Positions 1 through 64,000 of a DNA stretch of 64,000 bases are shown piece after piece. Position 1 is the first letter of the stretch, and each line of letters opens with the position of its first letter. Position numbers and translations under genes: made by a program. This DNA comes from Sinimarinibacterium arenosum. GTDB lineage: Bacteria > Pseudomonadota > Gammaproteobacteria > Nevskiales > Nevskiaceae. The notes under the pieces are model-generated. The model saw only the letters and a program-made list of their open reading frames with translations. It was not told the DNA's origin and searched no databases. The DNA lies in NCBI RefSeq assembly GCF_005047655.1, contig NZ_SUKF01000008.1:1-64000 (forward strand), written 5' to 3'.

Positions 1-16
1 GCCATGCCAGCAATGT

Positions 17-52
17 GGACGTCGATATCCTGCGGACCAGGCGCCTTTGCCC
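17..52 (-). promoter_or_regulatory. Partial NasT/ANTAR-type leader running off the left edge
   Basis: Read on the minus strand, two short hairpins occur in tandem. P1 (52 to 39) has a GGGC/GCCU stem and the hexaloop AAAGGC. P2 (30 to 17) has a GGAU/GUCC stem and the hexaloop AUCGAC. Both loops carry A at position 1 and G at position 4, the signature of ANTAR-protein RNA targets. P2 closely resembles the P2 hairpins of the three other leaders in this window. The expected terminator and the gene it controls would lie to the left of base 1. The pairing was done by eye and the terminator cannot be seen, so this copy is less certain than the others. Confidence 0.6.
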
Positions 53-103
53 AATCCCGCAAACTTGTTTCGGATCACCCAAGCAACCCGTCACCTCACC
101 ATC

Positions 104-118
104 GCAAACGCCGTGCCA
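104..118 (-). promoter_or_regulatory. Sigma-54 (-24/-12) promoter, reading out of the window to the left
   Basis: The minus strand reads TGGCAC-N5-TTGC, with GG and GC exactly ten bases apart, as in the RpoN consensus. Transcription would start near base 93, about 40 bases before the first ANTAR hairpin. The same 15 bases recur at 2470-2484 ahead of the porin leader. This is a direct sequence match; use by RpoN is inferred. Confidence 0.75.
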
Positions 119-289
119 AGGTCCGAAGCGCCTGTTGCCCGGATCACCACGGCACCGGGAGAGCGCATCGCGGTACGTAGAGGAATCCTGCTGCACTGCG
201 GCATTTTCAACCGAGGAGTAGCGCCTCATCCGGCTTTGCGGGGCATCGCGTCGGGCGCCGCCGGGGTGCGAATCGTGTTCGTGCGTCTG

Positions 290-306
290 GTGCACAAACA
301 GTGCAC
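290..306. promoter_or_regulatory. GTGCAC-N5-GTGCAC dyad, possible NtrC-type enhancer
   Basis: Two perfect GTGCAC hexamers flank AAACA, giving a TGCAC...GTGCA dyad about 180 bp upstream of the leftward sigma-54 promoter. NtrC enhancers have TGCAC/GTGCA half-sites, but usually with a slightly longer spacer, so the assignment is tentative. The rest of the 119-337 interval holds no gene I can support. Confidence 0.35.
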
Positions 307-337
307 GGAAGCGCCAACTTCGCGCGCAATGGACGCC

Positions 338-934
338 TTAAAGAAGCTCCGTCACCGTCAGCAGGGCACGTGCAGCGTCACCGATCTTGAGCTTGCGCGA
401 CATCGCGATGGTCCGCAGCAGTTCATAGGCGTCGCTTTCGCTGAGCTTGCGCCGTTGCATCAGCATGGCCTTGGCACTTTCAACATCACACCGGTCGGCC
501 AGACGGATCTTGTTGTTCTCGATCTCACGACGCAGCGCCTGATGTTCGTCAAAGCGCGCAATCGCCACCTCGATCACCGACTTCAGCCGCGCAGGCGACA
601 TGCCATCGACCACATAAGCGCTGACGCCGGCACGGATTGCCCGGCGCGTGGTGTCGGGATCGGTCTGCGACGCGAACAACACGATCGGCCGCGGCCGATC
701 GCGGGTGACCTGGCCCAGCGATTCGAGCGTATCGCGACTGGGCGCATCGACATCGACCAGAATCACGTCGGGCCGGTGCCGGTCAACCGCCAGGCTCATG
801 TCATCGCGGCTCGACAGTCGTGCGACCACTCGATGTCCTGAGGCATCCATCGCCTGCTGCATCAGATCCAGCCGCTCGGCGTCGTCGTCGACCAGCATCA
901 CGCGCAGCGCTGCCGGGGTCTTGCGCGAACTCAT
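338..934 (-). CDS. ANTAR-domain response regulator, NasT-like paralogue without adjacent NasS
   Basis: The 198-residue protein has an N-terminal receiver-like domain (acidic cluster D16-D18, candidate phosphoacceptor D63 in DVDAPS) and a C-terminal ANTAR RNA-binding domain at about 145-198 (AKAMLMQRRKLSESDAYELL). It is closely similar to the NasT at 2586-3155 over its whole length. The usual ANTAR AKGxLM core is AKAMLM here. The ATG at 934 starts MSSRKTP; a start 21 bases upstream would add MDAGVLH. It lies 166 bp downstream of the porin gene on the same strand and may be co-transcribed with it. It probably binds the same class of two-hairpin leaders, but how it is controlled without its own NasS is unknown. 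Confidence 0.85.
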   Translation of the reverse strand: MSSRKTPAALRVMLVDDDAERLDLMQQAMDASGHRVVARLSSRDDMSLAVDRHRPDVILVDVDAPSRDTLESLGQVTRDRPRPIVLFASQTDPDTTRRAIRAGVSAYVVDGMSPARLKSVIEVAIARFDEHQALRREIENNKIRLADRCDVESAKAMLMQRRKLSESDAYELLRTIAMSRKLKIGDAARALLTVTELL

Positions 935-1100
935 GTGCAAGACCCCGGCATCCACACGACAGCGGCATCGCCGCAGGCTGCGGCGACTTCACTATATAAG
1001 GACATCAACACCCCGTTGCCAGGCGGCATTGTGTGTCGCGGTGAGTTGTATGCGGCGCGGATGGTCATCACGCGCGGGCCTCATGACGATGGCGACAAGG

Positions 1101-2282
1101 TCACAGATGGTATTCGATCTGCAGCCACAGTTTGTCCGTGTCCACGCCATAGTCATTCGCCCGATAGCGGGCCAGTTTGATCTGCCCCTGCACGTCATAC
1201 GGTAAAGACACCGAGATCCGGGCATCGAGTTCGCGACCGAGATCGTCGTGCGACTCGTCAGAGCGGAACTGATGATAAGCCGCCCCGATGCCGCACCAGG
1301 GCAACTTGGCATCGACCGCGACATAGGCATCGCGCAGACCCGCATCCGGTGTCTTCAGGAACACGTCGGCCCAACCCTGGAATGCATGGCGGGTACCCAG
1401 CGGGGTCTGCAGTGCAAAGTCGCCGGCATCGCTCCCCAGTAGCTCATATCCCAGCTTCAGGGCCAGTGGATTACGCTCCAGCGCCAGCTCGGCCAGTCCA
1501 TAGCGGGTGTCGAAACGATCGCTACCGCGAACCGCCCTTTGCTCTGCCATCTCGGCGCTATAACGCAGCTGCGTTGCAGGAGCCAGACCGACCTTGCCGG
1601 TGGCACGCAGCCCGAACGTGTCGAGGTCCGCTGCAGCCGGATCCTCATTGTCGATCCAGTAACCGTAGGCGCTCAGTCCGATCTTCGGATCGATGGCCCA
1701 ATGCACCCGCAACAGCTCGGCGCGGACCTCCACGTTACTGAGCGTGATGGTGTTGACCGTGCTTAGATACGCCGCGTCGATCGTCACGGTCTTGAACATC
1801 CCCGCGTGCAGAAAGACCCCATCAAAGGTCTGTTCGTTCTGGCGCCAACCGACGTTTCCGATCCAGCGGGCGTTGTCGTAAATGAGCCGTTGCCGCCCCG
1901 CGCTCAGCAGGATCTCCGGCGTCACCGCGTACTGCACCCCATAACGGTTCAATTCGCTGCCCTCGGGATCGGCCACAACCGGTCGCCCGGCTGTTTCGGG
2001 AGCGTAATCGTCGACCAGTGCGGCCGTGTGCTCGAATTCAACAAACGCAGTAACGTCCGCTACGGCGCGTGTGCTGTATCCAAGCCGTGTGCGCAGGGTC
2101 AGTGCATTGGCTTCCTTGTCCAGGTTGTCCTGCTCGACCGATTCATAGCGCAACCGCAGGTCCAGTTGTGTGGTGCCGCCATGCAGGAAATCCTGTACCT
2201 GCGTCTCTTCTCCCCATGCAGCCGCCGCGCATGTGAGCAGACCTGCCCCGCCCAGCATTGCAACCCTTTTTGTTACGCCCAT
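1101..2282 (-). CDS. Alginate-export-family outer-membrane porin, nitrate-locus type
   Basis: This 393-residue protein begins with a signal peptide (MGVTKRVAMLGGAGLLTCAA, cleavage near AAWGEE). The remainder is typical of beta-barrel porins of the alginate-export type: alternating aromatic strands, a DLRLRYESVEQDN opening, many R/Y-rich strands and a final strand ending in EYHL. Family members often accompany nitrate or nitrite uptake genes, and the expected role here is outer-membrane passage of nitrate. The start at 2282 is chosen because it gives a clean signal peptide; a start at 2324 would add 14 non-signal residues and lie inside the leader. A sigma-54 promoter and a two-hairpin attenuator precede it, so it is probably made only under nitrogen limitation with nitrate or nitrite present. 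Substrate is inferred. Confidence 0.85.
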   Translation of the reverse strand: MGVTKRVAMLGGAGLLTCAAAAWGEETQVQDFLHGGTTQLDLRLRYESVEQDNLDKEANALTLRTRLGYSTRAVADVTAFVEFEHTAALVDDYAPETAGRPVVADPEGSELNRYGVQYAVTPEILLSAGRQRLIYDNARWIGNVGWRQNEQTFDGVFLHAGMFKTVTIDAAYLSTVNTITLSNVEVRAELLRVHWAIDPKIGLSAYGYWIDNEDPAAADLDTFGLRATGKVGLAPATQLRYSAEMAEQRAVRGSDRFDTRYGLAELALERNPLALKLGYELLGSDAGDFALQTPLGTRHAFQGWADVFLKTPDAGLRDAYVAVDAKLPWCGIGAAYHQFRSDESHDDLGRELDARISVSLPYDVQGQIKLARYRANDYGVDTDKLWLQIEYHL

Positions 2283-2332
2283 TGAAAGTACCGCCCCCTT
2301 CCGTTCGGTTGTCGAAAAAAACACGCGCGCAC

Positions 2333-2429
2333 AAAAAAAGCGCCCCCCAAGATCAGCGTGGCTGATTCAGGTGGACGCCCTTGTCCTGTACGCAGTGGTG
2401 TACGGCTGTCGCAGGCCCATCATTGGGCC
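2333..2429 (-). promoter_or_regulatory. NasT/ANTAR two-hairpin leader with terminator, upstream of porin
   Basis: On the minus strand P1 (2429 to 2414) has a GGCCC/GGGCC stem and hexaloop AAUGAU. P2 (2386 to 2373) has a GGAC/GUCC stem and hexaloop AAGGGC. Both have A1 and G4. The 3' arm of P2 is also the 5' arm of an intrinsic terminator (2378 down to 2340, inner stem AUCAGC/GCUGAU) followed by seven U (2339 to 2333). P2 and the terminator cannot form together. This is the geometry known for ANTAR antitermination (NasR, NasT, EutV), so NasT stabilising P2 would allow porin transcription. Confidence 0.85.
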
Positions 2430-2469
2430 GCACCGTCATGGTGCTAAAGCTGAAGCCAATGCCCCAAAC

Positions 2470-2484
2470 GCAAACGCCGTGCCA
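2470..2484 (-). promoter_or_regulatory. Sigma-54 promoter for the porin operon
   Basis: TGGCAC-N5-TTGC on the minus strand, with perfect GG-N10-GC spacing. The predicted start near 2459 lies about 30 bases ahead of the first ANTAR hairpin. It is identical over 15 bases to the site at 104-118. It is divergent from, and 46 bp away from, the sigma-54 site at 2531-2545. Confidence 0.8.
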
Positions 2485-2530
2485 TCCCTCCATGCGCTAA
2501 CACCGACGCCGTGCACGTCGCAGCACACAA

Positions 2531-2545
2531 GGGCACAGATCTTGC
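2531..2545 (+). promoter_or_regulatory. Sigma-54 promoter for nasT-nasS
   Basis: GGGCAC-N5-TTGC with GG-N10-GC spacing; only the first base departs from TGGCAC. Predicted start is near 2557, some 30 bases before the nasT ATG, which leaves no room for an attenuator. The regulators therefore seem to be controlled by promoter only. The intervening 2485-2530 stretch contains TGCAC and GCAC half-sites that could form a shared enhancer. Confidence 0.65.
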
Positions 2546-2585
2546 GGAGTGAGCTCTACTTACCGACCCGGATGCGCAGCCCCCC

Positions 2586-3155
2586 ATGCGTGTGATGCTC
2601 GTGGACGATGACTATGGACGTATGGCTCTGCTTCGCCAAGCGCTGCTGGCAGGCGGAAACGACGTTGTCGCGCAAATGTCGACCACCGACGATTTGCTCG
2701 CCTGCGTCGCGCGCCTGCAGCCGGACATCATCCTGATTGAAGTCGATGCACCCAGCCGCGATACGCTCGAATCGCTGGGTCAGATCAATCGCGACCGACC
2801 GCGACCGATCGTCCTGTTCGCCAACCACAGTGACGCCGATACCGCGCGCCGTGCCATGCGCGCCGGCGTCAGTGCCTACGTCGTCGACGGCATGTCGCCG
2901 TCTCGGCTGAAGTCGGTGATCGACGTCGCCATTGCACGCTTTGATGAGCACCAGGCCTTGCGTCGGGAGTTGCACGAAACCAAGACACGTCTGGCCGATC
3001 GCCGCGACGTTGACCGCGCCAAGGGCATCCTGATGCAACGGCGCAAGCTCAGCGAAACCGAGGCCTACGAACTACTGCGAAAGATGGCGATGGACCGCAA
3101 CGTCAAAATCGGCGACGCGGCACGCTCGTTGCTCGCGGCCGCCGAGCTGCTATGA
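2586..3155 (+). CDS. nasT: Nitrate/nitrite-responsive antiterminator NasT (ANTAR)
   Basis: The 189 residues comprise a receiver-like domain (acidic cluster DDD at 7-9, D54 in VDAPSRD) and an ANTAR domain at about 136-189 (AKGILMQRRKLSETEAYELL). In characterised systems NasT binds a two-hairpin leader RNA and prevents termination, and NasS holds it inactive until nitrate or nitrite binds NasS. The stop overlaps the start of nasS (ATGA), consistent with translational coupling and complex formation. The order nasT-nasS is the reverse of the commoner nasS-nasT. Likely targets are the leaders at 17-52, 2333-2429, 4438-4505 and 5269-5379. Confidence 0.92.
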   Translation: MRVMLVDDDYGRMALLRQALLAGGNDVVAQMSTTDDLLACVARLQPDIILIEVDAPSRDTLESLGQINRDRPRPIVLFANHSDADTARRAMRAGVSAYVVDGMSPSRLKSVIDVAIARFDEHQALRRELHETKTRLADRRDVDRAKGILMQRRKLSETEAYELLRKMAMDRNVKIGDAARSLLAAAELL

Positions 3156-4360
3156 GCGAGGAACGCATGAGCGAAACGCTCGAGAAAAAGAAACTCCGCC
3201 TCGGCGTTGTGCCCCTGGCGGATGCCGCACCGATCATTGTCGCTCGCGACAAGGGCTTCTTCGAAATGCATGGCCTGCAGGTCAGCATCAGTGTCGAAGC
3301 ATCCTGGGCGAGCATTCGCGACAAACTGGTCGCCGGCATTCTCGATGGCGCACAGATGCTCGCGCCGATGCCCATCGCCGCAACGCTCGGACTCGATGGA
3401 CTCGGCACGCCGATGGTCACCGCGCTGAGCCTGAATCTCAACGGCAACTCGATTGCCGTATCCGAGCGCCTGTATCGCGAGCTGCATTTGCAGCGGCGCG
3501 ATGCAGCGGCAGCGGGCCGTGCGCTGAAAGACTTGCTGATCCGTGACCGCCTGACCGGTCGCGGGCCGCGCGTGTTTGCACACGTGTTTCCGTTTTCCAC
3601 CCATCACTACGAACTGCGCTACTGGCTCGCCGCCAGTGGCATCGATCCGGACCACGATGTACGGCTTGAGGTGGTTCCGCCGCAGTTGATGGTGCACAAC
3701 CTGCGCGATGGCCGCATCGACGGCTTCTGCGCCGGCGCGCCCTGGGGTGCCGTGGCGGAGATTGCCGGCAGCGGTTATCGCATCGTCAACACCTACCAGA
3801 TCTGGAACAACGCGCCGGAGAAAGTGCTGGGCGTCACCCGTGACTGGGCCGACGCAAACCCCACCACGCATCGCGCGCTGGTCGCAGCATTGATCGACGC
3901 CTGCCGCTGGCTCGATGCGGCCGAACATCGTGCCGAAGGCGCGCAGCTGCTGATCGACAGCGAAGTGCTGGAAGCCCCACCGGCAGCGATTCGCGCGGCA
4001 CTCGATATTCCGGTCGCGGGCGATCCGTTTTTCGGGCCTGGCCTGGCATTCCACGCCGGTGCCGCGAACTTTCCGTGGGTCTCGCACGCCCAGTGGTTCA
4101 TCGAGCAGATGCAGCGCTGGGGCCAGGTCCCGGCGGATGTCGACGCCGCGGCGGTCGCGGCCAAGGTCTATTTGCCCGCGCTGTATCGTCAGGCCGCGGC
4201 CAGTCTGAAGATCACTTCACCGCTGGAGGATTCCAAGACGGAAGGTCAGCACGACGGCGACTGGTCACTGGAGCAGCCGTCCGGCGCAATCCGGATGGGT
4301 GCCGACCGTTTCTTTGACGGAAGCATCTTTGACCCGGGCGTATCCGGACTCCCGCGTTGA
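3152..4360 (+). CDS. nasS: Nitrate/nitrite sensor NasS (NrtA-like, cytoplasmic)
   Basis: The 402 residues match the NrtA/NasF nitrate-binding family (LRLGVVPLADAAPIIVA near the start, [41 protein letters not shown]). There is no signal peptide or lipobox, in contrast to NrtA at 5406. That combination, with overlap to nasT, identifies the cytoplasmic sensor NasS rather than a transport protein. It is expected to sequester NasT and release it on binding nitrate or nitrite. A second in-frame ATG six residues in (MSETLEKKK) is also possible. Confidence 0.92.
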   Translation: MSEERMSETLEKKKLRLGVVPLADAAPIIVARDKGFFEMHGLQVSISVEASWASIRDKLVAGILDGAQMLAPMPIAATLGLDGLGTPMVTALSLNLNGNSIAVSERLYRELHLQRRDAAAAGRALKDLLIRDRLTGRGPRVFAHVFPFSTHHYELRYWLAASGIDPDHDVRLEVVPPQLMVHNLRDGRIDGFCAGAPWGAVAEIAGSGYRIVNTYQIWNNAPEKVLGVTRDWADANPTTHRALVAALIDACRWLDAAEHRAEGAQLLIDSEVLEAPPAAIRAALDIPVAGDPFFGPGLAFHAGAANFPWVSHAQWFIEQMQRWGQVPADVDAAAVAAKVYLPALYRQAAASLKITSPLEDSKTEGQHDGDWSLEQPSGAIRMGADRFFDGSIFDPGVSGLPR

Positions 4361-4402
4361 ACGCGTACCGGTACGCAGTTTCACCCCGGTCATCCAGCGT
4401 TG

Positions 4403-4417
4403 TGGCATGACGCGTGC
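4403..4417 (+). promoter_or_regulatory. Sigma-54 promoter for the globin transcript
   Basis: TGGCAT-N5-GTGC, with GG and GC ten bases apart; the -12 element has GTGC instead of TTGC. Predicted start is near 4428, about ten bases before the first ANTAR hairpin. The position relative to the leader matches the other copies and raises confidence despite the weaker -12. Confidence 0.65.
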
Positions 4418-4437
4418 TTGTGATATTCCCGACGCCA

Positions 4438-4505
4438 AGCCCAACGATGGGCTGCCGGCACCGGATAACGAAGTCCATCACCCTCTCGGGCGATGGGCTT
4501 TTTTT
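4438..4505 (+). promoter_or_regulatory. NasT/ANTAR two-hairpin leader with terminator, upstream of globin
   Basis: P1 (4438-4453) is AGCCC/GGGCU around hexaloop AACGAU. P2 (4463-4476) is GGAU/GUCC around hexaloop AACGAA. Both loops have A1 and G4. The terminator pairs AGUCCAUC (4472-4479) with GAUGGGCU (4492-4499), with an inner CCC/GGG stem and tetraloop, followed by a run of T to 4505. The terminator 5' arm overlaps the 3' arm of P2, so the two are exclusive. GATGGGCT also occurs in P1 (4446-4453) and could pair with AGUCCAUC, giving a second way to disrupt the terminator. The 190 bases between 4505 and the globin ATG hold no gene I can support. Confidence 0.85.
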
Positions 4506-4698
4506 GTTGGAGCAAGGTCCTTCCCCCAGAGGCGACGCTCCTGTTCCGTTGCCGCAGTCCATCTGGCCGCGTCTGCAGCGTCGCCGCGCGGGCGCGGCGC
4601 GGTCGAGGATGCCCCTGTTCCGGCCTCTTTCAGAGTCATTCCGACCGCACCGCGTCCGCGCCCTTGTTGACGCAAGCGAACGACAGAACGGAAACCAC

Positions 4699-5097
4699 AT
4701 GACTCCGACACAAGTGGCGCTGGTGAAATCGACCTGGGCACAGGTTCTGCCCATCCAGGATCAGGCGGCAACGTTGTTCTACAACAAGCTGTTCGAGCTG
4801 GATCCCAGAGTGCAGTCGATGTTCCGTGGCGACCTGCCAACCCAAGGCAAGAAGCTGATGCGGATGCTCGATATCGCTGTCCGCGGACTGGATCATTTTC
4901 ATGCCCTGCTACCCGCACTGAAGGATCTCGGCCGACGCCATACCCAGTACGGTGTGCGCTCGGACGATTACGGCACGGTGGCTCTGGCGCTGCTGTGGAC
5001 GCTGGAACAAGGGCTCGGCGACGCCTTTACCGCAGAGGTGCGCTCCGCGTGGACCGAGGTCTACACCGAACTGGCCACGGCCATGCAGACGCTCTAA
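4699..5097 (+). CDS. Single-domain bacterial globin
   Basis: The 132 residues show the full globin fold pattern of the Vitreoscilla haemoglobin/flavohaemoglobin-head class (MTPTQVALVKSTWAQV start, F42 at the CD corner, proximal His H81 in LGRRHTQYGV, final AWTEVYTELATAM). No reductase domain follows. The start at 4699 is chosen because the family normally begins at MTPTQ; earlier in-frame Met codons lie inside the leader. It sits between nasS and nrtA behind its own sigma-54 promoter and NasT-type attenuator. A role in handling nitric oxide or nitrite stress made during nitrate assimilation is inferred from this context; oxygen binding is an alternative. Confidence 0.88.
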   Translation: MTPTQVALVKSTWAQVLPIQDQAATLFYNKLFELDPRVQSMFRGDLPTQGKKLMRMLDIAVRGLDHFHALLPALKDLGRRHTQYGVRSDDYGTVALALLWTLEQGLGDAFTAEVRSAWTEVYTELATAMQTL

Positions 5098-5147
5098 CCG
5101 GCACTGCAGGCGGGCCCCGCGGCGGTGCGCCCGCTCGCGCCAGCTTG

Positions 5148-5160
5148 GTGCGCAGCGCAC
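5148..5160. promoter_or_regulatory. GTGCG-CAG-CGCAC dyad, possible enhancer upstream of nrtA
   Basis: An inverted repeat lies about 65 bp upstream of the nrtA sigma-54 element. Its TGGTGC...GCACGG outline resembles the dyad at 290-306. It could bind an enhancer protein such as NtrC, but spacing and half-sites do not match the classical consensus well. Confidence 0.25.
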
Positions 5161-5224
5161 GGCATTGAGCCGCCGCCGCGGCGTGTCGCCGGCATGAAAG
5201 CGCGGCCACCTCGTTCGGCAAAGC

Positions 5225-5239
5225 TGGCACGCGGCTTGC
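5225..5239 (+). promoter_or_regulatory. Sigma-54 promoter for the nrt-nir-nas operon
   Basis: TGGCAC-N5-TTGC with perfect GG-N10-GC spacing. Predicted start near 5251, about 18 bases before the first ANTAR hairpin. No other promoter was noticed before mobA, so it may drive all genes to nasA. Confidence 0.8.
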
Positions 5240-5268
5240 GATAAACAACCCAGCACTGGATGAAGCGC

Positions 5269-5379
5269 GCACCAACGGCGGTGCATGCGGCGCAGGTTAT
5301 GTCCTGCGGAAGGGTGCTCAGAATCGGACAACGGCGTCCATGGCACGGTCGAGAGACCGTCTCATGGGCGCTTTTTTTT
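5269..5379 (+). promoter_or_regulatory. NasT/ANTAR two-hairpin leader with strong terminator, upstream of nrtA
   Basis: P1 (5269-5284) is GCACC/GGUGC and P2 (5326-5339) is GGAC/GUCC; both carry the identical hexaloop AACGGC with A1 and G4. The terminator has a nine-pair outer stem (5334-5342 with 5363-5371) and a six-pair inner stem (5345-5350 with 5355-5360) closed by a GAGA tetraloop, then eight T (5372-5379). Its 5' arm overlaps the 3' arm of P2, so antitermination by NasT binding is the obvious reading. This is the clearest of the four copies. The ATG at 5340 lies inside the terminator and is not the nrtA start. Confidence 0.9.
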
Positions 5380-5405
5380 GCCTTTTGGAAACTGAGAGAC
5401 GAACC

Positions 5406-6857
5406 ATGACCAGCAGCTCGCATCGTCATCCATCATCAGGATTGCGCCGCCTCGCGCTGCCCGCAATGACCCTGCTTGCCACCTTGGCTGCCGCGGCCTG
5501 CGGCAGCGGTGACAAGACCAGCGCAGCACCCGAGGCCTCGCCGAAGGCGGCAGCGCCTGCAGTTACCGTTGCGCAACCGGAAAAGGCCGAGCTGAAGTTC
5601 GGCTTCATCAAGCTGACCGACATGGCACCGCTCGCGGTGGCCTATGAGAAGCACTACTTCGAAGACGAAGGGCTGTTCGTCACGCTCGAAGCGCAGGCCA
5701 ACTGGAAGGTGCTGCTCGACCGCGTGATCTCGGGTGAGCTCGACGGCGCACACATGCTCGCCGGCCAGCCGCTGGCGGCCACCATCGGCTTCGGCACGGC
5801 GGCCGACATCATCACGCCCTTCTCAATGGATCTGAACGGCAACGGCATCACCGTTTCCAACACGATCTGGGAGGAGATGAAAAAGAACATTCCGATGGAG
5901 GACGGCAAGCCGGTCCATCCGATCAGCGCCAGCGCGCTGGCGCCGGTGGTCAAGCAGTACAAGGCCGCAGGCAAGCCGTTCAACATGGGCATGGTGTTTC
6001 CGGTATCGACGCACAACTACGAGCTGCGCTACTGGCTCGCCGCCGGGGGCCTGAATCCGGGCTACTACGCACCGCTCAAGGGTGACGTCGGCGGACAGAT
6101 CGGTGCAGACGTGCTGTTGAGCGTGACGCCGCCGCCGCAGATGCCGGCGACGCTGGAGGCCGGGACCATCTTCGGCTACTGCGTGGGTGAACCGTGGAAT
6201 CAGCAGGCCGTGTTCAAGGGCATCGGCGTGCCGGTGATCACCGACTACGAGATCTGGAAGGACAATCCGGAGAAAGTCTTCGGTATCCGCGCCGACTTCG
6301 CCGAGAAGTACCCGATCACCACCAAGGCGGTCACCAAGGCGCTGATCCGTGCGGCGTACTGGCTCGACGAGAACAACAATGCTAACCGCATGGAAGCGGT
6401 GCAGATGCTGGCCAAGTCCGACTACGTCGGTGCAGACGCCGAAGTCATCGCCAACTCCATGACCGGAACCTTTGAATACGAGAAGGGCGACAAGCGTCCG
6501 GTGCCGGACTTCAACGTGTTCTTCCGCCACAACGCCACCTATCCGTACTACTCGGACGCGATCTGGTACCTGACGCAGATGCGTCGCTGGGGCCAGATTC
6601 CTGAGCAGCATCCGGACAGCTGGTACATGGACACGGCGAAGAAGGTGTATCGCCCGGACCTGTACGCCGCGGCAGCGAAGGAGCTGATCGCCGAAGGCAA
6701 GCTGAAGTCCAGCGACTTCCCGGACTTCGCTACCGAAACCGGATTCCGCCCGGCGACTAACGAGTTCATCGACGGCGTGACCTATGACGGTACGCAGCCG
6801 AACGCCTACATCGACGCCTTGAAGATTGGTTTGAAGGGCGACGAGACCGTCAAGTAA
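5406..6857 (+). CDS. nrtA: Nitrate ABC transporter substrate-binding lipoprotein NrtA
   Basis: This 483-residue NrtA/CmpA-type binding protein starts [12 protein letters not shown], then a hydrophobic signal and a lipobox-like LAAAAC with the lipidated Cys near residue 33, followed by a Ser/Ala/Pro linker. The family region follows: [68 protein letters not shown]. It captures nitrate (and possibly nitrite) in the periplasm for NrtB and the ATPase. It is clearly paralogous to NasS but exported. The ATG at 5406 is chosen because upstream ATGs fall in the attenuator. It is the first gene of the nrt-nir-nas run. Confidence 0.93.
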
Positions 6858-6912
6858 ACCGCGACGCACATAGACGCCGCATCGATCAGACAAGACGTAT
6901 TGGGGATTGCTC

Positions 6913-7932
6913 ATGATGCTGAATCACACTGTCAATTTTCTCGGCAAGGCCGGGTTGACCTGGTTCATTCCGATGGCGCGGCTGGTCGCGGGTGAGGACC
7001 CGCGGCAGCAGCTGCGCGAAATCCTGCAGGTGATCGGCATTCCGGTGCTGGCTTTTGCCATCTTCCTCGGTCTGTGGGGCGGACTGGCCGGCTCGGTGCA
7101 GACCAGTCTCGGCGCCTTGCCGGGTCCGTCGGCGGTGCTTGAAGCCGCGGGCGGGCTGCTCGACGAACACCGGGCCGAACGTGAGAAGGCGGATGCGTTC
7201 TACAAGCGGCAGGACGAGCGCAATGCGCAGATCCTCGCCGCCGACCCGAATGCAGAAGTCAACGTCCGCGCGTGGACCGGCAAGCCGACCTACATCGATC
7301 AGATCGGTACCAGTTTGCTGACGGTGTTCTGCGGTTTCGTCATCGGCACCCTGGTTGCGGTGCCGCTGGGCATCGTCTGCGGTCTGTCCAATATCGTGCA
7401 GGCTGCGATCAATCCGATCATCCAGATCTTCAAGCCGGTCTCGCCACTGGCATGGCTGCCGATCGTGACCCTGGTGGTCAGCGCGGTCTACGTCTCGGCC
7501 GATCCGATGTTCGAGAAGTCGTTTCTGATCTCCGCGATCACGGTGACGCTGTGCTCGCTGTGGCCGACGCTGATCAACACCGCAGTCGGTGTGGCCTCGG
7601 TCGACAAGGATTTGATCAACGTCTCCAAGGTGCTGCAGCTGTCGTGGTTCGCCAAGGTCCGCAAGATCGTGCTGCCGTCGTCGCTGAAGCTGATCTTCAC
7701 CGGTCTGCGGCTGAGCCTGGGTGTGGGCTGGATGGTGTTGATCGCCGCCGAGATGCTGGCGCAGAACCCCGGGCTGGGCAAATTCGTCTGGGATGAATTC
7801 CAGAACGGCAGCTCGCAGTCGCTGGCCCGCATCATGGTTGCGGTCTTCACGATCGGCTTCATCGGCTTTCTGCTCGATCGCGTGATGGCCACCCTGCAGC
7901 AGCTCGCCAGCTTCGGCGACGACCTGCGGTGA
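6913..7932 (+). CDS. nrtB: Nitrate ABC transporter permease NrtB
   Basis: The 339-residue inner-membrane protein has a first membrane helix at about 40-60 ([17 protein letters not shown]), a long periplasmic/charged segment, then a cluster of helices from about residue 130 and an EAA-loop region ([18 protein letters not shown]) that docks the ATPase. This is the NrtB/SsuC permease type with a longer N-terminal domain. The ATG at 6913 is preferred over a TTG two codons earlier; 6916 is also possible. It lies 55 bp after nrtA and 13 bp before the ATPase gene. Confidence 0.92.
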
Positions 7933-7945
7933 GCGGAGCCCAGCC

Positions 7946-9694
7946 ATGCAAGCCCAATTGAAAATGCGTCCGCTCACCGAGCCCGCATCGGCGTCCGGTC
8001 CCATGCCGTCGCCATCCGCACCACCGGCACCGATCCGGCTGGAACTGCGCAACGTTGCCAAAGCCTATGGTGCCGGCACGCGTCGCAGCGAAGTGCTCAA
8101 GAACATCAATCTGCAGATCAAGGAAGGCGAGTTCGTTGCCATCGTCGGATTCTCCGGCAGCGGCAAGTCCACCTTGATCTCGCTGATTGCCGGACTGATC
8201 GCACCCGATCAGGGTGAAGTCCTTGCCGGCGGCAAGGCGGTCACCGGCCCCGGGCCGGACCGCGGGGTGGTGTTCCAGAACTACTCGCTGATGCCGTGGA
8301 TGACCGTGCGCGAGAACGTCGCGCTCGCAGTGGATCAGGTGTTCGGCGCCGAATCGCGGGCGCAGCGCGCAGCGCGGGTCGAGAAATATGTCGGCATGGT
8401 CGGATTGACGCCGGCCATGGCCAAGCGACCGGCCGAGCTGTCCGGCGGCATGCGTCAACGCGTCGCGGTTGCGCGTGCGCTGGCGATGAGCCCGGACATT
8501 CTGCTGCTGGACGAACCGCTGTCCGCATTGGATGCACTGACACGCGCCAAGTTGCAGGACGAAATCATTCAGATCTGGGACCAGGAAAAGAAAACCTGCG
8601 TTCTGATCACCAATGATGTCGACGAAGGCCTGATCATGGCCGATCGCATCATCCCGCTGAATCCGGGCCCCGGCGCAACCTTCGGCCCCGAGTTCATCGT
8701 CGATCTGCCGCGCCCGCGCGATCGTCGTGCGATGAATCATGACCCGGCGTTCATCCGCCTGCGCAAGGACGTGACGCAGTATCTGATCGACGCCGCGGCG
8801 TCGCAGAATGCACAACGTGACGACAAGGTCGTGCCGCTCAAGGGACTGATCCCCAAGACCAGCGACGACTACCCGGCAACGATCAAGGCCGGCAAGAAGA
8901 AAGCCCCGGTACAGCCGGAACGCTATGTCGAGTTTTCGCAGATCTCCAAGATCTATCCGACCCGCAAGGGACCGGTCAAAGTCGTCGACGGCTTCGATCT
9001 GAAGATCCGTCAGGGCGAATTCATTTCGCTGATCGGACACTCCGGCTGCGGCAAGTCGACCGTGCTGTCGATGATGGCTGGGCTCAACTCCGTCAGTGAG
9101 GGCGTGATCATTCTGGACGGCAAGGAGATCGACGGCGCCGGTCCGGATCGCGGCGTCGTATTCCAGGCCCCGAGTCTGGTGCCGTGGCTGTCGGCCTTCG
9201 AGAACGTCGCTCTCGGCGTCAACCAGGTGTTTCCGCAGGCCAGCGAGGCCGAACGTACCGAGATCATCGAGCACTATCTGGCTCGCGTCGGCCTCAGCGA
9301 ACAGAAGCACAAGAATGCTGCCGAGCTTTCCAACGGCATGAAGCAGCGCGTGGGTATCGCACGTGCATTCGCACTGTCACCCAAGCTGATGCTGCTGGAC
9401 GAACCGTTCGGCATGCTCGACTCGCTGACGCGCTGGGATCTGCAGGAAGTTCTGATGGACGTGTGGGCACGCACACAGCTGACCGCCATCATGGTGACCC
9501 ACGACGTTGACGAGGCGATTCTGCTGGCCGACCGCGTGGTGATGATGACCAACGGCCCGAACGCCAGGGTCGGCAAGATTCTCGAAGTCGATCTGCCGCG
9601 TCCACGCACACGCAAGGCACTCCTGGAGCATCCGGATTACTACCGCTTGCGCGAGGAGCTGCTGAGCTTCCTCTCCGACTGCGATCACGCCTGA
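7946..9694 (+). CDS. Nitrate ABC transporter, tandem double-ATPase subunit
   Basis: The 582 residues contain two complete ABC ATPase domains. Domain 1 has Walker [10 protein letters not shown] (about 68-76), signature LSGGMRQR (about 165) and Walker B LLLDEP; domain 2 has GHSGCGKST (about 365-373), LSNGMKQR (about 461) and LMLDEP. In the cyanobacterial system NrtC (ATPase plus an NrtA-like domain) and NrtD (ATPase) are separate; here two ATPase domains are fused and no NrtA-like domain is present. The linker at about 295-325 is Lys-rich. The second signature has Asn instead of the usual third-position Gly (LSNGM), a feature seen in this family. It energises nitrate import through NrtB. Confidence 0.92.
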
Positions 9695-9702
9695 GGCACG
9701 CC

Positions 9703-12258
9703 ATGAAAATCATCGTCATCGGCAACGGCATGGTGGGGCACAAGTTCGTCGAAGAACTGGTCGCGCAGCAGAATGTGGCAGCGGACGTCACTGTGCTGTG
9801 CGAAGAGCCGCGCCCAGCCTACGACCGTGTGCAGCTGTCTGCCTTTTTCTCCGGCAAGACCGCCGACGATCTGTCGCTGGTCACGCCGGGCTTCTTCGAA
9901 CAGCATAGTGTGGATCTGAAGCTGGGCGTCGGCGCCAAGTCGATCGACCGCACGCTGAAGACGGTGACCACCACCGCCGGCGAAACGCTGGGCTACGACA
10001 AGCTGGTCATCGCCACCGGCTCGTATCCTTTCGTGCCGCCGATTCCGGGCAAGGACCGCGAAGGCTGCTTCGTCTACCGCACGATCGAAGATCTGGAAGC
10101 GATGACCGCCTGCGGCGCGCGGTCCAAGGTCGGTGTAGTCATTGGCGGTGGCTTGCTCGGCCTGGAATGCGCCAAGGCGCTGCGCGATATGCAGCTGCAA
10201 ACGCATGTCGTCGAGTTCGCTCCGCGCCTGATGGCAGTGCAGATCGATGACGGCGGCGGGCGCGTGCTGCGCAGCAAGATCGAACAGCTGGGCGTCACCG
10301 TCCACACGCAGAAGAACACGGTTGAAATCGTTGCCGGTGATCACTGCCGGCACAAGATGAAGTTCGCGGACGGCGCCGAGCTGGAAACCGACATGATCGT
10401 GTTTTCCGCCGGCATCCGGCCGCGCGACGAACTGGCGCGCGCCTGTGGCCTGGGCGTTGGCGAGCGCGGCGGAATCATCGTCGACAATCACTGCCGCACG
10501 CTCGACGACGACATCTATGCCATCGGCGAATGCGCTTTGTGGAGCGGCCGCATTTTCGGCCTGGTGGCACCGGGCTACGAAATGGCGCGGGTTGCGGCGA
10601 AGACGATTGCCTCATCACCGTCACATGACGCGCCGCAGTTCACCGGCGCCGATATGAGCACCAAGCTCAAGCTGATGGGCGTCGACGTCGCCAGCATCGG
10701 TGATGCGCACGCGGCAACCGCCGGTGCACGCAGCTATGTGTTTACCGACGAGCGCAAGCAGATCTACAAGAAGCTGGTGACCTCCGAGGACGGTTCCCTG
10801 CTGCTCGGTGCGGTGCTGGTGGGTGATGCCACCGAGTACGGCCAGCTGTTGCAGATGATGCTGAACCACATCGCGCTGCCGTCGTCGCCGGAATTCTTGA
10901 TCCTGCCCGCCGCGGACGGTCAGACCCGCGTGGGTCTGGGAGTCGATGCGCTGCCCGGGTCGGCGCAGATCTGTTCGTGCAACAACGTGACCAAGCTGCA
11001 GTTGTGCGAAGCGGTCGGCGCCGGCTGCACCACGCTCGGCGCGCTGAAGAAGACCACGCAGGCAGCGACCTCCTGCGGCGGCTGTGCGCCCCTGGTGACG
11101 CAGATTCTCAAAGCCGAGATGAAGCGCCTGGGTCACAGCGTGAACAATCATGTCTGTGAGCATTTCGCCTATTCGCGGCAGGAGCTGTATCACCTGGTGC
11201 GCGTCGGACGTATCGAAACCTTCGACGCACTGCTGAGCAAGCATGGCAGCGGACTGGGCTGCGATATCTGCAAGCCAGTGGCTGCCAGCATCTTCGCTTC
11301 GTGCTGGAACGACTATGTGCTGACCCGCGACAAGGCCGCACTGCAGGATTCCAACGACTACTTCCTGGCCAATATCCAGAAGAACGGCACCTATTCGATC
11401 GTCCCACGCATCGCCGGCGGCGAGATCACGCCGGACAAGCTGATCGTGCTCGGTCAGGTCGCCAAGAAATACGGTCTGTATACCAAGATCACCGGCGGCC
11501 AGCGCATCGATCTGTTCGGTGCCCAGGCGCACCAGCTGCCGCAGATCTGGAGCGAGCTGGTCGACGCCGGATTCGAGACGGGCCACGCCTACGGCAAGGC
11601 GGTCCGTACGGTGAAGTCCTGCGTCGGCAGCACCTGGTGTCGCTTCGGCGTGCAGGACTCGGTGTCGATGTCGTTGACGATCGAGCATCGCTACAAGGGC
11701 CTGCGCGCTCCGCACAAGCTCAAGTTCGCGGTCTCCGGTTGCACCCGCGAATGCGCCGAGGCGCAGAGCAAGGATGTTGGCGTCATCGCCACCGAGAAGG
11801 GCTGGAACCTCTACGTCTGCGGCAACGGCGGCATGAAACCGCGTCATGCCGAACTGCTGGCGGGCGACCTGGACGATGCCACCCTGCTGCAGTACATCGA
11901 CCGGTTCCTGATGTTCTACATCCGCACGGCCGATCGCCTGCAGCGCACCAGCGTCTGGCGCGACAACCTCGAAGGCGGTCTCGACTATCTCAAGGACGTG
12001 ATCGTGCATGACTCGCTGGGCCTCGGTGCCGAGCTTGAGGCCGAGATGGCGCAAGTGGTCGACAGCTACGTCTGCGAGTGGAAACGCACAGTCGAGGATC
12101 CGGAAGCGGTCAAGCGCTTCCGCACCTTCATCAACGCCGACGGCGGCGACGACAACGTCGTGTTCGTCGAGGAGCGCGGACAGATTCGACCGGCAACCGC
12201 AGCGGAACGTGAGCGCCCTGAGTTCAAGGGTGTCGCCGTTGTCGCCGAGCCAGCCTGA
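9703..12258 (+). CDS. nirB: Assimilatory nitrite reductase [NAD(P)H] large subunit NirB
   Basis: The 851 residues match NirB in length and order: FAD-binding Rossmann motif (VIGNGMVGHKFVEEL, from residue 3), NAD-binding motif VVIGGGLLGLECAKAL (about 145-160), a BFD-like [2Fe-2S] domain (CSCNN...SCGGC, about 424-470), then the sulfite/nitrite reductase ferredoxin-like half and the sirohaem/[4Fe-4S] cysteines (C-V-G-S-T-W-C near 640 and C-T-R-E-C near 680). It reduces nitrite to ammonium in six electron steps. It begins 9 bp after the ATPase gene, and nirD follows 33 bp downstream. Confidence 0.96.
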   Translation: MKIIVIGNGMVGHKFVEELVAQQNVAADVTVLCEEPRPAYDRVQLSAFFSGKTADDLSLVTPGFFEQHSVDLKLGVGAKSIDRTLKTVTTTAGETLGYDKLVIATGSYPFVPPIPGKDREGCFVYRTIEDLEAMTACGARSKVGVVIGGGLLGLECAKALRDMQLQTHVVEFAPRLMAVQIDDGGGRVLRSKIEQLGVTVHTQKNTVEIVAGDHCRHKMKFADGAELETDMIVFSAGIRPRDELARACGLGVGERGGIIVDNHCRTLDDDIYAIGECALWSGRIFGLVAPGYEMARVAAKTIASSPSHDAPQFTGADMSTKLKLMGVDVASIGDAHAATAGARSYVFTDERKQIYKKLVTSEDGSLLLGAVLVGDATEYGQLLQMMLNHIALPSSPEFLILPAADGQTRVGLGVDALPGSAQICSCNNVTKLQLCEAVGAGCTTLGALKKTTQAATSCGGCAPLVTQILKAEMKRLGHSVNNHVCEHFAYSRQELYHLVRVGRIETFDALLSKHGSGLGCDICKPVAASIFASCWNDYVLTRDKAALQDSNDYFLANIQKNGTYSIVPRIAGGEITPDKLIVLGQVAKKYGLYTKITGGQRIDLFGAQAHQLPQIWSELVDAGFETGHAYGKAVRTVKSCVGSTWCRFGVQDSVSMSLTIEHRYKGLRAPHKLKFAVSGCTRECAEAQSKDVGVIATEKGWNLYVCGNGGMKPRHAELLAGDLDDATLLQYIDRFLMFYIRTADRLQRTSVWRDNLEGGLDYLKDVIVHDSLGLGAELEAEMAQVVDSYVCEWKRTVEDPEAVKRFRTFINADGGDDNVVFVEERGQIRPATAAERERPEFKGVAVVAEPA

Positions 12259-12291
12259 GCCTGCGCAATGCCTGCTATGGATGGAATACGT

Positions 12292-12630
12292 ATGAGCACG
12301 CTTTGGCACGACGTCTGTGGTGTGGACGAGATCTGGCCCAATACCGGGGTCTGTGCCCGCATCGACAACCGTCAGATTGCAATCTTCCGGATCGATCGCG
12401 CCGACGGCGCGACCGAAATCTTTGCGATCGACAACCACGACCCGCATTCCGGCGCGAACGTGCTGTCGCGCGGGATCGTCGGCAATCTCGGCGCACGCAC
12501 CGTGGTGGCTTCGCCCATCTACAAGCAGCATTTTGATCTGGCAACCGGCGATTGCCTCGAGGAGCCGTCGCTGCCGGTGCGCAGCTACGCCGCCGAGATC
12601 AACGACGGGCGGGTTCGGGTCTGCGTGTGA
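12292..12630 (+). CDS. nirD: Nitrite reductase small subunit NirD
   Basis: The 112-residue protein has a Rieske-like fold in which the iron-sulfur ligands are replaced (NHDPHS and SPIYKQHF instead of Cys-x-His pairs), which is normal for enterobacterial-type NirD. The GDCLEE and SLPVRSY segments are characteristic. It is the partner of NirB. The ATG at 12292 is preferred over one 24 bases upstream (MPAMDGIR) because family members begin close to the first beta strand. Its stop overlaps the next gene (GTGA). Confidence 0.93.
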   Translation: MSTLWHDVCGVDEIWPNTGVCARIDNRQIAIFRIDRADGATEIFAIDNHDPHSGANVLSRGIVGNLGARTVVASPIYKQHFDLATGDCLEEPSLPVRSYAAEINDGRVRVCV

Positions 12631-14051
12631 ACGCAACGGCGCTGAACGCTTTGATCGTGCCCGCGCGCCTGCGCGGTGGCCTGCGCGTGACCAGCGGCCC
12701 GGGCCACGCGGAGCGCTCCGGCGCCGGCCGGTCTGCAAGTCCGGCGGCATCCGCCGCAGGCCAGGGCGCGCCGCGCACACAGAGCGGGGATGATGCTCAG
12801 GGTCAGGGGAACCGTCCTCGCCAGCATCTGGTCGTGATCGGCAACGGCATGGCCGGCATGCGCACGGTTGAAGAGCTGCTGAAGCTCGACGACCAGGCCT
12901 ACGACATCACGGTGTTCGGCGCCGAGCCGCACGGCAACTACAACCGCATCATGTTGTCGCCGGTACTCGCCGGCGAAAAGACGGTCGACGACATCATGCT
13001 CAACACGCCGCAGTGGTATGCCGATCACGGCATCACCCTGTACGCCGGTGATCCGGTGGTGGCGATCGATCGCCGCGCCCGCCGCGTCCGTGCGGCCAGC
13101 GGACGCGAAGTCGGTTACGACCGGCTGTTGCTGGCAACGGGCTCCAAGCCTTTCGTGATTCCGGTTCCGGGTGCCGATCTACCGGGCGTGATTGCGTTCC
13201 GCGATATCGGCGACGTCGACGCGATGCTCGCGGCCGCACGGAATCATCGAAACGCTGTGGTCATCGGCGGCGGATTGCTCGGCCTTGAAGCCGCCAATGG
13301 CCTGATGCGTCAGGGCATGAACGTCACGGTGGTCCACGTGATGGACAGCCTGATGGAGCGACAGCTCGACAAGCCGGCGGCGATCCTGTTGCAGCAGGCA
13401 CTGGAGGCGCGCGGCATCGGCTTCATGCTGAACGCCAATACCGAGGCGATTCTCGGCAGCGATCGCGTCACCGGCCTGCGCTTCAAGGATGGCCGCGAGA
13501 TGGCCGCGGATCTGGTGGTGATGGCCGTCGGCATTCGCCCCAACGTCGATCTCGCGCGCAGTGCCGGCCTGCACTGCGAACGCGCCATCGTGGTCGACGA
13601 CACGCTGCAGTCGCTGTCCGATCCGCGCATCTATGCCGTTGGTGAATGCGTGCAGCACCGCAAGACCGTCTACGGGCTGGTCGCACCACTCTGGGAGCAG
13701 GCGCGCGTGTGCGCGTCGCATCTGGCCGGCGTCGGACACAACCGTTATTCCGGATCGGTGACCTCGACGCAACTCAAGGTCACCGGCATCCATCTGTTTT
13801 CCGCAGGCGATTTCATTGGCGGCGCCGATACCGAAGAACTGGTGTTCCGCGACCCGCGGCGCGGTGCCTACAAGCGCCTGGTCCTGCGAGACCAGCGAAT
13901 CGTCGGTGTCGTTCTGTATGGCGATGTCCAGGACGGTCCGTGGTATTTCGAATTGATGCAGAACCAGACCAACATCGAATCGCTGCGGGACCGGCTGCTG
14001 TTTGGCCGTGCGTTCTGCACACCACCAGCCGGCCCGACCGGCGGACCTTGA
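12627..14051 (+). CDS. FAD-dependent oxidoreductase, electron-transfer subunit for nitrate reductase (NasB/NasC type)
   Basis: The 474 residues resemble the N-terminal half of NirB: FAD motif VVIGNGMAGMRTVEEL beginning at about 69, NAD motif VVIGGGLLGLEAANGL at about 212, ATGSKPF and VGECVQHRKTVYGLVAPLWEQ signatures. The protein ends without [2Fe-2S] or sirohaem domains. Its place between nirD and nasA suggests it passes electrons from NAD(P)H to NasA. The start is probably the GTG at 12627, overlapping the nirD stop; no in-frame ATG occurs before the Rossmann motif. The first ~65 residues are a Gly/Ala/Ser/Arg-rich extension that NirB-like proteins lack. Confidence 0.85.
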   Translation: MNATALNALIVPARLRGGLRVTSGPGHAERSGAGRSASPAASAAGQGAPRTQSGDDAQGQGNRPRQHLVVIGNGMAGMRTVEELLKLDDQAYDITVFGAEPHGNYNRIMLSPVLAGEKTVDDIMLNTPQWYADHGITLYAGDPVVAIDRRARRVRAASGREVGYDRLLLATGSKPFVIPVPGADLPGVIAFRDIGDVDAMLAAARNHRNAVVIGGGLLGLEAANGLMRQGMNVTVVHVMDSLMERQLDKPAAILLQQALEARGIGFMLNANTEAILGSDRVTGLRFKDGREMAADLVVMAVGIRPNVDLARSAGLHCERAIVVDDTLQSLSDPRIYAVGECVQHRKTVYGLVAPLWEQARVCASHLAGVGHNRYSGSVTSTQLKVTGIHLFSAGDFIGGADTEELVFRDPRRGAYKRLVLRDQRIVGVVLYGDVQDGPWYFELMQNQTNIESLRDRLLFGRAFCTPPAGPTGGP

Positions 14052-14064
14052 GGGGGGTCGAATC

Positions 14065-16767
14065 ATGAGCACCGGTGCTGGCGTCAACACCACATGCCCC
14101 TACTGCGGCACCGGCTGCGGCGTCACCGCGCGGGTGACGACCGCCGGGGTGGAGGTCGCGGGCGACACCACGCATCCGGCCAATCTGGGCAGGCTCTGTG
14201 TCAAAGGGTCTGCGCTGGGTGAAACCGTCGTTGACGAAGGCCGTCTGCTGTATCCGGCACTGCGTGATCGCAACAGTCCGAATCCTCCGCAACGCGTGAG
14301 CTGGGAGACCGCACTGGACACCGTCGCCGATGGCTTCGCGCGGATCATGCGCGAGCACGGCCCTGAGTCCGTTGCATGGTACGTCTCCGGCCAGCTGCTC
14401 ACCGAGGATTACTACGTTGCCAACAAGCTGGTGAAGGGCTTTGTTGGCAGCGCCAATATCGACACCAATTCGCGGTTGTGCATGTCGTCGGCCGTTGCCG
14501 GCCACAAGCGCGCGTTCGGTGAAGATATCGTGCCGGTATCGTACGAAGACCTGGAGGACGCCGAACTGATCGTGCTGGTCGGCTCCAACACCGCATGGTG
14601 TCATCCGGTGCTGTATCAGCGCATTCTCAAAGCCAAGGCGCGCCGCCCGTCATTGCAGATCGTCGTGATCGATCCGCGACGCACCGCGACCGTGGAGCTG
14701 GCCGATCTGCATGTGCCGCTGCGCGCTGGCAGCGACGTGTGGCTGTTCAATGGTCTGCTGACATTTCTCGAGCGCAGCGGTGCGACCGATGCCGGATTCG
14801 TCAGCGAACACACCCGCGGCGTCGCTGACGCCCTGGCGGCGGCCGACATCGAACTCGAAACCGTCGCCCAGCAGTGTGGCGTCGACAGCGACACGCTCAC
14901 CGCGTTCTATCGTCTGTTCGCCCGCACCGAGAAGGTCATCACCTGCTTCTCGATGGGGGTCAATCAATCGTCGGCCGGGACCGACAAGGTCAACAGCATC
15001 ATCAACTGCCACCTGCTGACCGGCCGCATTGGCAAGCCGGGAATGGGGCCGTTTTCGCTGACCGGACAACCCAACGCAATGGGCGGTCGCGAAGTCGGCG
15101 GTCTCGCCAACATGCTGGCCGCGCACATGGATCTGGAGAACCCGGATCATCGCGCTCTGGTGCAGACGTTCTGGAACAGCCCGCGCATCGCCGAAAAGCC
15201 GGGCCTGAAAGCTGTCGAGTTGTTCGAAGCCATCGAGCAGGGCCGCATCAAAGCCGTCTGGATCATGGCGACCAATCCGGTTGTCAGTCTGCCCGACGCG
15301 GATCAGATCAAGCGCGCGTTGCAGCGCTGCGAAATGGTCGTGGTGTCTGACGTCATTGCCAACACCGATACCACGCCGTTTGCCGACGTGCTGTTGCCGG
15401 CGCATGCCTGGGGCGAGAAAGACGGCACGGTGACGAACTCCGAGCGCTGCATTTCGCGACAGCGCCCCTTCGTCCCGGTCGCCGGTGAGGCGCGCCCGGA
15501 CTGGTGGGCGCTCAGCGAAGTGGCACGACGCTGGGGCTACGGCGAACAGTTCGCCTACACCAGCGCGCACGAGATCTTTGACGAGCACGCACGACTGACC
15601 GCCTGCGGCAACGGCGACGACGCGGCATCAGACCACTCATGCGCGCGCTACCTGAATCTGTCCGGCCTGACCGGACTCGATCGCCAGGCCTTCGACGCGA
15701 TGAAGCCACGGCGCTGGCCGGTCGTCCAAGGTGACGCCGACACCAATCTTCGCGTCTTTTCTGACGGCCGCTACTACCACTCGGACCGGCGCGCCCGTCT
15801 GGTACCGACGCCGCCCCGCCTGCCGGCACATGCAACGGCCAATGAATTTCCACTGGTGCTGAACACCGGCCGCGTGCGCGATCACTGGCATACGATGACG
15901 CGGACCGGCCTGGCTCCACGTCTGGCCTCGCATACCCACGAACCCTATGTCGATATCCATCCGCTGGATGCGGCCGAAGCCTTGCTCAAAGTGGATGAAC
16001 TGGCGCGCGTGACCACACGCTGGGGCAGTCTGGTCGCGCGGGTACGCTGCAGCGGCGAAGTACAGCAGGGCACGATCTTCGTCCCGATCCACTGGAACGA
16101 ACAATTTGCATCCAACGCGCGGGTCGGTGCGCTGGTCAACCCGGTGGTCGACCCGGTCTCCGGCGAACCGGAATTCAAGCACACGCCGGTTCGCGTGGAG
16201 CCGTTCCGCGTGGACTGGCACGGCTTCGTACTCAGCCGTGGACGTCTGCCGATGGAAGGGGTGACCTGGTGGACGCGCGCCGCCGGCGCGCAGTTCGCGC
16301 GCTACGAAGTCGCGGGTCGCCAGAAGGTCGACAACTGGCCGGCACTGGCGCGTAGCGCCCTCGGCGTCCCGGACGGCGCAGACTGGATCGAGTACATCGA
16401 TACCGCATCCGGGGTCTACCGCGCCGCCTACGTGATCGAAGATCGTGTCGAAGCCTGTCTGTTCGTCTCCTCGCGTCCGGACCTGCCATCGCGAGCCTGG
16501 CTGTCGAGCCTGTTTCAGAAACCGAAAATCGACAATCTCGACCGGCTCGGCCTGTTGGTAGGCGAGCCGCTGGACAGCAGTGCGGACACCGGGCCGACGA
16601 TCTGCTCCTGCTTCGGTGTCGGCCGCAACACCATCACCAACGCAATCGAGCAAGGCGGCTGCAACAGCGTCGAAGCCTTGGGCGCCAAGCTGCGTTGCGG
16701 GACCAACTGCGGCAGCTGCATCCCCGAGTTGCAGAAACTGCTGGTCGCACCGACGGCGACTGCCTGA
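14065..16767 (+). CDS. nasA: Assimilatory nitrate reductase catalytic subunit NasA
   Basis: The 900 residues form a molybdopterin oxidoreductase of the NasA/NarB class. An N-terminal [4Fe-4S] motif (CPYCGTGC near 11-18, fourth Cys in GRLCVKG) is followed by Mo-bisPGD-binding regions (SSAVAGHKRAFGED, GVNQSSAGTDKVN, LTGQPNAMGGREVGGLANML, TNTDTTPFADV-like segment) and the molydopterin dinucleotide-binding C-terminal region (NTGRVRDHWHTMTRTG). The last ~50 residues add a BFD-like [2Fe-2S] domain (CSCFGVG...CGTNCGSC, about 845-890), as in enterobacterial NasA. It reduces nitrate to nitrite in the cytoplasm. It depends on the cofactor genes immediately downstream. The ATG at 14065 gives the family start; an upstream in-frame ATG overlaps the preceding gene. 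Confidence 0.95.
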   Translation: MSTGAGVNTTCPYCGTGCGVTARVTTAGVEVAGDTTHPANLGRLCVKGSALGETVVDEGRLLYPALRDRNSPNPPQRVSWETALDTVADGFARIMREHGPESVAWYVSGQLLTEDYYVANKLVKGFVGSANIDTNSRLCMSSAVAGHKRAFGEDIVPVSYEDLEDAELIVLVGSNTAWCHPVLYQRILKAKARRPSLQIVVIDPRRTATVELADLHVPLRAGSDVWLFNGLLTFLERSGATDAGFVSEHTRGVADALAAADIELETVAQQCGVDSDTLTAFYRLFARTEKVITCFSMGVNQSSAGTDKVNSIINCHLLTGRIGKPGMGPFSLTGQPNAMGGREVGGLANMLAAHMDLENPDHRALVQTFWNSPRIAEKPGLKAVELFEAIEQGRIKAVWIMATNPVVSLPDADQIKRALQRCEMVVVSDVIANTDTTPFADVLLPAHAWGEKDGTVTNSERCISRQRPFVPVAGEARPDWWALSEVARRWGYGEQFAYTSAHEIFDEHARLTACGNGDDAASDHSCARYLNLSGLTGLDRQAFDAMKPRRWPVVQGDADTNLRVFSDGRYYHSDRRARLVPTPPRLPAHATANEFPLVLNTGRVRDHWHTMTRTGLAPRLASHTHEPYVDIHPLDAAEALLKVDELARVTTRWGSLVARVRCSGEVQQGTIFVPIHWNEQFASNARVGALVNPVVDPVSGEPEFKHTPVRVEPFRVDWHGFVLSRGRLPMEGVTWWTRAAGAQFARYEVAGRQKVDNWPALARSALGVPDGADWIEYIDTASGVYRAAYVIEDRVEACLFVSSRPDLPSRAWLSSLFQKPKIDNLDRLGLLVGEPLDSSADTGPTICSCFGVGRNTITNAIEQGGCNSVEALGAKLRCGTNCGSCIPELQKLLVAPTATA

Positions 16768-16807
16768 GCCCTGTGACGCTCCGTCCCGCGTTGCAGCGGC
16801 TCGCGGG

Positions 16808-17161
16808 TCAGCCGATCAGTTCGGCCAGACGTGCATTGAGTTTGAGCAGATACGCCGCGTGCCGTTTCTCACTGGCGCGGAAGGCCTTGATCAGCTTCAG
16901 GCCGGCTTCGGTGACAACCGCGCCGCCACCAGCACGCCCACCGGCAAGCCGGGTCACCAGGACCTTGCCGGTGCGCTTGTTCATGGCGTCAACCGCGTTC
17001 CACGCGGCGCGATAACTCATGCCCATGCGCAGCGCGGCCTGACGGATCGAACCGGTTTCGGCGATGGTCTCCAGCAACTCGATGCGGCCTGGGCCGACCA
17101 GACTCTCGTCGTCAGCCATGAGCCAGAGATGGGAACGCACTGAAAGTTTTGGTTTGGCCAT
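16808..17161 (-). CDS. ModE-type winged-helix regulator lacking molbindin domains
   Basis: The 117 residues match the N-terminal DNA-binding domain of ModE (VGPGRIELLETIAETGSIRQAA, MSYRAAWNAVDAMNKR, GGAVVTEAGLKLI). The two C-terminal MOP domains that bind molybdate in full ModE (about 260 residues) are absent. The ATG at 17161 is used; longer versions would run into the divergent promoter region. It diverges from mobA with a ModE-like operator between them, so auto- and cofactor-gene regulation is likely. How it would sense molybdate without MOP domains is not clear. Confidence 0.88.
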   Translation of the reverse strand: MAKPKLSVRSHLWLMADDESLVGPGRIELLETIAETGSIRQAALRMGMSYRAAWNAVDAMNKRTGKVLVTRLAGGRAGGGAVVTEAGLKLIKAFRASEKRHAAYLLKLNARLAELIG

Positions 17162-17257
17162 GAGCGTCCAAATTGATGACAAGCGGTGCGATCTCCGCCG
17201 CAACAGCTGCGCGTCCGCACCCGCATCATAGCCCGGCCCTGCGCCGTGGGGCATGGG

Positions 17258-17281
17258 CGTTATGTATACTCGGGAATAACG
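17258..17281. promoter_or_regulatory. ModE-like operator
   Basis: CGTTAT and ATAACG form a perfect inverted repeat separated by 12 bases. Half-sites and spacing match, from memory, the E. coli ModE operator of modABCD. It lies 17 bp before the mobA start and about 97 bp from the divergent modE-like gene, so one site could serve both. Confidence 0.7.
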
Positions 17282-17298
17282 TTGTCCTGCCACCCCCC

Positions 17299-17946
17299 AT
17301 GCACAAGACCTCTTCCCAGCACCCGCTCAGCAGCGCCGCCGTGGCGCCGGAGCAGCGTGTGAGCCCGTGTGGAAATGGAACGGTGACGGGCGTGATTCTC
17401 GCCGGTGGCCAGGGTGCCCGCATGGGCGGTCGCGACAAGGGGCTGATCGAGTACAAGGGCCGCCCGCTGGTTGAGCATCAGCTTGAACTGCTGCGTCCGC
17501 AGGTCGGCGCGCTGATGATCAGCGCCAATCGCAACCTCGACCGCTACGCCGTTTATGGTGTTCCGGTGGTCAGCGATGCGACGCCGGATTTTCGCGGCCC
17601 GCTGGCCGGCATGCTGGCCGCGTTGAGGGCCGCCCGGACACCCTGGGTAGTATGCGTGGCATGCGATACACTCGGCCTGCCGGGAACGCTGGTCGAATGC
17701 CTGCTCGACTCGGCCAAGGAGGAGAACAGCAGCGCGGCCTATGTTGCCGACGCCAGTGGGGCGCAGTACACCGTCTGCGCGCTGCACACCACTTTGGCCG
17801 ATCCGCTGGATGACGCACTACGTCACGGCCGCCGTGCGGTTCGCGAGTTTCTTGGCGCGCAGCGCGCGGCGCGCAGCCTGCTCGCAGGGACGCAGCTGCA
17901 CAATCTGAATTCACTCCTGCCCGCGACGGAGACCCCTTCGTGCTGA
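17299..17946 (+). CDS. mobA: Molybdenum cofactor guanylyltransferase MobA
   Basis: The 215-residue nucleotidyltransferase has the GTP-binding signature GVILAGGQGARMGGRDKGLI at about 33-52, then LVEHQLELLRPQ and the VVCVACDTLGLP core. It attaches GMP to molybdopterin, giving the guanine dinucleotide form that NasA needs. The ATG at 17299 adds about 30 residues before the first beta strand compared with E. coli MobA; a GTG near 17383 would shorten it. It overlaps moaA by 7 bases. Confidence 0.92.
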   Translation: MHKTSSQHPLSSAAVAPEQRVSPCGNGTVTGVILAGGQGARMGGRDKGLIEYKGRPLVEHQLELLRPQVGALMISANRNLDRYAVYGVPVVSDATPDFRGPLAGMLAALRAARTPWVVCVACDTLGLPGTLVECLLDSAKEENSSAAYVADASGAQYTVCALHTTLADPLDDALRHGRRAVREFLGAQRAARSLLAGTQLHNLNSLLPATETPSC

Positions 17947-19004
17947 ACACGCTGAACGCACCCGCCACCCCCAGCGCCGCTGTGTCGGCGCCGGGGGTGC
18001 GTGCGCGTTCGCCGTCGGATGCGGTGTCGGGTTTGTCGGATGCGCGCGGGCGGGTCAAACGCAAGCTGCGCCTGTCGCTGACCGATCGCTGCAACCTGCG
18101 CTGCGTCTACTGCATGCCGGACACGCCGAAGTGGCTGCCGAAGGCGCAGATCCTGCGGCAGGACGAGATCATTCGTCTGGCCCGACTGTTCGTCGAAGAA
18201 CTCGGCATCACCGACATCCGCCTGACCGGCGGCGAGCCGCTGCTGCGCGCCGACGTCGTGGATATCGTCGCGGCACTCGACACCTTGCGCCCACTGGGCC
18301 TGGAACGCATCGCGATGACCAGCAACGGCGGGCGTCTGCCGCGCGTTGCCAACGCCTTGCGCGCCGCCGGGCTCGACGACATCAACATCAGCCTCGATGC
18401 GCGCACACCGGAGACCTTCACACGCCTGACTGGCGGCGGCAGTGTCGAGCCGGTGCTGGAGGGGATCGCGGCGGCGCGTGACGCCGGGCTGCCGGTCAAG
18501 ATCAACAGCGTCGTGATCCGCGATCACAACGAACACGAAGTGCTGCCGTTGCTGCGCTGGGCGATGGAAGCGGACATGACCCTGCGCTTCATCGAGTTCA
18601 TGCCCTTGGATGGTCGAGGCTACTGGAATGCCGACCGTGTGTTCACGCAGGACGAGATCGTGGCGGCACTGCGTCAGCACCACCGGATCGATGCACTGCC
18701 GGAAACCGACGATCCCGCACGCTATTTCAGCGTCGACGGCAATCATCGCTTCGGCATCATCTCCACGATTTCAAAACCGTTCTGCCGTCGCTGCGATCGC
18801 GTGCGGATGTCATCGACCGGCACGCTGTATTCCTGCCTGTTCTCGGCCGCCGGTGAAGACCTGCGGGCGCCGATGCGGGCAGGTGCCGACGATCAGGCCC
18901 TGGCGCGGCAGATTCGCGGACACGTCTGGCACAAGGAAGCGGGCTACGCCGAGCGGCCGGGTTACGTCGAACGACCGATCACGATGCATGTGTTGGGAGG
19001 CTGA
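17940..19004 (+). CDS. moaA: GTP 3',8-cyclase MoaA (radical SAM)
   Basis: The 354 residues have the radical-SAM motif C51-x3-C55-x2-C58 (CNLRCVYC), the LTGGEPLLRADV motif, a C-terminal [4Fe-4S] site (FCRRCDRVR...YSC) and the diglycine C terminus VLGG that MoaA needs. It catalyses the first step of molybdopterin synthesis with MoaC. The start appears to be the GTG at 17940, overlapping mobA, which adds a ~40-residue Ala/Ser-rich N terminus; no in-frame ATG occurs before the SAM motif. Confidence 0.94.
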   Translation: MLNTLNAPATPSAAVSAPGVRARSPSDAVSGLSDARGRVKRKLRLSLTDRCNLRCVYCMPDTPKWLPKAQILRQDEIIRLARLFVEELGITDIRLTGGEPLLRADVVDIVAALDTLRPLGLERIAMTSNGGRLPRVANALRAAGLDDINISLDARTPETFTRLTGGGSVEPVLEGIAAARDAGLPVKINSVVIRDHNEHEVLPLLRWAMEADMTLRFIEFMPLDGRGYWNADRVFTQDEIVAALRQHHRIDALPETDDPARYFSVDGNHRFGIISTISKPFCRRCDRVRMSSTGTLYSCLFSAAGEDLRAPMRAGADDQALARQIRGHVWHKEAGYAERPGYVERPITMHVLGG

Positions 19005-19006
19005 GG

Positions 19007-19252
19007 GTGCAGATTCAAGTCTTGTGTTATGGCGCGACACGCCGCCACGTCGACGGCGATGTCATCGAACTGGCGCTGGCCGAACCGGCGACAGTCGCCG
19101 ATGCGCTGAGCGCGCTGTCGTCCGTCAGCACCGAACTCGCTGAGCTGCTGAAGCAATGTGCCGTGGCGATCGGCGACGAGCTGGTCCGCCGCAATCATCC
19201 GCTGCATGCCGGCGACGCGCTGGCACTGTTACCGCCGGTAGCCGGAGGCTGA
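19007..19252 (+). CDS. moaD: Molybdopterin synthase sulfur carrier subunit MoaD
   Basis: The 81-residue ubiquitin-like protein ends in VAGG, the diglycine that is thiocarboxylated, preceded by the usual PPVAGG segment. It delivers sulfur to MoaE. GTG start two bases after the moaA stop; moaE follows 3 bp later. Confidence 0.92.
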   Translation: MQIQVLCYGATRRHVDGDVIELALAEPATVADALSALSSVSTELAELLKQCAVAIGDELVRRNHPLHAGDALALLPPVAGG

Positions 19253-19255
19253 GTC

Positions 19256-19768
19256 ATGGACTTCAATCGAATTCAAACCACACCGCTGTCACTGGACGCG
19301 CTGCTGGCCGGCACGGAATCTCCTGAGTGCGGCGCGCTGACAGTGTTTTCGGGCACGGTCCGCGATCACCACGAAGGCCGCAGCGTGCTGCGTTTGAAAT
19401 ACACCTCGCACGTACCGCTGGCCGAACGCATGATTCGCGAGATCGAACGGGCCACCTGTGCGAAGTTCGATGTGCCGCTGTGCCGTGTTGTGCACCGCAT
19501 CGGCGAACTCGGGATCGGCGAATCCGCGATCCTGGCCATTGTCCGATCCGGGCACCGTGCAGAGGCCTTTGCCGCACTCAAGTATCTGGTCGATCAGGTC
19601 AAGCATCGCGTGCCCATCTGGAAAGAAGAGTTCTACGCCGACGGCAGCAGCGCCTTCGTGACAGGCTGCTGCATCGCCGATGATGCCGATGACGCGTCAC
19701 ACGCCGGCGACCACGATCACGCTCATCACCACCACGCGGCGCACACGCACGCGCACACCGAGGCCTGA
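19256..19768 (+). CDS. moaE: Molybdopterin synthase catalytic subunit MoaE with His-rich tail
   Basis: Residues 1-140 are a normal MoaE (GALTVFSGTVRDHHEG, YTSHVPLAERMI, active-site lysines K116 and K123 in the VKHRVPIWKEEF segment). The protein continues to 170 residues with an acidic stretch (ADDADDASHA) and a tail with ten His among the last 22 residues (H149, H153, H155, H157-160, H163, H165, H167). MoaE usually ends near 150 residues. The tail could bind metal such as Ni, Zn or Cu, but no such role is established. Overlap-free, 3 bp after moaD. Confidence 0.93.
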   Translation: MDFNRIQTTPLSLDALLAGTESPECGALTVFSGTVRDHHEGRSVLRLKYTSHVPLAERMIREIERATCAKFDVPLCRVVHRIGELGIGESAILAIVRSGHRAEAFAALKYLVDQVKHRVPIWKEEFYADGSSAFVTGCCIADDADDASHAGDHDHAHHHHAAHTHAHTEA

Positions 19769-19770
19769 GC

Positions 19771-20697
19771 ATGCGCGATATCACGCTCAAACCCAGCACG
19801 CTGCGCAGCGCGCGTGCGACCGGTTTTGTAACCTTGCCGGAAGACACGGTGGCACTGGTCCGCGCCCGTGGCGTGACCAAGGGCGACGTTGCTGAAGCCG
19901 CGAAGCTGGCGGGGCTGATGGCGATCAAGCGCACCCCTGACCTGCTGCCGCACTGCCACCCGCTGGCCGTGCTCGATGCCGACATTGAAGTCGCCGTCGA
20001 AGACAACGGCATTCGCATCGAAGCACGCGTGCGCACGATCGCGTCGACCGGTGTGGAGATGGAGGCACTGACGGCGGTCTCCGTCGCGGCACTGACGATC
20101 TACGACATGCTCAAGCCGCATGCGCCTCCGGAGGCGCTGTCGATCGGCGACATTCATCTGCTCGAAAAGCGCGGCGGCAAGACGCAGTATCGGCGCCAGC
20201 TTGCCGGCCTGCGCGCCGCAGTGCTGGTGCTGTCCGACACCGTGGCGGCCGGCAGGAAGCCGGACACCGCGGGCGCGAGCGTGCGTGACAGCCTCGCCGA
20301 CGCCGGCTTCGATATCGGCGTGTACGAAGTACTCGCCGACGACCCCGATACGCTGCGCATGCGCGTGCAGCAGTTGCTGGCCGACAAGCTCGACTGCGTC
20401 ATCACCGTGGGCGGAACCGGACTGGGGCCGCGTGACATCACTGTCGATGTGATCGAGCCAATGCTCACCACACCCCTGCCTGGCTTCATGGAAGCCGCGC
20501 GTGCATTTGGCCAGCAACGCACGCCGTACGCGATGTTGTCGCGCGGCGTCGCCGGCCTCGCCGGCACCACCTTCGTTGCGACCTTTCCGGGCAGCCGTCG
20601 CGGTGCCGAGGAAACCCTGGCTGCGGTGCTGCCAGGCCTGGTGCATCTGCTCGAAGTCTGCCGCACCGTACGACCGCATGAGGGTGGATACACCTGA
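19771..20697 (+). CDS. moaC: Fused MoaC-MoaB: cyclic pyranopterin phosphate synthase plus molybdopterin adenylyltransferase
   Basis: The first ~150 of 308 residues are MoaC (ARATGFVTL, KGDVAEAAKLAGLMAIKRT, LLPHCHPL, GVEMEALTAVSVAALTIYDM). After KTQYRRQLAG the remainder is a MoaB/MogA domain (AAVLVLSDT, TVGGTGLGPRD, MLSRGVAG, FPGSRRG). The fusion joins an early step (pyranopterin closure, with MoaA) and a late one (adenylylation before molybdate insertion by MoeA). Such MoaC-MoaB fusions are known in some gammaproteobacteria. The stop overlaps the moeA start. Confidence 0.92.
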   Translation: MRDITLKPSTLRSARATGFVTLPEDTVALVRARGVTKGDVAEAAKLAGLMAIKRTPDLLPHCHPLAVLDADIEVAVEDNGIRIEARVRTIASTGVEMEALTAVSVAALTIYDMLKPHAPPEALSIGDIHLLEKRGGKTQYRRQLAGLRAAVLVLSDTVAAGRKPDTAGASVRDSLADAGFDIGVYEVLADDPDTLRMRVQQLLADKLDCVITVGGTGLGPRDITVDVIEPMLTTPLPGFMEAARAFGQQRTPYAMLSRGVAGLAGTTFVATFPGSRRGAEETLAAVLPGLVHLLEVCRTVRPHEGGYT

Positions 20698-21935
20698 TGC
20701 TGCCGGAACATTCCTGTGGCGGCGGCAATATCGCGATCGATGCCGCGCTGGCCGTGCTGGACCAGCATCTGCAGCCGCTGGAAGCGGTCACCACACCATT
20801 GTCAGCTGCGCTGCATCGCGTGACCGCGGCGACGCTGACCGCACAGTGTGATCTGCCGCCGTTCGATCAGTCCGCCGTCGATGGCTACGCGGTGCGGACT
20901 GCAGACCTTGCGACGATTCCATGCCGCCTACCGTTGGCCGCGACGATCGCCGCCGGACCGCTGGCCGCGGCACCGCTGCTGCCCGAGCGCCAGGCCTGCC
21001 GCATTTTCACCGGCGGCATGCTGCCGCAGGGCACCGACACCATCGTGCGCCAGGAGCTGACCGAGCGCGACGGCGACAACGTGGTGATCTGCGCCGCTGT
21101 CGGCGCCGGCATCGACCTGCGCCGCCGCGGCGAAGAATTGCGTTACGGCACGCCGGTGGTTGCTGCGGGCAAGCGCCTGCATGCCGGTCTGGTTGGTGCA
21201 CTGGCCGCTGCCGGCATTGCCGAAGTCAAAGTGCGCCGCAGTCCGCGCATCCGCGTATTGATCACTGGCGACGAGCTCGTCAGTGCCGGGTCCGATGCCG
21301 GGCGCGGCGAGATTTTCGATTCCAACGGTCCGCTGGTCGCGGCGTGGTTTGCCGCCGCCGGCTACCACGACGTGCATCTGCGTCGCGTGCCGGACGAACA
21401 GGCTGCGGTGACCTCGGCACTGGCCGAGGCTTTCGACAACGCCGATCTGGTGGTCAGCACCGGCGGCGTGTCCGTCGGCGACCGCGACCTGCTCCCGGGA
21501 ACCGCAGAAGCGCTCGGTGCGCAGCGCCTGTTCTGGAAGGTGTCGCAGAAACCGGGCAAACCCTTGTACTCCGCACAGCGCGGGCGTTGCCTGTTTCTCG
21601 GTCTGCCCGGCAATCCGGGTGCGGTGCTGATCAATCTGGCCGTGTTTGTACGTCGCGCGCTCGATCGGCTGGAAGGGCTGGACGCACCCGGCCCGCAGCG
21701 CGCGGTCGGTCGCCTCGGGGACCGTGCGCGCTGCGATGCGCACCGTGATACCTGGCTGCGCGTTCGCCGCAGTGTCGACGCCGAAGGGCGTGTCCTGCTG
21801 CTGCCCCTCGGCCGTCAGGCCTCACACATGATCAGCAATCTGGCGCAGGCCGATACTCTGGCCCTGCTGCCAGCGCGTGCAAACGACTGGGCGCCCGGTG
21901 AAGCGGTCGAGTGGTTGCCGCTGAGCGGCTTCTGA
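20697..21935 (+). CDS. moeA: Molybdopterin molybdotransferase MoeA
   Basis: The 412 residues show MoeA motifs: LPPFDQSAVDGYAVR near 62, FTGGMLPQGTDTIVRQE, ITGDELVSAG, STGGVSVGDRD and KPGKPL...FLGLPGNPGA. It inserts molybdate into adenylylated molybdopterin. It ends the cofactor operon and converges with the gene at 21950, with only 14 bp between and no visible terminator. Confidence 0.94.
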   Translation: MLPEHSCGGGNIAIDAALAVLDQHLQPLEAVTTPLSAALHRVTAATLTAQCDLPPFDQSAVDGYAVRTADLATIPCRLPLAATIAAGPLAAAPLLPERQACRIFTGGMLPQGTDTIVRQELTERDGDNVVICAAVGAGIDLRRRGEELRYGTPVVAAGKRLHAGLVGALAAAGIAEVKVRRSPRIRVLITGDELVSAGSDAGRGEIFDSNGPLVAAWFAAAGYHDVHLRRVPDEQAAVTSALAEAFDNADLVVSTGGVSVGDRDLLPGTAEALGAQRLFWKVSQKPGKPLYSAQRGRCLFLGLPGNPGAVLINLAVFVRRALDRLEGLDAPGPQRAVGRLGDRARCDAHRDTWLRVRRSVDAEGRVLLLPLGRQASHMISNLAQADTLALLPARANDWAPGEAVEWLPLSGF

Positions 21936-21949
21936 ACACTCACCGCAGC

Positions 21950-22711
21950 TCAATCCCACGGGTCCGGTGCGAAACGGCCCGGGAACGGCTCCGGCAAGCG
22001 TGAGGCCCAGCCGCGAGACCGCGGAATGATGCCGTGCGCCTGCAGATTGCGCACAGAGTCGTAGTAGATCGTCAGTACTTCCGCCGGACGCTTCGACGCG
22101 CGTTCAAACTCGACGTAGTCAGCTGACGAACGTGCACTGCGGCCGTGGCCGGTGCCGAGCTGTGGTTCCGCACGCTTGGACTGCACGCTCGGGCCACGCG
22201 CATCGTCGCGCTCACGCTGGATCTGCGGCACACGCCGATCGTCGTCGTAACGGTACACGCGGCGTTCGCGAAACAGTGCCACCCCAATCGCGCCGACGTT
22301 GTCCGGACGACGGGTTCGCGCCGCGTAGGAATCGTCGAGGTCGGTGAAGTAGAAGCGCGCGACGCGCGACAGGCTCTTGCGCCAGCCCTCGATATCCACG
22401 CGATCGCGGCGATCGATCACATAACCGCTTTGTCCAGCTGAGGCGGTCTGCCCGGTGATGACGTTGACGCCATCCACGCTGGTCACTGCCATGATGCGTT
22501 CGTTGCTGCGATTGCGGATACGAATCTCGTATTCGCGTCCCGGGTCCCCGGCAAGGTACCAGCGACCATCGTGACGATACATCGGCAACGCCTGACCACT
22601 GTGACGATCGATGATGTCGATGTCGGCAAGACGGCCGACATCTGGGTTGGAGCTGGCGCCGGCAAGGGCAGGCAGCATCAAGAGCAGCAAGGCAACGATA
22701 CGGGATTTCAT
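21950..22711 (-). CDS. Secreted protein of unknown function
   Basis: The 253-residue protein begins with a clear signal peptide (MKSRIVALLLLMLPALAGAS). Mature N-terminal region resembles a small beta domain (ALPMYRHDGRWYLAGDPGREYEIRIRN, DGVNVITGQ, GYVIDRRDRVDIEGWRKS); the second half is charged and Arg-rich (about 150-210) and likely disordered, ending PDPWD. The IRIRNRSNERIMAVTSVDGVN type of segment occurs in uncharacterised proteobacterial periplasmic proteins. No function is assigned. Confidence 0.75.
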   Translation of the reverse strand: MKSRIVALLLLMLPALAGASSNPDVGRLADIDIIDRHSGQALPMYRHDGRWYLAGDPGREYEIRIRNRSNERIMAVTSVDGVNVITGQTASAGQSGYVIDRRDRVDIEGWRKSLSRVARFYFTDLDDSYAARTRRPDNVGAIGVALFRERRVYRYDDDRRVPQIQRERDDARGPSVQSKRAEPQLGTGHGRSARSSADYVEFERASKRPAEVLTIYYDSVRNLQAHGIIPRSRGWASRLPEPFPGRFAPDPWD

Positions 22712-22795
22712 GTTGGTTTCTCCGGTGTCTCTGGCTTCAGTTGTAACGCCGCGATGCTTGCTGTGGGGTTAACTGAACGCGCGGTTCAGCCAACG

Positions 22796-22821
22796 AAAAA
22801 GGCCCCGAAGATCGGGGCCTT
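22796..22821 (-). terminator. Intrinsic terminator after the OMP gene at 22853
   Basis: Ten perfect pairs (22799-22808 with 22812-22821) around a 3-base loop; on the minus strand the stem is followed by five U. It lies 32 bp after the stop of the outer-membrane protein gene. Confidence 0.85.
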
Positions 22822-22852
22822 GATCGCAGCTGAATGAGCGCCGGTAACCGCG

Positions 22853-23485
22853 TCAGAAATACAGGCGCACACCCAATCGAACATCATCGAACTGGAACTC
22901 GACATTCGAATCCTGGCCTTCGAGATTGGTCAGGCGGTAATCGGCAAACAGGCCCAGCTGCGGGTTGATCTGCACCGCACCACCGACCAGGAATTCATAG
23001 CCCTCGATATCCTCTGAATCGTCCTGCAGGAACAGGTAGCCGGCTTCGCCGTAGACCTGGATTCCCGGCGCAAGGTCGCCTGCCAGTCGACCATGCACGC
23101 CAACACCATCAGCTTCGCCATCGTTGTTGTCGCCGAGCTGGATGTTGGTGTACTCGGCGTAAATGCCTGAGGTGGTCGGCATGAACCAGCCAGCACCGAG
23201 CCGATATTGATCGGCGTCCAGATCGAAATCGTCATAGCGCACAGTCTGATATTCACCGACAAAACCCAGGGTGTCGGCAAAGCGGAACAGTCCCTTCACA
23301 CCAAACCCATCGCCGCTGTCATCGGCCGACCCGAAGTTGGGAACATCAATCGAAAGATCGGACGACGGAATGTAGTACGCGTCCAGCGTCCCGACATTGG
23401 ATTGTGCAAACGCCAGCGTCGGCATCGCGACCACAGTGGCCAGTGCCGTCATCGTCAGCAATGCTCGGCTCTTCGTTTTTTTCAT
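22853..23485 (-). CDS. Small outer-membrane beta-barrel protein
   Basis: The 210 residues have a signal peptide ending AFAQS (cleavage after about residue 28), then alternating short strands typical of an eight- to ten-strand barrel, with acidic loops (SADDSGDGF, DNNDGEADG, DDSEDIEG) and a terminal aromatic, VRLGVRLYF, as recognised by the Bam machinery. No enzymatic signature. It is divergent from a second barrel protein at 23686, and the two may be distant paralogues. Its own terminator follows. Confidence 0.8.
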   Translation of the reverse strand: MKKTKSRALLTMTALATVVAMPTLAFAQSNVGTLDAYYIPSSDLSIDVPNFGSADDSGDGFGVKGLFRFADTLGFVGEYQTVRYDDFDLDADQYRLGAGWFMPTTSGIYAEYTNIQLGDNNDGEADGVGVHGRLAGDLAPGIQVYGEAGYLFLQDDSEDIEGYEFLVGGAVQINPQLGLFADYRLTNLEGQDSNVEFQFDDVRLGVRLYF

Positions 23486-23685
23486 GACTCATTCTCCGAT
23501 GGGTGCCCACTCCCGGGCAGGTCCGGATATTAGGAATGAATTGGCTGTCTTTCAGCTGAACACAGCCCCAGGCTTGACCCGTGCCAATCATGCGTCAATA
23601 GTGCGGATAAGCCGGACGACAGAGCCGGCCACCGTGCATTGCGCGGCATCGATACCACACAAAAAAGCATTCAAGGGAGATTCAA

Positions 23686-24396
23686 ATGAAGGCATTGCTG
23701 CAAGCGTGGGTTCTGGCCGCTCTGGCCCTCTCGAACCCTGCGTGGGCGCAGACGCAAACGCCATCCGATCCTGTTGGCGGCTATCTCGAAGGAGGCCTTT
23801 CAGCGGCGCACTTCGAAATCGAAACATCGGATAACACCACCATCGAACTCGACGACGGCGCCGGCTTCAATCTGCTTGGCGGTATCCGCTTCGCACCGGG
23901 CCTGATGCTGAATGTGGCGTACACCCAGACCGATCATAGCGGCGGCGAAGTGCACCAGCCCGGCTCCGCCGATTCAAGTTTCGGCTACGACGTCTCGCTG
24001 CAGGAACTGCGGGCCGGGCTGTTCTATGCGCCCCCGCATACACGGGTGTTCGGCTTTCGTGCCGGCGCCGGCTACGAAAAGATCACGTTCGATCTCGACT
24101 TCGGCGATTACGATGCCGACGGCGTCTTCGGAGAAGGCGCGCTGCTGATCAAGGCCGGTCGCATTGCCACTTTCGATCTCTCCGGGGCCTTGATGGTGCT
24201 GGACGGCGACGGTGCCGATGAAATCGGCGGCGCGGAATTCCGCAGCGGTGTGCGCTTCCATGTCGGCGCCGTTGATCTGGGCCTAGCCTATCGCGTACTC
24301 GCACTGCACTTTGAATACGACGACGGCTCGGACGAAGACGATCTCTATGAGGAGCTGCGACTCACCATCGGCACGCGCTGGGGTTATCCGGGATAG
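23686..24396 (+). CDS. Outer-membrane beta-barrel protein
   Basis: The 236 residues begin with a signal peptide (MKALLQAWVLAALALSNPAWAQ). The mature part alternates amphipathic strands and acidic turns (DNTTIELDDG, DFGDYDADG, YDDGSDEDD), ending in LTIGTRWGYPG, consistent with an OmpA/OmpW-like small barrel. A Shine-Dalgarno-like AAGGGAGA precedes the start by about 8 bases. Divergent from the barrel at 22853 across 200 bp in which I see no other gene. Confidence 0.78.
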   Translation: MKALLQAWVLAALALSNPAWAQTQTPSDPVGGYLEGGLSAAHFEIETSDNTTIELDDGAGFNLLGGIRFAPGLMLNVAYTQTDHSGGEVHQPGSADSSFGYDVSLQELRAGLFYAPPHTRVFGFRAGAGYEKITFDLDFGDYDADGVFGEGALLIKAGRIATFDLSGALMVLDGDGADEIGGAEFRSGVRFHVGAVDLGLAYRVLALHFEYDDGSDEDDLYEELRLTIGTRWGYPG

Positions 24397-24410
24397 AACC
24401 CCGGAATCGA

Positions 24411-25109
24411 TCAGCCCGCCGCCGCTGCCGCGAGCCAACGCGCCAGCAGCCGATGCATCAGGCGGTTGCCGGCGGCGAAGCGATCAATGTCGGCCATCGC
24501 GACATCCGGGTCTTGTACATAGCGCCCCGGCGCGGGGCGTTCGATCCAGAACATGCGACGCGCGTCGGCGGCTGTCACTTCCAGATGAAACTGCAGGCCG
24601 ATCACCTGGTCGCCCAGCGAAAAGGCTTGGTGCGCACAGGCTTCGCTGCGCATCAGATGTTGCGCGCCGTCCGGTATCGCAAACGTATCGCCGTGCCAGT
24701 GGAAAGCCGAAAAGCGCTCAGGAAAGTCGGCCAGCATGGCGCTGTCGTGCGCCTGTGGCATCAGCATCACCTCGAACCAGCCGATCTCGGTTTCGGCATT
24801 GCGCGTGACCGCAGCACCAAGCGACGCGGCAATCAGCTGTGCGCCCAGACAGATGCCGAGCACCGGCTTGCCCTGCGCGATGGCAGCTGCGATTGCGGCT
24901 TTTTCGCCGGACAGCCACGGGTGCACATCGACCTCGTCGACATTCATGGGTCCGCCCATGACGATCAACGCGTCAATGTCAGCGAGCGCCGGCGGCGTCT
25001 CACCGGCATAGCTGCGGGTCACCGAAAGGGTGTGCCCGTGTGCAAGCAGATACGGTGCGATGCACCCGAGATCTTCGAACGGCACATGCTGAAACCAGTG
25101 GATGCGCAC
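24411..25109 (-). CDS. Class I glutamine amidotransferase-like protein (GuaA-N type)
   Basis: The 232 residues have the amidotransferase fold with nucleophile C87 in GICLGAQLIA, an oxyanion-type IVMGGPMNV loop at 49-57 and the catalytic His in LQFHLEVT. Stand-alone members of this family hydrolyse glutamine-like or gamma-glutamyl amides, but the substrate is not known. The start codon appears to be GTG (25109). It lies 48 bp downstream of msrB on the same strand. Confidence 0.85.
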   Translation of the reverse strand: MRIHWFQHVPFEDLGCIAPYLLAHGHTLSVTRSYAGETPPALADIDALIVMGGPMNVDEVDVHPWLSGEKAAIAAAIAQGKPVLGICLGAQLIAASLGAAVTRNAETEIGWFEVMLMPQAHDSAMLADFPERFSAFHWHGDTFAIPDGAQHLMRSEACAHQAFSLGDQVIGLQFHLEVTAADARRMFWIERPAPGRYVQDPDVAMADIDRFAAGNRLMHRLLARWLAAAAAG

Positions 25110-25157
25110 GCAGGGACTCCAGAAATTCTGACCAGACGCTGATCGACGATGCCGGAA

Positions 25158-25556
25158 TCACCCGGCGCGCGGCTTGAACATCAACGCAGCGGAATTGATG
25201 CAATAGCGCAGGCCCGTAGGTTTCGGTCCGTCTGGAAAAACGTGCCCGAGATGCGCATCGCAGCGTGCGCAGACGACCTCGACCCGGCGCATGCCGTGGC
25301 TGCTGTCCTCGCGCGATTCCACCGCGCTGTTTGTTGCCGGATCAAAGAAGCTCGGCCAGCCGGTACCGGACTCGAACTTGGTCGCAGAATCGAACAGCGG
25401 CAGGTCGCAACAAACGCAGTGGAACACACCATCGCGATGATCGTCCCACAGCGCGCCGGTGAACGCGCATTCAGTTCCCCCGTGCCGCGTCACCTGGTAC
25501 TGCTCGGGAGTCAACAGCGCCCGCCATTCGGCATCGGTCTTGATGATCTTGTCCAT
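25158..25556 (-). CDS. msrB: Peptide-methionine (R)-S-oxide reductase MsrB
   Basis: The 132 residues have the two zinc CxxC pairs (C47/C50 and C96/C99), the GTGWPSF motif and catalytic C119 in RYCINSAAL. It repairs the R-sulfoxide of protein-bound methionine in the cytoplasm (no signal peptide). The resolving Cys seen in some members at about residue 60-65 is absent, so reduction probably goes directly to thioredoxin. A second sulfoxide reductase gene lies 2.3 kb away at 27834. Confidence 0.95.
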
Positions 25557-25645
25557 TGTCAGACTTCCTGCGGCTATTGGTGTATCACTTCGACTATCTT
25601 ACGCACACTCCAATTCGCATACGCCGTACACCGGGGGATGTCTTG

Positions 25646-26287
25646 ATGATTTCAGTGCTCAGTGTTGGCGCAGCCTTGTCTGCGCTGGCCGCCATTGCCG
25701 TTGCGGAACGCAATCCGCGTCCACCGATCTTCATGCTGCTGAAACCACTGACCACAGTGCTGATCATCGCGATCGCCTTGCAGGCGCCGGACAGCACCTA
25801 CCGCAGCTGGATCGTCGCCGGTCTGGTGCTGTCATTGTGCGGCGATGTGAGTCTGATGTTCGAAGGCACGGCGGCATTCATCGGGGGCCTGTCGAGCTTT
25901 CTGATCGCCCACGCGCTGTTCATGTGGGCTTTCATTGCCGACCTGCCAAACCTGCCGGTGCCCGTGTGGACGGCTGTATTCGCGGTTTACGGCCTCGCCT
26001 TCGCCTTCGTGCTGATGCCGCGCGCCGGAGCGCTCAAGCTTCCGGTACTGGTCTATGGTCTGGCGCTGATCGGCATGGCCGTCACCGCATCGACGCGCTA
26101 CGTCGCGCTGGAAACCAGTGCCAGCCTGCTTGCGGTGATCGGCGCAGGGCTGTTCCTGATTTCCGACTCGGCCCTCGGTGTCCGCAAGTTCGTCGGTGGC
26201 TACCGCGGCGCGCAGGCCTTGATCCTGTCGACCTACTGGACCGCGATCGGCCTGATTGCCGGCTCGTGCCTCGCGCCTGCTGTCTGA
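25646..26287 (+). CDS. YhhN/TMEM86-family membrane protein (lysoplasmalogenase-like)
   Basis: The 213 residues form about eight membrane helices with the family's conserved segments KPLTTVLIIAIAL, LVLSLCGDVSLMF, FLIAHALFMWAF and FLISDSALGVRKF; the Asp residues in GDVSLM and SDS are the likely catalytic pair. Vertebrate TMEM86B cleaves lysoplasmalogens; the bacterial substrate is unclear. The ATG at 25646 has a GGGGGA ribosome-binding site 8-9 bases upstream and gives the usual length; an ATG at 25556 would add 30 non-membrane residues and begin on top of msrB. Confidence 0.85.
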   Translation: MISVLSVGAALSALAAIAVAERNPRPPIFMLLKPLTTVLIIAIALQAPDSTYRSWIVAGLVLSLCGDVSLMFEGTAAFIGGLSSFLIAHALFMWAFIADLPNLPVPVWTAVFAVYGLAFAFVLMPRAGALKLPVLVYGLALIGMAVTASTRYVALETSASLLAVIGAGLFLISDSALGVRKFVGGYRGAQALILSTYWTAIGLIAGSCLAPAV

Positions 26288-26298
26288 CCCTGACGCAC

Positions 26299-27783
26299 TC
26301 AGTAGCGCTCGAGCAGAGTGTCGATATCGTCGCGGATCGCAGCGAGCGTGCTGGACATCGGGACCCCTTTGCCCGGCGCGCCGTTCGCCAGCGCGGCAAA
26401 GGCAATCCAGCCACCCTCACGCTTGCGTAGATAGCCCGCGGTGCCGAAGACCGAGCGCGGTTCGCTGAGCGTGCCGGTCTTCAGCGCCACCCGATCCTGC
26501 CAGGCCTCGCTGCCGCTACGGATGAATTTGTGCGGGGCTTCACCTGGCACCACCAGCCCGGCATAAAACGCCGGAAACTTACGGCTGTCGTGATACTGAT
26601 AGTGGAGAACCGCCACCAGATCCTTGGCCGAAAGCTTGTTCTCCGGGGTCAGACCGCTGCCACTGAGCAGCACCGGTGGCGTATCCCCGTCGTAGCCCAC
26701 CTCGGCGCGCGCACGCATCACCAGATCGACCAGCGTTCGTGCCGCATTGGCCAGCGAGGTCACCGGCTCGGGCGTGCGTTCCGCCGCCATCGCCACGGTC
26801 AAGACGTCGGAGATGTAGTTGTTGGAGTACCGCAGTAGCCGCCCGATCTGTTCGCGCAGCGGCAGACTTTCGGTGCTCCCCAGCGTGTACGCGTTCGCCG
26901 GCATCGCGTCGTAGCTGACGCTGACCGCACCATCCACTTGAACGCCGAGTTCGTCCAGCACCTGCCGCAGCAGCAATCCGGCGCCCAGTGCCGGATCGGA
27001 CATTGAGCGATAGAAACGTCGTTCCGAACCCAGCGGCAGATCACCACCCATGGCCAGGGATTCGTTGCCGCCAAGCGTGACGCGATCCAGCCACATGCCC
27101 TTGCTGCGACCCTTGCCGCGCGCCTCGACCGAGCCGTCCAGCGGGATCGGCACATCGACCGCGGCACAGCTGCGCACCTGTGCCGGCGCATTGGCCTTGA
27201 TCGGCAACACGTCGACGCACCACGTCCCGTAGTCGACGCCGAACGCGGCCAGCGGAGCGTCGTAGGCGGTGTGGCTGCGCGCCAGCGCATCGCAACGATC
27301 CTTGGTCTCGCAGGTCAGTGGCCCGAAGGCGCTGGCGTTGACCACCAGCCCGCCGTTGATCTTGCGCACGCCGGCCTGCTTAATCTGCGCGGCCAGATAC
27401 CACAACGACTGGTGATCGAAGGTGGCGTCACCCTCGCTGTAGACAACCAGATCGCCATACAGCTGGCCGTGCTCGATCGGTCCGGTGCCCATCGCGCGTG
27501 TGGAAAACGTCTTGTCCACATCCCAGGTGCCGAGCGCTGCCGATGCCAGCACGATCTTGGTCAGCGAGGCCGGCGTCAGGCGTTGATCCGCGTTCAGCGC
27601 CTGCAACGTCTTGCCGCTGTCGAGATCAACCGCAATCGCGGTGACATCCGCGCCGCGCTGATCGTGCAGCGCCTGCAGATGCGACCAGTCGGCGAAAGCG
27701 CCGGTACAAACCCACAGTGCCGACGCAGCAACCCATCGCGTCAAATGACTGCGTTTTCCGCTGTCAAAACAAAATCGGCTCAT
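26299..27783 (-). CDS. dacB: D-alanyl-D-alanine carboxypeptidase/endopeptidase DacB (PBP4)
   Basis: The 494 residues show the three serine-peptidase motifs: S73-x-x-K76 (SLTK), S-x-N in RYSNNY (about 315) and K435-T-G. The N terminus carries a signal segment (WVAASALWVCTGAFA). The long insertion between motifs 1 and 2 is typical of class C low-molecular-weight PBPs. It trims or cleaves peptidoglycan cross-links in the periplasm. It converges with the YhhN gene, leaving an 11-bp gap. Confidence 0.93.
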   Translation of the reverse strand: MSRFCFDSGKRSHLTRWVAASALWVCTGAFADWSHLQALHDQRGADVTAIAVDLDSGKTLQALNADQRLTPASLTKIVLASAALGTWDVDKTFSTRAMGTGPIEHGQLYGDLVVYSEGDATFDHQSLWYLAAQIKQAGVRKINGGLVVNASAFGPLTCETKDRCDALARSHTAYDAPLAAFGVDYGTWCVDVLPIKANAPAQVRSCAAVDVPIPLDGSVEARGKGRSKGMWLDRVTLGGNESLAMGGDLPLGSERRFYRSMSDPALGAGLLLRQVLDELGVQVDGAVSVSYDAMPANAYTLGSTESLPLREQIGRLLRYSNNYISDVLTVAMAAERTPEPVTSLANAARTLVDLVMRARAEVGYDGDTPPVLLSGSGLTPENKLSAKDLVAVLHYQYHDSRKFPAFYAGLVVPGEAPHKFIRSGSEAWQDRVALKTGTLSEPRSVFGTAGYLRKREGGWIAFAALANGAPGKGVPMSSTLAAIRDDIDTLLERY

Positions 27784-27833
27784 AGGTCAGTTTCTACTCC
27801 GCTTGATCGTGAATCGCCATGGGCAATGCGGTC

Positions 27834-28319
27834 TCAGCCGAGACTCGCGACCCAGATCGCAGCGAGGTGTTCGAGGCCATGGCGATCATCGTCGTCGAAT
27901 CGGCCCACCTGCGGGCTGTCGAGATCCAGCACGCCGATCAGCTGATGGTCGCGCACTAATGGCACCACCAGTTCGGCGTTCGATGCCGGGTCACAGGCGA
28001 TATGACCGTCAAAGTCATGCACATTCCGGACGACCTGTGTTTCACGTGTGGCCGCAGCCGTACCGCAGACGCCCTGATTGAGACCGATGCGAATACAGGC
28101 CGGCTTGCCCTGGAACGGGCCCAGCACCAGCTCATGGCCGTCGTAGAAATAGAATCCGGCCCAATTGATCTGCGGCAGGCTGTGCCAGAGCAGCGCAGCC
28201 AGATTGGCAGCGTTGGCAATGCGATCACGTTCGCCCTTGAACAAGGCTTCGGCCTGCAGCGCCAGCTCAGCATAGGCCTGCGTCTTGTTGGCGGCGGAAA
28301 CGGCTTGAAGTTCGAACAC
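27834..28319 (-). CDS. msrC: Free methionine-(R)-sulfoxide reductase (GAF domain)
   Basis: The 161-residue single GAF domain has three cysteines (C75, C85, C109) with 10- and 24-residue spacing, the same as in E. coli fRMsr (C84, C94, C118), in motifs GKPACIRI and GVCGTAA. It reduces free rather than protein-bound methionine R-sulfoxide. The apparent start is GTG (28319). It sits 50 bp upstream (in transcription order before) dacB on the same strand. Confidence 0.93.
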   Translation of the reverse strand: MFELQAVSAANKTQAYAELALQAEALFKGERDRIANAANLAALLWHSLPQINWAGFYFYDGHELVLGPFQGKPACIRIGLNQGVCGTAAATRETQVVRNVHDFDGHIACDPASNAELVVPLVRDHQLIGVLDLDSPQVGRFDDDDRHGLEHLAAIWVASLG

Positions 28320-28382
28320 GACGGGTGCCCTCAGAAGGTATCCAAGGCCAGTATAAATGCCGCCCGCGACAGCCGGATTGTG

Positions 28383-28420
28383 ATTAATGATCGATTATAG
28401 AGATTTAATTGATCATTAAT
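28383..28420. repeat. AT-rich inverted repeat, operator candidate
   Basis: ATTAATGATC and GATCATTAAT form a perfect 10-bp inverted repeat with an 18-base spacer, inside an unusually AT-rich 216-bp gap between divergent msrC and the M13 peptidase gene. It is likely a protein-binding site, but I cannot name the regulator. The rest of the gap holds no gene. Confidence 0.55.
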
Positions 28421-28535
28421 AAACTATTCCGCAATAGAAATAGCCGCATTTGAGGAATGTTCCGGTGTTTTGGCGGTCAATGCCTGACTAAGCTGCACTG
28501 TCATTTTTCAGTATCCGAACCGGATAGGACCGTCC

Positions 28536-30602
28536 ATGCGAACCATTGCCTCCGCGGCGCTGTGTGCCGTCGCGCTTGTTGCCTGCGGCAAGCCCGCCGC
28601 CCCGACCGAATCCCCCAAGACTGTCGCCGATGCCGCGCCGACCGCGGCCAAACCGATCTCCGGCATCGACAAGACCCAATTCGACCCCAGCGTGCGGGCG
28701 CAGGACGACTTCTATCGTCACGTCAACGGCACCTGGATGAAGAGCCATCCGGTGCCCGCCGAGAAGTCCAACTACGGCTCGTTCACCAAACTGGCCGATG
28801 ATGCCGAAGCCCAGCTGAAGCAGATCATCGAGACCGCAGCAGCCAAGACCGACAAGCAGCCCGGCTCAGACGAACAGAAAGTCGGCGACTACTACACCGC
28901 GTTCATGAATGAGGCCCGCGCCGACGAACTCGGCCTGAAGCCGTTGCAAAGCGAGCTGGCCGGGATCGACGCCCTCGACGACAAGGCAGCGCTGGCGTCG
29001 CTGATGGCGCACCTGTCACGCATCGGCGTCAACGTGATTCCAGGCTTCATCGATACCGATGCCAAGGACTCCTCGCAGTACATGGTGTATCTGTTCCAGG
29101 GCGGCACCGGGCTGCCTGATCGTGACTACTACCTCGACCCCAGCGACGAGTTCGCACAGATTCGCGCCAAGTACCAGAGCCATATCGGCAGCATGCTGAG
29201 CCTTACCGGCGTCGACGACGCCGAAGCCCAGGCGGCGGCGATCATGAAGCTGGAAACCCGATTGGCCGAGAAGCAGTGGGACAAGGTCGACTCGCGCGAC
29301 GCCGACAAGACCTACAACAAATACGCCTTCGCGGATCTGCCCAAGCTGATGCCGGACTTTGACTGGCCGGCGTTCATCGACGGCATGGGTATCGGCAAGT
29401 CGCCCGGCCTGGTGATCAGCCAGCCGAGCTTCTTCGAAGCCTTTGACGGCATTCTCAAGGACACCGATCTGGGCACGATCAAGGCTTGGCTGAAGTGGCA
29501 GCTGGTCAGCAGCTACGCGCCGTTTCTGTCCAAGCCGTTCGTTGACGAAAACTTCGCGTTCTACGGCACCACGCTCAACGGCATCACCGAACTGAAGCCG
29601 CGCTGGAAGCGCGGTGTCGACGCCACCGAGGGCGCACTGGGCGAGGTGCTCGGACGCATCTACGTCAGCGAACACTTCCCGCCAGAAGCCAAGGCGCGCA
29701 TGGGCGTGCTGGTGCAGAACCTGGTGAAAGCCTACGAGGCCAGCATCAAGGACCTCGACTGGATGAGCGACGAAACCAAGACCAAGGCCCTGGAAAAGCT
29801 CGCCAAGTTCACGCCAAAAATCGGCTACCCGGACAAGTGGAAGGATTATTCCGCGCTGAGCGTGACGGCCGATGATCTGGTCGGCAACGTGATGCGCTCG
29901 AACCAGGTCGAGCACGCGCGTGAGGCGGCCAAGCTCGGCGGTCCGATCGATCGCAACGAGTGGCACATGACGCCGCAAACGGTCAACGCCTACTACAACC
30001 CCGGCATGAACGAAATCGTGTTCCCGGCCGCGATCCTGCAGCCGCCGTTCTTCGACATGAATGCCGACGACGCGGTGAACTACGGTGGCATCGGCGCGGT
30101 GATCGGCCACGAGATCGGCCACGGCTTCGACGACCAGGGCTCCAAGTACGACGGCGACGGCAATCTGAAGTCGTGGTGGACCGACGAAGATCGCAAGCGC
30201 TTCGAGGAGCGTACCAAAGCCCTGATCGCACAATACGACGGCTACGAGGCGCTGCCGGGCGAGCACGTCAACGGCGCCTTCACGATCGGCGAGAACATCG
30301 GCGACCTCGGCGGCCTGTCGATTGCCTACACGGCGTATCACATGCAGCTCGGCGGCAAGGAAGCTCCGGTGATCGACGATCTGACCGGCGACCAGCGCCT
30401 GTTCATGGGCTGGGCCCAGGTGTGGCGGCGCAACTACAAGGACGAGAACCTGCTGCAGCGCCTGAAATCCGATCCGCATTCGCCTTCCGAATTCCGCTGC
30501 AACGGCATCGTGCGTAACCTGCCGGGGTGGTACGCAGCGTTCGACGTCAAGGAAAGCGACAAGCTGTACCTGCCGCCGGATCAGCGCGTGAAGATCTGGT
30601 AA
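28536..30602 (+). CDS. M13 (neprilysin/PepO) family metallopeptidase lipoprotein
   Basis: The 688 residues start with a lipoprotein signal (MRTIASAALCAVALVAC, lipidated Cys about 17) and a Pro/Ala linker. The M13 N-terminal domain follows (GTWMKSHPVPAEKSNYGSF), then NAYYNPGMNEIVFPAAILQP, the zinc site H525-E-I-G-H529 and the third ligand in GENIGDLGG (about 585), ending with the family's CNGIVRNLPGWYAAFDV. It is expected to degrade peptides in the periplasm. A bidirectional terminator follows. Confidence 0.94.
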   Translation: MRTIASAALCAVALVACGKPAAPTESPKTVADAAPTAAKPISGIDKTQFDPSVRAQDDFYRHVNGTWMKSHPVPAEKSNYGSFTKLADDAEAQLKQIIETAAAKTDKQPGSDEQKVGDYYTAFMNEARADELGLKPLQSELAGIDALDDKAALASLMAHLSRIGVNVIPGFIDTDAKDSSQYMVYLFQGGTGLPDRDYYLDPSDEFAQIRAKYQSHIGSMLSLTGVDDAEAQAAAIMKLETRLAEKQWDKVDSRDADKTYNKYAFADLPKLMPDFDWPAFIDGMGIGKSPGLVISQPSFFEAFDGILKDTDLGTIKAWLKWQLVSSYAPFLSKPFVDENFAFYGTTLNGITELKPRWKRGVDATEGALGEVLGRIYVSEHFPPEAKARMGVLVQNLVKAYEASIKDLDWMSDETKTKALEKLAKFTPKIGYPDKWKDYSALSVTADDLVGNVMRSNQVEHAREAAKLGGPIDRNEWHMTPQTVNAYYNPGMNEIVFPAAILQPPFFDMNADDAVNYGGIGAVIGHEIGHGFDDQGSKYDGDGNLKSWWTDEDRKRFEERTKALIAQYDGYEALPGEHVNGAFTIGENIGDLGGLSIAYTAYHMQLGGKEAPVIDDLTGDQRLFMGWAQVWRRNYKDENLLQRLKSDPHSPSEFRCNGIVRNLPGWYAAFDVKESDKLYLPPDQRVKIW

Positions 30603-30620
30603 GCGCGGAGTTTCGATATG

Positions 30621-30650
30621 AAAAAGGCCGGGGCATGCCCCGGCCTTTTT
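30621..30650. terminator. Bidirectional intrinsic terminator
   Basis: A perfect inverted repeat, AAAAAGGCCGGGGCA and its complement, gives a GC stem flanked by A5 and T5, so it works in both directions between the converging M13 peptidase gene and the gene at 30667. Confidence 0.92.
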
Positions 30651-30666
30651 ACGTCAACTCAAATTT

Positions 30667-31152
30667 TTATGCCGCAGCGAGCGGCCGTGCTTCGCGCGAT
30701 TCGAGGCGTGTGAGCAGGGATTTCAGTACCGCCCAATAGCGTTCGGGCTGCTGCACCAGTGCGGCGTAGTCGGACAGCGACTCCCGTAGCGAGGGGTCGC
30801 CGTTGATGCGATCACCCAGCGACAAGGCCAATGCCTGCAGCACCAGCGGTTGCTGTTCTTCGACGGCTGCAATCTCCGCCAGCGCCGGCGCCAGCAGATG
30901 GCGGCGCCGGCTCCGCACGCGCAGTCGCCTGAGCACCGTCCCCAGATAGCCGCCGGCAGCGCCCGCGCAGAGTCCAAAGACCGACAGCGCGAAGTTGTCC
31001 GGCTCGTTCACATAGGGGATCAAGCCGATTCCCACACCGACCAGCGAAATCAGGGTGTCCATCTCTCGAAAGTGGATCGGATCGGCGTCGGCATAGGCCT
31101 TGGTCGAGGTCAGACGTGACTGCGTGCGCAGCGCGAGATGGTACGGATGCAT
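30667..31152 (-). CDS. Membrane protein of unknown function
   Basis: The 161 residues include two hydrophobic segments (about 33-48, LISLVGVGIGLIPYV, and 56-74, LSVFGLCAGAAGGYLGTVL), then a very basic turn (RRLRVRSRRR) and a helical C-terminal half. No family recognised. The start at 31152 is chosen because longer versions would run through the divergent histidine kinase gene; a start at 31062 (MDTLIS) is also possible. Confidence 0.65.
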   Translation of the reverse strand: MHPYHLALRTQSRLTSTKAYADADPIHFREMDTLISLVGVGIGLIPYVNEPDNFALSVFGLCAGAAGGYLGTVLRRLRVRSRRRHLLAPALAEIAAVEEQQPLVLQALALSLGDRINGDPSLRESLSDYAALVQQPERYWAVLKSLLTRLESREARPLAAA

Positions 31153-31362
31153 GGCAAAGCACCGGCGGGGGACGTTGGCGCATTCAAGCAGCTCGGCCGG
31201 GTCCCGGATCGGAGTCGATGACCGACGATCATTCCGACCGGACCAGTGGCAGCTCCGGCCCGGTCGCACGGGCGCGATGTCCCTCAAGAATGCCGGCGCC
31301 GGCGCCGATCCGTTCACACGGGCCGGCCTTTCGGTCGGTAGCCCCGTGTCCGGACCGACTGC

Positions 31363-32997
31363 ATGCCTCGAATCGACCTGAAACCAGCACCCGAGAAAAC
31401 CGCCACCCGGCTGCCGCCGTCGCGGCCGATCGCCGTGGGCGTCGTGCTGGTAGTGGCGCTGCTGCTGGCCGGTGCCTGGGTCACGGCGCGCAGCTACGTC
31501 GACCTGCACCGCATGGTCGCCAACGAGCTGCAGCTGCGCGATCTCGGCGGACGCCTGCTGTATCTGCGCGAACAGCTGGGCACTTCCGCCCGGCTCGCTG
31601 CTGAAACCGGCGATCCGCAATGGTCGACGCGCTACCACGACGTTCGCCCGCAGCTCGACGCTGCCCTGCGCGAACTGGTGTCGCTGGCACCGCATGCTTC
31701 GGTTTCGGCGTCACCGACCTGGGCCGACAGCGCAGCGCTGGCCGCAACCGAGGATCGCGCTTTCGCCGCGCTGCGTCAGGGTCAGCGCGAATCCGCGCTT
31801 GCCCTGCTGTCCGATGCCGACTACCTGTCACGCCAGCAGCAGTATGTAGACGGGCTGGACGCCCTGGGCCACGCGGTGCTGGAGGAAGCCCAGGCGCGGC
31901 TGGCGATGCAACGCTACCGGGTGCTGGCCGTGGCCCTGCTCGGGTTGACCTTGCTGGCGGCGCTGGCAGCGGCCTGGGCCTGGATCTCGGGACTGGTGCA
32001 GCAGTACGTCAACGCGATCCACGCCGCTGAATCGGCGCTGGAGCAGACCAACCGCAGCCTGGAAAGCCGCGTCCGCGAGCGCACCGCGGAACTGTCGACG
32101 CTGAACCAGCATCTGCGCGACGAGATGGAGCGCCGTTCCAAAATCGAGCTGGAACTGCGACAGGCACAGAAGCTCGAAGCGATCGGTCGCCTCGCCGCCG
32201 GTGTCGCGCACGAGATCAACACACCGGTGCAGTTCGTCAGCGACAGCTGCCATTTTTTGCGTGACGGCGTCACCGATGCACTGGCTGTGCTGCAGGATCA
32301 GCGCAGCGCGCTCGACGCGCTGGTGGACGGCCAGCGCAGTGTTGACGAAGTCAGCACCAGCCTGCATCGGAGCTGGAGTGCGCATGGCATCGACCTGCTG
32401 GCCGAGCAACTGCCGCAGGCCAGCACGATGGCGCTCGAAGGTCTCGATCGCATCGCGCACATCGTGCGCTCGATGAAGGAGTTCTCGCATCCGGGCAGTG
32501 CGCGCACCGCCATTGATCTCAATCGCGCCATTGGCAACACGCTGACGATCGCACGCAACGCCTATCGCTACGTCGCCGATGTACACACCGATCTGGCCGA
32601 GCTGCCGCCGCTGTCGTGCTTCCCCGGCGCGCTCAATCAGGCCTTGCTGAATCTGATCGTCAATGCCGCACAGGCGATCGGCGAAGCCGTCGCCGGCAGC
32701 CAGCGCCGCGGTCGCATCGACATCCGCACCCGCCGCGACGGCGAGTCCGTGGTGATCGAAATCCAGGACGACGGCGTCGGCATGACGGACGCCGTGCGCG
32801 AACGCATCTTCGAACCGTTCTTCACCACCAAGGCGATCGGCCAGGGCAGCGGCCAGGGCCTGGCCATCACCCGCGCCGTCATCGTCGACCAGCACAGCGG
32901 CCAGATTTCAGTGCGCGCGGCAGCCGGCGGCGGCAGCGTCTTTGTGGTGCGCCTGCCGCTGAACGCAACCGAAACGCCGCAACCCGCAACTGCATGA
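31363..32997 (+). CDS. Membrane sensor histidine kinase
   Basis: The 544 residues show a first membrane helix at about 24-44, a periplasmic sensor of ~160 residues, a second helix at about 187-212 (VLAVALLGLTLLAALAAAW), a coiled-coil linker, the HisKA phosphoacceptor H283 in AGVAHEINTPVQ, and the ATPase domain with N-box LLNLIVNAAQAIGE and G-boxes DDGVGM and GSGQGLAI. The stop overlaps the downstream response regulator gene (ATGA). The signal is unknown. Confidence 0.9.
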   Translation: MPRIDLKPAPEKTATRLPPSRPIAVGVVLVVALLLAGAWVTARSYVDLHRMVANELQLRDLGGRLLYLREQLGTSARLAAETGDPQWSTRYHDVRPQLDAALRELVSLAPHASVSASPTWADSAALAATEDRAFAALRQGQRESALALLSDADYLSRQQQYVDGLDALGHAVLEEAQARLAMQRYRVLAVALLGLTLLAALAAAWAWISGLVQQYVNAIHAAESALEQTNRSLESRVRERTAELSTLNQHLRDEMERRSKIELELRQAQKLEAIGRLAAGVAHEINTPVQFVSDSCHFLRDGVTDALAVLQDQRSALDALVDGQRSVDEVSTSLHRSWSAHGIDLLAEQLPQASTMALEGLDRIAHIVRSMKEFSHPGSARTAIDLNRAIGNTLTIARNAYRYVADVHTDLAELPPLSCFPGALNQALLNLIVNAAQAIGEAVAGSQRRGRIDIRTRRDGESVVIEIQDDGVGMTDAVRERIFEPFFTTKAIGQGSGQGLAITRAVIVDQHSGQISVRAAAGGGSVFVVRLPLNATETPQPATA

Positions 32998-34181
32998 ATC
33001 AGGAGTCCGCCATGTCCGGGCAACAAGTCGCAACGATCCTCTGCGTCGACGACGAGCCACACGTGCTGTCGAGCCTCAAGCTGCACCTGCAGCGAAGCTA
33101 CCGGGTCCTGACCGCAACCTCGGGCGCCGACGGCGTCCGCCTGCTGCGCGCACATCCGGAAATCGCGGTGGTGATGTCGGACATGCGCATGCCCGGCATG
33201 GACGGCGCCACCTTCCTGCACGCGGCGCGGTCACTGGCCCCCGATACGCCACGCCTGTTGCTGACCGGCCACGCCGACATCGATTCCGCCGTCGCCGCCG
33301 TCAACGACGGACAGATTTTCCGCTTCCTGCTCAAACCCTGCCCCCCCGCAACGGTGGCCGCGGCATTCGCGGCGGCGCTGCGTCAGCGGCAACTGATCGA
33401 CACCGAACGCGCGTTGCTGGAACAAACCCTCACCGGCGCGATCCGCACACTCAGCGACGTGCTGGCGATGGCCCGTCCGGCCGCGTTCGGCAGCTCGGTG
33501 CGGATCAAGCAGCTGGCGCTGGAGCTGGCGGCGCGGCTGCGTCCCGGTCCGTGGTGGGCGCTGGAGGTGGCGGCGATGCTGCTGCCGCTGGGCAGCGTCG
33601 CTTTGCCGACCGAAGTCGCCGACCGCCTGCACGACGGGCACGCCCCCAACGCCGCCGAACGCGAGATGCTGGATCGCCTGCCGGGGATCACCGAAAACAT
33701 GCTGGCGGCGATTCCACGGCTGGAACCGGTGCGCGCGATGCTGGCCGGAGTCGCCGGCAAACCGTCGGGTCATGCCGAAGTCGCCGCACTGGCGGACGAC
33801 GAGACGATCCGCCTGGGCGTCGCGATCCTGCGCGTCGCACTGGATTTTGATGCCCTGGATCTTCAGGGCATTCCGGTCAACGCGGCGCGCGCCTCACTGC
33901 ATGCGCTGCCGGGGCGCTACAACGCGGATGTGCTGGCGGCGCTGGATGTGGTCCGGGCCGATACCCAATCCCACGGCGGTGTCCGTGAAGTGTCACCTTC
34001 CGCGCTGCGCGTGGGCATGGTCATCGCCAGCGACGTGCGTCTGGTCAGCGGGGTACTGCTGGTCGCGCGCGGATTCACCGTGACGCCGGGGCTGATCGAA
34101 CACATCCGCAACCTGCGCAGCGGCGCACTGGCCGATCCGTTCCGGGTCTATCTGGAAGCGCCGGCTGACGCCGAGGCCTGA
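32994..34181 (+). CDS. Response regulator with degenerate HD-like output domain
   Basis: The 395 residues have a receiver domain at about 13-130 (D19/D20, phosphoacceptor D63 in MSDMRMPGMDG, K near 108). The following region resembles the HD-GYP/HD layout of regulators (ALLEQTLTGAIRTLSDVLAM, then helices), but where the HD metal pair should be the sequence reads MLLPLGSVALP, so phosphodiesterase activity is unlikely. A C-terminal ~90-residue segment (LRVGMVIASDVRL) matches the accessory domain seen in similar regulators. It overlaps the kinase gene and is its probable partner. An alternative start is the ATG at 33012. Confidence 0.82.
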   Translation: MNQESAMSGQQVATILCVDDEPHVLSSLKLHLQRSYRVLTATSGADGVRLLRAHPEIAVVMSDMRMPGMDGATFLHAARSLAPDTPRLLLTGHADIDSAVAAVNDGQIFRFLLKPCPPATVAAAFAAALRQRQLIDTERALLEQTLTGAIRTLSDVLAMARPAAFGSSVRIKQLALELAARLRPGPWWALEVAAMLLPLGSVALPTEVADRLHDGHAPNAAEREMLDRLPGITENMLAAIPRLEPVRAMLAGVAGKPSGHAEVAALADDETIRLGVAILRVALDFDALDLQGIPVNAARASLHALPGRYNADVLAALDVVRADTQSHGGVREVSPSALRVGMVIASDVRLVSGVLLVARGFTVTPGLIEHIRNLRSGALADPFRVYLEAPADAEA

Positions 34182-34189
34182 GCACCGGC

Positions 34190-34300
34190 GCTCAATCCAA
34201 TACCGGTGCGCTGCTCTGCGGCTGCCAGCGGTAGCGCGCCAGATCGATGCGTCCATCCACATTCGGGACACCTTCGTCCGCCAGACGCTGCAGCTGCCCA
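34190..34300 (-). pseudogene. 3' fragment of an alkyltransferase-like (ATL) gene
   Basis: On the minus strand this stretch encodes QLQRLADEGVPNVDGRIDLA and the following 13 residues to the stop, identical to the C terminus of the intact ATL gene at 36792-37127. Upstream the frame continues into unrelated sequence to 34404 without any ATL N terminus or active site. It is a broken copy, not a functional gene. The remaining 34300-34443 stretch holds no gene I can support. Confidence 0.85.
34202..34297 (+). repeat. 96-bp direct repeat, left copy
   Basis: Identical base for base to 36802-36897 (offset exactly 2600). It covers the last ~32 codons of the ATL gene. Identity stops sharply on the right at 34298; on the left it decays over about ten bases. 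Confidence 0.95.
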
Positions 34301-34443
34301 TCGGGAGACAGCGTCCCTGCAGAATTCCGTATTTTCTCCAGCCAGCATAAGGTTGGACATCGCGAACGGGGTAACGACCACTTTGCCCAATCACTGCTCT
34401 CCACATCCGCCGACTCCAGAATCGGCGCTCTCGCAGAGCATCT

Positions 34444-36558
34444 TTACGGTGAAGTGGCCGTATCCAGAACACAGCACTGCGGAGGGTCGTACGGCAACGC
34501 ACGGCTAGCCAGCGTGACGTCCGGCTGCAGCGCATCGCTGGCGATCAGTCCGACAGCGGAGATGGTGTACAGATAAGTGCCGGCGTCGTCCTGCATGAAC
34601 ACACTACGGCGCGGCTGCGCCGCATAGACCGGGTCGCCGCAGAGCATCGGCGACGTACCGGACGACGAGCCCATACACATGTCGTTCTGCGCCGTCAGCG
34701 CAGCATGATCAATGCGGCCGGTTTCCTGCAGCGGCGTGCCCGTGCCAGGCTCGACGCGTACGACTAGAAATCCGGCGAAATCGCTGCCATCGGAGCCACC
34801 GTAAGCCTGCAAAGGAACCGCCAGCGTGCCCGGAGTCGCAGCGGACGGCTGGTCGGCGAAATAATTGAACGCGTGCGGATCGTATTCAGCGGGGCTGTAG
34901 CTGTAACTGCCATCGCCTGCTGCCGGCGTGATCACCGAAAGCTGGCGGATGTGTTCAAGGTTGGACACATCAAACAACTGCAGTGCGACTTCGCCGGTCA
35001 GCTGCTGGTCATCGCCGGCACGTCCGATTGTAAGCAGATAGTTGTCGCCCAGCGGCATCAGATAGCTGGAAAAGCCCGGCAGCTTGAGCGTATCGGCGAC
35101 ACGCGGTCCGGCCGGATCGGACAGATCCAGGGCAAACAGCGGATCGATGCGCTGGTACGTCACCACGTAGCCGCGGTCGCCGACGAAACGCGCACCCTGA
35201 ATGGTCTCGCCGGGCGCCAAATCACGCAGCTGCCCGATCACCGGCATGCGTTCGGCGGCGCCGGCGTCCAACACCGTGACGTGATTGCGGGTTCCGCCAT
35301 CACGATCACTCTGCGTCGTCGCCATGCGCAGCATTCCCTGATACTCGGACATCTGATAGGCGTTGTTCAGCGAGCCGTCGACCAGCGCCAGCGCCTGATA
35401 GGCGGCCGGCCCACTTGCCGGCAGCGCCAGACGGTACACCACCGTCTGATCAACCTGCTGCGGATCGAAAAACCAGCCGAAGCTGGACTGCGCGAGATAC
35501 AGGTTGGCGGCCGAGGCGTACACCTGGTAGGCGTTGTTGACCACCCCTGCCGCAGCATGATCGGAACCGTCGGTGTCGAAGCTATCGATGACCGCGAGGC
35601 CCAGGGCAGTCGTGACGTCGGGATGCGAGATCGCTGCACAGGACAGCCAAGACTGCTGCTGCGCGCCCCCAGCGAACTGCTCGCGGACCCGCGGCAGGAA
35701 ATCATTGGGCTCAGCGGCGTCGACGCGCCGGCCGATTTCACTGCGCACCTCGGACTTGACCGCCGCCACCGTGCCGTCGTCGCCCCTGGCGATGGCATCG
35801 AAATAATTCTGGCGCAATCGCGCCAGCTCGTCGGCACCGTCGTAGAACCATGCCGGCAGCGGTACGTCAAAGCGGCTGACGCGGTGAATTCGCGAGCCAA
35901 TGCGGCGAGTCTGCAGGCTGTAGCCGTCGACGGAAACGCGTGCGGTTTCGGTTGGCGGGGCCTGCGGATCGTGCACATCGAGCATTACTGCGACCGCCTG
36001 TGCGCCGCCGTCATCGTAGCGGGCGCCCAGCACAACCAGGCGGCCTGCAGCTTCATCGAGATAGAAGTCGTCGGCGTGGAACGCCGGATCGTCAGCCGCC
36101 AGATCGACCGAGATGACGGGACGCTGTTCGAGCCCTTGCGGTGGAAACGCCGCCAGCGCATGCAGTTGGTGGTCGGAAAGAATGTACAACCGGCCGGCGT
36201 TATCGGCACGGACCACATCAGCCTCGTCAACACCGGATTCCTGCGCGTTGGTCGCGGACACGCGTTGCGGAGACGGCGGTGGCGTCATTTCGGATGCGGT
36301 GTCGGCCGAGTCGGCCGCGAATACCGGGCACGGCCCGTCAGCAAAGCAGTAATAGCGCGTGAGATATTGCTCGGTCAGCGCATCGGTGGTGTAGACAAGA
36401 AAATCGCTGCAGTCCGCCGCGAATGTCTTCAGAGCGAGCTTGGCCAGCGGGGTCGATACGGTGTCCTGCGATATCGGAGCCGGCGATCCACCGCCACCAC
36501 AGGCACTCAACAATCCCGCTGCCGTCAGCACAATGAGCCGCCGCATGTCGTTGCGCAT
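34444..36558 (-). CDS. Beta-propeller domain lipoprotein
   Basis: The 704 residues begin with a lipoprotein signal (MRRLIVLTAAGLLSAC, lipidated Cys about 20) and a Gly/Ser linker. The motif TNAQESGVDEADVVRADNAG and repeated blade-like segments (RLYILSDHQLHAL, GARFVGDRGYVVTYQ, DPLFALDLSDPAGPRV) identify the beta-propeller family distantly related to WD40. Function is unknown; such proteins are surface or periplasmic. Start at 36558 or at the fifth codon, 36546. It sits exactly between two copies of the ATL 3' end, suggesting it arrived by insertion or duplication. Confidence 0.85.
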   Translation of the reverse strand: MRNDMRRLIVLTAAGLLSACGGGGSPAPISQDTVSTPLAKLALKTFAADCSDFLVYTTDALTEQYLTRYYCFADGPCPVFAADSADTASEMTPPPSPQRVSATNAQESGVDEADVVRADNAGRLYILSDHQLHALAAFPPQGLEQRPVISVDLAADDPAFHADDFYLDEAAGRLVVLGARYDDGGAQAVAVMLDVHDPQAPPTETARVSVDGYSLQTRRIGSRIHRVSRFDVPLPAWFYDGADELARLRQNYFDAIARGDDGTVAAVKSEVRSEIGRRVDAAEPNDFLPRVREQFAGGAQQQSWLSCAAISHPDVTTALGLAVIDSFDTDGSDHAAAGVVNNAYQVYASAANLYLAQSSFGWFFDPQQVDQTVVYRLALPASGPAAYQALALVDGSLNNAYQMSEYQGMLRMATTQSDRDGGTRNHVTVLDAGAAERMPVIGQLRDLAPGETIQGARFVGDRGYVVTYQRIDPLFALDLSDPAGPRVADTLKLPGFSSYLMPLGDNYLLTIGRAGDDQQLTGEVALQLFDVSNLEHIRQLSVITPAAGDGSYSYSPAEYDPHAFNYFADQPSAATPGTLAVPLQAYGGSDGSDFAGFLVVRVEPGTGTPLQETGRIDHAALTAQNDMCMGSSSGTSPMLCGDPVYAAQPRRSVFMQDDAGTYLYTISAVGLIASDALQPDVTLASRALPYDPPQCCVLDTATSP

Positions 36559-36791
36559 CCGTATGCTCCGTCGTGACCGGGGGCCAGTATAAATTCGCCG
36601 ATGGCGTCGTGGACGTCTGCGGCAAAGGTCGGGCCCTCAAACCGAAGACCGCATCCGGCGGCTTTCGAGTTCGACGCGGCGAATCCGGCGCATCGCTGCC
36701 CCTCCTGCATAGTCGGCGTCACCGTGCAGCCATCGGCTGATTCGATATGCACTGCGCGCGCTCCGCACACCGCCACGTGATCCAGCTGGGT

Positions 36792-37127
36792 TCAGTCCAG
36801 CACCGGTGCGCTGCTCTGCGGCTGCCAGCGGTAGCGCGCCAGATCGATGCGTCCATCCACATTCGGGACACCTTCGTCCGCCAGACGCTGCAGCTGCTGG
36901 CGGTACGCGGGGCCCTCAGGATCGAACGACGGCCGCCCCTGGGCATTGATCACGCGATGCCAGGGCAGATCATGCCCGGTAGGCAGATGGCTCAGGGCAT
37001 ATCCCGCAAGGCGCGGACGTTTGGGGAATCCTGCCTGCGCGGCCACCTGACCGTAGGTCGCCACGCGCCCACGCGGAATACGGCGGACAACGGCCAGAAT
37101 CAGCACGCAGTCGTCGTCGCGGCTCAT
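36792..37127 (-). CDS. Alkyltransferase-like protein (ATL), DNA-damage recognition
   Basis: The 111 residues match the MGMT/Ogt DNA-binding domain (IPRGRVATYGQVAAQAGFP, ALSHLPTG), but the catalytic PCHRV is PWHRV with W56 in place of the alkyl-accepting Cys. This is the hallmark of ATL proteins, which bind O6-alkylguanine and hand lesions to nucleotide-excision repair without dealkylation. The start at 37127 gives family length. Its last third is duplicated at 34190. Confidence 0.93.
   Translation of the reverse strand: MSRDDDCVLILAVVRRIPRGRVATYGQVAAQAGFPKRPRLAGYALSHLPTGHDLPWHRVINAQGRPSFDPEGPAYRQQLQRLADEGVPNVDGRIDLARYRWQPQSSAPVLD
36802..36897 (+). repeat. 96-bp direct repeat, right copy (inside intact ATL gene)
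   Basis: Identical to 34202-34297. This copy belongs to the intact gene, so it is the likely original. No terminal inverted repeats, integrase or target-site duplication were seen between the copies. Confidence 0.95.
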
Positions 37128-37164
37128 CCGCAAATCCCGCCACGATGGCGGGCACGCACTGCGC

Positions 37165-37554
37165 TCAGGCGGCGACGGACAACAGATTGAACGACGGATC
37201 GCCGCTGCGGTTGCGGGCGCTCCAGTCCAGCCGCCAGGCGTTGGCTTCGAGCCGCCCGATCCAGGCCTGCGCCAGAGCGTCGGCATAGCCGCGACCGAAG
37301 TGCGACGGCGTGCGACAGTCGTCGACCCAGACCATGCAGTGGTTGTCCGAGCCGGCGCACAGTCGCAGCAGATAGTCGCCATTCTCGGCGCGGCTGACGA
37401 ACAGCCCGCAGATGGCATCGCCGCTGGCGGACGGTGCCGCACGGGTCAGCAGAAAACTCGCCAGCAAGGTCTCGTTGCCGGCAATCCATTCGCGCATCGC
37501 CAGATGCGAGGTCGCGGTGGGGAGGGTCGGGGACAGCGCAGGGATCGTGTTCAT
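37165..37554 (-). CDS. Hypothetical protein
   Basis: The 129-residue protein lacks a signal peptide or membrane helix. It has a hydrophobic core pattern (LLASFLLTR, YLLRLCAGSDNHCMVWV, WRLDWSARN) consistent with a small globular cytoplasmic protein, and several Cys. I do not recognise a family. It lies 37 bp upstream of the ATL gene on the same strand and may be co-transcribed with it. Confidence 0.55.
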   Translation of the reverse strand: MNTIPALSPTLPTATSHLAMREWIAGNETLLASFLLTRAAPSASGDAICGLFVSRAENGDYLLRLCAGSDNHCMVWVDDCRTPSHFGRGYADALAQAWIGRLEANAWRLDWSARNRSGDPSFNLLSVAA

Positions 37555-37725
37555 GCTCTGGTTGTCGGTCGCGCAGCGCTCGGTCTGAGCAGGTAATTGT
37601 CCGCATCGAATGTAGGAAAATTACCTTTTGCGCGTAGGACATTATTTGGGTCCGGACATCCGCCGGCAAGTATTCAGGCTCGATTTCCTAGCGGATAGCC
37701 GCTCGCAAACCACGCCGGAACACCG

Positions 37726-38619
37726 TCAGACCGTCAACAGGCCGTCGGCGACGCGCACGGCAAAGCCGCCGACACGCACAGCGGTGACCACCGATCCGGC
37801 CCGCTCCGCCGCCACGTGCAGCTGACTCGGCCGTCCCATTTCCAGGCCCTGATGAATCATCCACTGCAGGCGCCCTTCGACAATCGGCGAATCCGTTGCC
37901 AGCGCGCCGGCCAGGGCCGCCGCCGCAGAGCCGGTGGCCGGGTCCTCGGCCACGCCCAGCGCCGGCGCGAACATGCGTGCGCGCAGTTCGCCTTCATAAC
38001 CGCGCGCATACACATACAGCTCCTGCGCCCACTGGCCGGCCAGGGCGTTGCGCCAGGCCGTGACGTCAAGATCGATCGCCGCCAGCACTTCCGGAGCGCG
38101 CACCGGTACCAGCACGAACGGCAGCCCGCAGGACACCGCGCGCGGGCGCTCGTCATTGCTGCCCAGATCTTCGACCGACAGGCCCAGGATCTGCGCCAGC
38201 ACGGCGTCCGGCGGCGCCGGCGCGAATTCAGGCAGCTGCGCCGCAGTCAGCTCGGCATAGGCCGGGCGACCCAGCGCACGTCGCACCCGCACCGGCACCG
38301 GGCCGATGCCTTCCTCGAGCACGAAGCGCTCGTCCTCGCCCTGCGGGGCAAAGCCTAGCTCGGACAGCAGGCAGGCGCTGCCGATGGTGGGGTGGCCGGC
38401 GAAGGCCATTTCGCGGGCCGGCGTGAAAATGCGCAGCCGCGACAACGCGTTCTCGATCGTCGGAGTCTGGATGAACACCGTCTCCGACAGATTGAATTCG
38501 CGCGCGATCTGCTGCATCTGCGCCGTGTTGAGCACGTCGGCGTCGAGCACGACCGCAAGGGGATTGCCGGTGAATGCCTGCTCGGTAAACACGTCGAGCA
38601 TGTAGTAGCGCAGCTGCAT
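37726..38619 (-). CDS. PhzF-family isomerase/epimerase-like protein
   Basis: The 297 residues show the PhzF pattern: YYMLDVFTEQAFTGNPLAVVLDAD at the N terminus, FNLSETVFI, LRIFTPAREMAFAGHPTIGSA with the conserved acidic/His residues, and EDPATGSAAAALAG near the C terminus. PhzF is an isomerase in phenazine synthesis; most homologues, including this one without other phenazine genes, have unknown substrates. Start at 38619 fits the first strand. Divergent from the sugar-transporter operon; the 275-bp gap (38620-38894) has an AT-rich patch near 38690-38750 that probably holds promoters, but I see no clear operator. Confidence 0.9.
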   Translation of the reverse strand: MQLRYYMLDVFTEQAFTGNPLAVVLDADVLNTAQMQQIAREFNLSETVFIQTPTIENALSRLRIFTPAREMAFAGHPTIGSACLLSELGFAPQGEDERFVLEEGIGPVPVRVRRALGRPAYAELTAAQLPEFAPAPPDAVLAQILGLSVEDLGSNDERPRAVSCGLPFVLVPVRAPEVLAAIDLDVTAWRNALAGQWAQELYVYARGYEGELRARMFAPALGVAEDPATGSAAAALAGALATDSPIVEGRLQWMIHQGLEMGRPSQLHVAAERAGSVVTAVRVGGFAVRVADGLLTV

Positions 38620-38894
38620 GGATCTTCTTTCACGGAAGGACTCGGACCCCGGATTGTGCGCGTGCGCGCGGCGAACGCAAGTCTCCGTGACCAATAATCG
38701 CGATATTTTCTGTCATCGTCGTCGATCTGCGCACATCTTTTGTTAGCATGGCGCCTCTGGTCGGTGATCTGATCCGCCCCACAAGGCCGCGAGCTGCAGA
38801 TCATCCGGCGCCGTCCGTGCACACCCCCGCCGTGACCGTCCGCAGCGCCCGCGCTGCCCAGAACGTTCACCGGCGTCTCAGGAGCCCAGACGCG

Positions 38895-40235
38895 ATGCGT
38901 TCACCCCGCGCCCCCAGGCCACACCGTCCCGTCCGCCGTCGCGCGGCGCGCGGCGCCGGTGCCGGATGGCGCGCCGTACCGCTCGCGCTGGGTCTGCTGC
39001 TGAGCTTCGCGGGCGGCGCGGCACAGGCGGCGGACCTGTCGATCTCCTGCGGCGCGCTGGGTCAGGAGCTGCGGCTGTGCCAGGACGCCGTCGACGCCTG
39101 GTCGCGCAAGACCGGGCATCGGGTGCAAGTGGTGTCGACGCCGAACTCGGCGACCGAACGTCTGGCGCTGTACCAGCAGATCCTGGCCGCGCGCTCGTCC
39201 GACATCGACATCATGCAGATCGACGTGGTCTGGCCCGGCACACTGGCACCGCATCTGGTCGATCTGTCCCAGTACATCGGGCCTGGAACCACCGCGACGC
39301 ATTTCAAATCGCTGATCGACAACGACACCGTCGACGGCGCACTGGTGGCGATGCCGTGGTTCACCGACGCCGGCGTGCTGTTCTACCGCAAGGACCTGCT
39401 CGAGAAATACAACGAGCCAGTACCGAAAACCTGGACCGAGCTGACGCGCATCGCGCGCCGCATCCAGAACGCCGAACGCGCCGCCGGGCACGCGCGCATG
39501 CAGGGCTTCGTATTCCAGGCCAAGGGCTACGAAGGCCTCACCTGCAACGCGCTGGAATGGATCGACAGCTTCGGCGGCGGCACGCTGGTCGACGACCACG
39601 GCGCGATCACCGTCGACAACCCGCGCGCCGCGGCGGCGCTGGATCTGGCGGCGAGCTGGATCGGCGACATCGCCCCCGAAGGCGTGCTGAACTACGACGA
39701 GGAACAGAGCCGCGGCGTGTTCCAGTCCAGCAACGCCGTGTTCATGCGCAACTGGCCTTACGCCTGGGCGCTGGCCAATGCCGAAGACAGCCCGATCCGC
39801 GGTCAAGTGGGCGTCACCGCGCTGCCAGCCGGCGGTACCGACGGCCACCCCAGCGGCGTGCTCGGCGGCTGGCAGCTGGCAGTATCGAAATACTCGGCGC
39901 ATCCGGCGCTGGCGGCGGATCTGGTGCGGCACCTGACCGCCGCGTCCGAACAGAAACGCCGCGCCGTCATCGGCGCCTACAACCCGACGATCCCGGCGCT
40001 GTACCGCGACCCCGAGGTTCTGGATGCGGTGCCGTTCTTCGGCCAGCTCTACACCAGTTTCGAGCACGCGGTGGCGCGGCCCTCGCGCATCACCGGCAGC
40101 AAGTACAACCGTGTCAGTGCCGCGTTCTACAACACCGTGCACGACATCCTCGCGCGCCGGCAGCCGGCGGAACCGCAGCTGCGGGCGCTGGCACAGCGCC
40201 GGCTGCAGCGCCTGTCGCGGGACGGCCAGTGGTGA
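38895..40235 (+). CDS. Sugar ABC transporter substrate-binding protein (ThuE/trehalose-maltose type)
   Basis: The 446 residues start with a long Arg-rich n-region and a signal segment (VPLALGLLLSFAGGAAQA), then a family 1 solute-binding protein: DIDIMQIDVVWPGTLAPHL, GALVAMPWFTDAGVLFYRKDLLEKY, FQAKGYEGLTCNALEWI, SSNAVFMRNWPYAWALA. The WPGTLAPH and GLTCNALEW segments are typical of ThuE/LpqY-like binders of trehalose, maltose or sucrose. The exact sugar is inferred. First gene of a four-gene importer operon. Confidence 0.88.
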   Translation: MRSPRAPRPHRPVRRRAARGAGAGWRAVPLALGLLLSFAGGAAQAADLSISCGALGQELRLCQDAVDAWSRKTGHRVQVVSTPNSATERLALYQQILAARSSDIDIMQIDVVWPGTLAPHLVDLSQYIGPGTTATHFKSLIDNDTVDGALVAMPWFTDAGVLFYRKDLLEKYNEPVPKTWTELTRIARRIQNAERAAGHARMQGFVFQAKGYEGLTCNALEWIDSFGGGTLVDDHGAITVDNPRAAAALDLAASWIGDIAPEGVLNYDEEQSRGVFQSSNAVFMRNWPYAWALANAEDSPIRGQVGVTALPAGGTDGHPSGVLGGWQLAVSKYSAHPALAADLVRHLTAASEQKRRAVIGAYNPTIPALYRDPEVLDAVPFFGQLYTSFEHAVARPSRITGSKYNRVSAAFYNTVHDILARRQPAEPQLRALAQRRLQRLSRDGQW

Positions 40236-40249
40236 GCCGGACCTCCGCA

Positions 40250-41143
40250 ATGCCGGCGCCGCGCTCGCGGCTGGCACGCCAGCGCATCCGCGCCGCGTGG
40301 TGGATGCTGGCGCCGATGCTGATCGTGCTGCTGGGCGTCGCCGGCTGGCCGTTGGCGCGCACGATCTGGCTCGGCTTCACCGAAGCCGGTCTGGCTGACG
40401 TTGAAGCGCCGCGCTTCATCGGCCTGACCAACTATGTCTACCTGCTGCAGGACCCGGACTGGTGGCGCGCCGTGCGCAACACCGCCGTCTTCGCCGGTGC
40501 ATCGGTCGCGCTCGAAACCGCGCTGGGACTGATCATCGCGCTATCGCTAAATGCGCACTTCCGCGGACGCGGCGCGCTGCGCGCTGCGATCCTGGTGCCG
40601 TGGGCGATCCCGACCGTGGTGTCGGCGCAGATGTGGCGCTGGATGTTCAACGACGTCTTCGGCGTGATCAATCATGTGCTGCTCGCGGTACACGCGATCG
40701 ACACGCCCATCGCCTGGACCGCGTCGCCGGACACCGCGCTGCTGTCGATCATCCTGGTCGACGTCTGGAAGACCACGCCGTTCATGGCGCTGCTGCTGCT
40801 CGCCGGCCTGCAGATGCTGCCGCAGGAATGCTTCGAGAGCGCCAGGGTCGACGGCGTGCATCCGCTCAAGGTGTTCTTCCGCATCACCCTGCCGCTGCTG
40901 AAGCCCGCGCTGACCGTGGCGATCATCTTCCGCGTGCTCGACGCGCTGCGCGTGTTCGATCTGGTCTACGTCATCAGCGGCAACAACCGCGACACCATGT
41001 CGATGTCGGTCTACGCGCGCCAGCAGCTGGTCGATTTCCAGGACGTCGGCTACGGCTCGGCGGCCGCGACGCTGGTGTTCGCGATCATCGCGCTGTTCAC
41101 GGTGATCTACCTGAGCGCGTCACGCGCCGGCCGGGAGCTCTGA
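40250..41143 (+). CDS. Sugar ABC transporter permease (MalF/ThuF type)
   Basis: The ~297-residue inner-membrane protein has six helices, beginning [24 protein letters not shown], and an EAA loop ([23 protein letters not shown]). A GTG at 40232 overlaps the previous stop and is an alternative start. It pairs with the permease at 41146. Confidence 0.9.
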
Positions 41144-41145
41144 GC

Positions 41146-41985
<840 letters not shown>

Positions 41986-42013
41986 GACGCACGCGCAAGG
42001 AGAACCGCATCGC

Positions 42014-43111
<1,098 letters not shown>

Positions 43112-43135
43112 CTGCGCGTGGCTCGCAGCGCGGGG

Positions 43136-44023
43136 TCAGCGTTCGAGATCGTCCAGCGACTTCGGCCAGCTGTCCTTGAGCAGACGCGACAGCGCGCGGT
43201 CGGCGAGGATGCGCCCTTCGGTCTGGCAGCCGGCGCAGTAGTTGGCCTCGCTGTCGGCATAGACGATGCGCTGCACCGGCGCGCCGCACACCGGACAGGG
43301 CTGACGGTAACGCCCATGCACCGCCATCTGCGGATGAAACGCCGTGACTTTCGGCGGCCAGTCATTCCGCGCCTCCGTACGCAGACGCTCGGTCCACTCG
43401 CGCAGCGTCGACTGCATGGCCTCGTACAGCGCGTGTTGTTCCTGCGGGGCCAGCACGGCGGCGCGCTTGAACGGTGACAGGCACGCGCGATGCAGGATTT
43501 CATCCGAGTACGCATTGCCGATTCCAGCGAACTCGGCCGGGTCGGTCAACGCGCGCTTCAGGGTGTGACGACTGCGCGCAAGTTGCGCACGGAAGGTTTC
43601 AAAATCCGCCGTGAGCGGTTCAAGGCCGCCGCGCTCGAACGCCTGCAATTGCGCGGCGCCTTCGACCAGATGCAAGGACGCGCGGCGCTTGCTGCCGGAT
43701 TCGGTCAGCAGCAGCGTGCCGTGCTCGAAATCGAACGCCGCCAGACCGCCACTCTTGGGCAGCGCCGCGCCGGGCTTCTTCCAGTGCAACCGACCCAGCC
43801 GCATCAGATGAATCACCGCGTAGAGATCACCGCCGAAACGCAGCACCACGCGCTTGCCGATCCGATCGGTACCCAACAAGTGACGCCCGACGAAGTCAGC
43901 CGGCTGCGGGCTCACCGTGCGCAACACGAAAGGATTGCCGATGCGCAGCGCGCGCAAGGGCTGTGCAACGGCCTTGCGTTCGATGCATTCGAGATAGACG
44001 CTCAGATCCGGCAACTCGGGCAT
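43136..44023 (-). CDS. Fpg/Nei-family DNA glycosylase
   Basis: The 295 residues begin MPELPD, giving the catalytic Pro2 and Glu3, with the helix-two-turn-helix segment (AEFAGIGNAYSDEILHRACLSP) and a C-terminal zinc finger (CPVCGAPVQRI...YCAGCQT). It excises oxidised bases with AP-lyase activity. It is more divergent from classical MutM than usual, and it has a 20-residue tail after the zinc finger, so substrate preference is uncertain. Start chosen at MPELPD because the N-terminal Pro is the nucleophile. Confidence 0.9.
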   Translation of the reverse strand: MPELPDLSVYLECIERKAVAQPLRALRIGNPFVLRTVSPQPADFVGRHLLGTDRIGKRVVLRFGGDLYAVIHLMRLGRLHWKKPGAALPKSGGLAAFDFEHGTLLLTESGSKRRASLHLVEGAAQLQAFERGGLEPLTADFETFRAQLARSRHTLKRALTDPAEFAGIGNAYSDEILHRACLSPFKRAAVLAPQEQHALYEAMQSTLREWTERLRTEARNDWPPKVTAFHPQMAVHGRYRQPCPVCGAPVQRIVYADSEANYCAGCQTEGRILADRALSRLLKDSWPKSLDDLER

Positions 44024-44129
44024 GGCAATCGGCCATCCGCTATCGACGGCGATCAGTCTAAACCGCCACACGCGGCATCCGGTGCACGGTTCACCCATCG
44101 GCGCGGGGCATCGGCCATACTGACTGACG

Positions 44130-45422
44130 ATGCTCCTGAACCTCGCCATTGTCATCCTGCTGATCCTGCTCAACGGCATGCTTGCGATGTCCGAGCTGGC
44201 CGTGGTGTCGTCGCGACGCGCGCGCCTGCAGGCGATGAAGCGCCGCGGGGTTCACGGCGCCAGCGCCGCGCTGCAGCTCAAGCAACAGCTCGGTTCTTTG
44301 CTGAGCACCATCCAGATCGGCATCACCCTGATCGGCGTTCTCGCCGGCGCATTCAGTGGCGCCACACTGGCGAGTCCGCTGGCGCAGGCGCTGAGCGCAT
44401 CCGGCGTTCTGCAGAACTACGCCGACGAGATTGCACTGGCTGTCGTCGTGAGCACGATCACGTATCTGTCGCTGATCGTTGGAGAGCTGGTGCCGAAGCA
44501 GATCGCCTTGCGCAATCCCGAGCGGATTGCCAGCGCAATCGCGCCCCTGATGCGCCGCCTGATGCGCCTGAGCTCACCGCTGGTGCGCCTGATGGATCTG
44601 TCCAGTACCGCGCTGCTGAAATTGTTGCCGTCGCATACGGGACCGACCACGCGCGTGACCGACGAGGAAATTCACGCCATCGTTGCCGAAGCCGCGTCGA
44701 CCGGCGTCGTCGAGCCGGAGGAACGCATGATGATCGCCGCAGTGATGCGTCTGGCCGATCGCAGCGTGCGCGCGGTGATGACACCGCGACAGTATCTGGA
44801 CTGGATCGATTTGGATGAACCGGTCGAACAACAGCGCGCGACGCTGCGCGCGAGCCAGCATTCGCGCTTGATCGCGGCGCGGGGCGATATCGACCAGTTC
44901 GTCGGCATCGTGTCGACCAAGCGCCTGCTCGACGCCCAGCTCGACGGCGGTACGGCCGTATTGCCGGCGGCCCACGTCGAGGACGCGCTGGTGCTGCCGG
45001 AAAGCGTGGCCGCCCTCGGCGCCATCGCCAAGCTCAAGCAGTCACCGATTCATGCGGCCATTGTGGTCGACGAATTCGGCAGCCTGCAGGGTCTGGTCAC
45101 GGTGACTGACATCCTCTCGGCCATCGCCGGGGAGTTCGACCTTGATGAACCACCCCCAATGATGCAGCGCCGCAGCGACGGATCGTGGTGGGTCGATGGC
45201 GAGTTGTCCGCCGGCGAGCTGGCGGAGCGCCTGCAACTGGATCTGCCGGACCGGAATGCCTACGAAACCGTGGCGGGTCTGGTGCTGCAGCTGCTTGGGC
45301 ATCTGCCCGAGCGGGGCGAAACCGTCGACCTGCCGCCGTGGCGCTTTGAAGTGCTGGAACTGGAGGGTCGACGCATCGACAAGCTCGGCATCCGTCGCCT
45401 GGACGCGACCACGTCGCGCTGA
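44130..45422 (+). CDS. CorC/HlyC (CNNM) family membrane protein
   Basis: The 430 residues comprise an N-terminal CNNM/DUF21 domain with about four membrane segments (LLNLAIVILLILLNGMLAMSEL, LLSTIQIGITLIGVLAGAF, IALAVVVSTITYLSLIVGEL), a CBS-domain pair (AVMTPRQYLDWID; LVTVTDILSAI) and the C-terminal CorC_HlyC domain (DGSWWVDGELSAGELAERL). Homologues affect Mg/Co transport; the name hemolysin is historical. Confidence 0.92.
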   Translation: MLLNLAIVILLILLNGMLAMSELAVVSSRRARLQAMKRRGVHGASAALQLKQQLGSLLSTIQIGITLIGVLAGAFSGATLASPLAQALSASGVLQNYADEIALAVVVSTITYLSLIVGELVPKQIALRNPERIASAIAPLMRRLMRLSSPLVRLMDLSSTALLKLLPSHTGPTTRVTDEEIHAIVAEAASTGVVEPEERMMIAAVMRLADRSVRAVMTPRQYLDWIDLDEPVEQQRATLRASQHSRLIAARGDIDQFVGIVSTKRLLDAQLDGGTAVLPAAHVEDALVLPESVAALGAIAKLKQSPIHAAIVVDEFGSLQGLVTVTDILSAIAGEFDLDEPPPMMQRRSDGSWWVDGELSAGELAERLQLDLPDRNAYETVAGLVLQLLGHLPERGETVDLPPWRFEVLELEGRRIDKLGIRRLDATTSR

Positions 45423-45640
45423 ACCTTCCTGCATGCCTGGGCCGACAACGCCGCACCGGCTACGCGCGCCGTGCGTGAACCGCTCGACCCGCACAGCGAC
45501 CGTCCGGCGTCGATCCTGTTCATCGCCGAGCCTGCACCGTTCCTGCGCATTCAGGCGGACTGAACGACCTTTTCAGAACATTTAGCTTTTCCGTCACCGT
45601 CGCGGCCCTCTAGCATGCGGGCTCGCCTCCGGGAACACCG

Positions 45641-46225
45641 ATGAGCCGCCAGGACCCTTCTGACCTGCAGCGCTACAGTCTGACCGCCCAGCTCGGACAC
45701 TGGCTGACCGCGCTGCTGCTGTGTGCGGCGTTCCCGATCGGCTTCTATATGGTCGAGCTGGCGCTGTCGCCGACCAAGCTGAAGCTGTTCTCGTATCACA
45801 AGTGGATCGGCGTCACGGTGTTCGCGCTGGTGCTGCTGCGCCTGCTCTGGCGCAGCGTGAGTCCGCCGCCGCCATCTCCGGCGATGCCGTCCTGGGCGCT
45901 GCGCACCGCACAGATCACGCATCGCTTGCTGTATCTGCTGCTGCTTGCGGTGCCGCTGAGCGGCTGGCTGATGAGTTCGGCCAAGGGCTTCCAGACGGTC
46001 TACCTGGCGCAGCTGCCGATTCCCGATCTGATCGGCAAGGATCCCGCGCTCGGCGCGGCGCTGGAATCGGTGCACTGGATACTGAACAAGATGCTGCTCG
46101 GCGCCATCACGCTGCACGTCGCCGCGGCACTGAAACATCACTTTGTCGATCGCGATGCCGTGCTGCTGCGCATGCTGCCGGCGCTGCGCCGCTCGACACC
46201 TCTTGCCGCCCACGGAGAACGATGA
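45641..46225 (+). CDS. Cytochrome b561-type membrane protein
   Basis: The 194 residues have four membrane helices with haem-ligand His residues (AQLGHWLTALL, SYHKWIGVTV, LHVAAALKHHF; also HRLLYLLLLAVPLSGWLM). It carries two b haems and passes electrons across the inner membrane, often to YceI-type or superoxide-related partners. It overlaps the YceI gene by 4 bases. Confidence 0.92.
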   Translation: MSRQDPSDLQRYSLTAQLGHWLTALLLCAAFPIGFYMVELALSPTKLKLFSYHKWIGVTVFALVLLRLLWRSVSPPPPSPAMPSWALRTAQITHRLLYLLLLAVPLSGWLMSSAKGFQTVYLAQLPIPDLIGKDPALGAALESVHWILNKMLLGAITLHVAAALKHHFVDRDAVLLRMLPALRRSTPLAAHGER

Positions 46226-46848
46226 TGCCCCCGTCGCAGGCCCCATCGCTGCCCCGATCGCAGGCCAGATTGCATCCCGGATGGCTGCGCCCGCTGATGC
46301 TGGCGCTGCCGCTGCTGGTCTTTGGCCACGGCGTCGAGGCGGCGCCGCGCGTGGTCGACTCCGGCGCCAGCCAGATCAGCTTCAGCGTCAAGCAGATGGG
46401 CGTTGCCGTCGACGGCCGCTTTACCCGCTACAGCGCCAGCATCGATCTGGATACCGAACACCCCGAACAGTCGAAGGCGCGCATCGAAGTCGACATCAGC
46501 AGCCTGGACACCGGCACGCCGGAGGCCGATGCCATCGCCATCGACACGCCGTGGCTGAACGCAAATGCGTTCCCCAAGGCGGTGTTTGAAAGCACGGCGG
46601 TGCGTTCGCTCGGACCCAACCGCTATCAGGCCGAAGGCCAGCTGACCATCCGCGGCAGCACGCGCGCGATCAGCGTGCCGTTCACCACCACCGCGCTGCC
46701 GGACGGCCGCCTGCGCGCCCAGGGCGAATTCACGCTGAACCGGACCGACTTCGGGATCGGCGGCGGCGAGTGGAACCAGGGCGATCTGGTAGCCGACGCC
46801 GTGCCCGTGCGCTTCAATCTGGTTCTGTCCCCGGCGCCGAGTCCCTGA
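46222..46848 (+). CDS. YceI-family periplasmic protein, copy 1
   Basis: The 208 residues have a signal segment (LRPLMLALPLLVFGHGVEA) and the YceI lipocalin-like domain (ASQISFSVKQMGVAVDGRF, NANAFPKAVFEST, GQLTIRGSTRAISVPF, FTLNRTDFGIGGGEW). YceI proteins bind isoprenoid or quinone-like lipids. The ATG overlaps the cytochrome b561 stop. Confidence 0.92.
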   Translation: MMPPSQAPSLPRSQARLHPGWLRPLMLALPLLVFGHGVEAAPRVVDSGASQISFSVKQMGVAVDGRFTRYSASIDLDTEHPEQSKARIEVDISSLDTGTPEADAIAIDTPWLNANAFPKAVFESTAVRSLGPNRYQAEGQLTIRGSTRAISVPFTTTALPDGRLRAQGEFTLNRTDFGIGGGEWNQGDLVADAVPVRFNLVLSPAPSP

Positions 46849-46901
46849 CGGCCCGGCGCTTCATCCACCATATCCACCACGCTTTCCTTGGAGAACCCAC
46901 G

Positions 46902-47468
46902 ATGAACAAGAAGATCCTGCTGCTGCCGCTGCTGGCCGCGTTCAGCGTCAGCGCCGCCGCCGCCGACACCTATGTGATCGAACCGACGCACACGTTTGCG
47001 AACTTCGAGATCAATCATCTGGGCTTCTCGACCTCACGCGGCCAGTTCGGCGGCACCTCCGGCACGCTGCATCTGGATCAGGCCAAGAAGACGGGCTCGG
47101 TGGAAGTCAGCTTCGATCTCACGCAACTCAACACCGGCGTGCCCAAGCTCGACGAGCATCTGCAGGGTCCGGATTTCTTCAACGTCGCGCAGTATCCGAC
47201 CGCAACGTTCAAATCATCCAAGTTCAAGTTCGACGGCGACGCGCTGGTCGCGGTGGACGGCGAACTGACGCTGCACGGCGTGACCAAGCCGGTTAGTCTC
47301 GAAGTCACGGCATTCAAATGCGGTGAGCATCCGATGACGAAGAAGCCGCATTGCGGCGCGGACGCGGTGACCACGATCAAGCGCAGCGACTGGGGCGTCA
47401 GCGCCTACGTGCCCGCGGTGGGCGACGAGGTCAAGCTGGCCATCCAGGTGGAAGCAGACAAGCAGTAA
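46902..47468 (+). CDS. YceI-family periplasmic protein, copy 2
   Basis: The 188 residues start with a signal peptide (MNKKILLLPLLAAFSVSAAA) and a complete YceI domain (YVIEPTHTFANFEINHLGFS, DFFNVAQYPTATFKS, GELTLHGVTKPVSLEV, IKRSDWGVSAYVPAVGDEV). It follows copy 1 by 53 bp and is followed by a terminator, so b561-yceI-yceI looks like one operon. Confidence 0.93.
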   Translation: MNKKILLLPLLAAFSVSAAAADTYVIEPTHTFANFEINHLGFSTSRGQFGGTSGTLHLDQAKKTGSVEVSFDLTQLNTGVPKLDEHLQGPDFFNVAQYPTATFKSSKFKFDGDALVAVDGELTLHGVTKPVSLEVTAFKCGEHPMTKKPHCGADAVTTIKRSDWGVSAYVPAVGDEVKLAIQVEADKQ

Positions 47469-47489
47469 CCCGGTCAGGCGCCGGTGTCG

Positions 47490-47519
47490 GGGCGCGGACA
47501 ACTTGTCCGCGCCCTTTTT
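47490..47519 (+). terminator. Intrinsic terminator after the yceI pair
   Basis: GGGCGCGGAC pairs perfectly with GTCCGCGCCC around a 5-base loop, followed by TTTTT and a further T run. It ends the b561-yceI operon. Confidence 0.9.
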
Positions 47520-47536
47520 GTTTTCAGCGTGTCCGC

Positions 47537-47854
47537 TTACTGGAAGCGACCGCCGACGATGTATTTCTTGTCCTCGTCGAGCGTGGCGAAGTAGCGGCTG
47601 TTGTTGAAACGCAGTTCCTTGGTCGACATCTCGCCCGGCAGGATCAGCTGCACGTCGGGATAGCTGCTGCGGAATTCCTCCGGTGTCGGGTGCTTGGCGA
47701 TGAACGCATCGAAGCGCGACAGATCGGTGACATAGCCCGGTACCGGCTCCATGGCGGCAGATGGTCGTATCAGGTCGGGCAGGCAGGCGCTGAGGCCAAG
47801 CCCCAGCACACACGCCGCCAGCAGGCGCGCGCTTGGGAGAAATCGTTTGAACAT
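47537..47854 (-). CDS. Small lipoprotein of unknown function
   Basis: The 105 residues begin with a lipoprotein signal (MFKRFLPSARLLAACVLGLGLSAC, Cys at about 24). The mature part (LSRFDAFIAKHPTPEEFRSSYPDVQLILPGEMSTKELR) resembles small uncharacterised proteobacterial lipoproteins. No function is assigned. Confidence 0.75.
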   Translation of the reverse strand: MFKRFLPSARLLAACVLGLGLSACLPDLIRPSAAMEPVPGYVTDLSRFDAFIAKHPTPEEFRSSYPDVQLILPGEMSTKELRFNNSRYFATLDEDKKYIVGGRFQ

Positions 47855-47960
47855 GGTGCGGACTCCTGAAACATGGCGTTGTTCTCGATGGCCCTCGCAG
47901 CGTCGGGTTGCGTCAGGCCGGTCTCGTTACAATCGCGTAAGCCCTCGATCAAGGCAAGCC

Positions 47961-49934
47961 ATGACATCGCCCATCGCACTGCGGATTCCCAACCCGCATC
48001 TGCTCAAACCCTTGCTCCGCTACTGCGCAACACTGTGCTGCGGCCTCACGCTGACGTCCTGCGCCAGTCAGGCGCCCGCGCCGCAGACAGCGCAGAACGC
48101 AACCCCCATTCCCCAACAGGCGCGCATCGTGGACCCACATTCCTACGCCAATACCGACGCCTTCATCACCCAGCGCATCGCGCTGGACCTGAGCGTGGAT
48201 TTCGATCGTCACGTATTGAGCGGCAGCGCCGAGCTGACGCTGAGCCGCATCAACGGCGGTGCCGATACGCTGGTGCTGGACACGCGCGATCTGGAGATCA
48301 GCGCGGTCGAGACGGCCGAGCGTGAAGGCGCGTATCGCAGTACCTCGTACAGCCTCGCGCAAGCCGACCCGATTCTCGGCAGCGCGCTGCGCATCACCAT
48401 GCCGCAGCAGGCAACGCGGGTCCGCATCTATTACACGACGCGTCCGCAAGCCTCCGGCCTGCAATGGCTGAGCCCGGCGCAGACCGCCGGCAAGCAGCAG
48501 CCGTTTCTGTTCACGCAGTCGCAGGCCATCCACGCGCGCAGCTGGATTCCATTGCAGGACACGCCGCGCGTGCGTGCGGCCTACGACGCGCGCATCAAGA
48601 CGCCGCCGGGCCTGATGGCGGTAATGAGCGCGGAGAACCCGCAGGCGCTGAGCGCGGATGGTGAATACCGCTTCTCGATGCCGCAGCCGATTCCGTCGTA
48701 CCTGATCGCACTGGCCGTGGGCGATCTGCGATATCAGGCGATGGGCCAGCGCACCGCCGTCTACGCCGAACCGTCGATGCTTGCGGCGGCCGCCGCCGAG
48801 TTCGAAGACACCGAAGCGATGCTGGAGCGTTGCGAGGCGATCTTCGGCCCGTATCGCTGGGGCCGCTACGATCTGCTGATCCTGCCGCCGAGCTTTCCCT
48901 ACGGCGGCATGGAGAATCCGCGCCTGACCTTCGTCACGCCCAGCGTCATCACCGGCGACAAGTCGCTGGTGTCGCTGATCGCGCACGAACTCGCGCACTC
49001 GTGGTCCGGCAACCTCGTGACCAACGCGACCTGGAACGACTTCTGGCTCAACGAAGGCTTCACGGTGCATCTGACCAACCGCATCGTCGAAGAGGTCTTT
49101 GGTCTGGACGTCGCCCAGCAGGAACGTGCGATCGGCGCCAGCGACCTGAAACGCACGTTGTCCGAACTCGAACAGCCGCGCGACAAGACCCTGGTGCCCG
49201 AACTCGCCGGCCGCGATCCGGACGACAACGTCACCGACGTCCCCTACGAAAAGGGCGCGCTGTTCCTGGCATACCTGGAGCAGCAGTACGGTCGGCCGCG
49301 CTTCGATGAATTCCTGCGCGGCTGGTTCGACGCCCACGCGTTCCAGAGCGAAACCACCGCGGACTTCCGCGCATGGCTGGATCGCGAGCTGCTGCAAAAA
49401 ACGCCCGGCGTCGTCAGCGCCGCGAAGATCGAAGAATGGATGACCAGCACCGAGATGCCCACGGACACGCCGTGGCCGCAGTCCACCGCGTTCGCCACGG
49501 TCGACGCTGCACGCGAGGCCTGGCTGTCCGGCAGCACACCGCTGGCCGAGATGGACACTGCGCACTGGTCGACGCGGCAGTGGGAGTATTTCCTCAACTC
49601 ACTGCCGACACCGCTGCCTGCCGCGCAGCTCGCGGCACTGGATGAACGCTTCAACCTCAGCCAGACCACCAATCGCGTCATCGCCGCGCGCTGGTTCCGC
49701 GATGCGGCGCTGAGTCAGTACCAGCCGGCGTATCCGGCACTGCGCAAACACCTGAACAGCATCGGCCGCATGCTGCTGATCGAACCGGTCTACACCGCAC
49801 TGGCAAAGACGCCGGACGGTCTGGCGCTAGCCGAGCAGATCTACGCCGAAGCGCGCAGCGGCTATCACCCGATCGCACAGACCTCGGTCGAGAAGATTCT
49901 GGCCAAGGCCCGCGCGGAGCAGGCAGGCCACTGA
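47961..49934 (+). CDS. M1 family aminopeptidase, LTA4-hydrolase-like
   Basis: The 657 residues have an N-terminal signal/lipoprotein-like region (LTSC near 32), the exopeptidase motif GGMENPRL, and the zinc site H342-E-L-A-H346 with third ligand E365 (WLNEGF), then a C-terminal helical domain. It removes N-terminal amino acids from peptides. The start at 47961 is chosen because upstream in-frame sequence overlaps the lipoprotein gene. The next gene begins 2 bp after the stop. Confidence 0.92.
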   Translation: MTSPIALRIPNPHLLKPLLRYCATLCCGLTLTSCASQAPAPQTAQNATPIPQQARIVDPHSYANTDAFITQRIALDLSVDFDRHVLSGSAELTLSRINGGADTLVLDTRDLEISAVETAEREGAYRSTSYSLAQADPILGSALRITMPQQATRVRIYYTTRPQASGLQWLSPAQTAGKQQPFLFTQSQAIHARSWIPLQDTPRVRAAYDARIKTPPGLMAVMSAENPQALSADGEYRFSMPQPIPSYLIALAVGDLRYQAMGQRTAVYAEPSMLAAAAAEFEDTEAMLERCEAIFGPYRWGRYDLLILPPSFPYGGMENPRLTFVTPSVITGDKSLVSLIAHELAHSWSGNLVTNATWNDFWLNEGFTVHLTNRIVEEVFGLDVAQQERAIGASDLKRTLSELEQPRDKTLVPELAGRDPDDNVTDVPYEKGALFLAYLEQQYGRPRFDEFLRGWFDAHAFQSETTADFRAWLDRELLQKTPGVVSAAKIEEWMTSTEMPTDTPWPQSTAFATVDAAREAWLSGSTPLAEMDTAHWSTRQWEYFLNSLPTPLPAAQLAALDERFNLSQTTNRVIAARWFRDAALSQYQPAYPALRKHLNSIGRMLLIEPVYTALAKTPDGLALAEQIYAEARSGYHPIAQTSVEKILAKARAEQAGH

Positions 49935-49936
49935 CG

Positions 49937-50941
49937 ATGACGACCGCGCGCGCCATGGTGCTGGAAGCCCCCGGCTCGCCATTGGTGCTGCGCGAACGTC
50001 CGCTGCCGCAACCCGGCCCGGGCGAAGTGCGGATTGAAGTCAGCACCTGCGGTGTCTGCCGCACCGACCTGCATCTGCTCGACGCCGAGCTGCCGGACAT
50101 TCACTACCCGATCGTGCCGGGACACCAGATTGTCGGCCGCGTGCAGGCGCTCGGTCCGGGAGTCGATGCCGGCACATTGAAAATCGGCGACCGCGTCGGC
50201 GTGCCGTGGCTCGGTGGCACCTGCGGACACTGCGACTACTGCCTGCACGAACAGGAAAACCTCTGCGACGACGCGCAGTTCACCGGCTACCAACTGGACG
50301 GCGGTTACGCCACGCACTGCATCGCCAAGGCCGCGTACTGCCTGCCGCTGCCGGAGACGATGGACGATCAGGCGGTGGCGCCGCTGCTCTGCGGCGGCCT
50401 CATCGGCTATCGCTGCCTGCGCATGTGCGGCGACGCCAAGCGCATCGGCATGTACGGCTTCGGCGCTGCGGCGCATCAGATCGCCCAGGTCGCCATCTGG
50501 CAGCAGCGCGATGTCTACGCCTTCACCCGTGCCGGTGATACCACGACGCAGGCCTTCGCCCGCAGCCTCGGCGCCGTCTGGGCCGGAGAGTCCGGACAGA
50601 CCCCGCCGCAGAAACTCGACGCCGCGATCCTGTTCGCGCCTGCGGGCGAGCTGGTACCCATGGCCTTACGCGCCGTGCGCAAAGGCGGCCGCGTCATCTG
50701 CGGCGGCATCCACATGAGCGACATCCCCAGCTTCCCCTACGACATCCTGTGGGGTGAACGCAGCGTGATGTCCGTCGCCAACCTCACCCGCGCCGACGGC
50801 CACGAGTTCCTGACGCTGGCCGCACAGGTGCCGGTGCAAACGCAGGTCACCGTATTCGCACTGGATGAAGCCAACGAGGCACTGGACGCGTTGCGTAATG
50901 GTCGCTTTGAAGGGGCTGCGGTGCTTGATATGCGGCGGTGA
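49937..50941 (+). CDS. Zinc-dependent alcohol dehydrogenase family protein
   Basis: The 334 residues show the catalytic zinc site (CGVCRTDLH, GHQIVGRV), the structural zinc cysteines (GTCGHCDYCLHEQENLCDD) and a shortened NAD-binding region (GMYGFGAAAHQIAQVA). It matches the AdhA/adhP-like group that uses simple alcohols, but the substrate is inferred. It follows the M1 peptidase gene by 2 bp. The 175-bp gap after it holds no gene I can support. Confidence 0.9.
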   Translation: MTTARAMVLEAPGSPLVLRERPLPQPGPGEVRIEVSTCGVCRTDLHLLDAELPDIHYPIVPGHQIVGRVQALGPGVDAGTLKIGDRVGVPWLGGTCGHCDYCLHEQENLCDDAQFTGYQLDGGYATHCIAKAAYCLPLPETMDDQAVAPLLCGGLIGYRCLRMCGDAKRIGMYGFGAAAHQIAQVAIWQQRDVYAFTRAGDTTTQAFARSLGAVWAGESGQTPPQKLDAAILFAPAGELVPMALRAVRKGGRVICGGIHMSDIPSFPYDILWGERSVMSVANLTRADGHEFLTLAAQVPVQTQVTVFALDEANEALDALRNGRFEGAAVLDMRR

Positions 50942-51116
50942 GTGTGCACGCTCGCTGATCAGAAAGACGCGCCAAATGAGTTCGGACCAATAGACTAATC
51001 AAAGGCCAGCCAAAGAAAGCTGAGCAACGGCCTGCGGGAACTCCGCTTATCGGGACAGCTGCACCAAAGAGCCGCGCTCAAGTAGTGTTATCGGCGTCAG
51101 CTGCAGAACGTCGACC

Positions 51117-52679
51117 ATGGCTAAAAATCGCGCGAAAATCATCGGAGATCTGGGCGAAACCCTGGTTCAGGGCTTGCTCCAAGCCTACGAGTGGGAACCT
51201 AGAAAGGATGTCCCCGATGAAGGCTACGATTTCAACGTTGAGATTCCTGCGAGAGGAAAACATCCGTCTGAACGTTTCTTCGTACAAGTAAAGACCGCAG
51301 GTGTTCGACGCCCACTTGCTGATGGCTCTTGGGCACAACAGCTGAAGCTAAAGGACGTGCGTAGATACGATGCGTCCCGTCATCCTGTTTTTCTGTTCGC
51401 TGTTGATCTAAAGACCGAGACGATTCGCGCGCTCGACTATCATCATGAGGCTACCAAACAGCCCGGCGCTCTGACATTTCGATTCGCCGAACAGTCACAA
51501 CTAGATCCCGAGCACTGTAGCGTCCTGGAGTGCGCCGTTCGCCTTGCATCAAGAGCACGAGACGCAAAGTACGCTTCTCCTGTCAGCATCCTTAAGTTGC
51601 GAAGTGACGACCTAGCTGCGCTCGACCATCGATTCAACGTGACCGGCGAAGTGGTCGCTGGGGTAGAACGATATCGAGTAGAGGTAAAACCAAAACATGC
51701 CGTCACCTTCCACTTCCGTCCCAAAAAAGTTCATGAAGATACTTTCCGCAAGGTAATTAAGTATGGAGGCTCCACAACTGTTGATATCGAAAATTTTTAT
51801 GTCCCTGATTCCGAATTGTTCCGAAACATCGCACTAGATCAAGCGACGCTCCGCGTTGAAAATCAAGAGAAGCCAGTTCGAATTCGATTCGCCGCTGAGC
51901 AGTCCAATTCCTTCCTAGATGTCGACGCAACTGTCACTTTCGGGATAGCAGGTTCCCGAGTACAGATTGCTCATCCCAGACTTCCCTATCATTTTGAGTT
52001 CATTGTAGAAGACGATACCACCTCTTTGGATTTCAACTGGACCTTTAATGCAGCCTGTTGGGTCGGTCAACCCATACTGCAACTTTCATATTTTTCTCCG
52101 CTGTTCGCTTTTTCTGCCGGGCTAGCTCGCGGGGAAGATTTTGGGATTTACGTTGAGGTAGACGGCGTGTTCACAACCTTCGCCAGAGCTCCGAGCAACG
52201 AGAACATTACTTCCGCTGGCCGCTGGATGAATGAACTGCTTTCTGTGCTTACCAATCTACGAGAGGTATGTACCAAAGTCGCACCCGGATGGAGGTTCCC
52301 TGAGAACTTTTCGTACTCCGAGTCGGACAAGGAGGAATGGGCCGCATCCGCAGCTCTGCTGCGTGGCGCGCTTGTGACACAGCCGATCGTTACTGTTACG
52401 GCGGATATCGAACTCTCTCCGGAATATCAGTCTGTAATCCCAGATGAGTTATTTAGGGAAGCTACTTGGCGCTTGGCGTGTGAGTGGGGTGTCAGCGTTG
52501 GCAACGAGTGCCTCGGCGTCTTTGAGGTGTATCAATACCTTGTCGGTTATACGGCTAGTCAACCATTGCCCGGCAAGTTGCGTCTGACACCAAGCGATGG
52601 AGCACGGCATGAAGTCGCATTGCGTACCAGGTCCGTTGAGAAAACTGCAGATGTGTTTATCGCATTTGAGAGCATCTGA
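51117..52679 (+). CDS. DUF4365-like protein with nuclease-type N terminus, atypical composition
   Basis: The 520-residue protein's first ~150 residues match the DUF4365 pattern: E14 in GDLGETLVQGLL, D38 and E42 in DEGYDFNVEI, and Q57-V-K59 in FFVQVKTAG, which is the arrangement of PD-(D/E)xK nuclease-like folds. The remaining ~370 residues are not recognised and look mostly beta-rich. GC content is visibly lower (about half) and codon use differs from neighbours, indicating recent transfer. DUF4365 proteins often lie in defence or mobile regions. No partner gene is visible. Confidence 0.72.
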   Translation: MAKNRAKIIGDLGETLVQGLLQAYEWEPRKDVPDEGYDFNVEIPARGKHPSERFFVQVKTAGVRRPLADGSWAQQLKLKDVRRYDASRHPVFLFAVDLKTETIRALDYHHEATKQPGALTFRFAEQSQLDPEHCSVLECAVRLASRARDAKYASPVSILKLRSDDLAALDHRFNVTGEVVAGVERYRVEVKPKHAVTFHFRPKKVHEDTFRKVIKYGGSTTVDIENFYVPDSELFRNIALDQATLRVENQEKPVRIRFAAEQSNSFLDVDATVTFGIAGSRVQIAHPRLPYHFEFIVEDDTTSLDFNWTFNAACWVGQPILQLSYFSPLFAFSAGLARGEDFGIYVEVDGVFTTFARAPSNENITSAGRWMNELLSVLTNLREVCTKVAPGWRFPENFSYSESDKEEWAASAALLRGALVTQPIVTVTADIELSPEYQSVIPDELFREATWRLACEWGVSVGNECLGVFEVYQYLVGYTASQPLPGKLRLTPSDGARHEVALRTRSVEKTADVFIAFESI

Positions 52680-52708
52680 AGATTTCGATTCCCAGAGACC
52701 CTCCAGAA

Positions 52709-52975
52709 CTAATAAGGTAATGCAGCATTCTCGTCGCCATGCCGAATTCCCATCGGCTGCCCCAACACCGGCAGCACCACATTTAAATCACGACATTCCC
52801 GCCTAACGTGGTCGAACACCGGCGCCAGATTGAACACCAGCGGTATCGGCCATATGGGCTGGATGAGGTCGCTGGTGAAATCGTCCCAATGCGTGAGCAC
52901 CACCTGCTTGGCACCGAGGGATACGATGTCTGCCTGCTGTCCGCGTAGCGCACTCTCAATACTGCGTTGCGCCAA
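52709..52975 (-). pseudogene. Truncated, internally deleted copy of the MBL-fold gene at 54301
   Basis: The 88-residue reading frame matches the C terminus of the intact protein: SALRGQQADIV, then GAKQVVLTHWDDFT, NLAPVFD and VLGQPMGIRHGDE. About 19 codons between ADIV and GAKQ are missing, and the N-terminal two-thirds with the metal ligands is absent. Divergence is clearly higher than in the ATL repeat. It cannot be a functional hydrolase. Confidence 0.85.
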
Positions 52976-52987
52976 TATTGGCGCCCC

Positions 52988-54115
52988 TCACTCCGTCTTC
53001 ACCTCACTGTCCGCCTCTGCCAGCGCCCCCAGCAGGCAACAGGTCTGACCCACGGAAACCGGCGCGAATCCGCTGCCCGGTGTGCGCATGCCGACGACCT
53101 GGCCGTGGAACACGCGGGCGACGGCGCCGATGATTTCGTCGCGGTCTGCGAAGAAGCGGACGTCGTATTTCCATTCGCGGCCTTCGCGATCGACCACCGG
53201 ATGCGGTGCGTAGCGCTGGGCGAGATAGGCGTCCGCCGGGAGTTCTGTGAGTTTCGGTCTGCTGATGCTTTTGCCGACGTAGACGCCGCGGCTGGCATGA
53301 CCGCTGGCGGGCTTGAACACCCAGTTTGCGCGGTCGGCGTACCAGGCTTCGGCGGTGCGGCTCGCCATTGGCAGGGTTTCGGCAATGCGGAAGTTCATGC
53401 CACTGCGCTCGTCGCGCGCGAGGACAGGATCGTGCGACCAGTCCAGAAAGCGGCGCTTGTCGGCAATGGCTGCGTAAGCGGCTGGCGAGGGCGCAACCCG
53501 CGTGCTGCCTTCGTCCATCGCCCTGCGCACGGCGGCGTGGCGTTCTTCGCTGATGAGAAAGTCTGTGCTGCGCCAGTAGACGCAGTCGATGGGCTCGCCT
53601 TGGTGGCGCAGCCGGCCGGACTCGTAGTGCAGCTCCGCGGCGTCGATCAGGTGAACCGATGCGGCGTGGGGTCGCAGCAGTTCGGCAATCGCTTTCATCT
53701 CGGGATACAGGGCCTGTGCGGCAATGTCATCGTCGACGATGGCGAGCACCTGGGGCGATGAGCCCAGCAGATCCCGGTGGAACAGTTCGATCAAGCGCTC
53801 CTGCAGCACGCCGTGTTCCCAGTCTGCGCAGCACAGGTTGGTGTTGCGGTTGGCTTCCAGCGCCGTGAGCATACCGCCGGCATTGGTGTTGACCTCGATC
53901 AGGACCGGCCCCTCGGGCGTGGGGTGAACGTCGTAGCTCAGCAGCAGCGGGCGGCTGCGCTCGACGTCCGGCGTGGCGGCCGCGATCCGCTGCCACAGCA
54001 CGCGCACGCCACTGGTGATGAGGCGCATGGCGGCGGGGGATAACGGGACCGGCTGGGTCAGCACCGGCAGTCCGAACGGTGCCGGTGATTCGATCTTGTC
54101 GTCGCAGCGGGTCAT
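52988..54115 (-). CDS. ATP-grasp-like protein with permuted motif order
   Basis: The 375 residues carry ATP-grasp features in an unusual order. The metal-binding end motif (LIEVNTNAGGMLTALEAN) is at about 75-95, whereas the ATP-binding Lys segment (WVFKPASGHASRGVYVGK) and the YDVRFF motif come after residue 265. In most ATP-grasp ligases the order is reversed. There is no signal peptide. It may ligate a carboxylate to an amine, but substrate and partner are unknown. ATG at 54115 is preferred to a GTG three codons upstream. It lies between the MBL fragment and the intact MBL gene. Confidence 0.72.
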   Translation of the reverse strand: MTRCDDKIESPAPFGLPVLTQPVPLSPAAMRLITSGVRVLWQRIAAATPDVERSRPLLLSYDVHPTPEGPVLIEVNTNAGGMLTALEANRNTNLCCADWEHGVLQERLIELFHRDLLGSSPQVLAIVDDDIAAQALYPEMKAIAELLRPHAASVHLIDAAELHYESGRLRHQGEPIDCVYWRSTDFLISEERHAAVRRAMDEGSTRVAPSPAAYAAIADKRRFLDWSHDPVLARDERSGMNFRIAETLPMASRTAEAWYADRANWVFKPASGHASRGVYVGKSISRPKLTELPADAYLAQRYAPHPVVDREGREWKYDVRFFADRDEIIGAVARVFHGQVVGMRTPGSGFAPVSVGQTCCLLGALAEADSEVKTE

Positions 54116-54300
54116 GGGCGGCACTCGACGCGTGAGCTGAGGGGGTTTGGATTGTATGCGCGGCGCGTCACGCCGGCGCTGCGTTCATCGGGCGTCGGTG
54201 CGTGTCGCCACACGCTGTAACCCGGTACGCCTGCAGACGCATCAGCTCAGCTAAGGGCCCGATCAGGCCGAGCCCCGTTTTGGCGTCGCCGCCGCGACAC

Positions 54301-55290
54301 TCAGCGTGATGCGGACACGCGCTCGTCGCTGTGCCGGATGCCGATCGGCTGCCCCAGCACCGGCATCACGACATTGAGATCGCGGCGTGCCCGCTTAACG
54401 TAGTCAAACACCGGCGCCAGATTGACCACCAGCGGCATCGGCCGCAGCGGTTGATCCAGACCGCGGGTGAAATCATCCCAGTGCGTGAGCACGACTTGCT
54501 TGGCACCGACGGCATCGACGGTCTCGTGCAGATACTTGGGCAGATCACCGATCAGCGCGGCACCGAGGAACACGATGTCGGCCTGCTGACCGCGTAGCGC
54601 GCCTTCGACGTAGCCGGCGCTGCCGTGATGCAGCACACGGCCGGAGGGATGATCGATCAGGATCGAGTAGGCGCCGCCGAGGCGGTAGTCCAGGTAATGC
54701 GCGGGCGGTACCAGCGGCGCGGTGATGTCGCCAGTCGGGCGGCCACCGGTGGCGCCGGCATGGCGGCTGTCGAAGAAGCGGAGGGTGTAGCGGCCGACGG
54801 TGATCGGCTGTTGCGGCTGGATCACGCGGATCTGCGCTTCGTCCAGCCCGGCGCCACGGCCGACGTTGGCGGTGCTCTCGGAGCCGATCAGCAGCGCGCC
54901 GGTCTCGCGCGCGACGACGCCGGCGTCCATCGAATGGTCGAAGTGCGAGTGCGAGACCAGCACGGCGTCGAGGTGGGTGACGCCGGCACGCGCCAGCCAC
55001 TCGCGGATCAGCGGTTCGTCCGGCTCGATCAGGGCATTGCGCGCCAGCGGCAGCACGCCGGGCGGGCGGCTGAAGAACGGATCGATCAGCAACGACTGCT
55101 CGCCGTCGCTCAGCAGCAACGCGGTGGTGCCGTACCAACGCGCAGTGAGCATGCCGGGGCGGGATACCGCGGGCGCCGCCTGATGCTGCTCGATCAGCGC
55201 CAGATCACGTTGCGGGCGCAGCCACAGCAGCCACGCCGCGACGGCGGCGAGGATCAGCACGACCACGACGGCGATGCGGCGCCAGTTCAT
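54301..55290 (-). CDS. MBL-fold metallohydrolase (UlaG-like), membrane-anchored
   Basis: The 329 residues begin with an N-terminal membrane anchor or signal (VVVVLILAAVAAWLLWL) and then a metallo-beta-lactamase fold with H114-S-H116-F-D118-H119 and later His ligands (DSRHAG, LTHWDD). The layout resembles UlaG and NAPE-PLD-like hydrolases acting on phosphate esters or lipids; substrate unknown. Its C-terminal third is duplicated as a fragment at 52709. The 185-bp gap before it (54116-54300) has a small hairpin (GCGTGT/ACACGC) without a T tract. Confidence 0.88.
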   Translation of the reverse strand: MNWRRIAVVVVLILAAVAAWLLWLRPQRDLALIEQHQAAPAVSRPGMLTARWYGTTALLLSDGEQSLLIDPFFSRPPGVLPLARNALIEPDEPLIREWLARAGVTHLDAVLVSHSHFDHSMDAGVVARETGALLIGSESTANVGRGAGLDEAQIRVIQPQQPITVGRYTLRFFDSRHAGATGGRPTGDITAPLVPPAHYLDYRLGGAYSILIDHPSGRVLHHGSAGYVEGALRGQQADIVFLGAALIGDLPKYLHETVDAVGAKQVVLTHWDDFTRGLDQPLRPMPLVVNLAPVFDYVKRARRDLNVVMPVLGQPIGIRHSDERVSASR

Positions 55291-55321
55291 CGAAGGTCTC
55301 CGGGGCCGCAGCAGCTTTGGT

Positions 55322-55945
55322 CTAGAACTCGCTGTAGCGACGACGACGGCCGGTGCGGCCGAGCCACGGCAGGATCAGGCCGCCGAGCACACCGGCGCCG
55401 ATCAGACCGGCACTGGTGAGCATGGTCTTGCGGCGCGCCTTCTGCTCGTTGAAGCGGGCCTTGACCTCTTCGCTGGCACGCTGCAGTTCGGCGATCTCGC
55501 CCTTGAGGCGGTCGTTGTCCTGTGCCAGTTCCAGCGCCGGGCGGGCCTTGTCCAGGCTGCCCTGCGCCTGACCCAGCGCCTGTTCGAGTTCCTTGATCCG
55601 CGCCTCGGCGGTGTTCAGCGCCTGCTTGGTGCTGTCGAGCTGGTCCTTGGCCGCAGGCTCGTCAGACAGGAAGCGCGCGGTGATCCAGCCTTCGGTCCCG
55701 GAAGCGGTGCGCACGCGCGCGAAACTCTCGGGCCCCAGGGACTCCAGCACGGTGACGCGGTCGCCGCTCTTGATGACGCCGAGGTAGCCGCCGTCGTTGC
55801 GCGGGGCGTCGCGCACGGTCACGCTGATTTCGTCGTCGATGTATTGGGTCTTTTCAGCAGCATGTACGGCCGGGGCAAGCACGGCGGACAGCAGCAGGGG
55901 GAGGGAGAAAAGGCTTGCGGTGTGACGGTGTAAGCGAAATTTCAT
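55322..55945 (-). CDS. SH3-domain protein with coiled coil (TIGR04211 type)
   Basis: The 207 residues have a signal peptide (ending AVHAAE), a bacterial SH3 domain (YIDDEISVTVRDAP, SGDRVTVLESLG, GWITARFLSDEP), a coiled coil at about 100-170 and a C-terminal membrane helix (LTSAGLIGAGVLGGLILPWLG) with a basic tail. This matches YgiM-like proteins of unknown function. It lies 31 bp downstream of the MBL gene start region on the same strand order. Confidence 0.9.
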   Translation of the reverse strand: MKFRLHRHTASLFSLPLLLSAVLAPAVHAAEKTQYIDDEISVTVRDAPRNDGGYLGVIKSGDRVTVLESLGPESFARVRTASGTEGWITARFLSDEPAAKDQLDSTKQALNTAEARIKELEQALGQAQGSLDKARPALELAQDNDRLKGEIAELQRASEEVKARFNEQKARRKTMLTSAGLIGAGVLGGLILPWLGRTGRRRRYSEF

Positions 55946-56028
55946 AGCCGGGCGAGTCTAACAACGCATGGCGCTCAGGAACACCGGAAATTCCCGCGCA
56001 TCGCTCCATGCTGAAAATTCGTCAGTCC

Positions 56029-56042
56029 TTGATCGGGATCAA
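56029..56042. promoter_or_regulatory. FNR/ANR/DNR-type box
   Basis: TTGAT-CGGG-ATCAA, a perfect match to the Crp/Fnr-family anaerobic consensus. Its centre is about 75 bp before the PLP-enzyme ATG; a CATAGT -10-like element at 56065-56070 would put the start about 41 bp from the centre, the usual activating position. Confidence 0.8.
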
Positions 56043-56110
56043 GTCTTTTGATTCAGCTCCGGTTCATAGTGAGCCCATAACACGCGGTGCGGCATGCGAG
56101 GAGACGCATC

Positions 56111-57358
56111 ATGAAACCAGTTCCGGCGCAATTTGATCCGGTCGAAGCGATGGCGCGTGCGCGTCACGAATTTGGCGAGCACGGCGGCGTCAATCTGTCG
56201 ATCGAGGCAAGCACCACGTTCACGGTGATGCATGCCGAGGTCATGCCCGAGATCTTCCAGGGCCGGCGCGGACCGGACAGCGGCGGCTGCTATCTGTACG
56301 GGCGCCACTTCAATCCGACGGTGTACGCACTGGGCCATCAGCTCGCCGCGATGGAGGGCGCCGAGGCCGGCTACTGCACGTCCAGCGGCATGGGCGCCAT
56401 TGCGGCGGCGCTGCTGCAGCTGTGTGGTCATGGCGATCACATCGTCGCCAGCGACACGATCTACGGCGGCACTTACGCGTTGCTCAACGATTACCTGCGC
56501 GAGAAGTCCGGGATCGTCACCGACTTCGTCGACATTTCCGATCTGGCCGCGGTCGAGCGCGCCTGCGGCAATGGCACCCGAGTGCTGTACGCCGAAGGCA
56601 TCGCCAACCCGACCTTGAAGGTCGCGGACATTCCGCGGCTGGCGGAGATCGCCCACCGTCACGACGCGATGCTGGTGATCGACAACACCTTCAGTCCGCT
56701 GATCCTCAGCCCGCTGCAGCTCGGCGCCGACGTGGTCGTGCACAGCCTGACCAAGTTCATCAGCGGCGCCTCCGACATCGTGGCCGGCGCCGTGCTGGGC
56801 CGCACGGCGTTCATCCAGCAGCTGATGGATCTGCACACCGGTTCGCTGATGCTGCTGGGGCCGACGATGGACCCGCACCAGGCGTTCGAGCTGAGCCTGC
56901 GCCTGCCACATCTGGCGTTGCGTGTGGCCGAGCACAGCCGTCGCGCCAAGGTGTTTGCCGAACGCATGGCGGCTCAGGGTGTGCCGGTGATCTATCCCGG
57001 CCTGCACACGCACCCGGGCCATGCGCTGCTGTCACAGATGGCGCATACCGACTACGGCTGCGGCGGGGTGCTGTGCATCGACCTGGAAACCCGCGCGCGC
57101 GCGGACGATTTCATGGAGCTGCTGCAGAACCGCTATCGCTTCGGCTACATGGCCGTCAGCCTGGGCTATTTCGATACGCTGATGTCGTGCTCGGGGGCTT
57201 CAACCTCCAGCGAGCTGTCGGCCGAGGCTCGCGACCGCGCTGGCATCAGTCCAGGTCTGGTGCGGCTGTCGATCGGCATCACCGGGGGGCTGGAGCAGCG
57301 CTGGGCGCAGCTAGATGCGGCGCTCAGCGATGTCGGTCTGATCGTTCGTTCGACGTGA
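56111..57358 (+). CDS. Cys/Met-metabolism PLP enzyme, methionine gamma-lyase-like
   Basis: The 415 residues have the family's PLP residues: K215 in HSLTKFISG, D191 in VIDNTFSP, and GRHFNPT and SSGMGAIAAALL near the phosphate-binding region. The closest type is methionine gamma-lyase or a related trans-sulfuration lyase, with an atypical longer N terminus. Strong GAGGAGA ribosome-binding site. A perfect FNR-type box lies upstream, so expression probably rises at low oxygen or with NO. The exact reaction is inferred. Confidence 0.88.
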   Translation: MKPVPAQFDPVEAMARARHEFGEHGGVNLSIEASTTFTVMHAEVMPEIFQGRRGPDSGGCYLYGRHFNPTVYALGHQLAAMEGAEAGYCTSSGMGAIAAALLQLCGHGDHIVASDTIYGGTYALLNDYLREKSGIVTDFVDISDLAAVERACGNGTRVLYAEGIANPTLKVADIPRLAEIAHRHDAMLVIDNTFSPLILSPLQLGADVVVHSLTKFISGASDIVAGAVLGRTAFIQQLMDLHTGSLMLLGPTMDPHQAFELSLRLPHLALRVAEHSRRAKVFAERMAAQGVPVIYPGLHTHPGHALLSQMAHTDYGCGGVLCIDLETRARADDFMELLQNRYRFGYMAVSLGYFDTLMSCSGASTSSELSAEARDRAGISPGLVRLSIGITGGLEQRWAQLDAALSDVGLIVRST

Positions 57359-57392
57359 TCCGGCGCGCTGCATGAACCGGCATGAATACCCG

Positions 57393-58055
57393 CTAGCCGC
57401 ACAAGCGCAGCTTGGGCCGGCGTCGCTGCATCAGTCCGGAGACGAACTCGCTGAGCTCGGCCAGTTCCTGCAGCGACAGAAAATGCATTTCAAAGCTGCC
57501 CAGCGCGGCGTCGGGCTGCAAGGTCACGGTGACCGTGCTGCTGCTGGGCATGCGGGTCTCGGTTTGATCCAGCGCGTCCCACGGCCGACGCGCCTGCAGC
57601 GTGCGGCCGGCTCGATGCACTTCCTGCGTCGAGAAGCCGCAGCGATCGAAACAGTCGACCACGTCACTCAACAGCTCACGGTAGGCCGCGGCATCACGGC
57701 GCGCGGCGTTCAGCGCCACGCGGTATGGCTCGACCACGCGCCGCTGCAGATCGTGCGCGGCAGAGCGGACGTCGCGCAGCATCGAGAGGCGCGAGTGAAT
57801 GGCCTGGCTGTAACTGCGCCGCTCGCCAAAGGCTTCAACCACCGGCCAGTCGCTGGCCTGGACAATCATGTCGCTGCCACGCCGGCTCGCCGTCAGGCAG
57901 CCGCGTTCCGGGGTCCAGAGGTGAATCAGGTCGATGCCGTCGTCGGCACGCCGGGCGCTGTAACCGTCGCCCAGTTCCATGCAGATCAAGCGGCAATAGG
58001 TTTCCAGATCAGGCTCGGCTGCCAGCCGCACCACGGTCGCATTCGTCGCATCCAT
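57393..58055 (-). CDS. Hypothetical protein
   Basis: The 220-residue soluble protein has no signal peptide; residues 1-60 look alpha/beta, the middle (SRLSMLRDVRSAAHDLQRRVVEPY) is helical, and the end is basic. No family recognised. It converges with the PLP-enzyme gene (34 bp gap). The 179 bp upstream (58056-58234) show nothing I can support. Confidence 0.6.
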   Translation of the reverse strand: MDATNATVVRLAAEPDLETYCRLICMELGDGYSARRADDGIDLIHLWTPERGCLTASRRGSDMIVQASDWPVVEAFGERRSYSQAIHSRLSMLRDVRSAAHDLQRRVVEPYRVALNAARRDAAAYRELLSDVVDCFDRCGFSTQEVHRAGRTLQARRPWDALDQTETRMPSSSTVTVTLQPDAALGSFEMHFLSLQELAELSEFVSGLMQRRRPKLRLCG

Positions 58056-58234
58056 GATCTGACCCTCGCAGGGACCCTTGCGGGTCGACGCAGATCAGTC
58101 TGGCGTGAGGCCGTTGGGCAGCAAGAGCGGTTTGGACCAGCGGGCGCTATTGGGGTGGCAACGGCGCGTCAGCCGACCAGCGGCAGCGGGCGCCGAGCAC
58201 CCGGTCAGGACAGGGTGATGCCGTTGCTGCGGTG

Positions 58235-58453
58235 TCAGTGCACTTTGCGCGACTTGCCGGCGCGACGTTCGGCGTCCGGCTGCACCCTGCCACCGCCGTT
58301 GACATTGCCGCGGCCGTTACGGCCTCCGAAGCTCCAGGGCTCGGGTTTGCGCAATTTCTGTTTGAATGCGCCTTTGGTTTCATCCGGCGCGCCGGCTTCC
58401 GTGTCGGCTTCCGGCGCAGGAACTTTGGACTCAGGCTTTTTCGTGGACGTCAT
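58235..58453 (-). CDS. Small basic protein of unknown function
   Basis: The 72-residue protein is rich in Lys, Arg, Gly and Pro (MTSTKKPESKVPAPEA, KLRKPEPWSFGGRNGRGN), likely disordered. Similar short proteins are common in beta- and gammaproteobacteria, but no function is known. Coding status rests on composition and frame only. Confidence 0.45.
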   Translation of the reverse strand: MTSTKKPESKVPAPEADTEAGAPDETKGAFKQKLRKPEPWSFGGRNGRGNVNGGGRVQPDAERRAGKSRKVH

Positions 58454-58552
58454 GGCTGTCTTGAACCGCTATGGGGTCGTCGCGCGGCGACGAATGCCCG
58501 GCATTCTAGGGCCTGTCGAGCCGCAATACATCGTATCCAGCGAGGATCAGGG

Positions 58553-60706
58553 ATGAGGGTTACCACACCAGTCGTTCACCATACTGTTGACACAGTTGTG
58601 GACGAGATTCTGCGCCGCATCGGCAAGGACATCCGCCTGGGTCTTTCGCTGGGTCTGGGCAAGCCGGTCGAGCTGGTCAATGCGCTGTATCGTCGGGCCT
58701 GCGCCGATCCTTCGATCAAGCTGACGATTCTGAGTGCGCTGTCGCTGGAAAAACCCAGCGGGGCCAGTCCGCTGGAGCGCGCCTTTCTGCAGCCGTTCGT
58801 GGACCGCGTGTTCGCCGGCGTGCCGGACCTCGAATACGTGCGCGCGCAGCGCGACGGCAGCCTGCCGGCGAATGTCGAAGTCTGCGAATTCTTCTTCCGT
58901 CCCGGCAGCATGCTCGGCAACGCGCGCGCGCAGCAGAACTACATCAGCACCAACTACACCTTCGCCGCACGCGATGTGTTCGACCGCGGCTGCAATGTGG
59001 TGACGCAGATCGTATGCAAACGCGTGGTCGACGGCCGCACTTTCTTTAGCCTGTCGTGCAATCCGGACACCTCGCTGGAGCTGGCGCAACGGCTTGAGGA
59101 ATCCGGGCGCCCTTACCTTGCGATCGCGGAGATCAACCAGAATCTGCCGTACATGGCCAACGACGCCGAAGTGCCGGACACGCTGTTTGATCTGGTGATC
59201 GACGATCCCAGCTGCACCACGCCTTTGTTCTCGACACCGAAGATGCCGGTGACGACGCCCGACGTCATGATCGGACTCGCGGCGAGCGCGCTGGTGCGTG
59301 ACGGGGGCACGTTGCAGATCGGTATCGGTTCACTCGGCGACGCGATCGTCGATGCGTTGAAGCTGCGGGACGCAGATACGGCAAGTTATCGCGATGCACT
59401 GGCAGCCTCCGGCGTCGCCCGCGACAGCGCCGAGCTGATTGAGGCCATTGGTGGAACCGGGCCGTTCGAGCAGGGCCTGTACGGTGCGACCGAGATGTTT
59501 GTTGACGGGTTCTGGCATCTGCTGCGTGCCGGCATCCTGCGCCGGCGAGTCTACGATTTCTGGGCGCTGCAGCAGTTGATCAACGACGGCCGCTGCAAGC
59601 CCGAGGCACTGGACCCCGTGGTGCTGGAGCACATGGAGTCGCTGGGCGTGCGCGTGATCCGCACGCAGGACTTCGAGTGCCTGCAGCATCACGGCTTCTT
59701 CACCGACGACACACGCTACCAACATGGCTACATCGTCGCGCCGGACGGCGAACGCGCGGTGGCCAATGTGGCCGACCCGACGGCGCGTGCGCTGATGGCG
59801 CGCTGCATGGGTACGGCGCTGCGTCGCGGCATCGTGTTGCACGGGGGTTTCTTCCTCGGTCCGCGTGCGTTTTACGACGGCCTCAACGCGATGACGCAGG
59901 CCGAGCGCGACGCCATCTGCATGACCGGGGTGAACAAGATCAATCAGCTCGACGTCAATCCGCGGCTGTACCAGCACCAGCGGCGTGACGCGCGCTTCAT
60001 CAACACCGGCATGATGGCAATGCTGTCCGGCGCGGTGGTGTCGGACGGTCTGGACGATCTGCGCGTGGTCTCCGGCGTTGGCGGTCAGTACAACTTCGTT
60101 GCGATGGCGCATCAGCTGCGCGACGGTCGTTCGATTCTGCTGGTGCGTGCGGTGCGCGACACCAATGGCGACAGCAACATCGTCTTCAACTACGGCCACA
60201 CCACGATCCCGCGTCACCTGCGCGATATCGTCATCACCGAATACGGCATTGCGCAGCTGCGTGGGCGCAGTGACAGCGAAGTCGCGAAGGCGCTGATCAA
60301 CATCGCGGACTCACGTCATCAGCCGTCACTGCTGGCACGCGCGCAACAGGCCGGCAAGATCGAACGCGGTTATCAGGTCCCCGAACGCCATCGCAACAAC
60401 ACGCCGGAGCGACTTGAGGCAGCGCTGGCACCGTTCCGGGCACGCGGCCTGTTTCCGGCCTTTCCGCTGGGCTGCGACTTCACCGACGAAGAGTTGATGC
60501 TGGCCAAGGCACTGAAGGCCGTGAAGGCACGTGCCGAGTCCACGCCGAAGTGGAAGCTGTTGCTGACGCATCTGCTGCACGGCCGCAGGGAAGCGCCAAC
60601 CGAGATGCGCCATCACTTGCGCAGACTGAATCTGGAAGCACCGAAGACCTTGCAGGACGGCATCGCCCGCACGCTGCTGCTGCAGGCGCTAGCTGGCACC
60701 GCGTGA
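58553..60706 (+). CDS. Acetyl-CoA hydrolase/transferase family protein
   Basis: The 717-residue protein is longer than the usual ~500 of CoA-transferase family I. Segments match acetyl-CoA hydrolase (DIRLGLSLGLGKPVELVNAL, IGIGSLGDAIVDAL, GATEMFVDGF, GVGGQYNFVAMAHQLRDGRSIL, VFNYGHTTIPRHLRDIVITEYGIAQLRG). It likely moves CoA between acetate or other acids. The C-terminal ~70 residues (LLLTHLLHGRREAPTEM) are extra. Start at 58553 has GAGGATCAGGG upstream. Confidence 0.88.
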   Translation: MRVTTPVVHHTVDTVVDEILRRIGKDIRLGLSLGLGKPVELVNALYRRACADPSIKLTILSALSLEKPSGASPLERAFLQPFVDRVFAGVPDLEYVRAQRDGSLPANVEVCEFFFRPGSMLGNARAQQNYISTNYTFAARDVFDRGCNVVTQIVCKRVVDGRTFFSLSCNPDTSLELAQRLEESGRPYLAIAEINQNLPYMANDAEVPDTLFDLVIDDPSCTTPLFSTPKMPVTTPDVMIGLAASALVRDGGTLQIGIGSLGDAIVDALKLRDADTASYRDALAASGVARDSAELIEAIGGTGPFEQGLYGATEMFVDGFWHLLRAGILRRRVYDFWALQQLINDGRCKPEALDPVVLEHMESLGVRVIRTQDFECLQHHGFFTDDTRYQHGYIVAPDGERAVANVADPTARALMARCMGTALRRGIVLHGGFFLGPRAFYDGLNAMTQAERDAICMTGVNKINQLDVNPRLYQHQRRDARFINTGMMAMLSGAVVSDGLDDLRVVSGVGGQYNFVAMAHQLRDGRSILLVRAVRDTNGDSNIVFNYGHTTIPRHLRDIVITEYGIAQLRGRSDSEVAKALINIADSRHQPSLLARAQQAGKIERGYQVPERHRNNTPERLEAALAPFRARGLFPAFPLGCDFTDEELMLAKALKAVKARAESTPKWKLLLTHLLHGRREAPTEMRHHLRRLNLEAPKTLQDGIARTLLLQALAGTA

Positions 60707-60713
60707 TCGCAGC

Positions 60714-61238
60714 TCAGCTGCGTGTGGGCAGTTCCATCGGCTGCGGATCATGGCCTTGTGCGAGCAACCAGTCGCGCAAGGCCAGTCCGGTTGCCGCAGG
60801 CCAATAGCGCGCGCTTGCCGGCGCGATCCGCTTGAACTCGGAGAGTTCTTCGTTCAGCACGATCTCGCCTTCACCGATGACGTGGTAGGCGATGATCAGC
60901 TGGTTCATGCGCTCGAAGGTGTAATGGCCGATGAAGCTCGGGCTGTGCGCCTGCAAGCCCAGCTCTTCGTTGACCTCGCGCAGCACCGCTTCGGCCGGGT
61001 CTTCGTTGCGTTCCAGAAAGCCGGTGATCAGGCCAAAGAACCGTGTCGGCCACAGGGCGTTGCGCGCCAGCACGATGGCACCGTCGTGTTCCACCACCGC
61101 GGCAACCACCGGTGTCGGATTGTCCCAGTGCACATACCCGCAGGCCTGGTTGGGGCAGCTGTGGCGGACGAAGCCGCCCTGTTCGCGCGGGATCAGCGCC
61201 GTGGCGCAGCGGGGACAGAACTGGAACGCAGACGACAT
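60714..61238 (-). CDS. Nudix hydrolase with N-terminal zinc ribbon (NudC-like)
   Basis: The 174 residues have a four-Cys zinc ribbon (C8, C11, C28, C33) and a Nudix box with G73, E79 and REVNEELG (REUxEExG). The arrangement resembles NudC/NADH pyrophosphatase-type proteins, but it lacks the NudC N-terminal domain, so the substrate is uncertain. Start at 61238 gives the zinc ribbon; longer versions are not supported. Confidence 0.88.
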   Translation of the reverse strand: MSSAFQFCPRCATALIPREQGGFVRHSCPNQACGYVHWDNPTPVVAAVVEHDGAIVLARNALWPTRFFGLITGFLERNEDPAEAVLREVNEELGLQAHSPSFIGHYTFERMNQLIIAYHVIGEGEIVLNEELSEFKRIAPASARYWPAATGLALRDWLLAQGHDPQPMELPTRS

Positions 61239-61287
61239 GGCATCACCGACAGAAGCGTACGGCCGCCATCGTAGCAGCCCGGCAAAT

Positions 61288-61752
61288 TCAGGCCGACACA
61301 GTGTCGCCCGCAGCCTTCGGCGTGGCGACATAGACCCCGCGCACTTGCACCGCGTCGCCGCCGTCACTGTAGACGCGGCTGTCGATCTCGAGACGCGCGC
61401 GCTGGCCGTTGCGCAGCTGTTCGATGAATGCCTGCCATTGCGGCAACGGCAATCGGCTCTCCGCGTGCAGCTCGCCATTGCCGGGGCGCAGATAATCGAG
61501 CGTGCTGCGCCGCACGACCAGCGTGACATCGAGTGCCTGCTCGGCCAGGCCATGATGGACCACACACCAGCCGGCCAGAATGCCCAGCGCCGCGAGACTG
61601 CCACCAAATGCGGTGCCGTGATGATTCAGGTTCGGCGCCAGCGGCGCCGCCAGCCGGATCTGCGTTGCGTCCAGTTCGGCCACACGCACCTGTAGCGCCC
61701 GCGTCAGCGGGATGTTGTCGTGCAGGAACGCGGTGAATTCTTCTGCGGTCAT
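61288..61752 (-). CDS. YiiD-like thioesterase-fold protein
   Basis: The 154 residues match the YiiD C-terminal hotdog domain (PLAPNLNHHGTAFGGSLAALGILAGW; DVTLVVRRSTLDYLRP). Such proteins are putative acyl-CoA or acyl thioesterases; in YiiD this is fused to an acetyltransferase, absent here. It lies 9 bp after mnmE. Confidence 0.85.
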   Translation of the reverse strand: MTAEEFTAFLHDNIPLTRALQVRVAELDATQIRLAAPLAPNLNHHGTAFGGSLAALGILAGWCVVHHGLAEQALDVTLVVRRSTLDYLRPGNGELHAESRLPLPQWQAFIEQLRNGQRARLEIDSRVYSDGGDAVQVRGVYVATPKAAGDTVSA

Positions 61753-61761
61753 GCGGCGGCG

Positions 61762-63123
61762 TTATTTGCCGATGCAGAAGCGGGAAAAGATCTCGCCGAG
61801 AAGATCGTCGCTGCTGATCTTGCCGGTGATCTCGCCGAGCGCGTCCTGCGCAAGACGGAGTTCTTCAGCCGCGAGTTCGACATCGGCGCCTTCGCGCAAA
61901 CGCTGTTCGGCGTCCTGCACGAACGCCAGCGTGCGACGTAGCGCGTCAACATGACGGGTGCGCGCGGAAAAACTGCCCTCACGCGTTTCGCTGATGCCGG
62001 CCACGCGATGCAGCTCGTGAATCAAGCTGTCGATGCCACGCCCGTCCGCTGCGGACAGCGACAGATGCACCACGCCGCCTTCAACCCAGCGCTGTGGTGC
62101 GGTGTCGTTCAGCAAATCACTCTTGTTGTGCAGCACGATACGTTGCAGCGTTTGCGGCAGGCTGGCCAACAGCGCCGCATCTTCCGACGTCAGCCCCTGC
62201 GGGGCCTCGAGCAGAAACAGTGCGACCTCGGCGTGTTCCAGTGCGCGGCGTGCGCGACGCACGCCTTCCTGTTCGACCACGTCACTGGATTCACGCAGCC
62301 CGGCGGTGTCGACCACCGTCAGCGGCAGGCCGCCCAGATCGAGATTTTCGCGCAGCACGTCGCGGGTGGTGCCGGGAATGTCCGTGACAATGGCAACGTC
62401 GGCACCAGCCAGACGATTGAGCAAAGTCGATTTGCCAACGTTGGGACGACCCGTCAGCGCGACGGTCAGACCATCACGCAGCCGGCGACCCTGATCGGCT
62501 TCCTTGAGCAATTGCGCGATCTGTTGTCGCAGCGCTTCGACGCGTGCGCGCAGCCCGGCGTCGGCGAGCCAGTCGATGTCTTCGTCGGAAAAATCCAGAG
62601 CGCCTTCGACAAACACCCGCAGTGAAACCAGTTCCGCGGTCAGTTGTCCGACGCGGCGTGACAGTTCTCCGTCCAGCGAACGCATCGCGGCGCGCGCGGC
62701 ATCGCGGGTGCCGGCGTCGATCAGATCAGCGATGGCTTCGGCCTGGGCGAGATCGAGGCGGTCGTTCAGAAAGGCGCGCTCGGAGAACTCTCCGGGCCGT
62801 GCGATGCGGGCGCCGGCAGCGCAGGTCGCTCGCAGCAGTGTGTCGAGCACGACCGGGCCGCCGTGGCTTTGCAGCTCGACGACGTCTTCGCCGGTAAACG
62901 AATGCGGTGCCGGAAAGTACAGTACCAGACCGCGGTCGATGGTGTTGCCATCAGCGTCACGAAACGAACGCAGGGCCGCCACGCGGGGTGACGGCAATGC
63001 ACCGCAGAGGGTGTGCGCGATCTGCGCTGCGTCGGGTCCGGACAGGCGGACAACGCCGATCGCGCCCCTTCCGCTCGGGGTCGCGATCGCGGTGATGGTA
63101 TCGGTCGTCGGGTTCGGGCTCAC
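61762..63123 (-). CDS. mnmE: tRNA modification GTPase MnmE
   Basis: The 453 residues have the N-terminal folate-binding domain, the G domain with GRPNVGKST (225-233), DTAGLRE and NKSD, and the C-terminal FCIGK whose Cys is characteristic. With MnmG it makes the cmnm5 modification at tRNA wobble uridine. Start appears to be GTG (63123). It lies 9 bp after yidC. Confidence 0.97.
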   Translation of the reverse strand: MSPNPTTDTITAIATPSGRGAIGVVRLSGPDAAQIAHTLCGALPSPRVAALRSFRDADGNTIDRGLVLYFPAPHSFTGEDVVELQSHGGPVVLDTLLRATCAAGARIARPGEFSERAFLNDRLDLAQAEAIADLIDAGTRDAARAAMRSLDGELSRRVGQLTAELVSLRVFVEGALDFSDEDIDWLADAGLRARVEALRQQIAQLLKEADQGRRLRDGLTVALTGRPNVGKSTLLNRLAGADVAIVTDIPGTTRDVLRENLDLGGLPLTVVDTAGLRESSDVVEQEGVRRARRALEHAEVALFLLEAPQGLTSEDAALLASLPQTLQRIVLHNKSDLLNDTAPQRWVEGGVVHLSLSAADGRGIDSLIHELHRVAGISETREGSFSARTRHVDALRRTLAFVQDAEQRLREGADVELAAEELRLAQDALGEITGKISSDDLLGEIFSRFCIGK

Positions 63124-63132
63124 GCCCGCACT

Positions 63133-64000
63133 CTAGCGCTTGACCGCGGCCTTCGCGGCATCCGCACTTTCCAGCCGGCGCGTGATGATCCACTGCTGGG
63201 CGATACCGATCAGGTTGCTGACGAACCAGTACAGCACCAGACCCGACTGGAAGAAGGTGAAGAACGCCGTCAGCATGATCGGCATCAGCTGCATGATCTT
63301 CTGCTGTGTCGGATCGGCCACCTGCTGACCGGACAGCTTTTGCTGGATGAACATGCTGACGCCGAACAGCACCGGCAGCACGTAATAGGGGTCCGGCGAG
63401 GTCAGATCGTTGAGCCAGAAGATGAACGACGCCTGGCGCAGTTCAACCGATTCCAGCAGCACCCAGTACAGCGAAATGAAGACCGGGAACTGCACCAGCA
63501 GCGGCCAGCAACCGGCCAGCGGATTGAAACCCTCTTTCTTGTAGAGCTCCATCATCGCTTTCTGCATGCGCTCGCGATCGTCGCCGAAGCGTTCCTTCAG
63601 CTCCTGGATCTTCGGCGCGAACTTCTTCATCTTGGCCATCGAGCGGTACTGCGCTTCCGACAGCTTGTACATCATGACCTTGACCAGCAGGGTCAGCAGG
63701 ATGATCGCGAAGCCCCAGTTGCCGGTCCAGCCATGCAGGTGCGACAGCAGCCAGAACAGCGGCTCGGAGATCGGCGTCAGGATGCCGTAGTCCAGGGTCA
63801 ACTCGAAGCCCGGAACGATGTCGTCCAATCCGTCCTGCAACTTCGGACCGAGGTACAGCGGCGTATCGAAGCTGACCTGGGTCCCGGCGGCAATGGTCTG
63901 GGTCTGACCAACGTATTGCGCCATGTATGCCTGGCCCTGGGTCGGCTTGGCGGTATAGCTCGCGGTCTGATCCGGCGGCGGCAGAATCGCGGCAACGAAG
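63133..64000 (-). CDS. yidC: Membrane protein insertase YidC (N terminus beyond the window)
   Basis: The visible ~289 residues are the C-terminal half of YidC: end of the periplasmic domain (FVAAILPPPD at the window edge), helices (PLFWLLSHLHGW, FAIILLTLLVKVMMY, LLVQFPVFISLYWVLLE, PYYVLPVLFGVSMFIQQ, FQSGLVLYWFVSNLIGIAQQW) and the cytoplasmic AQYRSMAKMKKFAPKIQELK loop. Truncated at its 5' end by the window edge. The yidC-mnmE order is the conserved arrangement next to rnpA and dnaA. Confidence 0.97.
   Translation of the reverse strand, partial: FVAAILPPPDQTASYTAKPTQGQAYMAQYVGQTQTIAAGTQVSFDTPLYLGPKLQDGLDDIVPGFELTLDYGILTPISEPLFWLLSHLHGWTGNWGFAIILLTLLVKVMMYKLSEAQYRSMAKMKKFAPKIQELKERFGDDRERMQKAMMELYKKEGFNPLAGCWPLLVQFPVFISLYWVLLESVELRQASFIFWLNDLTSPDPYYVLPVLFGVSMFIQQKLSGQQVADPTQQKIMQLMPIMLTAFFTFFQSGLVLYWFVSNLIGIAQQWIITRRLESADAAKAAVKR

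Follow-up and report, generated by a model that had tools for sequence, protein, structure and literature searches.

Four leaders, A to D, lie in the nitrate-use gene cluster of a Nevskiaceae-type bacterium, and each of them carries two A-N-N-G-N-N hexaloop hairpins (P1 and P2) behind a sigma-54 element (Table 1). They are, with a probability of about 0.88, transcription attenuators opened by an ANTAR protein. The window, meaning the whole stretch of DNA analysed, is the first 64 kb of contig C23.

Table 1. Leaders, terminators, sigma-54 elements and genes of the nitrate-use cluster
Feature	Position	Strand	Basis
Leader A: P1 loop AAAGGC, P2 loop ATCGAC, 22 nt between loop starts	11..56	-	model R1
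Sigma-54 element of leader A, TGGCACGGCGTTTGCG	103..118	-	exact match 104-118 to TGGCAYRNNNNNTGC
Second ANTAR response regulator, NasT2	338..955	-	Pfam PF00072 + PF03861
Outer-membrane porin, Alginate_exp family, behind leader B	1101..2324	-	Pfam PF13372
Leader B terminator, arms 2382 to 2336, U tract, overlaps P2	2333..2382	-	finder, fold
Leader B: P1 loop AATGAT, P2 loop AAGGGC, 42 nt between loop starts	2367..2432	-	finder; R1
Sigma-54 element of leader B, TGGCACGGCGTTTGCG	2469..2484	-	exact pattern match 2470-2484
GG-N10-GC element before nasT, GGGCACAGATCTTGCG	2531..2546	+	one mismatch to strict pattern
nasT, receiver + ANTAR antiterminator	2586..3155	+	Pfam PF00072, PF03861
nasS-like nitrate sensor, NMT1_2 family	3152..4360	+	Pfam PF13379
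Sigma-54 element of leader C, TGGCATGACGCGTGCT	4403..4418	+	exact pattern match 4403-4417
Leader C: P1 loop AACGAT, P2 loop AACGAA, 24 nt between loop starts	4435..4482	+	finder; R1
Leader C terminator, arms 4470 to 4501, U tract, overlaps P2	4470..4505	+	finder, fold
Single-domain globin behind leader C	4699..5097	+	Pfam PF00042
Sigma-54 element of leader D, TGGCACGCGGCTTGCG	5225..5240	+	exact pattern match 5225-5239
Leader D: P1 loop AACGGC, P2 loop AACGGC, 56 nt between loop starts	5266..5345	+	finder; R1
Leader D terminator, arms 5335 to 5370, U tract, overlaps P2	5335..5379	+	finder, fold
nrtA-like nitrate ABC transporter binding protein, first gene behind leader D	5406..6857	+	Pfam PF13379; name by context
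Permease, double ATPase, nirB, nirD-like, reductase, nasA-like genes, downstream of leader D	6907..16767	+	ORFs

Leaders and terminators

A finder requiring a pair of such hairpins plus an overlapping terminator that has five or more T was run over both strands of the 64 kb and returned three complete leaders, B, C and D (P1/P2 loop positions 2424/2382 (-), 4443/4467 (+) and 5274/5330 (+), respectively), whereas 40 dinucleotide shuffles gave a mean of 0.05 and a maximum of 1 per 64 kb. For the leader at 4443/4467 (+) a second possible P1 is also given. Leader A is truncated at the contig end, and its terminator falls outside the window because the window begins where C23 begins; it is found on contig C10 (L177, with its 3' arm ending at about 140), which shares its first 123 bases with the end of C23 carrying leader A. 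Contig C10 is a 5.4-kb repeat with two copies.

The covariance model R1 (27 training rows, hand-chosen from a 67-row finder list) matches all four. Leader A reaches 35.1 bits (E 4.6e-7) at 11-56 (-), leader D 25.5 bits over 5266-5345, or 19.9 bits with another P1 alignment, and leader B 19.5 bits, none of the three having been in the training set; leader C reaches 42.8 bits and was in that set, which makes its own score circular. The next-best match in the window has 11.2 bits. The whole-genome E-value of leader B is only 0.26, so this leader rests on the finder, the terminator and the promoter. In the window no Rfam family scores as high as its gathering threshold, so that Rfam speaks neither for nor against the leaders. 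Within positions 1-6500 a single Rfam match came in at E up to 10, that of Pseudomonas sRNA P11, which covers leader D with 15 bits (cut-off 70, E 7.4) and was not used as evidence.

An earlier note on this DNA had described two hexaloop hairpins in all four leaders and a U-tailed terminator overlapping the second hairpin in the three fully visible copies. The hairpins are recovered by the finder (B, C, D) and by R1 (A), and the overlapping terminators of B, C and D by the finder. The limits given there are corrected here, the hairpin pairs spanning about 11-56, 2367-2432, 4435-4482 and 5266-5345. The folding proposed in that note gave a divided answer: whole leaders with their terminator are unusually stable (z -3.76 to -4.67) and fold into the terminator form, but the P1-P2 parts folded alone are not (z -2.05, -0.60, -1.12 and +0.23 for A, B, C and D), those of B, C and D folding no better than shuffles.

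Sigma-54 promoters

The strict sigma-54 pattern TGGCAYRNNNNNTGC (GG at -24 and GC at -12, in a TGGCAYR-N5-TGC context) has five exact matches in the 64 kb against 1.59 expected, and four of the five precede leaders A, B, C and D, as the earlier note had claimed for a GG-N10-GC element. Sites comparable to that before nasT precede the ANTAR genes of many relatives in a promoter scan, which saw no sigma-54 site upstream of NasT2. The finder sees no attenuator in the region upstream of nasT. That the regulators have the promoter and lack the attenuator is right here, for nasT, and does not extend to the relatives G038 and G046, where an ANTAR gene does sit behind a leader; similar sequence precedes the ANTAR genes of six more relatives.

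Two genes with a Sigma54_DBD domain (sigma-54) and one ntrC over the cut-off are encoded in the genome. In a simple scan of the 300 nt upstream, an NtrC-like palindrome (GCAC-N5-9-GTGC) was seen only at leader A and nasT; leaders B to F have none in that distance, nor has the second copy of A. The palindrome on the nasT side coincides with a hairpin of leader B. This simple scan leaves the promoters unexplained, NtrC sites being mostly not seen.

Leaders in the genome and across the family

Six different leaders occur in the genome, one of them (A) twice, and a promoter precedes all of them. The four leaders of the earlier note are thus an undercount for the genome. Leader E (on contig C19) departs from the hexaloop rule with the P2 loop GAAGAC.

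In 58 genomes of the family R1 gave 132 matches, one of which was unreadable and was dropped. A perfect sigma-54 site lies within 140 nt of 100 of the remaining 131 and is absent from 31, compared with 0.87% of random positions. Some of these 31, among them the matches on G022:C151, G022:C347 and G012:C79, lack a terminator as well as a promoter and are unlikely to be leaders. Among 89 distinct family leaders the hexaloop letters are A1 in 69 and G4 in 82 for P1, and A1 in 78 and G4 in 87 for P2.

Compensatory changes in related genomes also speak for the hairpins: 99.1% of the alignment cells are paired and 37 changed on both sides, against 22 to 47% and 4 to 12 cells in slid control alignments, with rows that had been preselected for the four inner pairs. 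The selection did not require the fifth P1 pair, and in 10 of 26 distinct rows both of its bases have changed. Beyond the part that the model covers, P1 pairs 6, 7 and 8 form in 65, 60 and 60 of the 89 distinct leaders and show many pair types. P2 hardly varies and contributes little to this evidence.

An ANTAR gene is present in 48 of the family genomes and absent from 10. Strict leaders, with both site and terminator, were found by R1 alone in 40 of the 48 and in one of the 10; adding the finder leaders near ANTAR genes raises the first count to 44, the ANTAR-less genomes being covered by the model only. At E 0.005 R1 found nothing in 25 genomes from five other families of the order, 14 of which have ANTAR genes.

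Proposed mechanism

The sequence itself shows the hairpins, the terminators that overlap them, the promoters, the genes and conservation across the family; from these we infer protein binding, termination, the nitrate signal and the part of NtrC. RNA polymerase with sigma-54 would start about 12 nt past the GC element, and its transcript would fold into hairpins P1 and P2. With no active ANTAR protein present, the terminator stem would take up the 3' part of P2 and transcription would stop at the U tract. When nitrate or nitrite is sensed, the ANTAR protein would be freed from NasS and hold the hexaloops, so that P2 is kept, terminator formation is prevented and the downstream genes are transcribed. 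The outputs would be the porin (B), the globin (C), the run from the transporter to nirB and nasA (D) and a DUF3034 envelope operon (A), and both nitrogen limitation, through sigma-54 and an activator that is probably NtrC, and nitrate would be needed. This follows the ANTAR antitermination described for EutV, NasR and NasT in the available parts of the literature (PMC3369931, PMC7496416, PMC3973561, PMC8934654).

Counted against the mechanism is the spacing between P1 and P2, which is longer in B and D than in A and C; according to the part of the EutV report available, a linker 20 nt longer abolished antitermination (PMC8934654). A compensating hairpin in the long spacers is unsupported in general (mean z -0.36 over 20 spacers). 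The loops are closed by C-G in P1 of all four leaders and in P2 of B and D, and by U-G in P2 of A and C, and NasR is described as preferring a C-G closing pair in the available portion of PMC7496416. The scarcity of NtrC-like palindromes, the unremarkable stability of the P1-P2 parts of B, C and D by themselves, the 31 family matches that lack a perfect promoter and the failure of R1 to find leaders in the five other families count on the same side.

The gene encoding NasT adjoins the NMT1_2 sensor gene, so the NasS-NasT arrangement is present; we take the sensor to be nasS-like from its place after nasT and from homology. By inspection a porin start near 2282 is likelier than 2324. In the run from 6907 to 16767 the permease, ATPase, NirB and NasA have a Pfam basis and the remaining genes were named by inspection.

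NasT2 and the envelope operon

The genome has two ANTAR genes, nasT and the NasT2 gene, the latter omitted from the earlier note. NasT2 is 69% identical to NasT, has no NasS-type neighbour within the window and is encoded directly upstream of leader A. With a second ANTAR gene beside leader A, NasT need not control all four leaders; of the earlier proposal that all are gated by both sigma-54 and NasT, the sigma-54 elements stand, and the NasT half is not supported in that form, given two ANTAR genes and the place of A in a class that heads an envelope operon. In our view B, C and D would be served by NasT, and leader A may respond to NasT2 by itself or to both proteins.

Leader A belongs to a family-wide leader class heading an operon of DUF3034, globin-like, FMN-binding and PepSY genes. 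A detected leader precedes 36 of 42 DUF3034 genes, all 39 genomes bearing DUF3034 have an ANTAR gene, and none of the 10 ANTAR-less genomes has DUF3034. The envelope module comprises the DUF3034 protein, a secreted globin-like protein, FMN-binding, PepSY and OmpA-cupredoxin proteins, X600 and a TPR protein. X600, an envelope protein of roughly 600 aa, was identified by neither Pfam nor NCBIfam and has one weak Pfam match below the cut-off. The papers listed by a literature search on DUF3034 and its partners look unrelated, judging by titles and the beginnings of abstracts.

There could be two regulons, one in which NasT-NasS acts on B, C and D, the nitrate leaders, and one in which NasT2 is dedicated to A and perhaps to other envelope leaders, with position 2 of the P2 loop helping to discriminate. 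This reading, which we hold only tentatively, draws on the place of NasT2 beside leader A, on the missing sigma-54 site, on the longer branches that NasT2 and its counterparts in G039 and G043 have in the tree, and on relatives with a second ANTAR gene inside the envelope cluster (L122, L131, L132, L135, L152-L155), some of these with a NasS-like gene of their own. Position 2 of the P2 loop is A in 12 of 12 nitrate-type leaders but in 3 of 36 DUF3034 leaders (3 of 30 when identical ones are counted once), counts that are not independent of ancestry. The same letter occurs in 20 of 29 OmpA-labelled and 9 of 11 X600 leaders, so the difference is not common to all envelope leaders, and G033 and G003, with one ANTAR gene each, both hold DUF3034 leaders, so one protein can serve both kinds.

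NasT2 could also be degenerating, or could compete with NasT and block it, with NasT alone opening all leaders; we consider this unlikely. The longer branches and the weaker ANTAR domain score (47 bits against 70.5 for NasT) would suit such a role, as would the C and S that NasT2 appears to have at the positions corresponding to EutV K143 and K147 in an alignment by offset; yet its open frame is kept in three species, and in the same kind of alignment it would keep the residues matching EutV E160, Y164, R168 and M172. The idea that chance, or generic terminators in GC-rich intergenic DNA, accounts for the hairpins and promoters is hardly credible: the sigma-54 pattern is indeed in little excess genome-wide (55 matches against 46 for the reversed pattern), but the shuffles, the sigma-54 sites at the family matches and the co-occurrence with ANTAR genes contradict it.

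Comparison with known systems

The earlier note regarded the double gate as unusually elaborate, a view that the available parts of published work do not favour: the gate is already known in kind from Pseudomonas NalA and Klebsiella nasF, and multi-leader ANTAR regulons have also been published (PMC12830290, PMC3973561, PMC3369931). In Pseudomonas, nirBD (NalA leader) is initiated by sigma-54/NtrC and antiterminated by NasT (PMC12830290, PMC3973561), and so, like the present leaders, combines a sigma-54 promoter with a NasT-released terminator before nitrate-assimilation genes; one leader is described in the available text, unlike the six different leaders and two ANTAR genes found here, where porin, globin and envelope operons are included. 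The Klebsiella oxytoca nasF system likewise has, in the accessible portions of PMC5424462 and PMC7496416, Ntr control with nitrate-dependent ANTAR antitermination and hexaloops with A1 and G4. NasR senses nitrate itself, unlike NasT with its NasS-like partner.

The eut cluster of Enterococcus faecalis resembles this locus in its four separate dual-hexaloop leaders, which serve one ANTAR protein, EutV, as far as the available text goes (PMC3369931, PMC8934654). It differs in its ethanolamine genes and phosphorylated regulator. Sigma-54 is not known to be involved there. For Bradyrhizobium diazoefficiens the part of PMC6759348 available predicts NasT-type hairpins at several operons, including the bjgb and narK leaders, and reports narK-bjgb-flp to be up, not down, in a nasT mutant. 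The words RpoN and sigma-54 are absent from the main text of that paper. The likeness, within the same available part, is the presence of NasT-type hairpins at several operons. The product of bjgb is a haemoglobin. What goes beyond these systems is the second ANTAR gene beside leader A and the leader A class heading the DUF3034 operon across the family.

Implications

Antitermination of the NasS-NasT type, hard-wired to sigma-54 promoters in Nevskiaceae-type bacteria, may mainly drive the envelope module, with NasT2-like duplicates and hexaloop letters splitting that module from nitrate assimilation; we put this forward at somewhat less than even odds. If true, one two-key lock would switch on nitrate use together with a surface apparatus for redox reactions or nitric-oxide handling. 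The leaders also offer a regulatory handle on DUF3034 and its partners, a conserved and little-studied gene set. The locus would also be a test case for one RNA-level key added to the sigma-54 key on many operons, in which a pair of ANTAR paralogues and the letters of the hexaloops may be compared for specificity.

Leaders in the window and in the genome

The earlier note had described four NasT-type attenuators, each behind a sigma-54 promoter, in the window, which covers the opening 64 kb of contig C23. R1, a covariance model of leaders with the hairpins P1 and P2, was trained on 27 leaders, among which C is the sole one from this genome. It nevertheless detects the other three, with 35.1 bits for A, 19.9 for D and 19.5 for B, the next match in the window scoring 11.2. 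A strict finder, which requires two A-N-N-G-N-N hexaloop hairpins and an overlapping U-tailed terminator, reported only B, C and D in the 64 kb (an alternative P1 was printed for C), and shuffling of the 64 kb gave a mean of 0.05 over 40 shuffles. In 55 sources totalling 1.0 Mb (the window plus 54 loci from relatives) the finder gave 45 candidates, with one leader sometimes represented by alternative pairings; shuffled DNA (one shuffle each of 25 of the 55 sources, 0.44 Mb) yielded none. Of 89 distinct leaders, 60 to 65 also form the P1 pairs that lie beyond the R1 model, using many pair types, which fits compensatory change in related genomes.

The sigma-54 elements were likewise found, the four leaders accounting for four of the five matches to the strict promoter pattern in the window. 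The promoter by itself would prove little, since genome-wide this pattern is only moderately commoner than its reverse (55 vs 46). NtrC sites were mostly not seen within 300 nt upstream of the leaders by a simple palindrome scan. Two sigma-54 genes were located.

The search for further copies was also productive: across the whole genome R1 revealed two more leaders on contig C19, E and F, making six different leaders, with A in two copies. The P2 loop of E starts with G, and E was missed by the strict finder. Eight weaker matches (18.1 bits and lower) were left out of this count; a leader scan at two of these regions found none.

Predicted leaders and related features
Feature	Contig or locus	Position	Strand	Remarks
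Leader A	C23 (window)	11-56	-	R1 match
NasT2	C23	338-955	-	ANTAR gene
Leader B	C23	2367-2432	-	ahead of Alginate_exp porin
nasT	C23	2586-3155	+	ANTAR gene; NasS-like gene directly after
Leader C	C23	4435-4482	+	ahead of globin
Leader D	C23	5266-5345	+	ahead of nitrate transporter, nirB and nasA genes
Leader E	C19			ahead of OmpA-cupredoxin protein; same promoter kind
Leader F	C19			ahead of X600 and TPR protein; same promoter kind
X600-TPR pair	L178	7095-11743		X600 (592 aa) matches no family above cut-off; TPR protein 957 aa
Apparent repeat L177	C10	1-5441		starts 5 bases ahead of leader A promoter
Duplicated segment	L177	321-1783, 2521-3983		1463 bp, 98.8% identity
G043 segment, copy 1	L113	4351-6111		leader, DUF3034, globin-like
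G043 segment, copy 2	L236	7604-9363		leader, DUF3034, globin-like
rpoN	C2	117389-117862
rpoN	C12	68461-68922

Sigma-54/NtrC initiation together with NasT antitermination has been described for NalA, and leaders A-F similarly combine a sigma-54 promoter with predicted NasT-type antitermination. Sigma-54 promoters have been predicted ahead of NasT-group ANTAR genes in 66 cases (PMC12316311), and multi-leader ANTAR regulons are known, one species having 13 elements or more (PMC3369931). Among the papers listed by a literature search, judged by title, none reported a link between ANTAR/NasT, sigma-54 and an OmpA regulon. A literature search on Nevskiaceae and nitrate assimilation found no paper, and one on DUF3034 listed two seemingly unrelated papers.

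Distribution in the family

R1 gave 132 matches in 58 genomes including this one (E 0.05), of which 131 were read. A perfect sigma-54 site lies within 140 nt upstream in 100 of these, vs 0.87% for positions drawn at random from these loci, the share by falling R1 score being 42/45, 15/22, 20/28 and 23/36. With R1 alone, strict leaders (site and terminator) occur in 40 of the 48 ANTAR-bearing genomes but in one of the ten ANTAR-less ones, namely G012, which is 84% complete; the p-value of 1.9e-5 overstates this co-occurrence because related species are not independent. At E 0.005 R1 was silent in five other families (25 genomes, 14 of them with ANTAR genes).

Seven matches without promoter or terminator (L241, L247, L251, L258, L259, L276 and L278) have in common a motif resembling GGACA-N-GGA-TGTCCA and a hairpin upstream of it, and could represent a dispersed repeat rather than leaders.

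The apparent C10 repeat

Contig C10 (5.4 kb) opens with 123 bp that recur at the left end of C23 and at the right end of C19, and its opposite end has 123 bp in common with C9 and C2, so that C10 resembles a collapsed two-copy repeat. There leader A continues into a terminator and U tract, then into an operon encoding, in order, DUF3034, globin-like (19.2 bits, below the 21-bit Pfam cut-off), OmpA-DUF3034, second globin-like, FMN-binding and PepSY-like (17.7 bits, below cut-off) proteins. From the overlap and a similar order in the relative G043 we infer that C10 probably adjoins C23, with leader A reading into it. The two G043 segments share 99.94% identity over 1761 bp, yet their DUF3034 part has about 74-75% identity to that of this genome, which suggests recent duplication or gene conversion.

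ANTAR proteins and leader types

Two ANTAR genes were found in the genome, both inside the window. NasT2 clusters with its G043 and G039 counterparts (support 99/85), beside the group holding NasT of the same genomes, and has longer branches. No sigma-54 site was seen upstream of NasT2; nasT and many of its relatives have one. In several relatives a second ANTAR gene lies within the envelope cluster, in some cases accompanied by a NasS-like gene of its own. Adenine occupies P2 loop position 2 in 12/12 nitrate-type leaders vs 3/36 DUF3034 leaders, and also in 20/29 OmpA-labelled and 9/11 X600 leaders. A division of NasT and NasT2 by leader type can be proposed from these sequences, only as a proposal because DUF3034 leaders also occur in G033 and G003, each of which has just one ANTAR gene.

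At the inferred receiver phosphoacceptor place, read from an alignment, NasT appears to have Glu and NasT2 Asp. A dual-hexaloop leader with a GG-N10-GC element precedes the ANTAR gene itself in G038 (L145) and G046 (L146), which would mean positive autoregulation; a similar sequence precedes those of G040, G041, G044, G029, G030, G031 and, less clearly, G037.

Target genes

The first recognised gene (tblastn within 1.8 kb, repeated copies counted separately) was scored for 106 matches with a perfect site or terminator. It was DUF3034 in 36, OmpA-cupredoxin in 29 (a label that can stem from the OmpA domain alone), X600 in 11, NrtA/NasS type in five, globin and FMN-binding in three each, NirB in two, and NasA and a porin in one each, with no recognised gene in 15. 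R1 may favour envelope leaders, as its training set partly consists of them. Many relatives also have the X600-TPR pair, frequently with OmpA-cupredoxin and DUF3034 genes close by.

The 39 genomes that have DUF3034 all carry an ANTAR gene, and the ten ANTAR-less genomes all lack DUF3034. A leader was detected ahead of 36 of 42 DUF3034 genes. Among the other six, those of G001 and G031 show by eye a perfect sigma-54 site and U-tailed hairpin, that of G034, at a contig start, a leader-like P2 and terminator, those of G026 and G039 are truncated by contig ends, and the sixth is the second copy within the C10 operon. The globin-like, FMN-binding and cupredoxin parts allow a guess that the envelope module has a role in redox or nitric oxide. 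Together, the target tally and the DUF3034 counts suggest that the nitrate cluster is only one part of what the predicted switches seem to serve.
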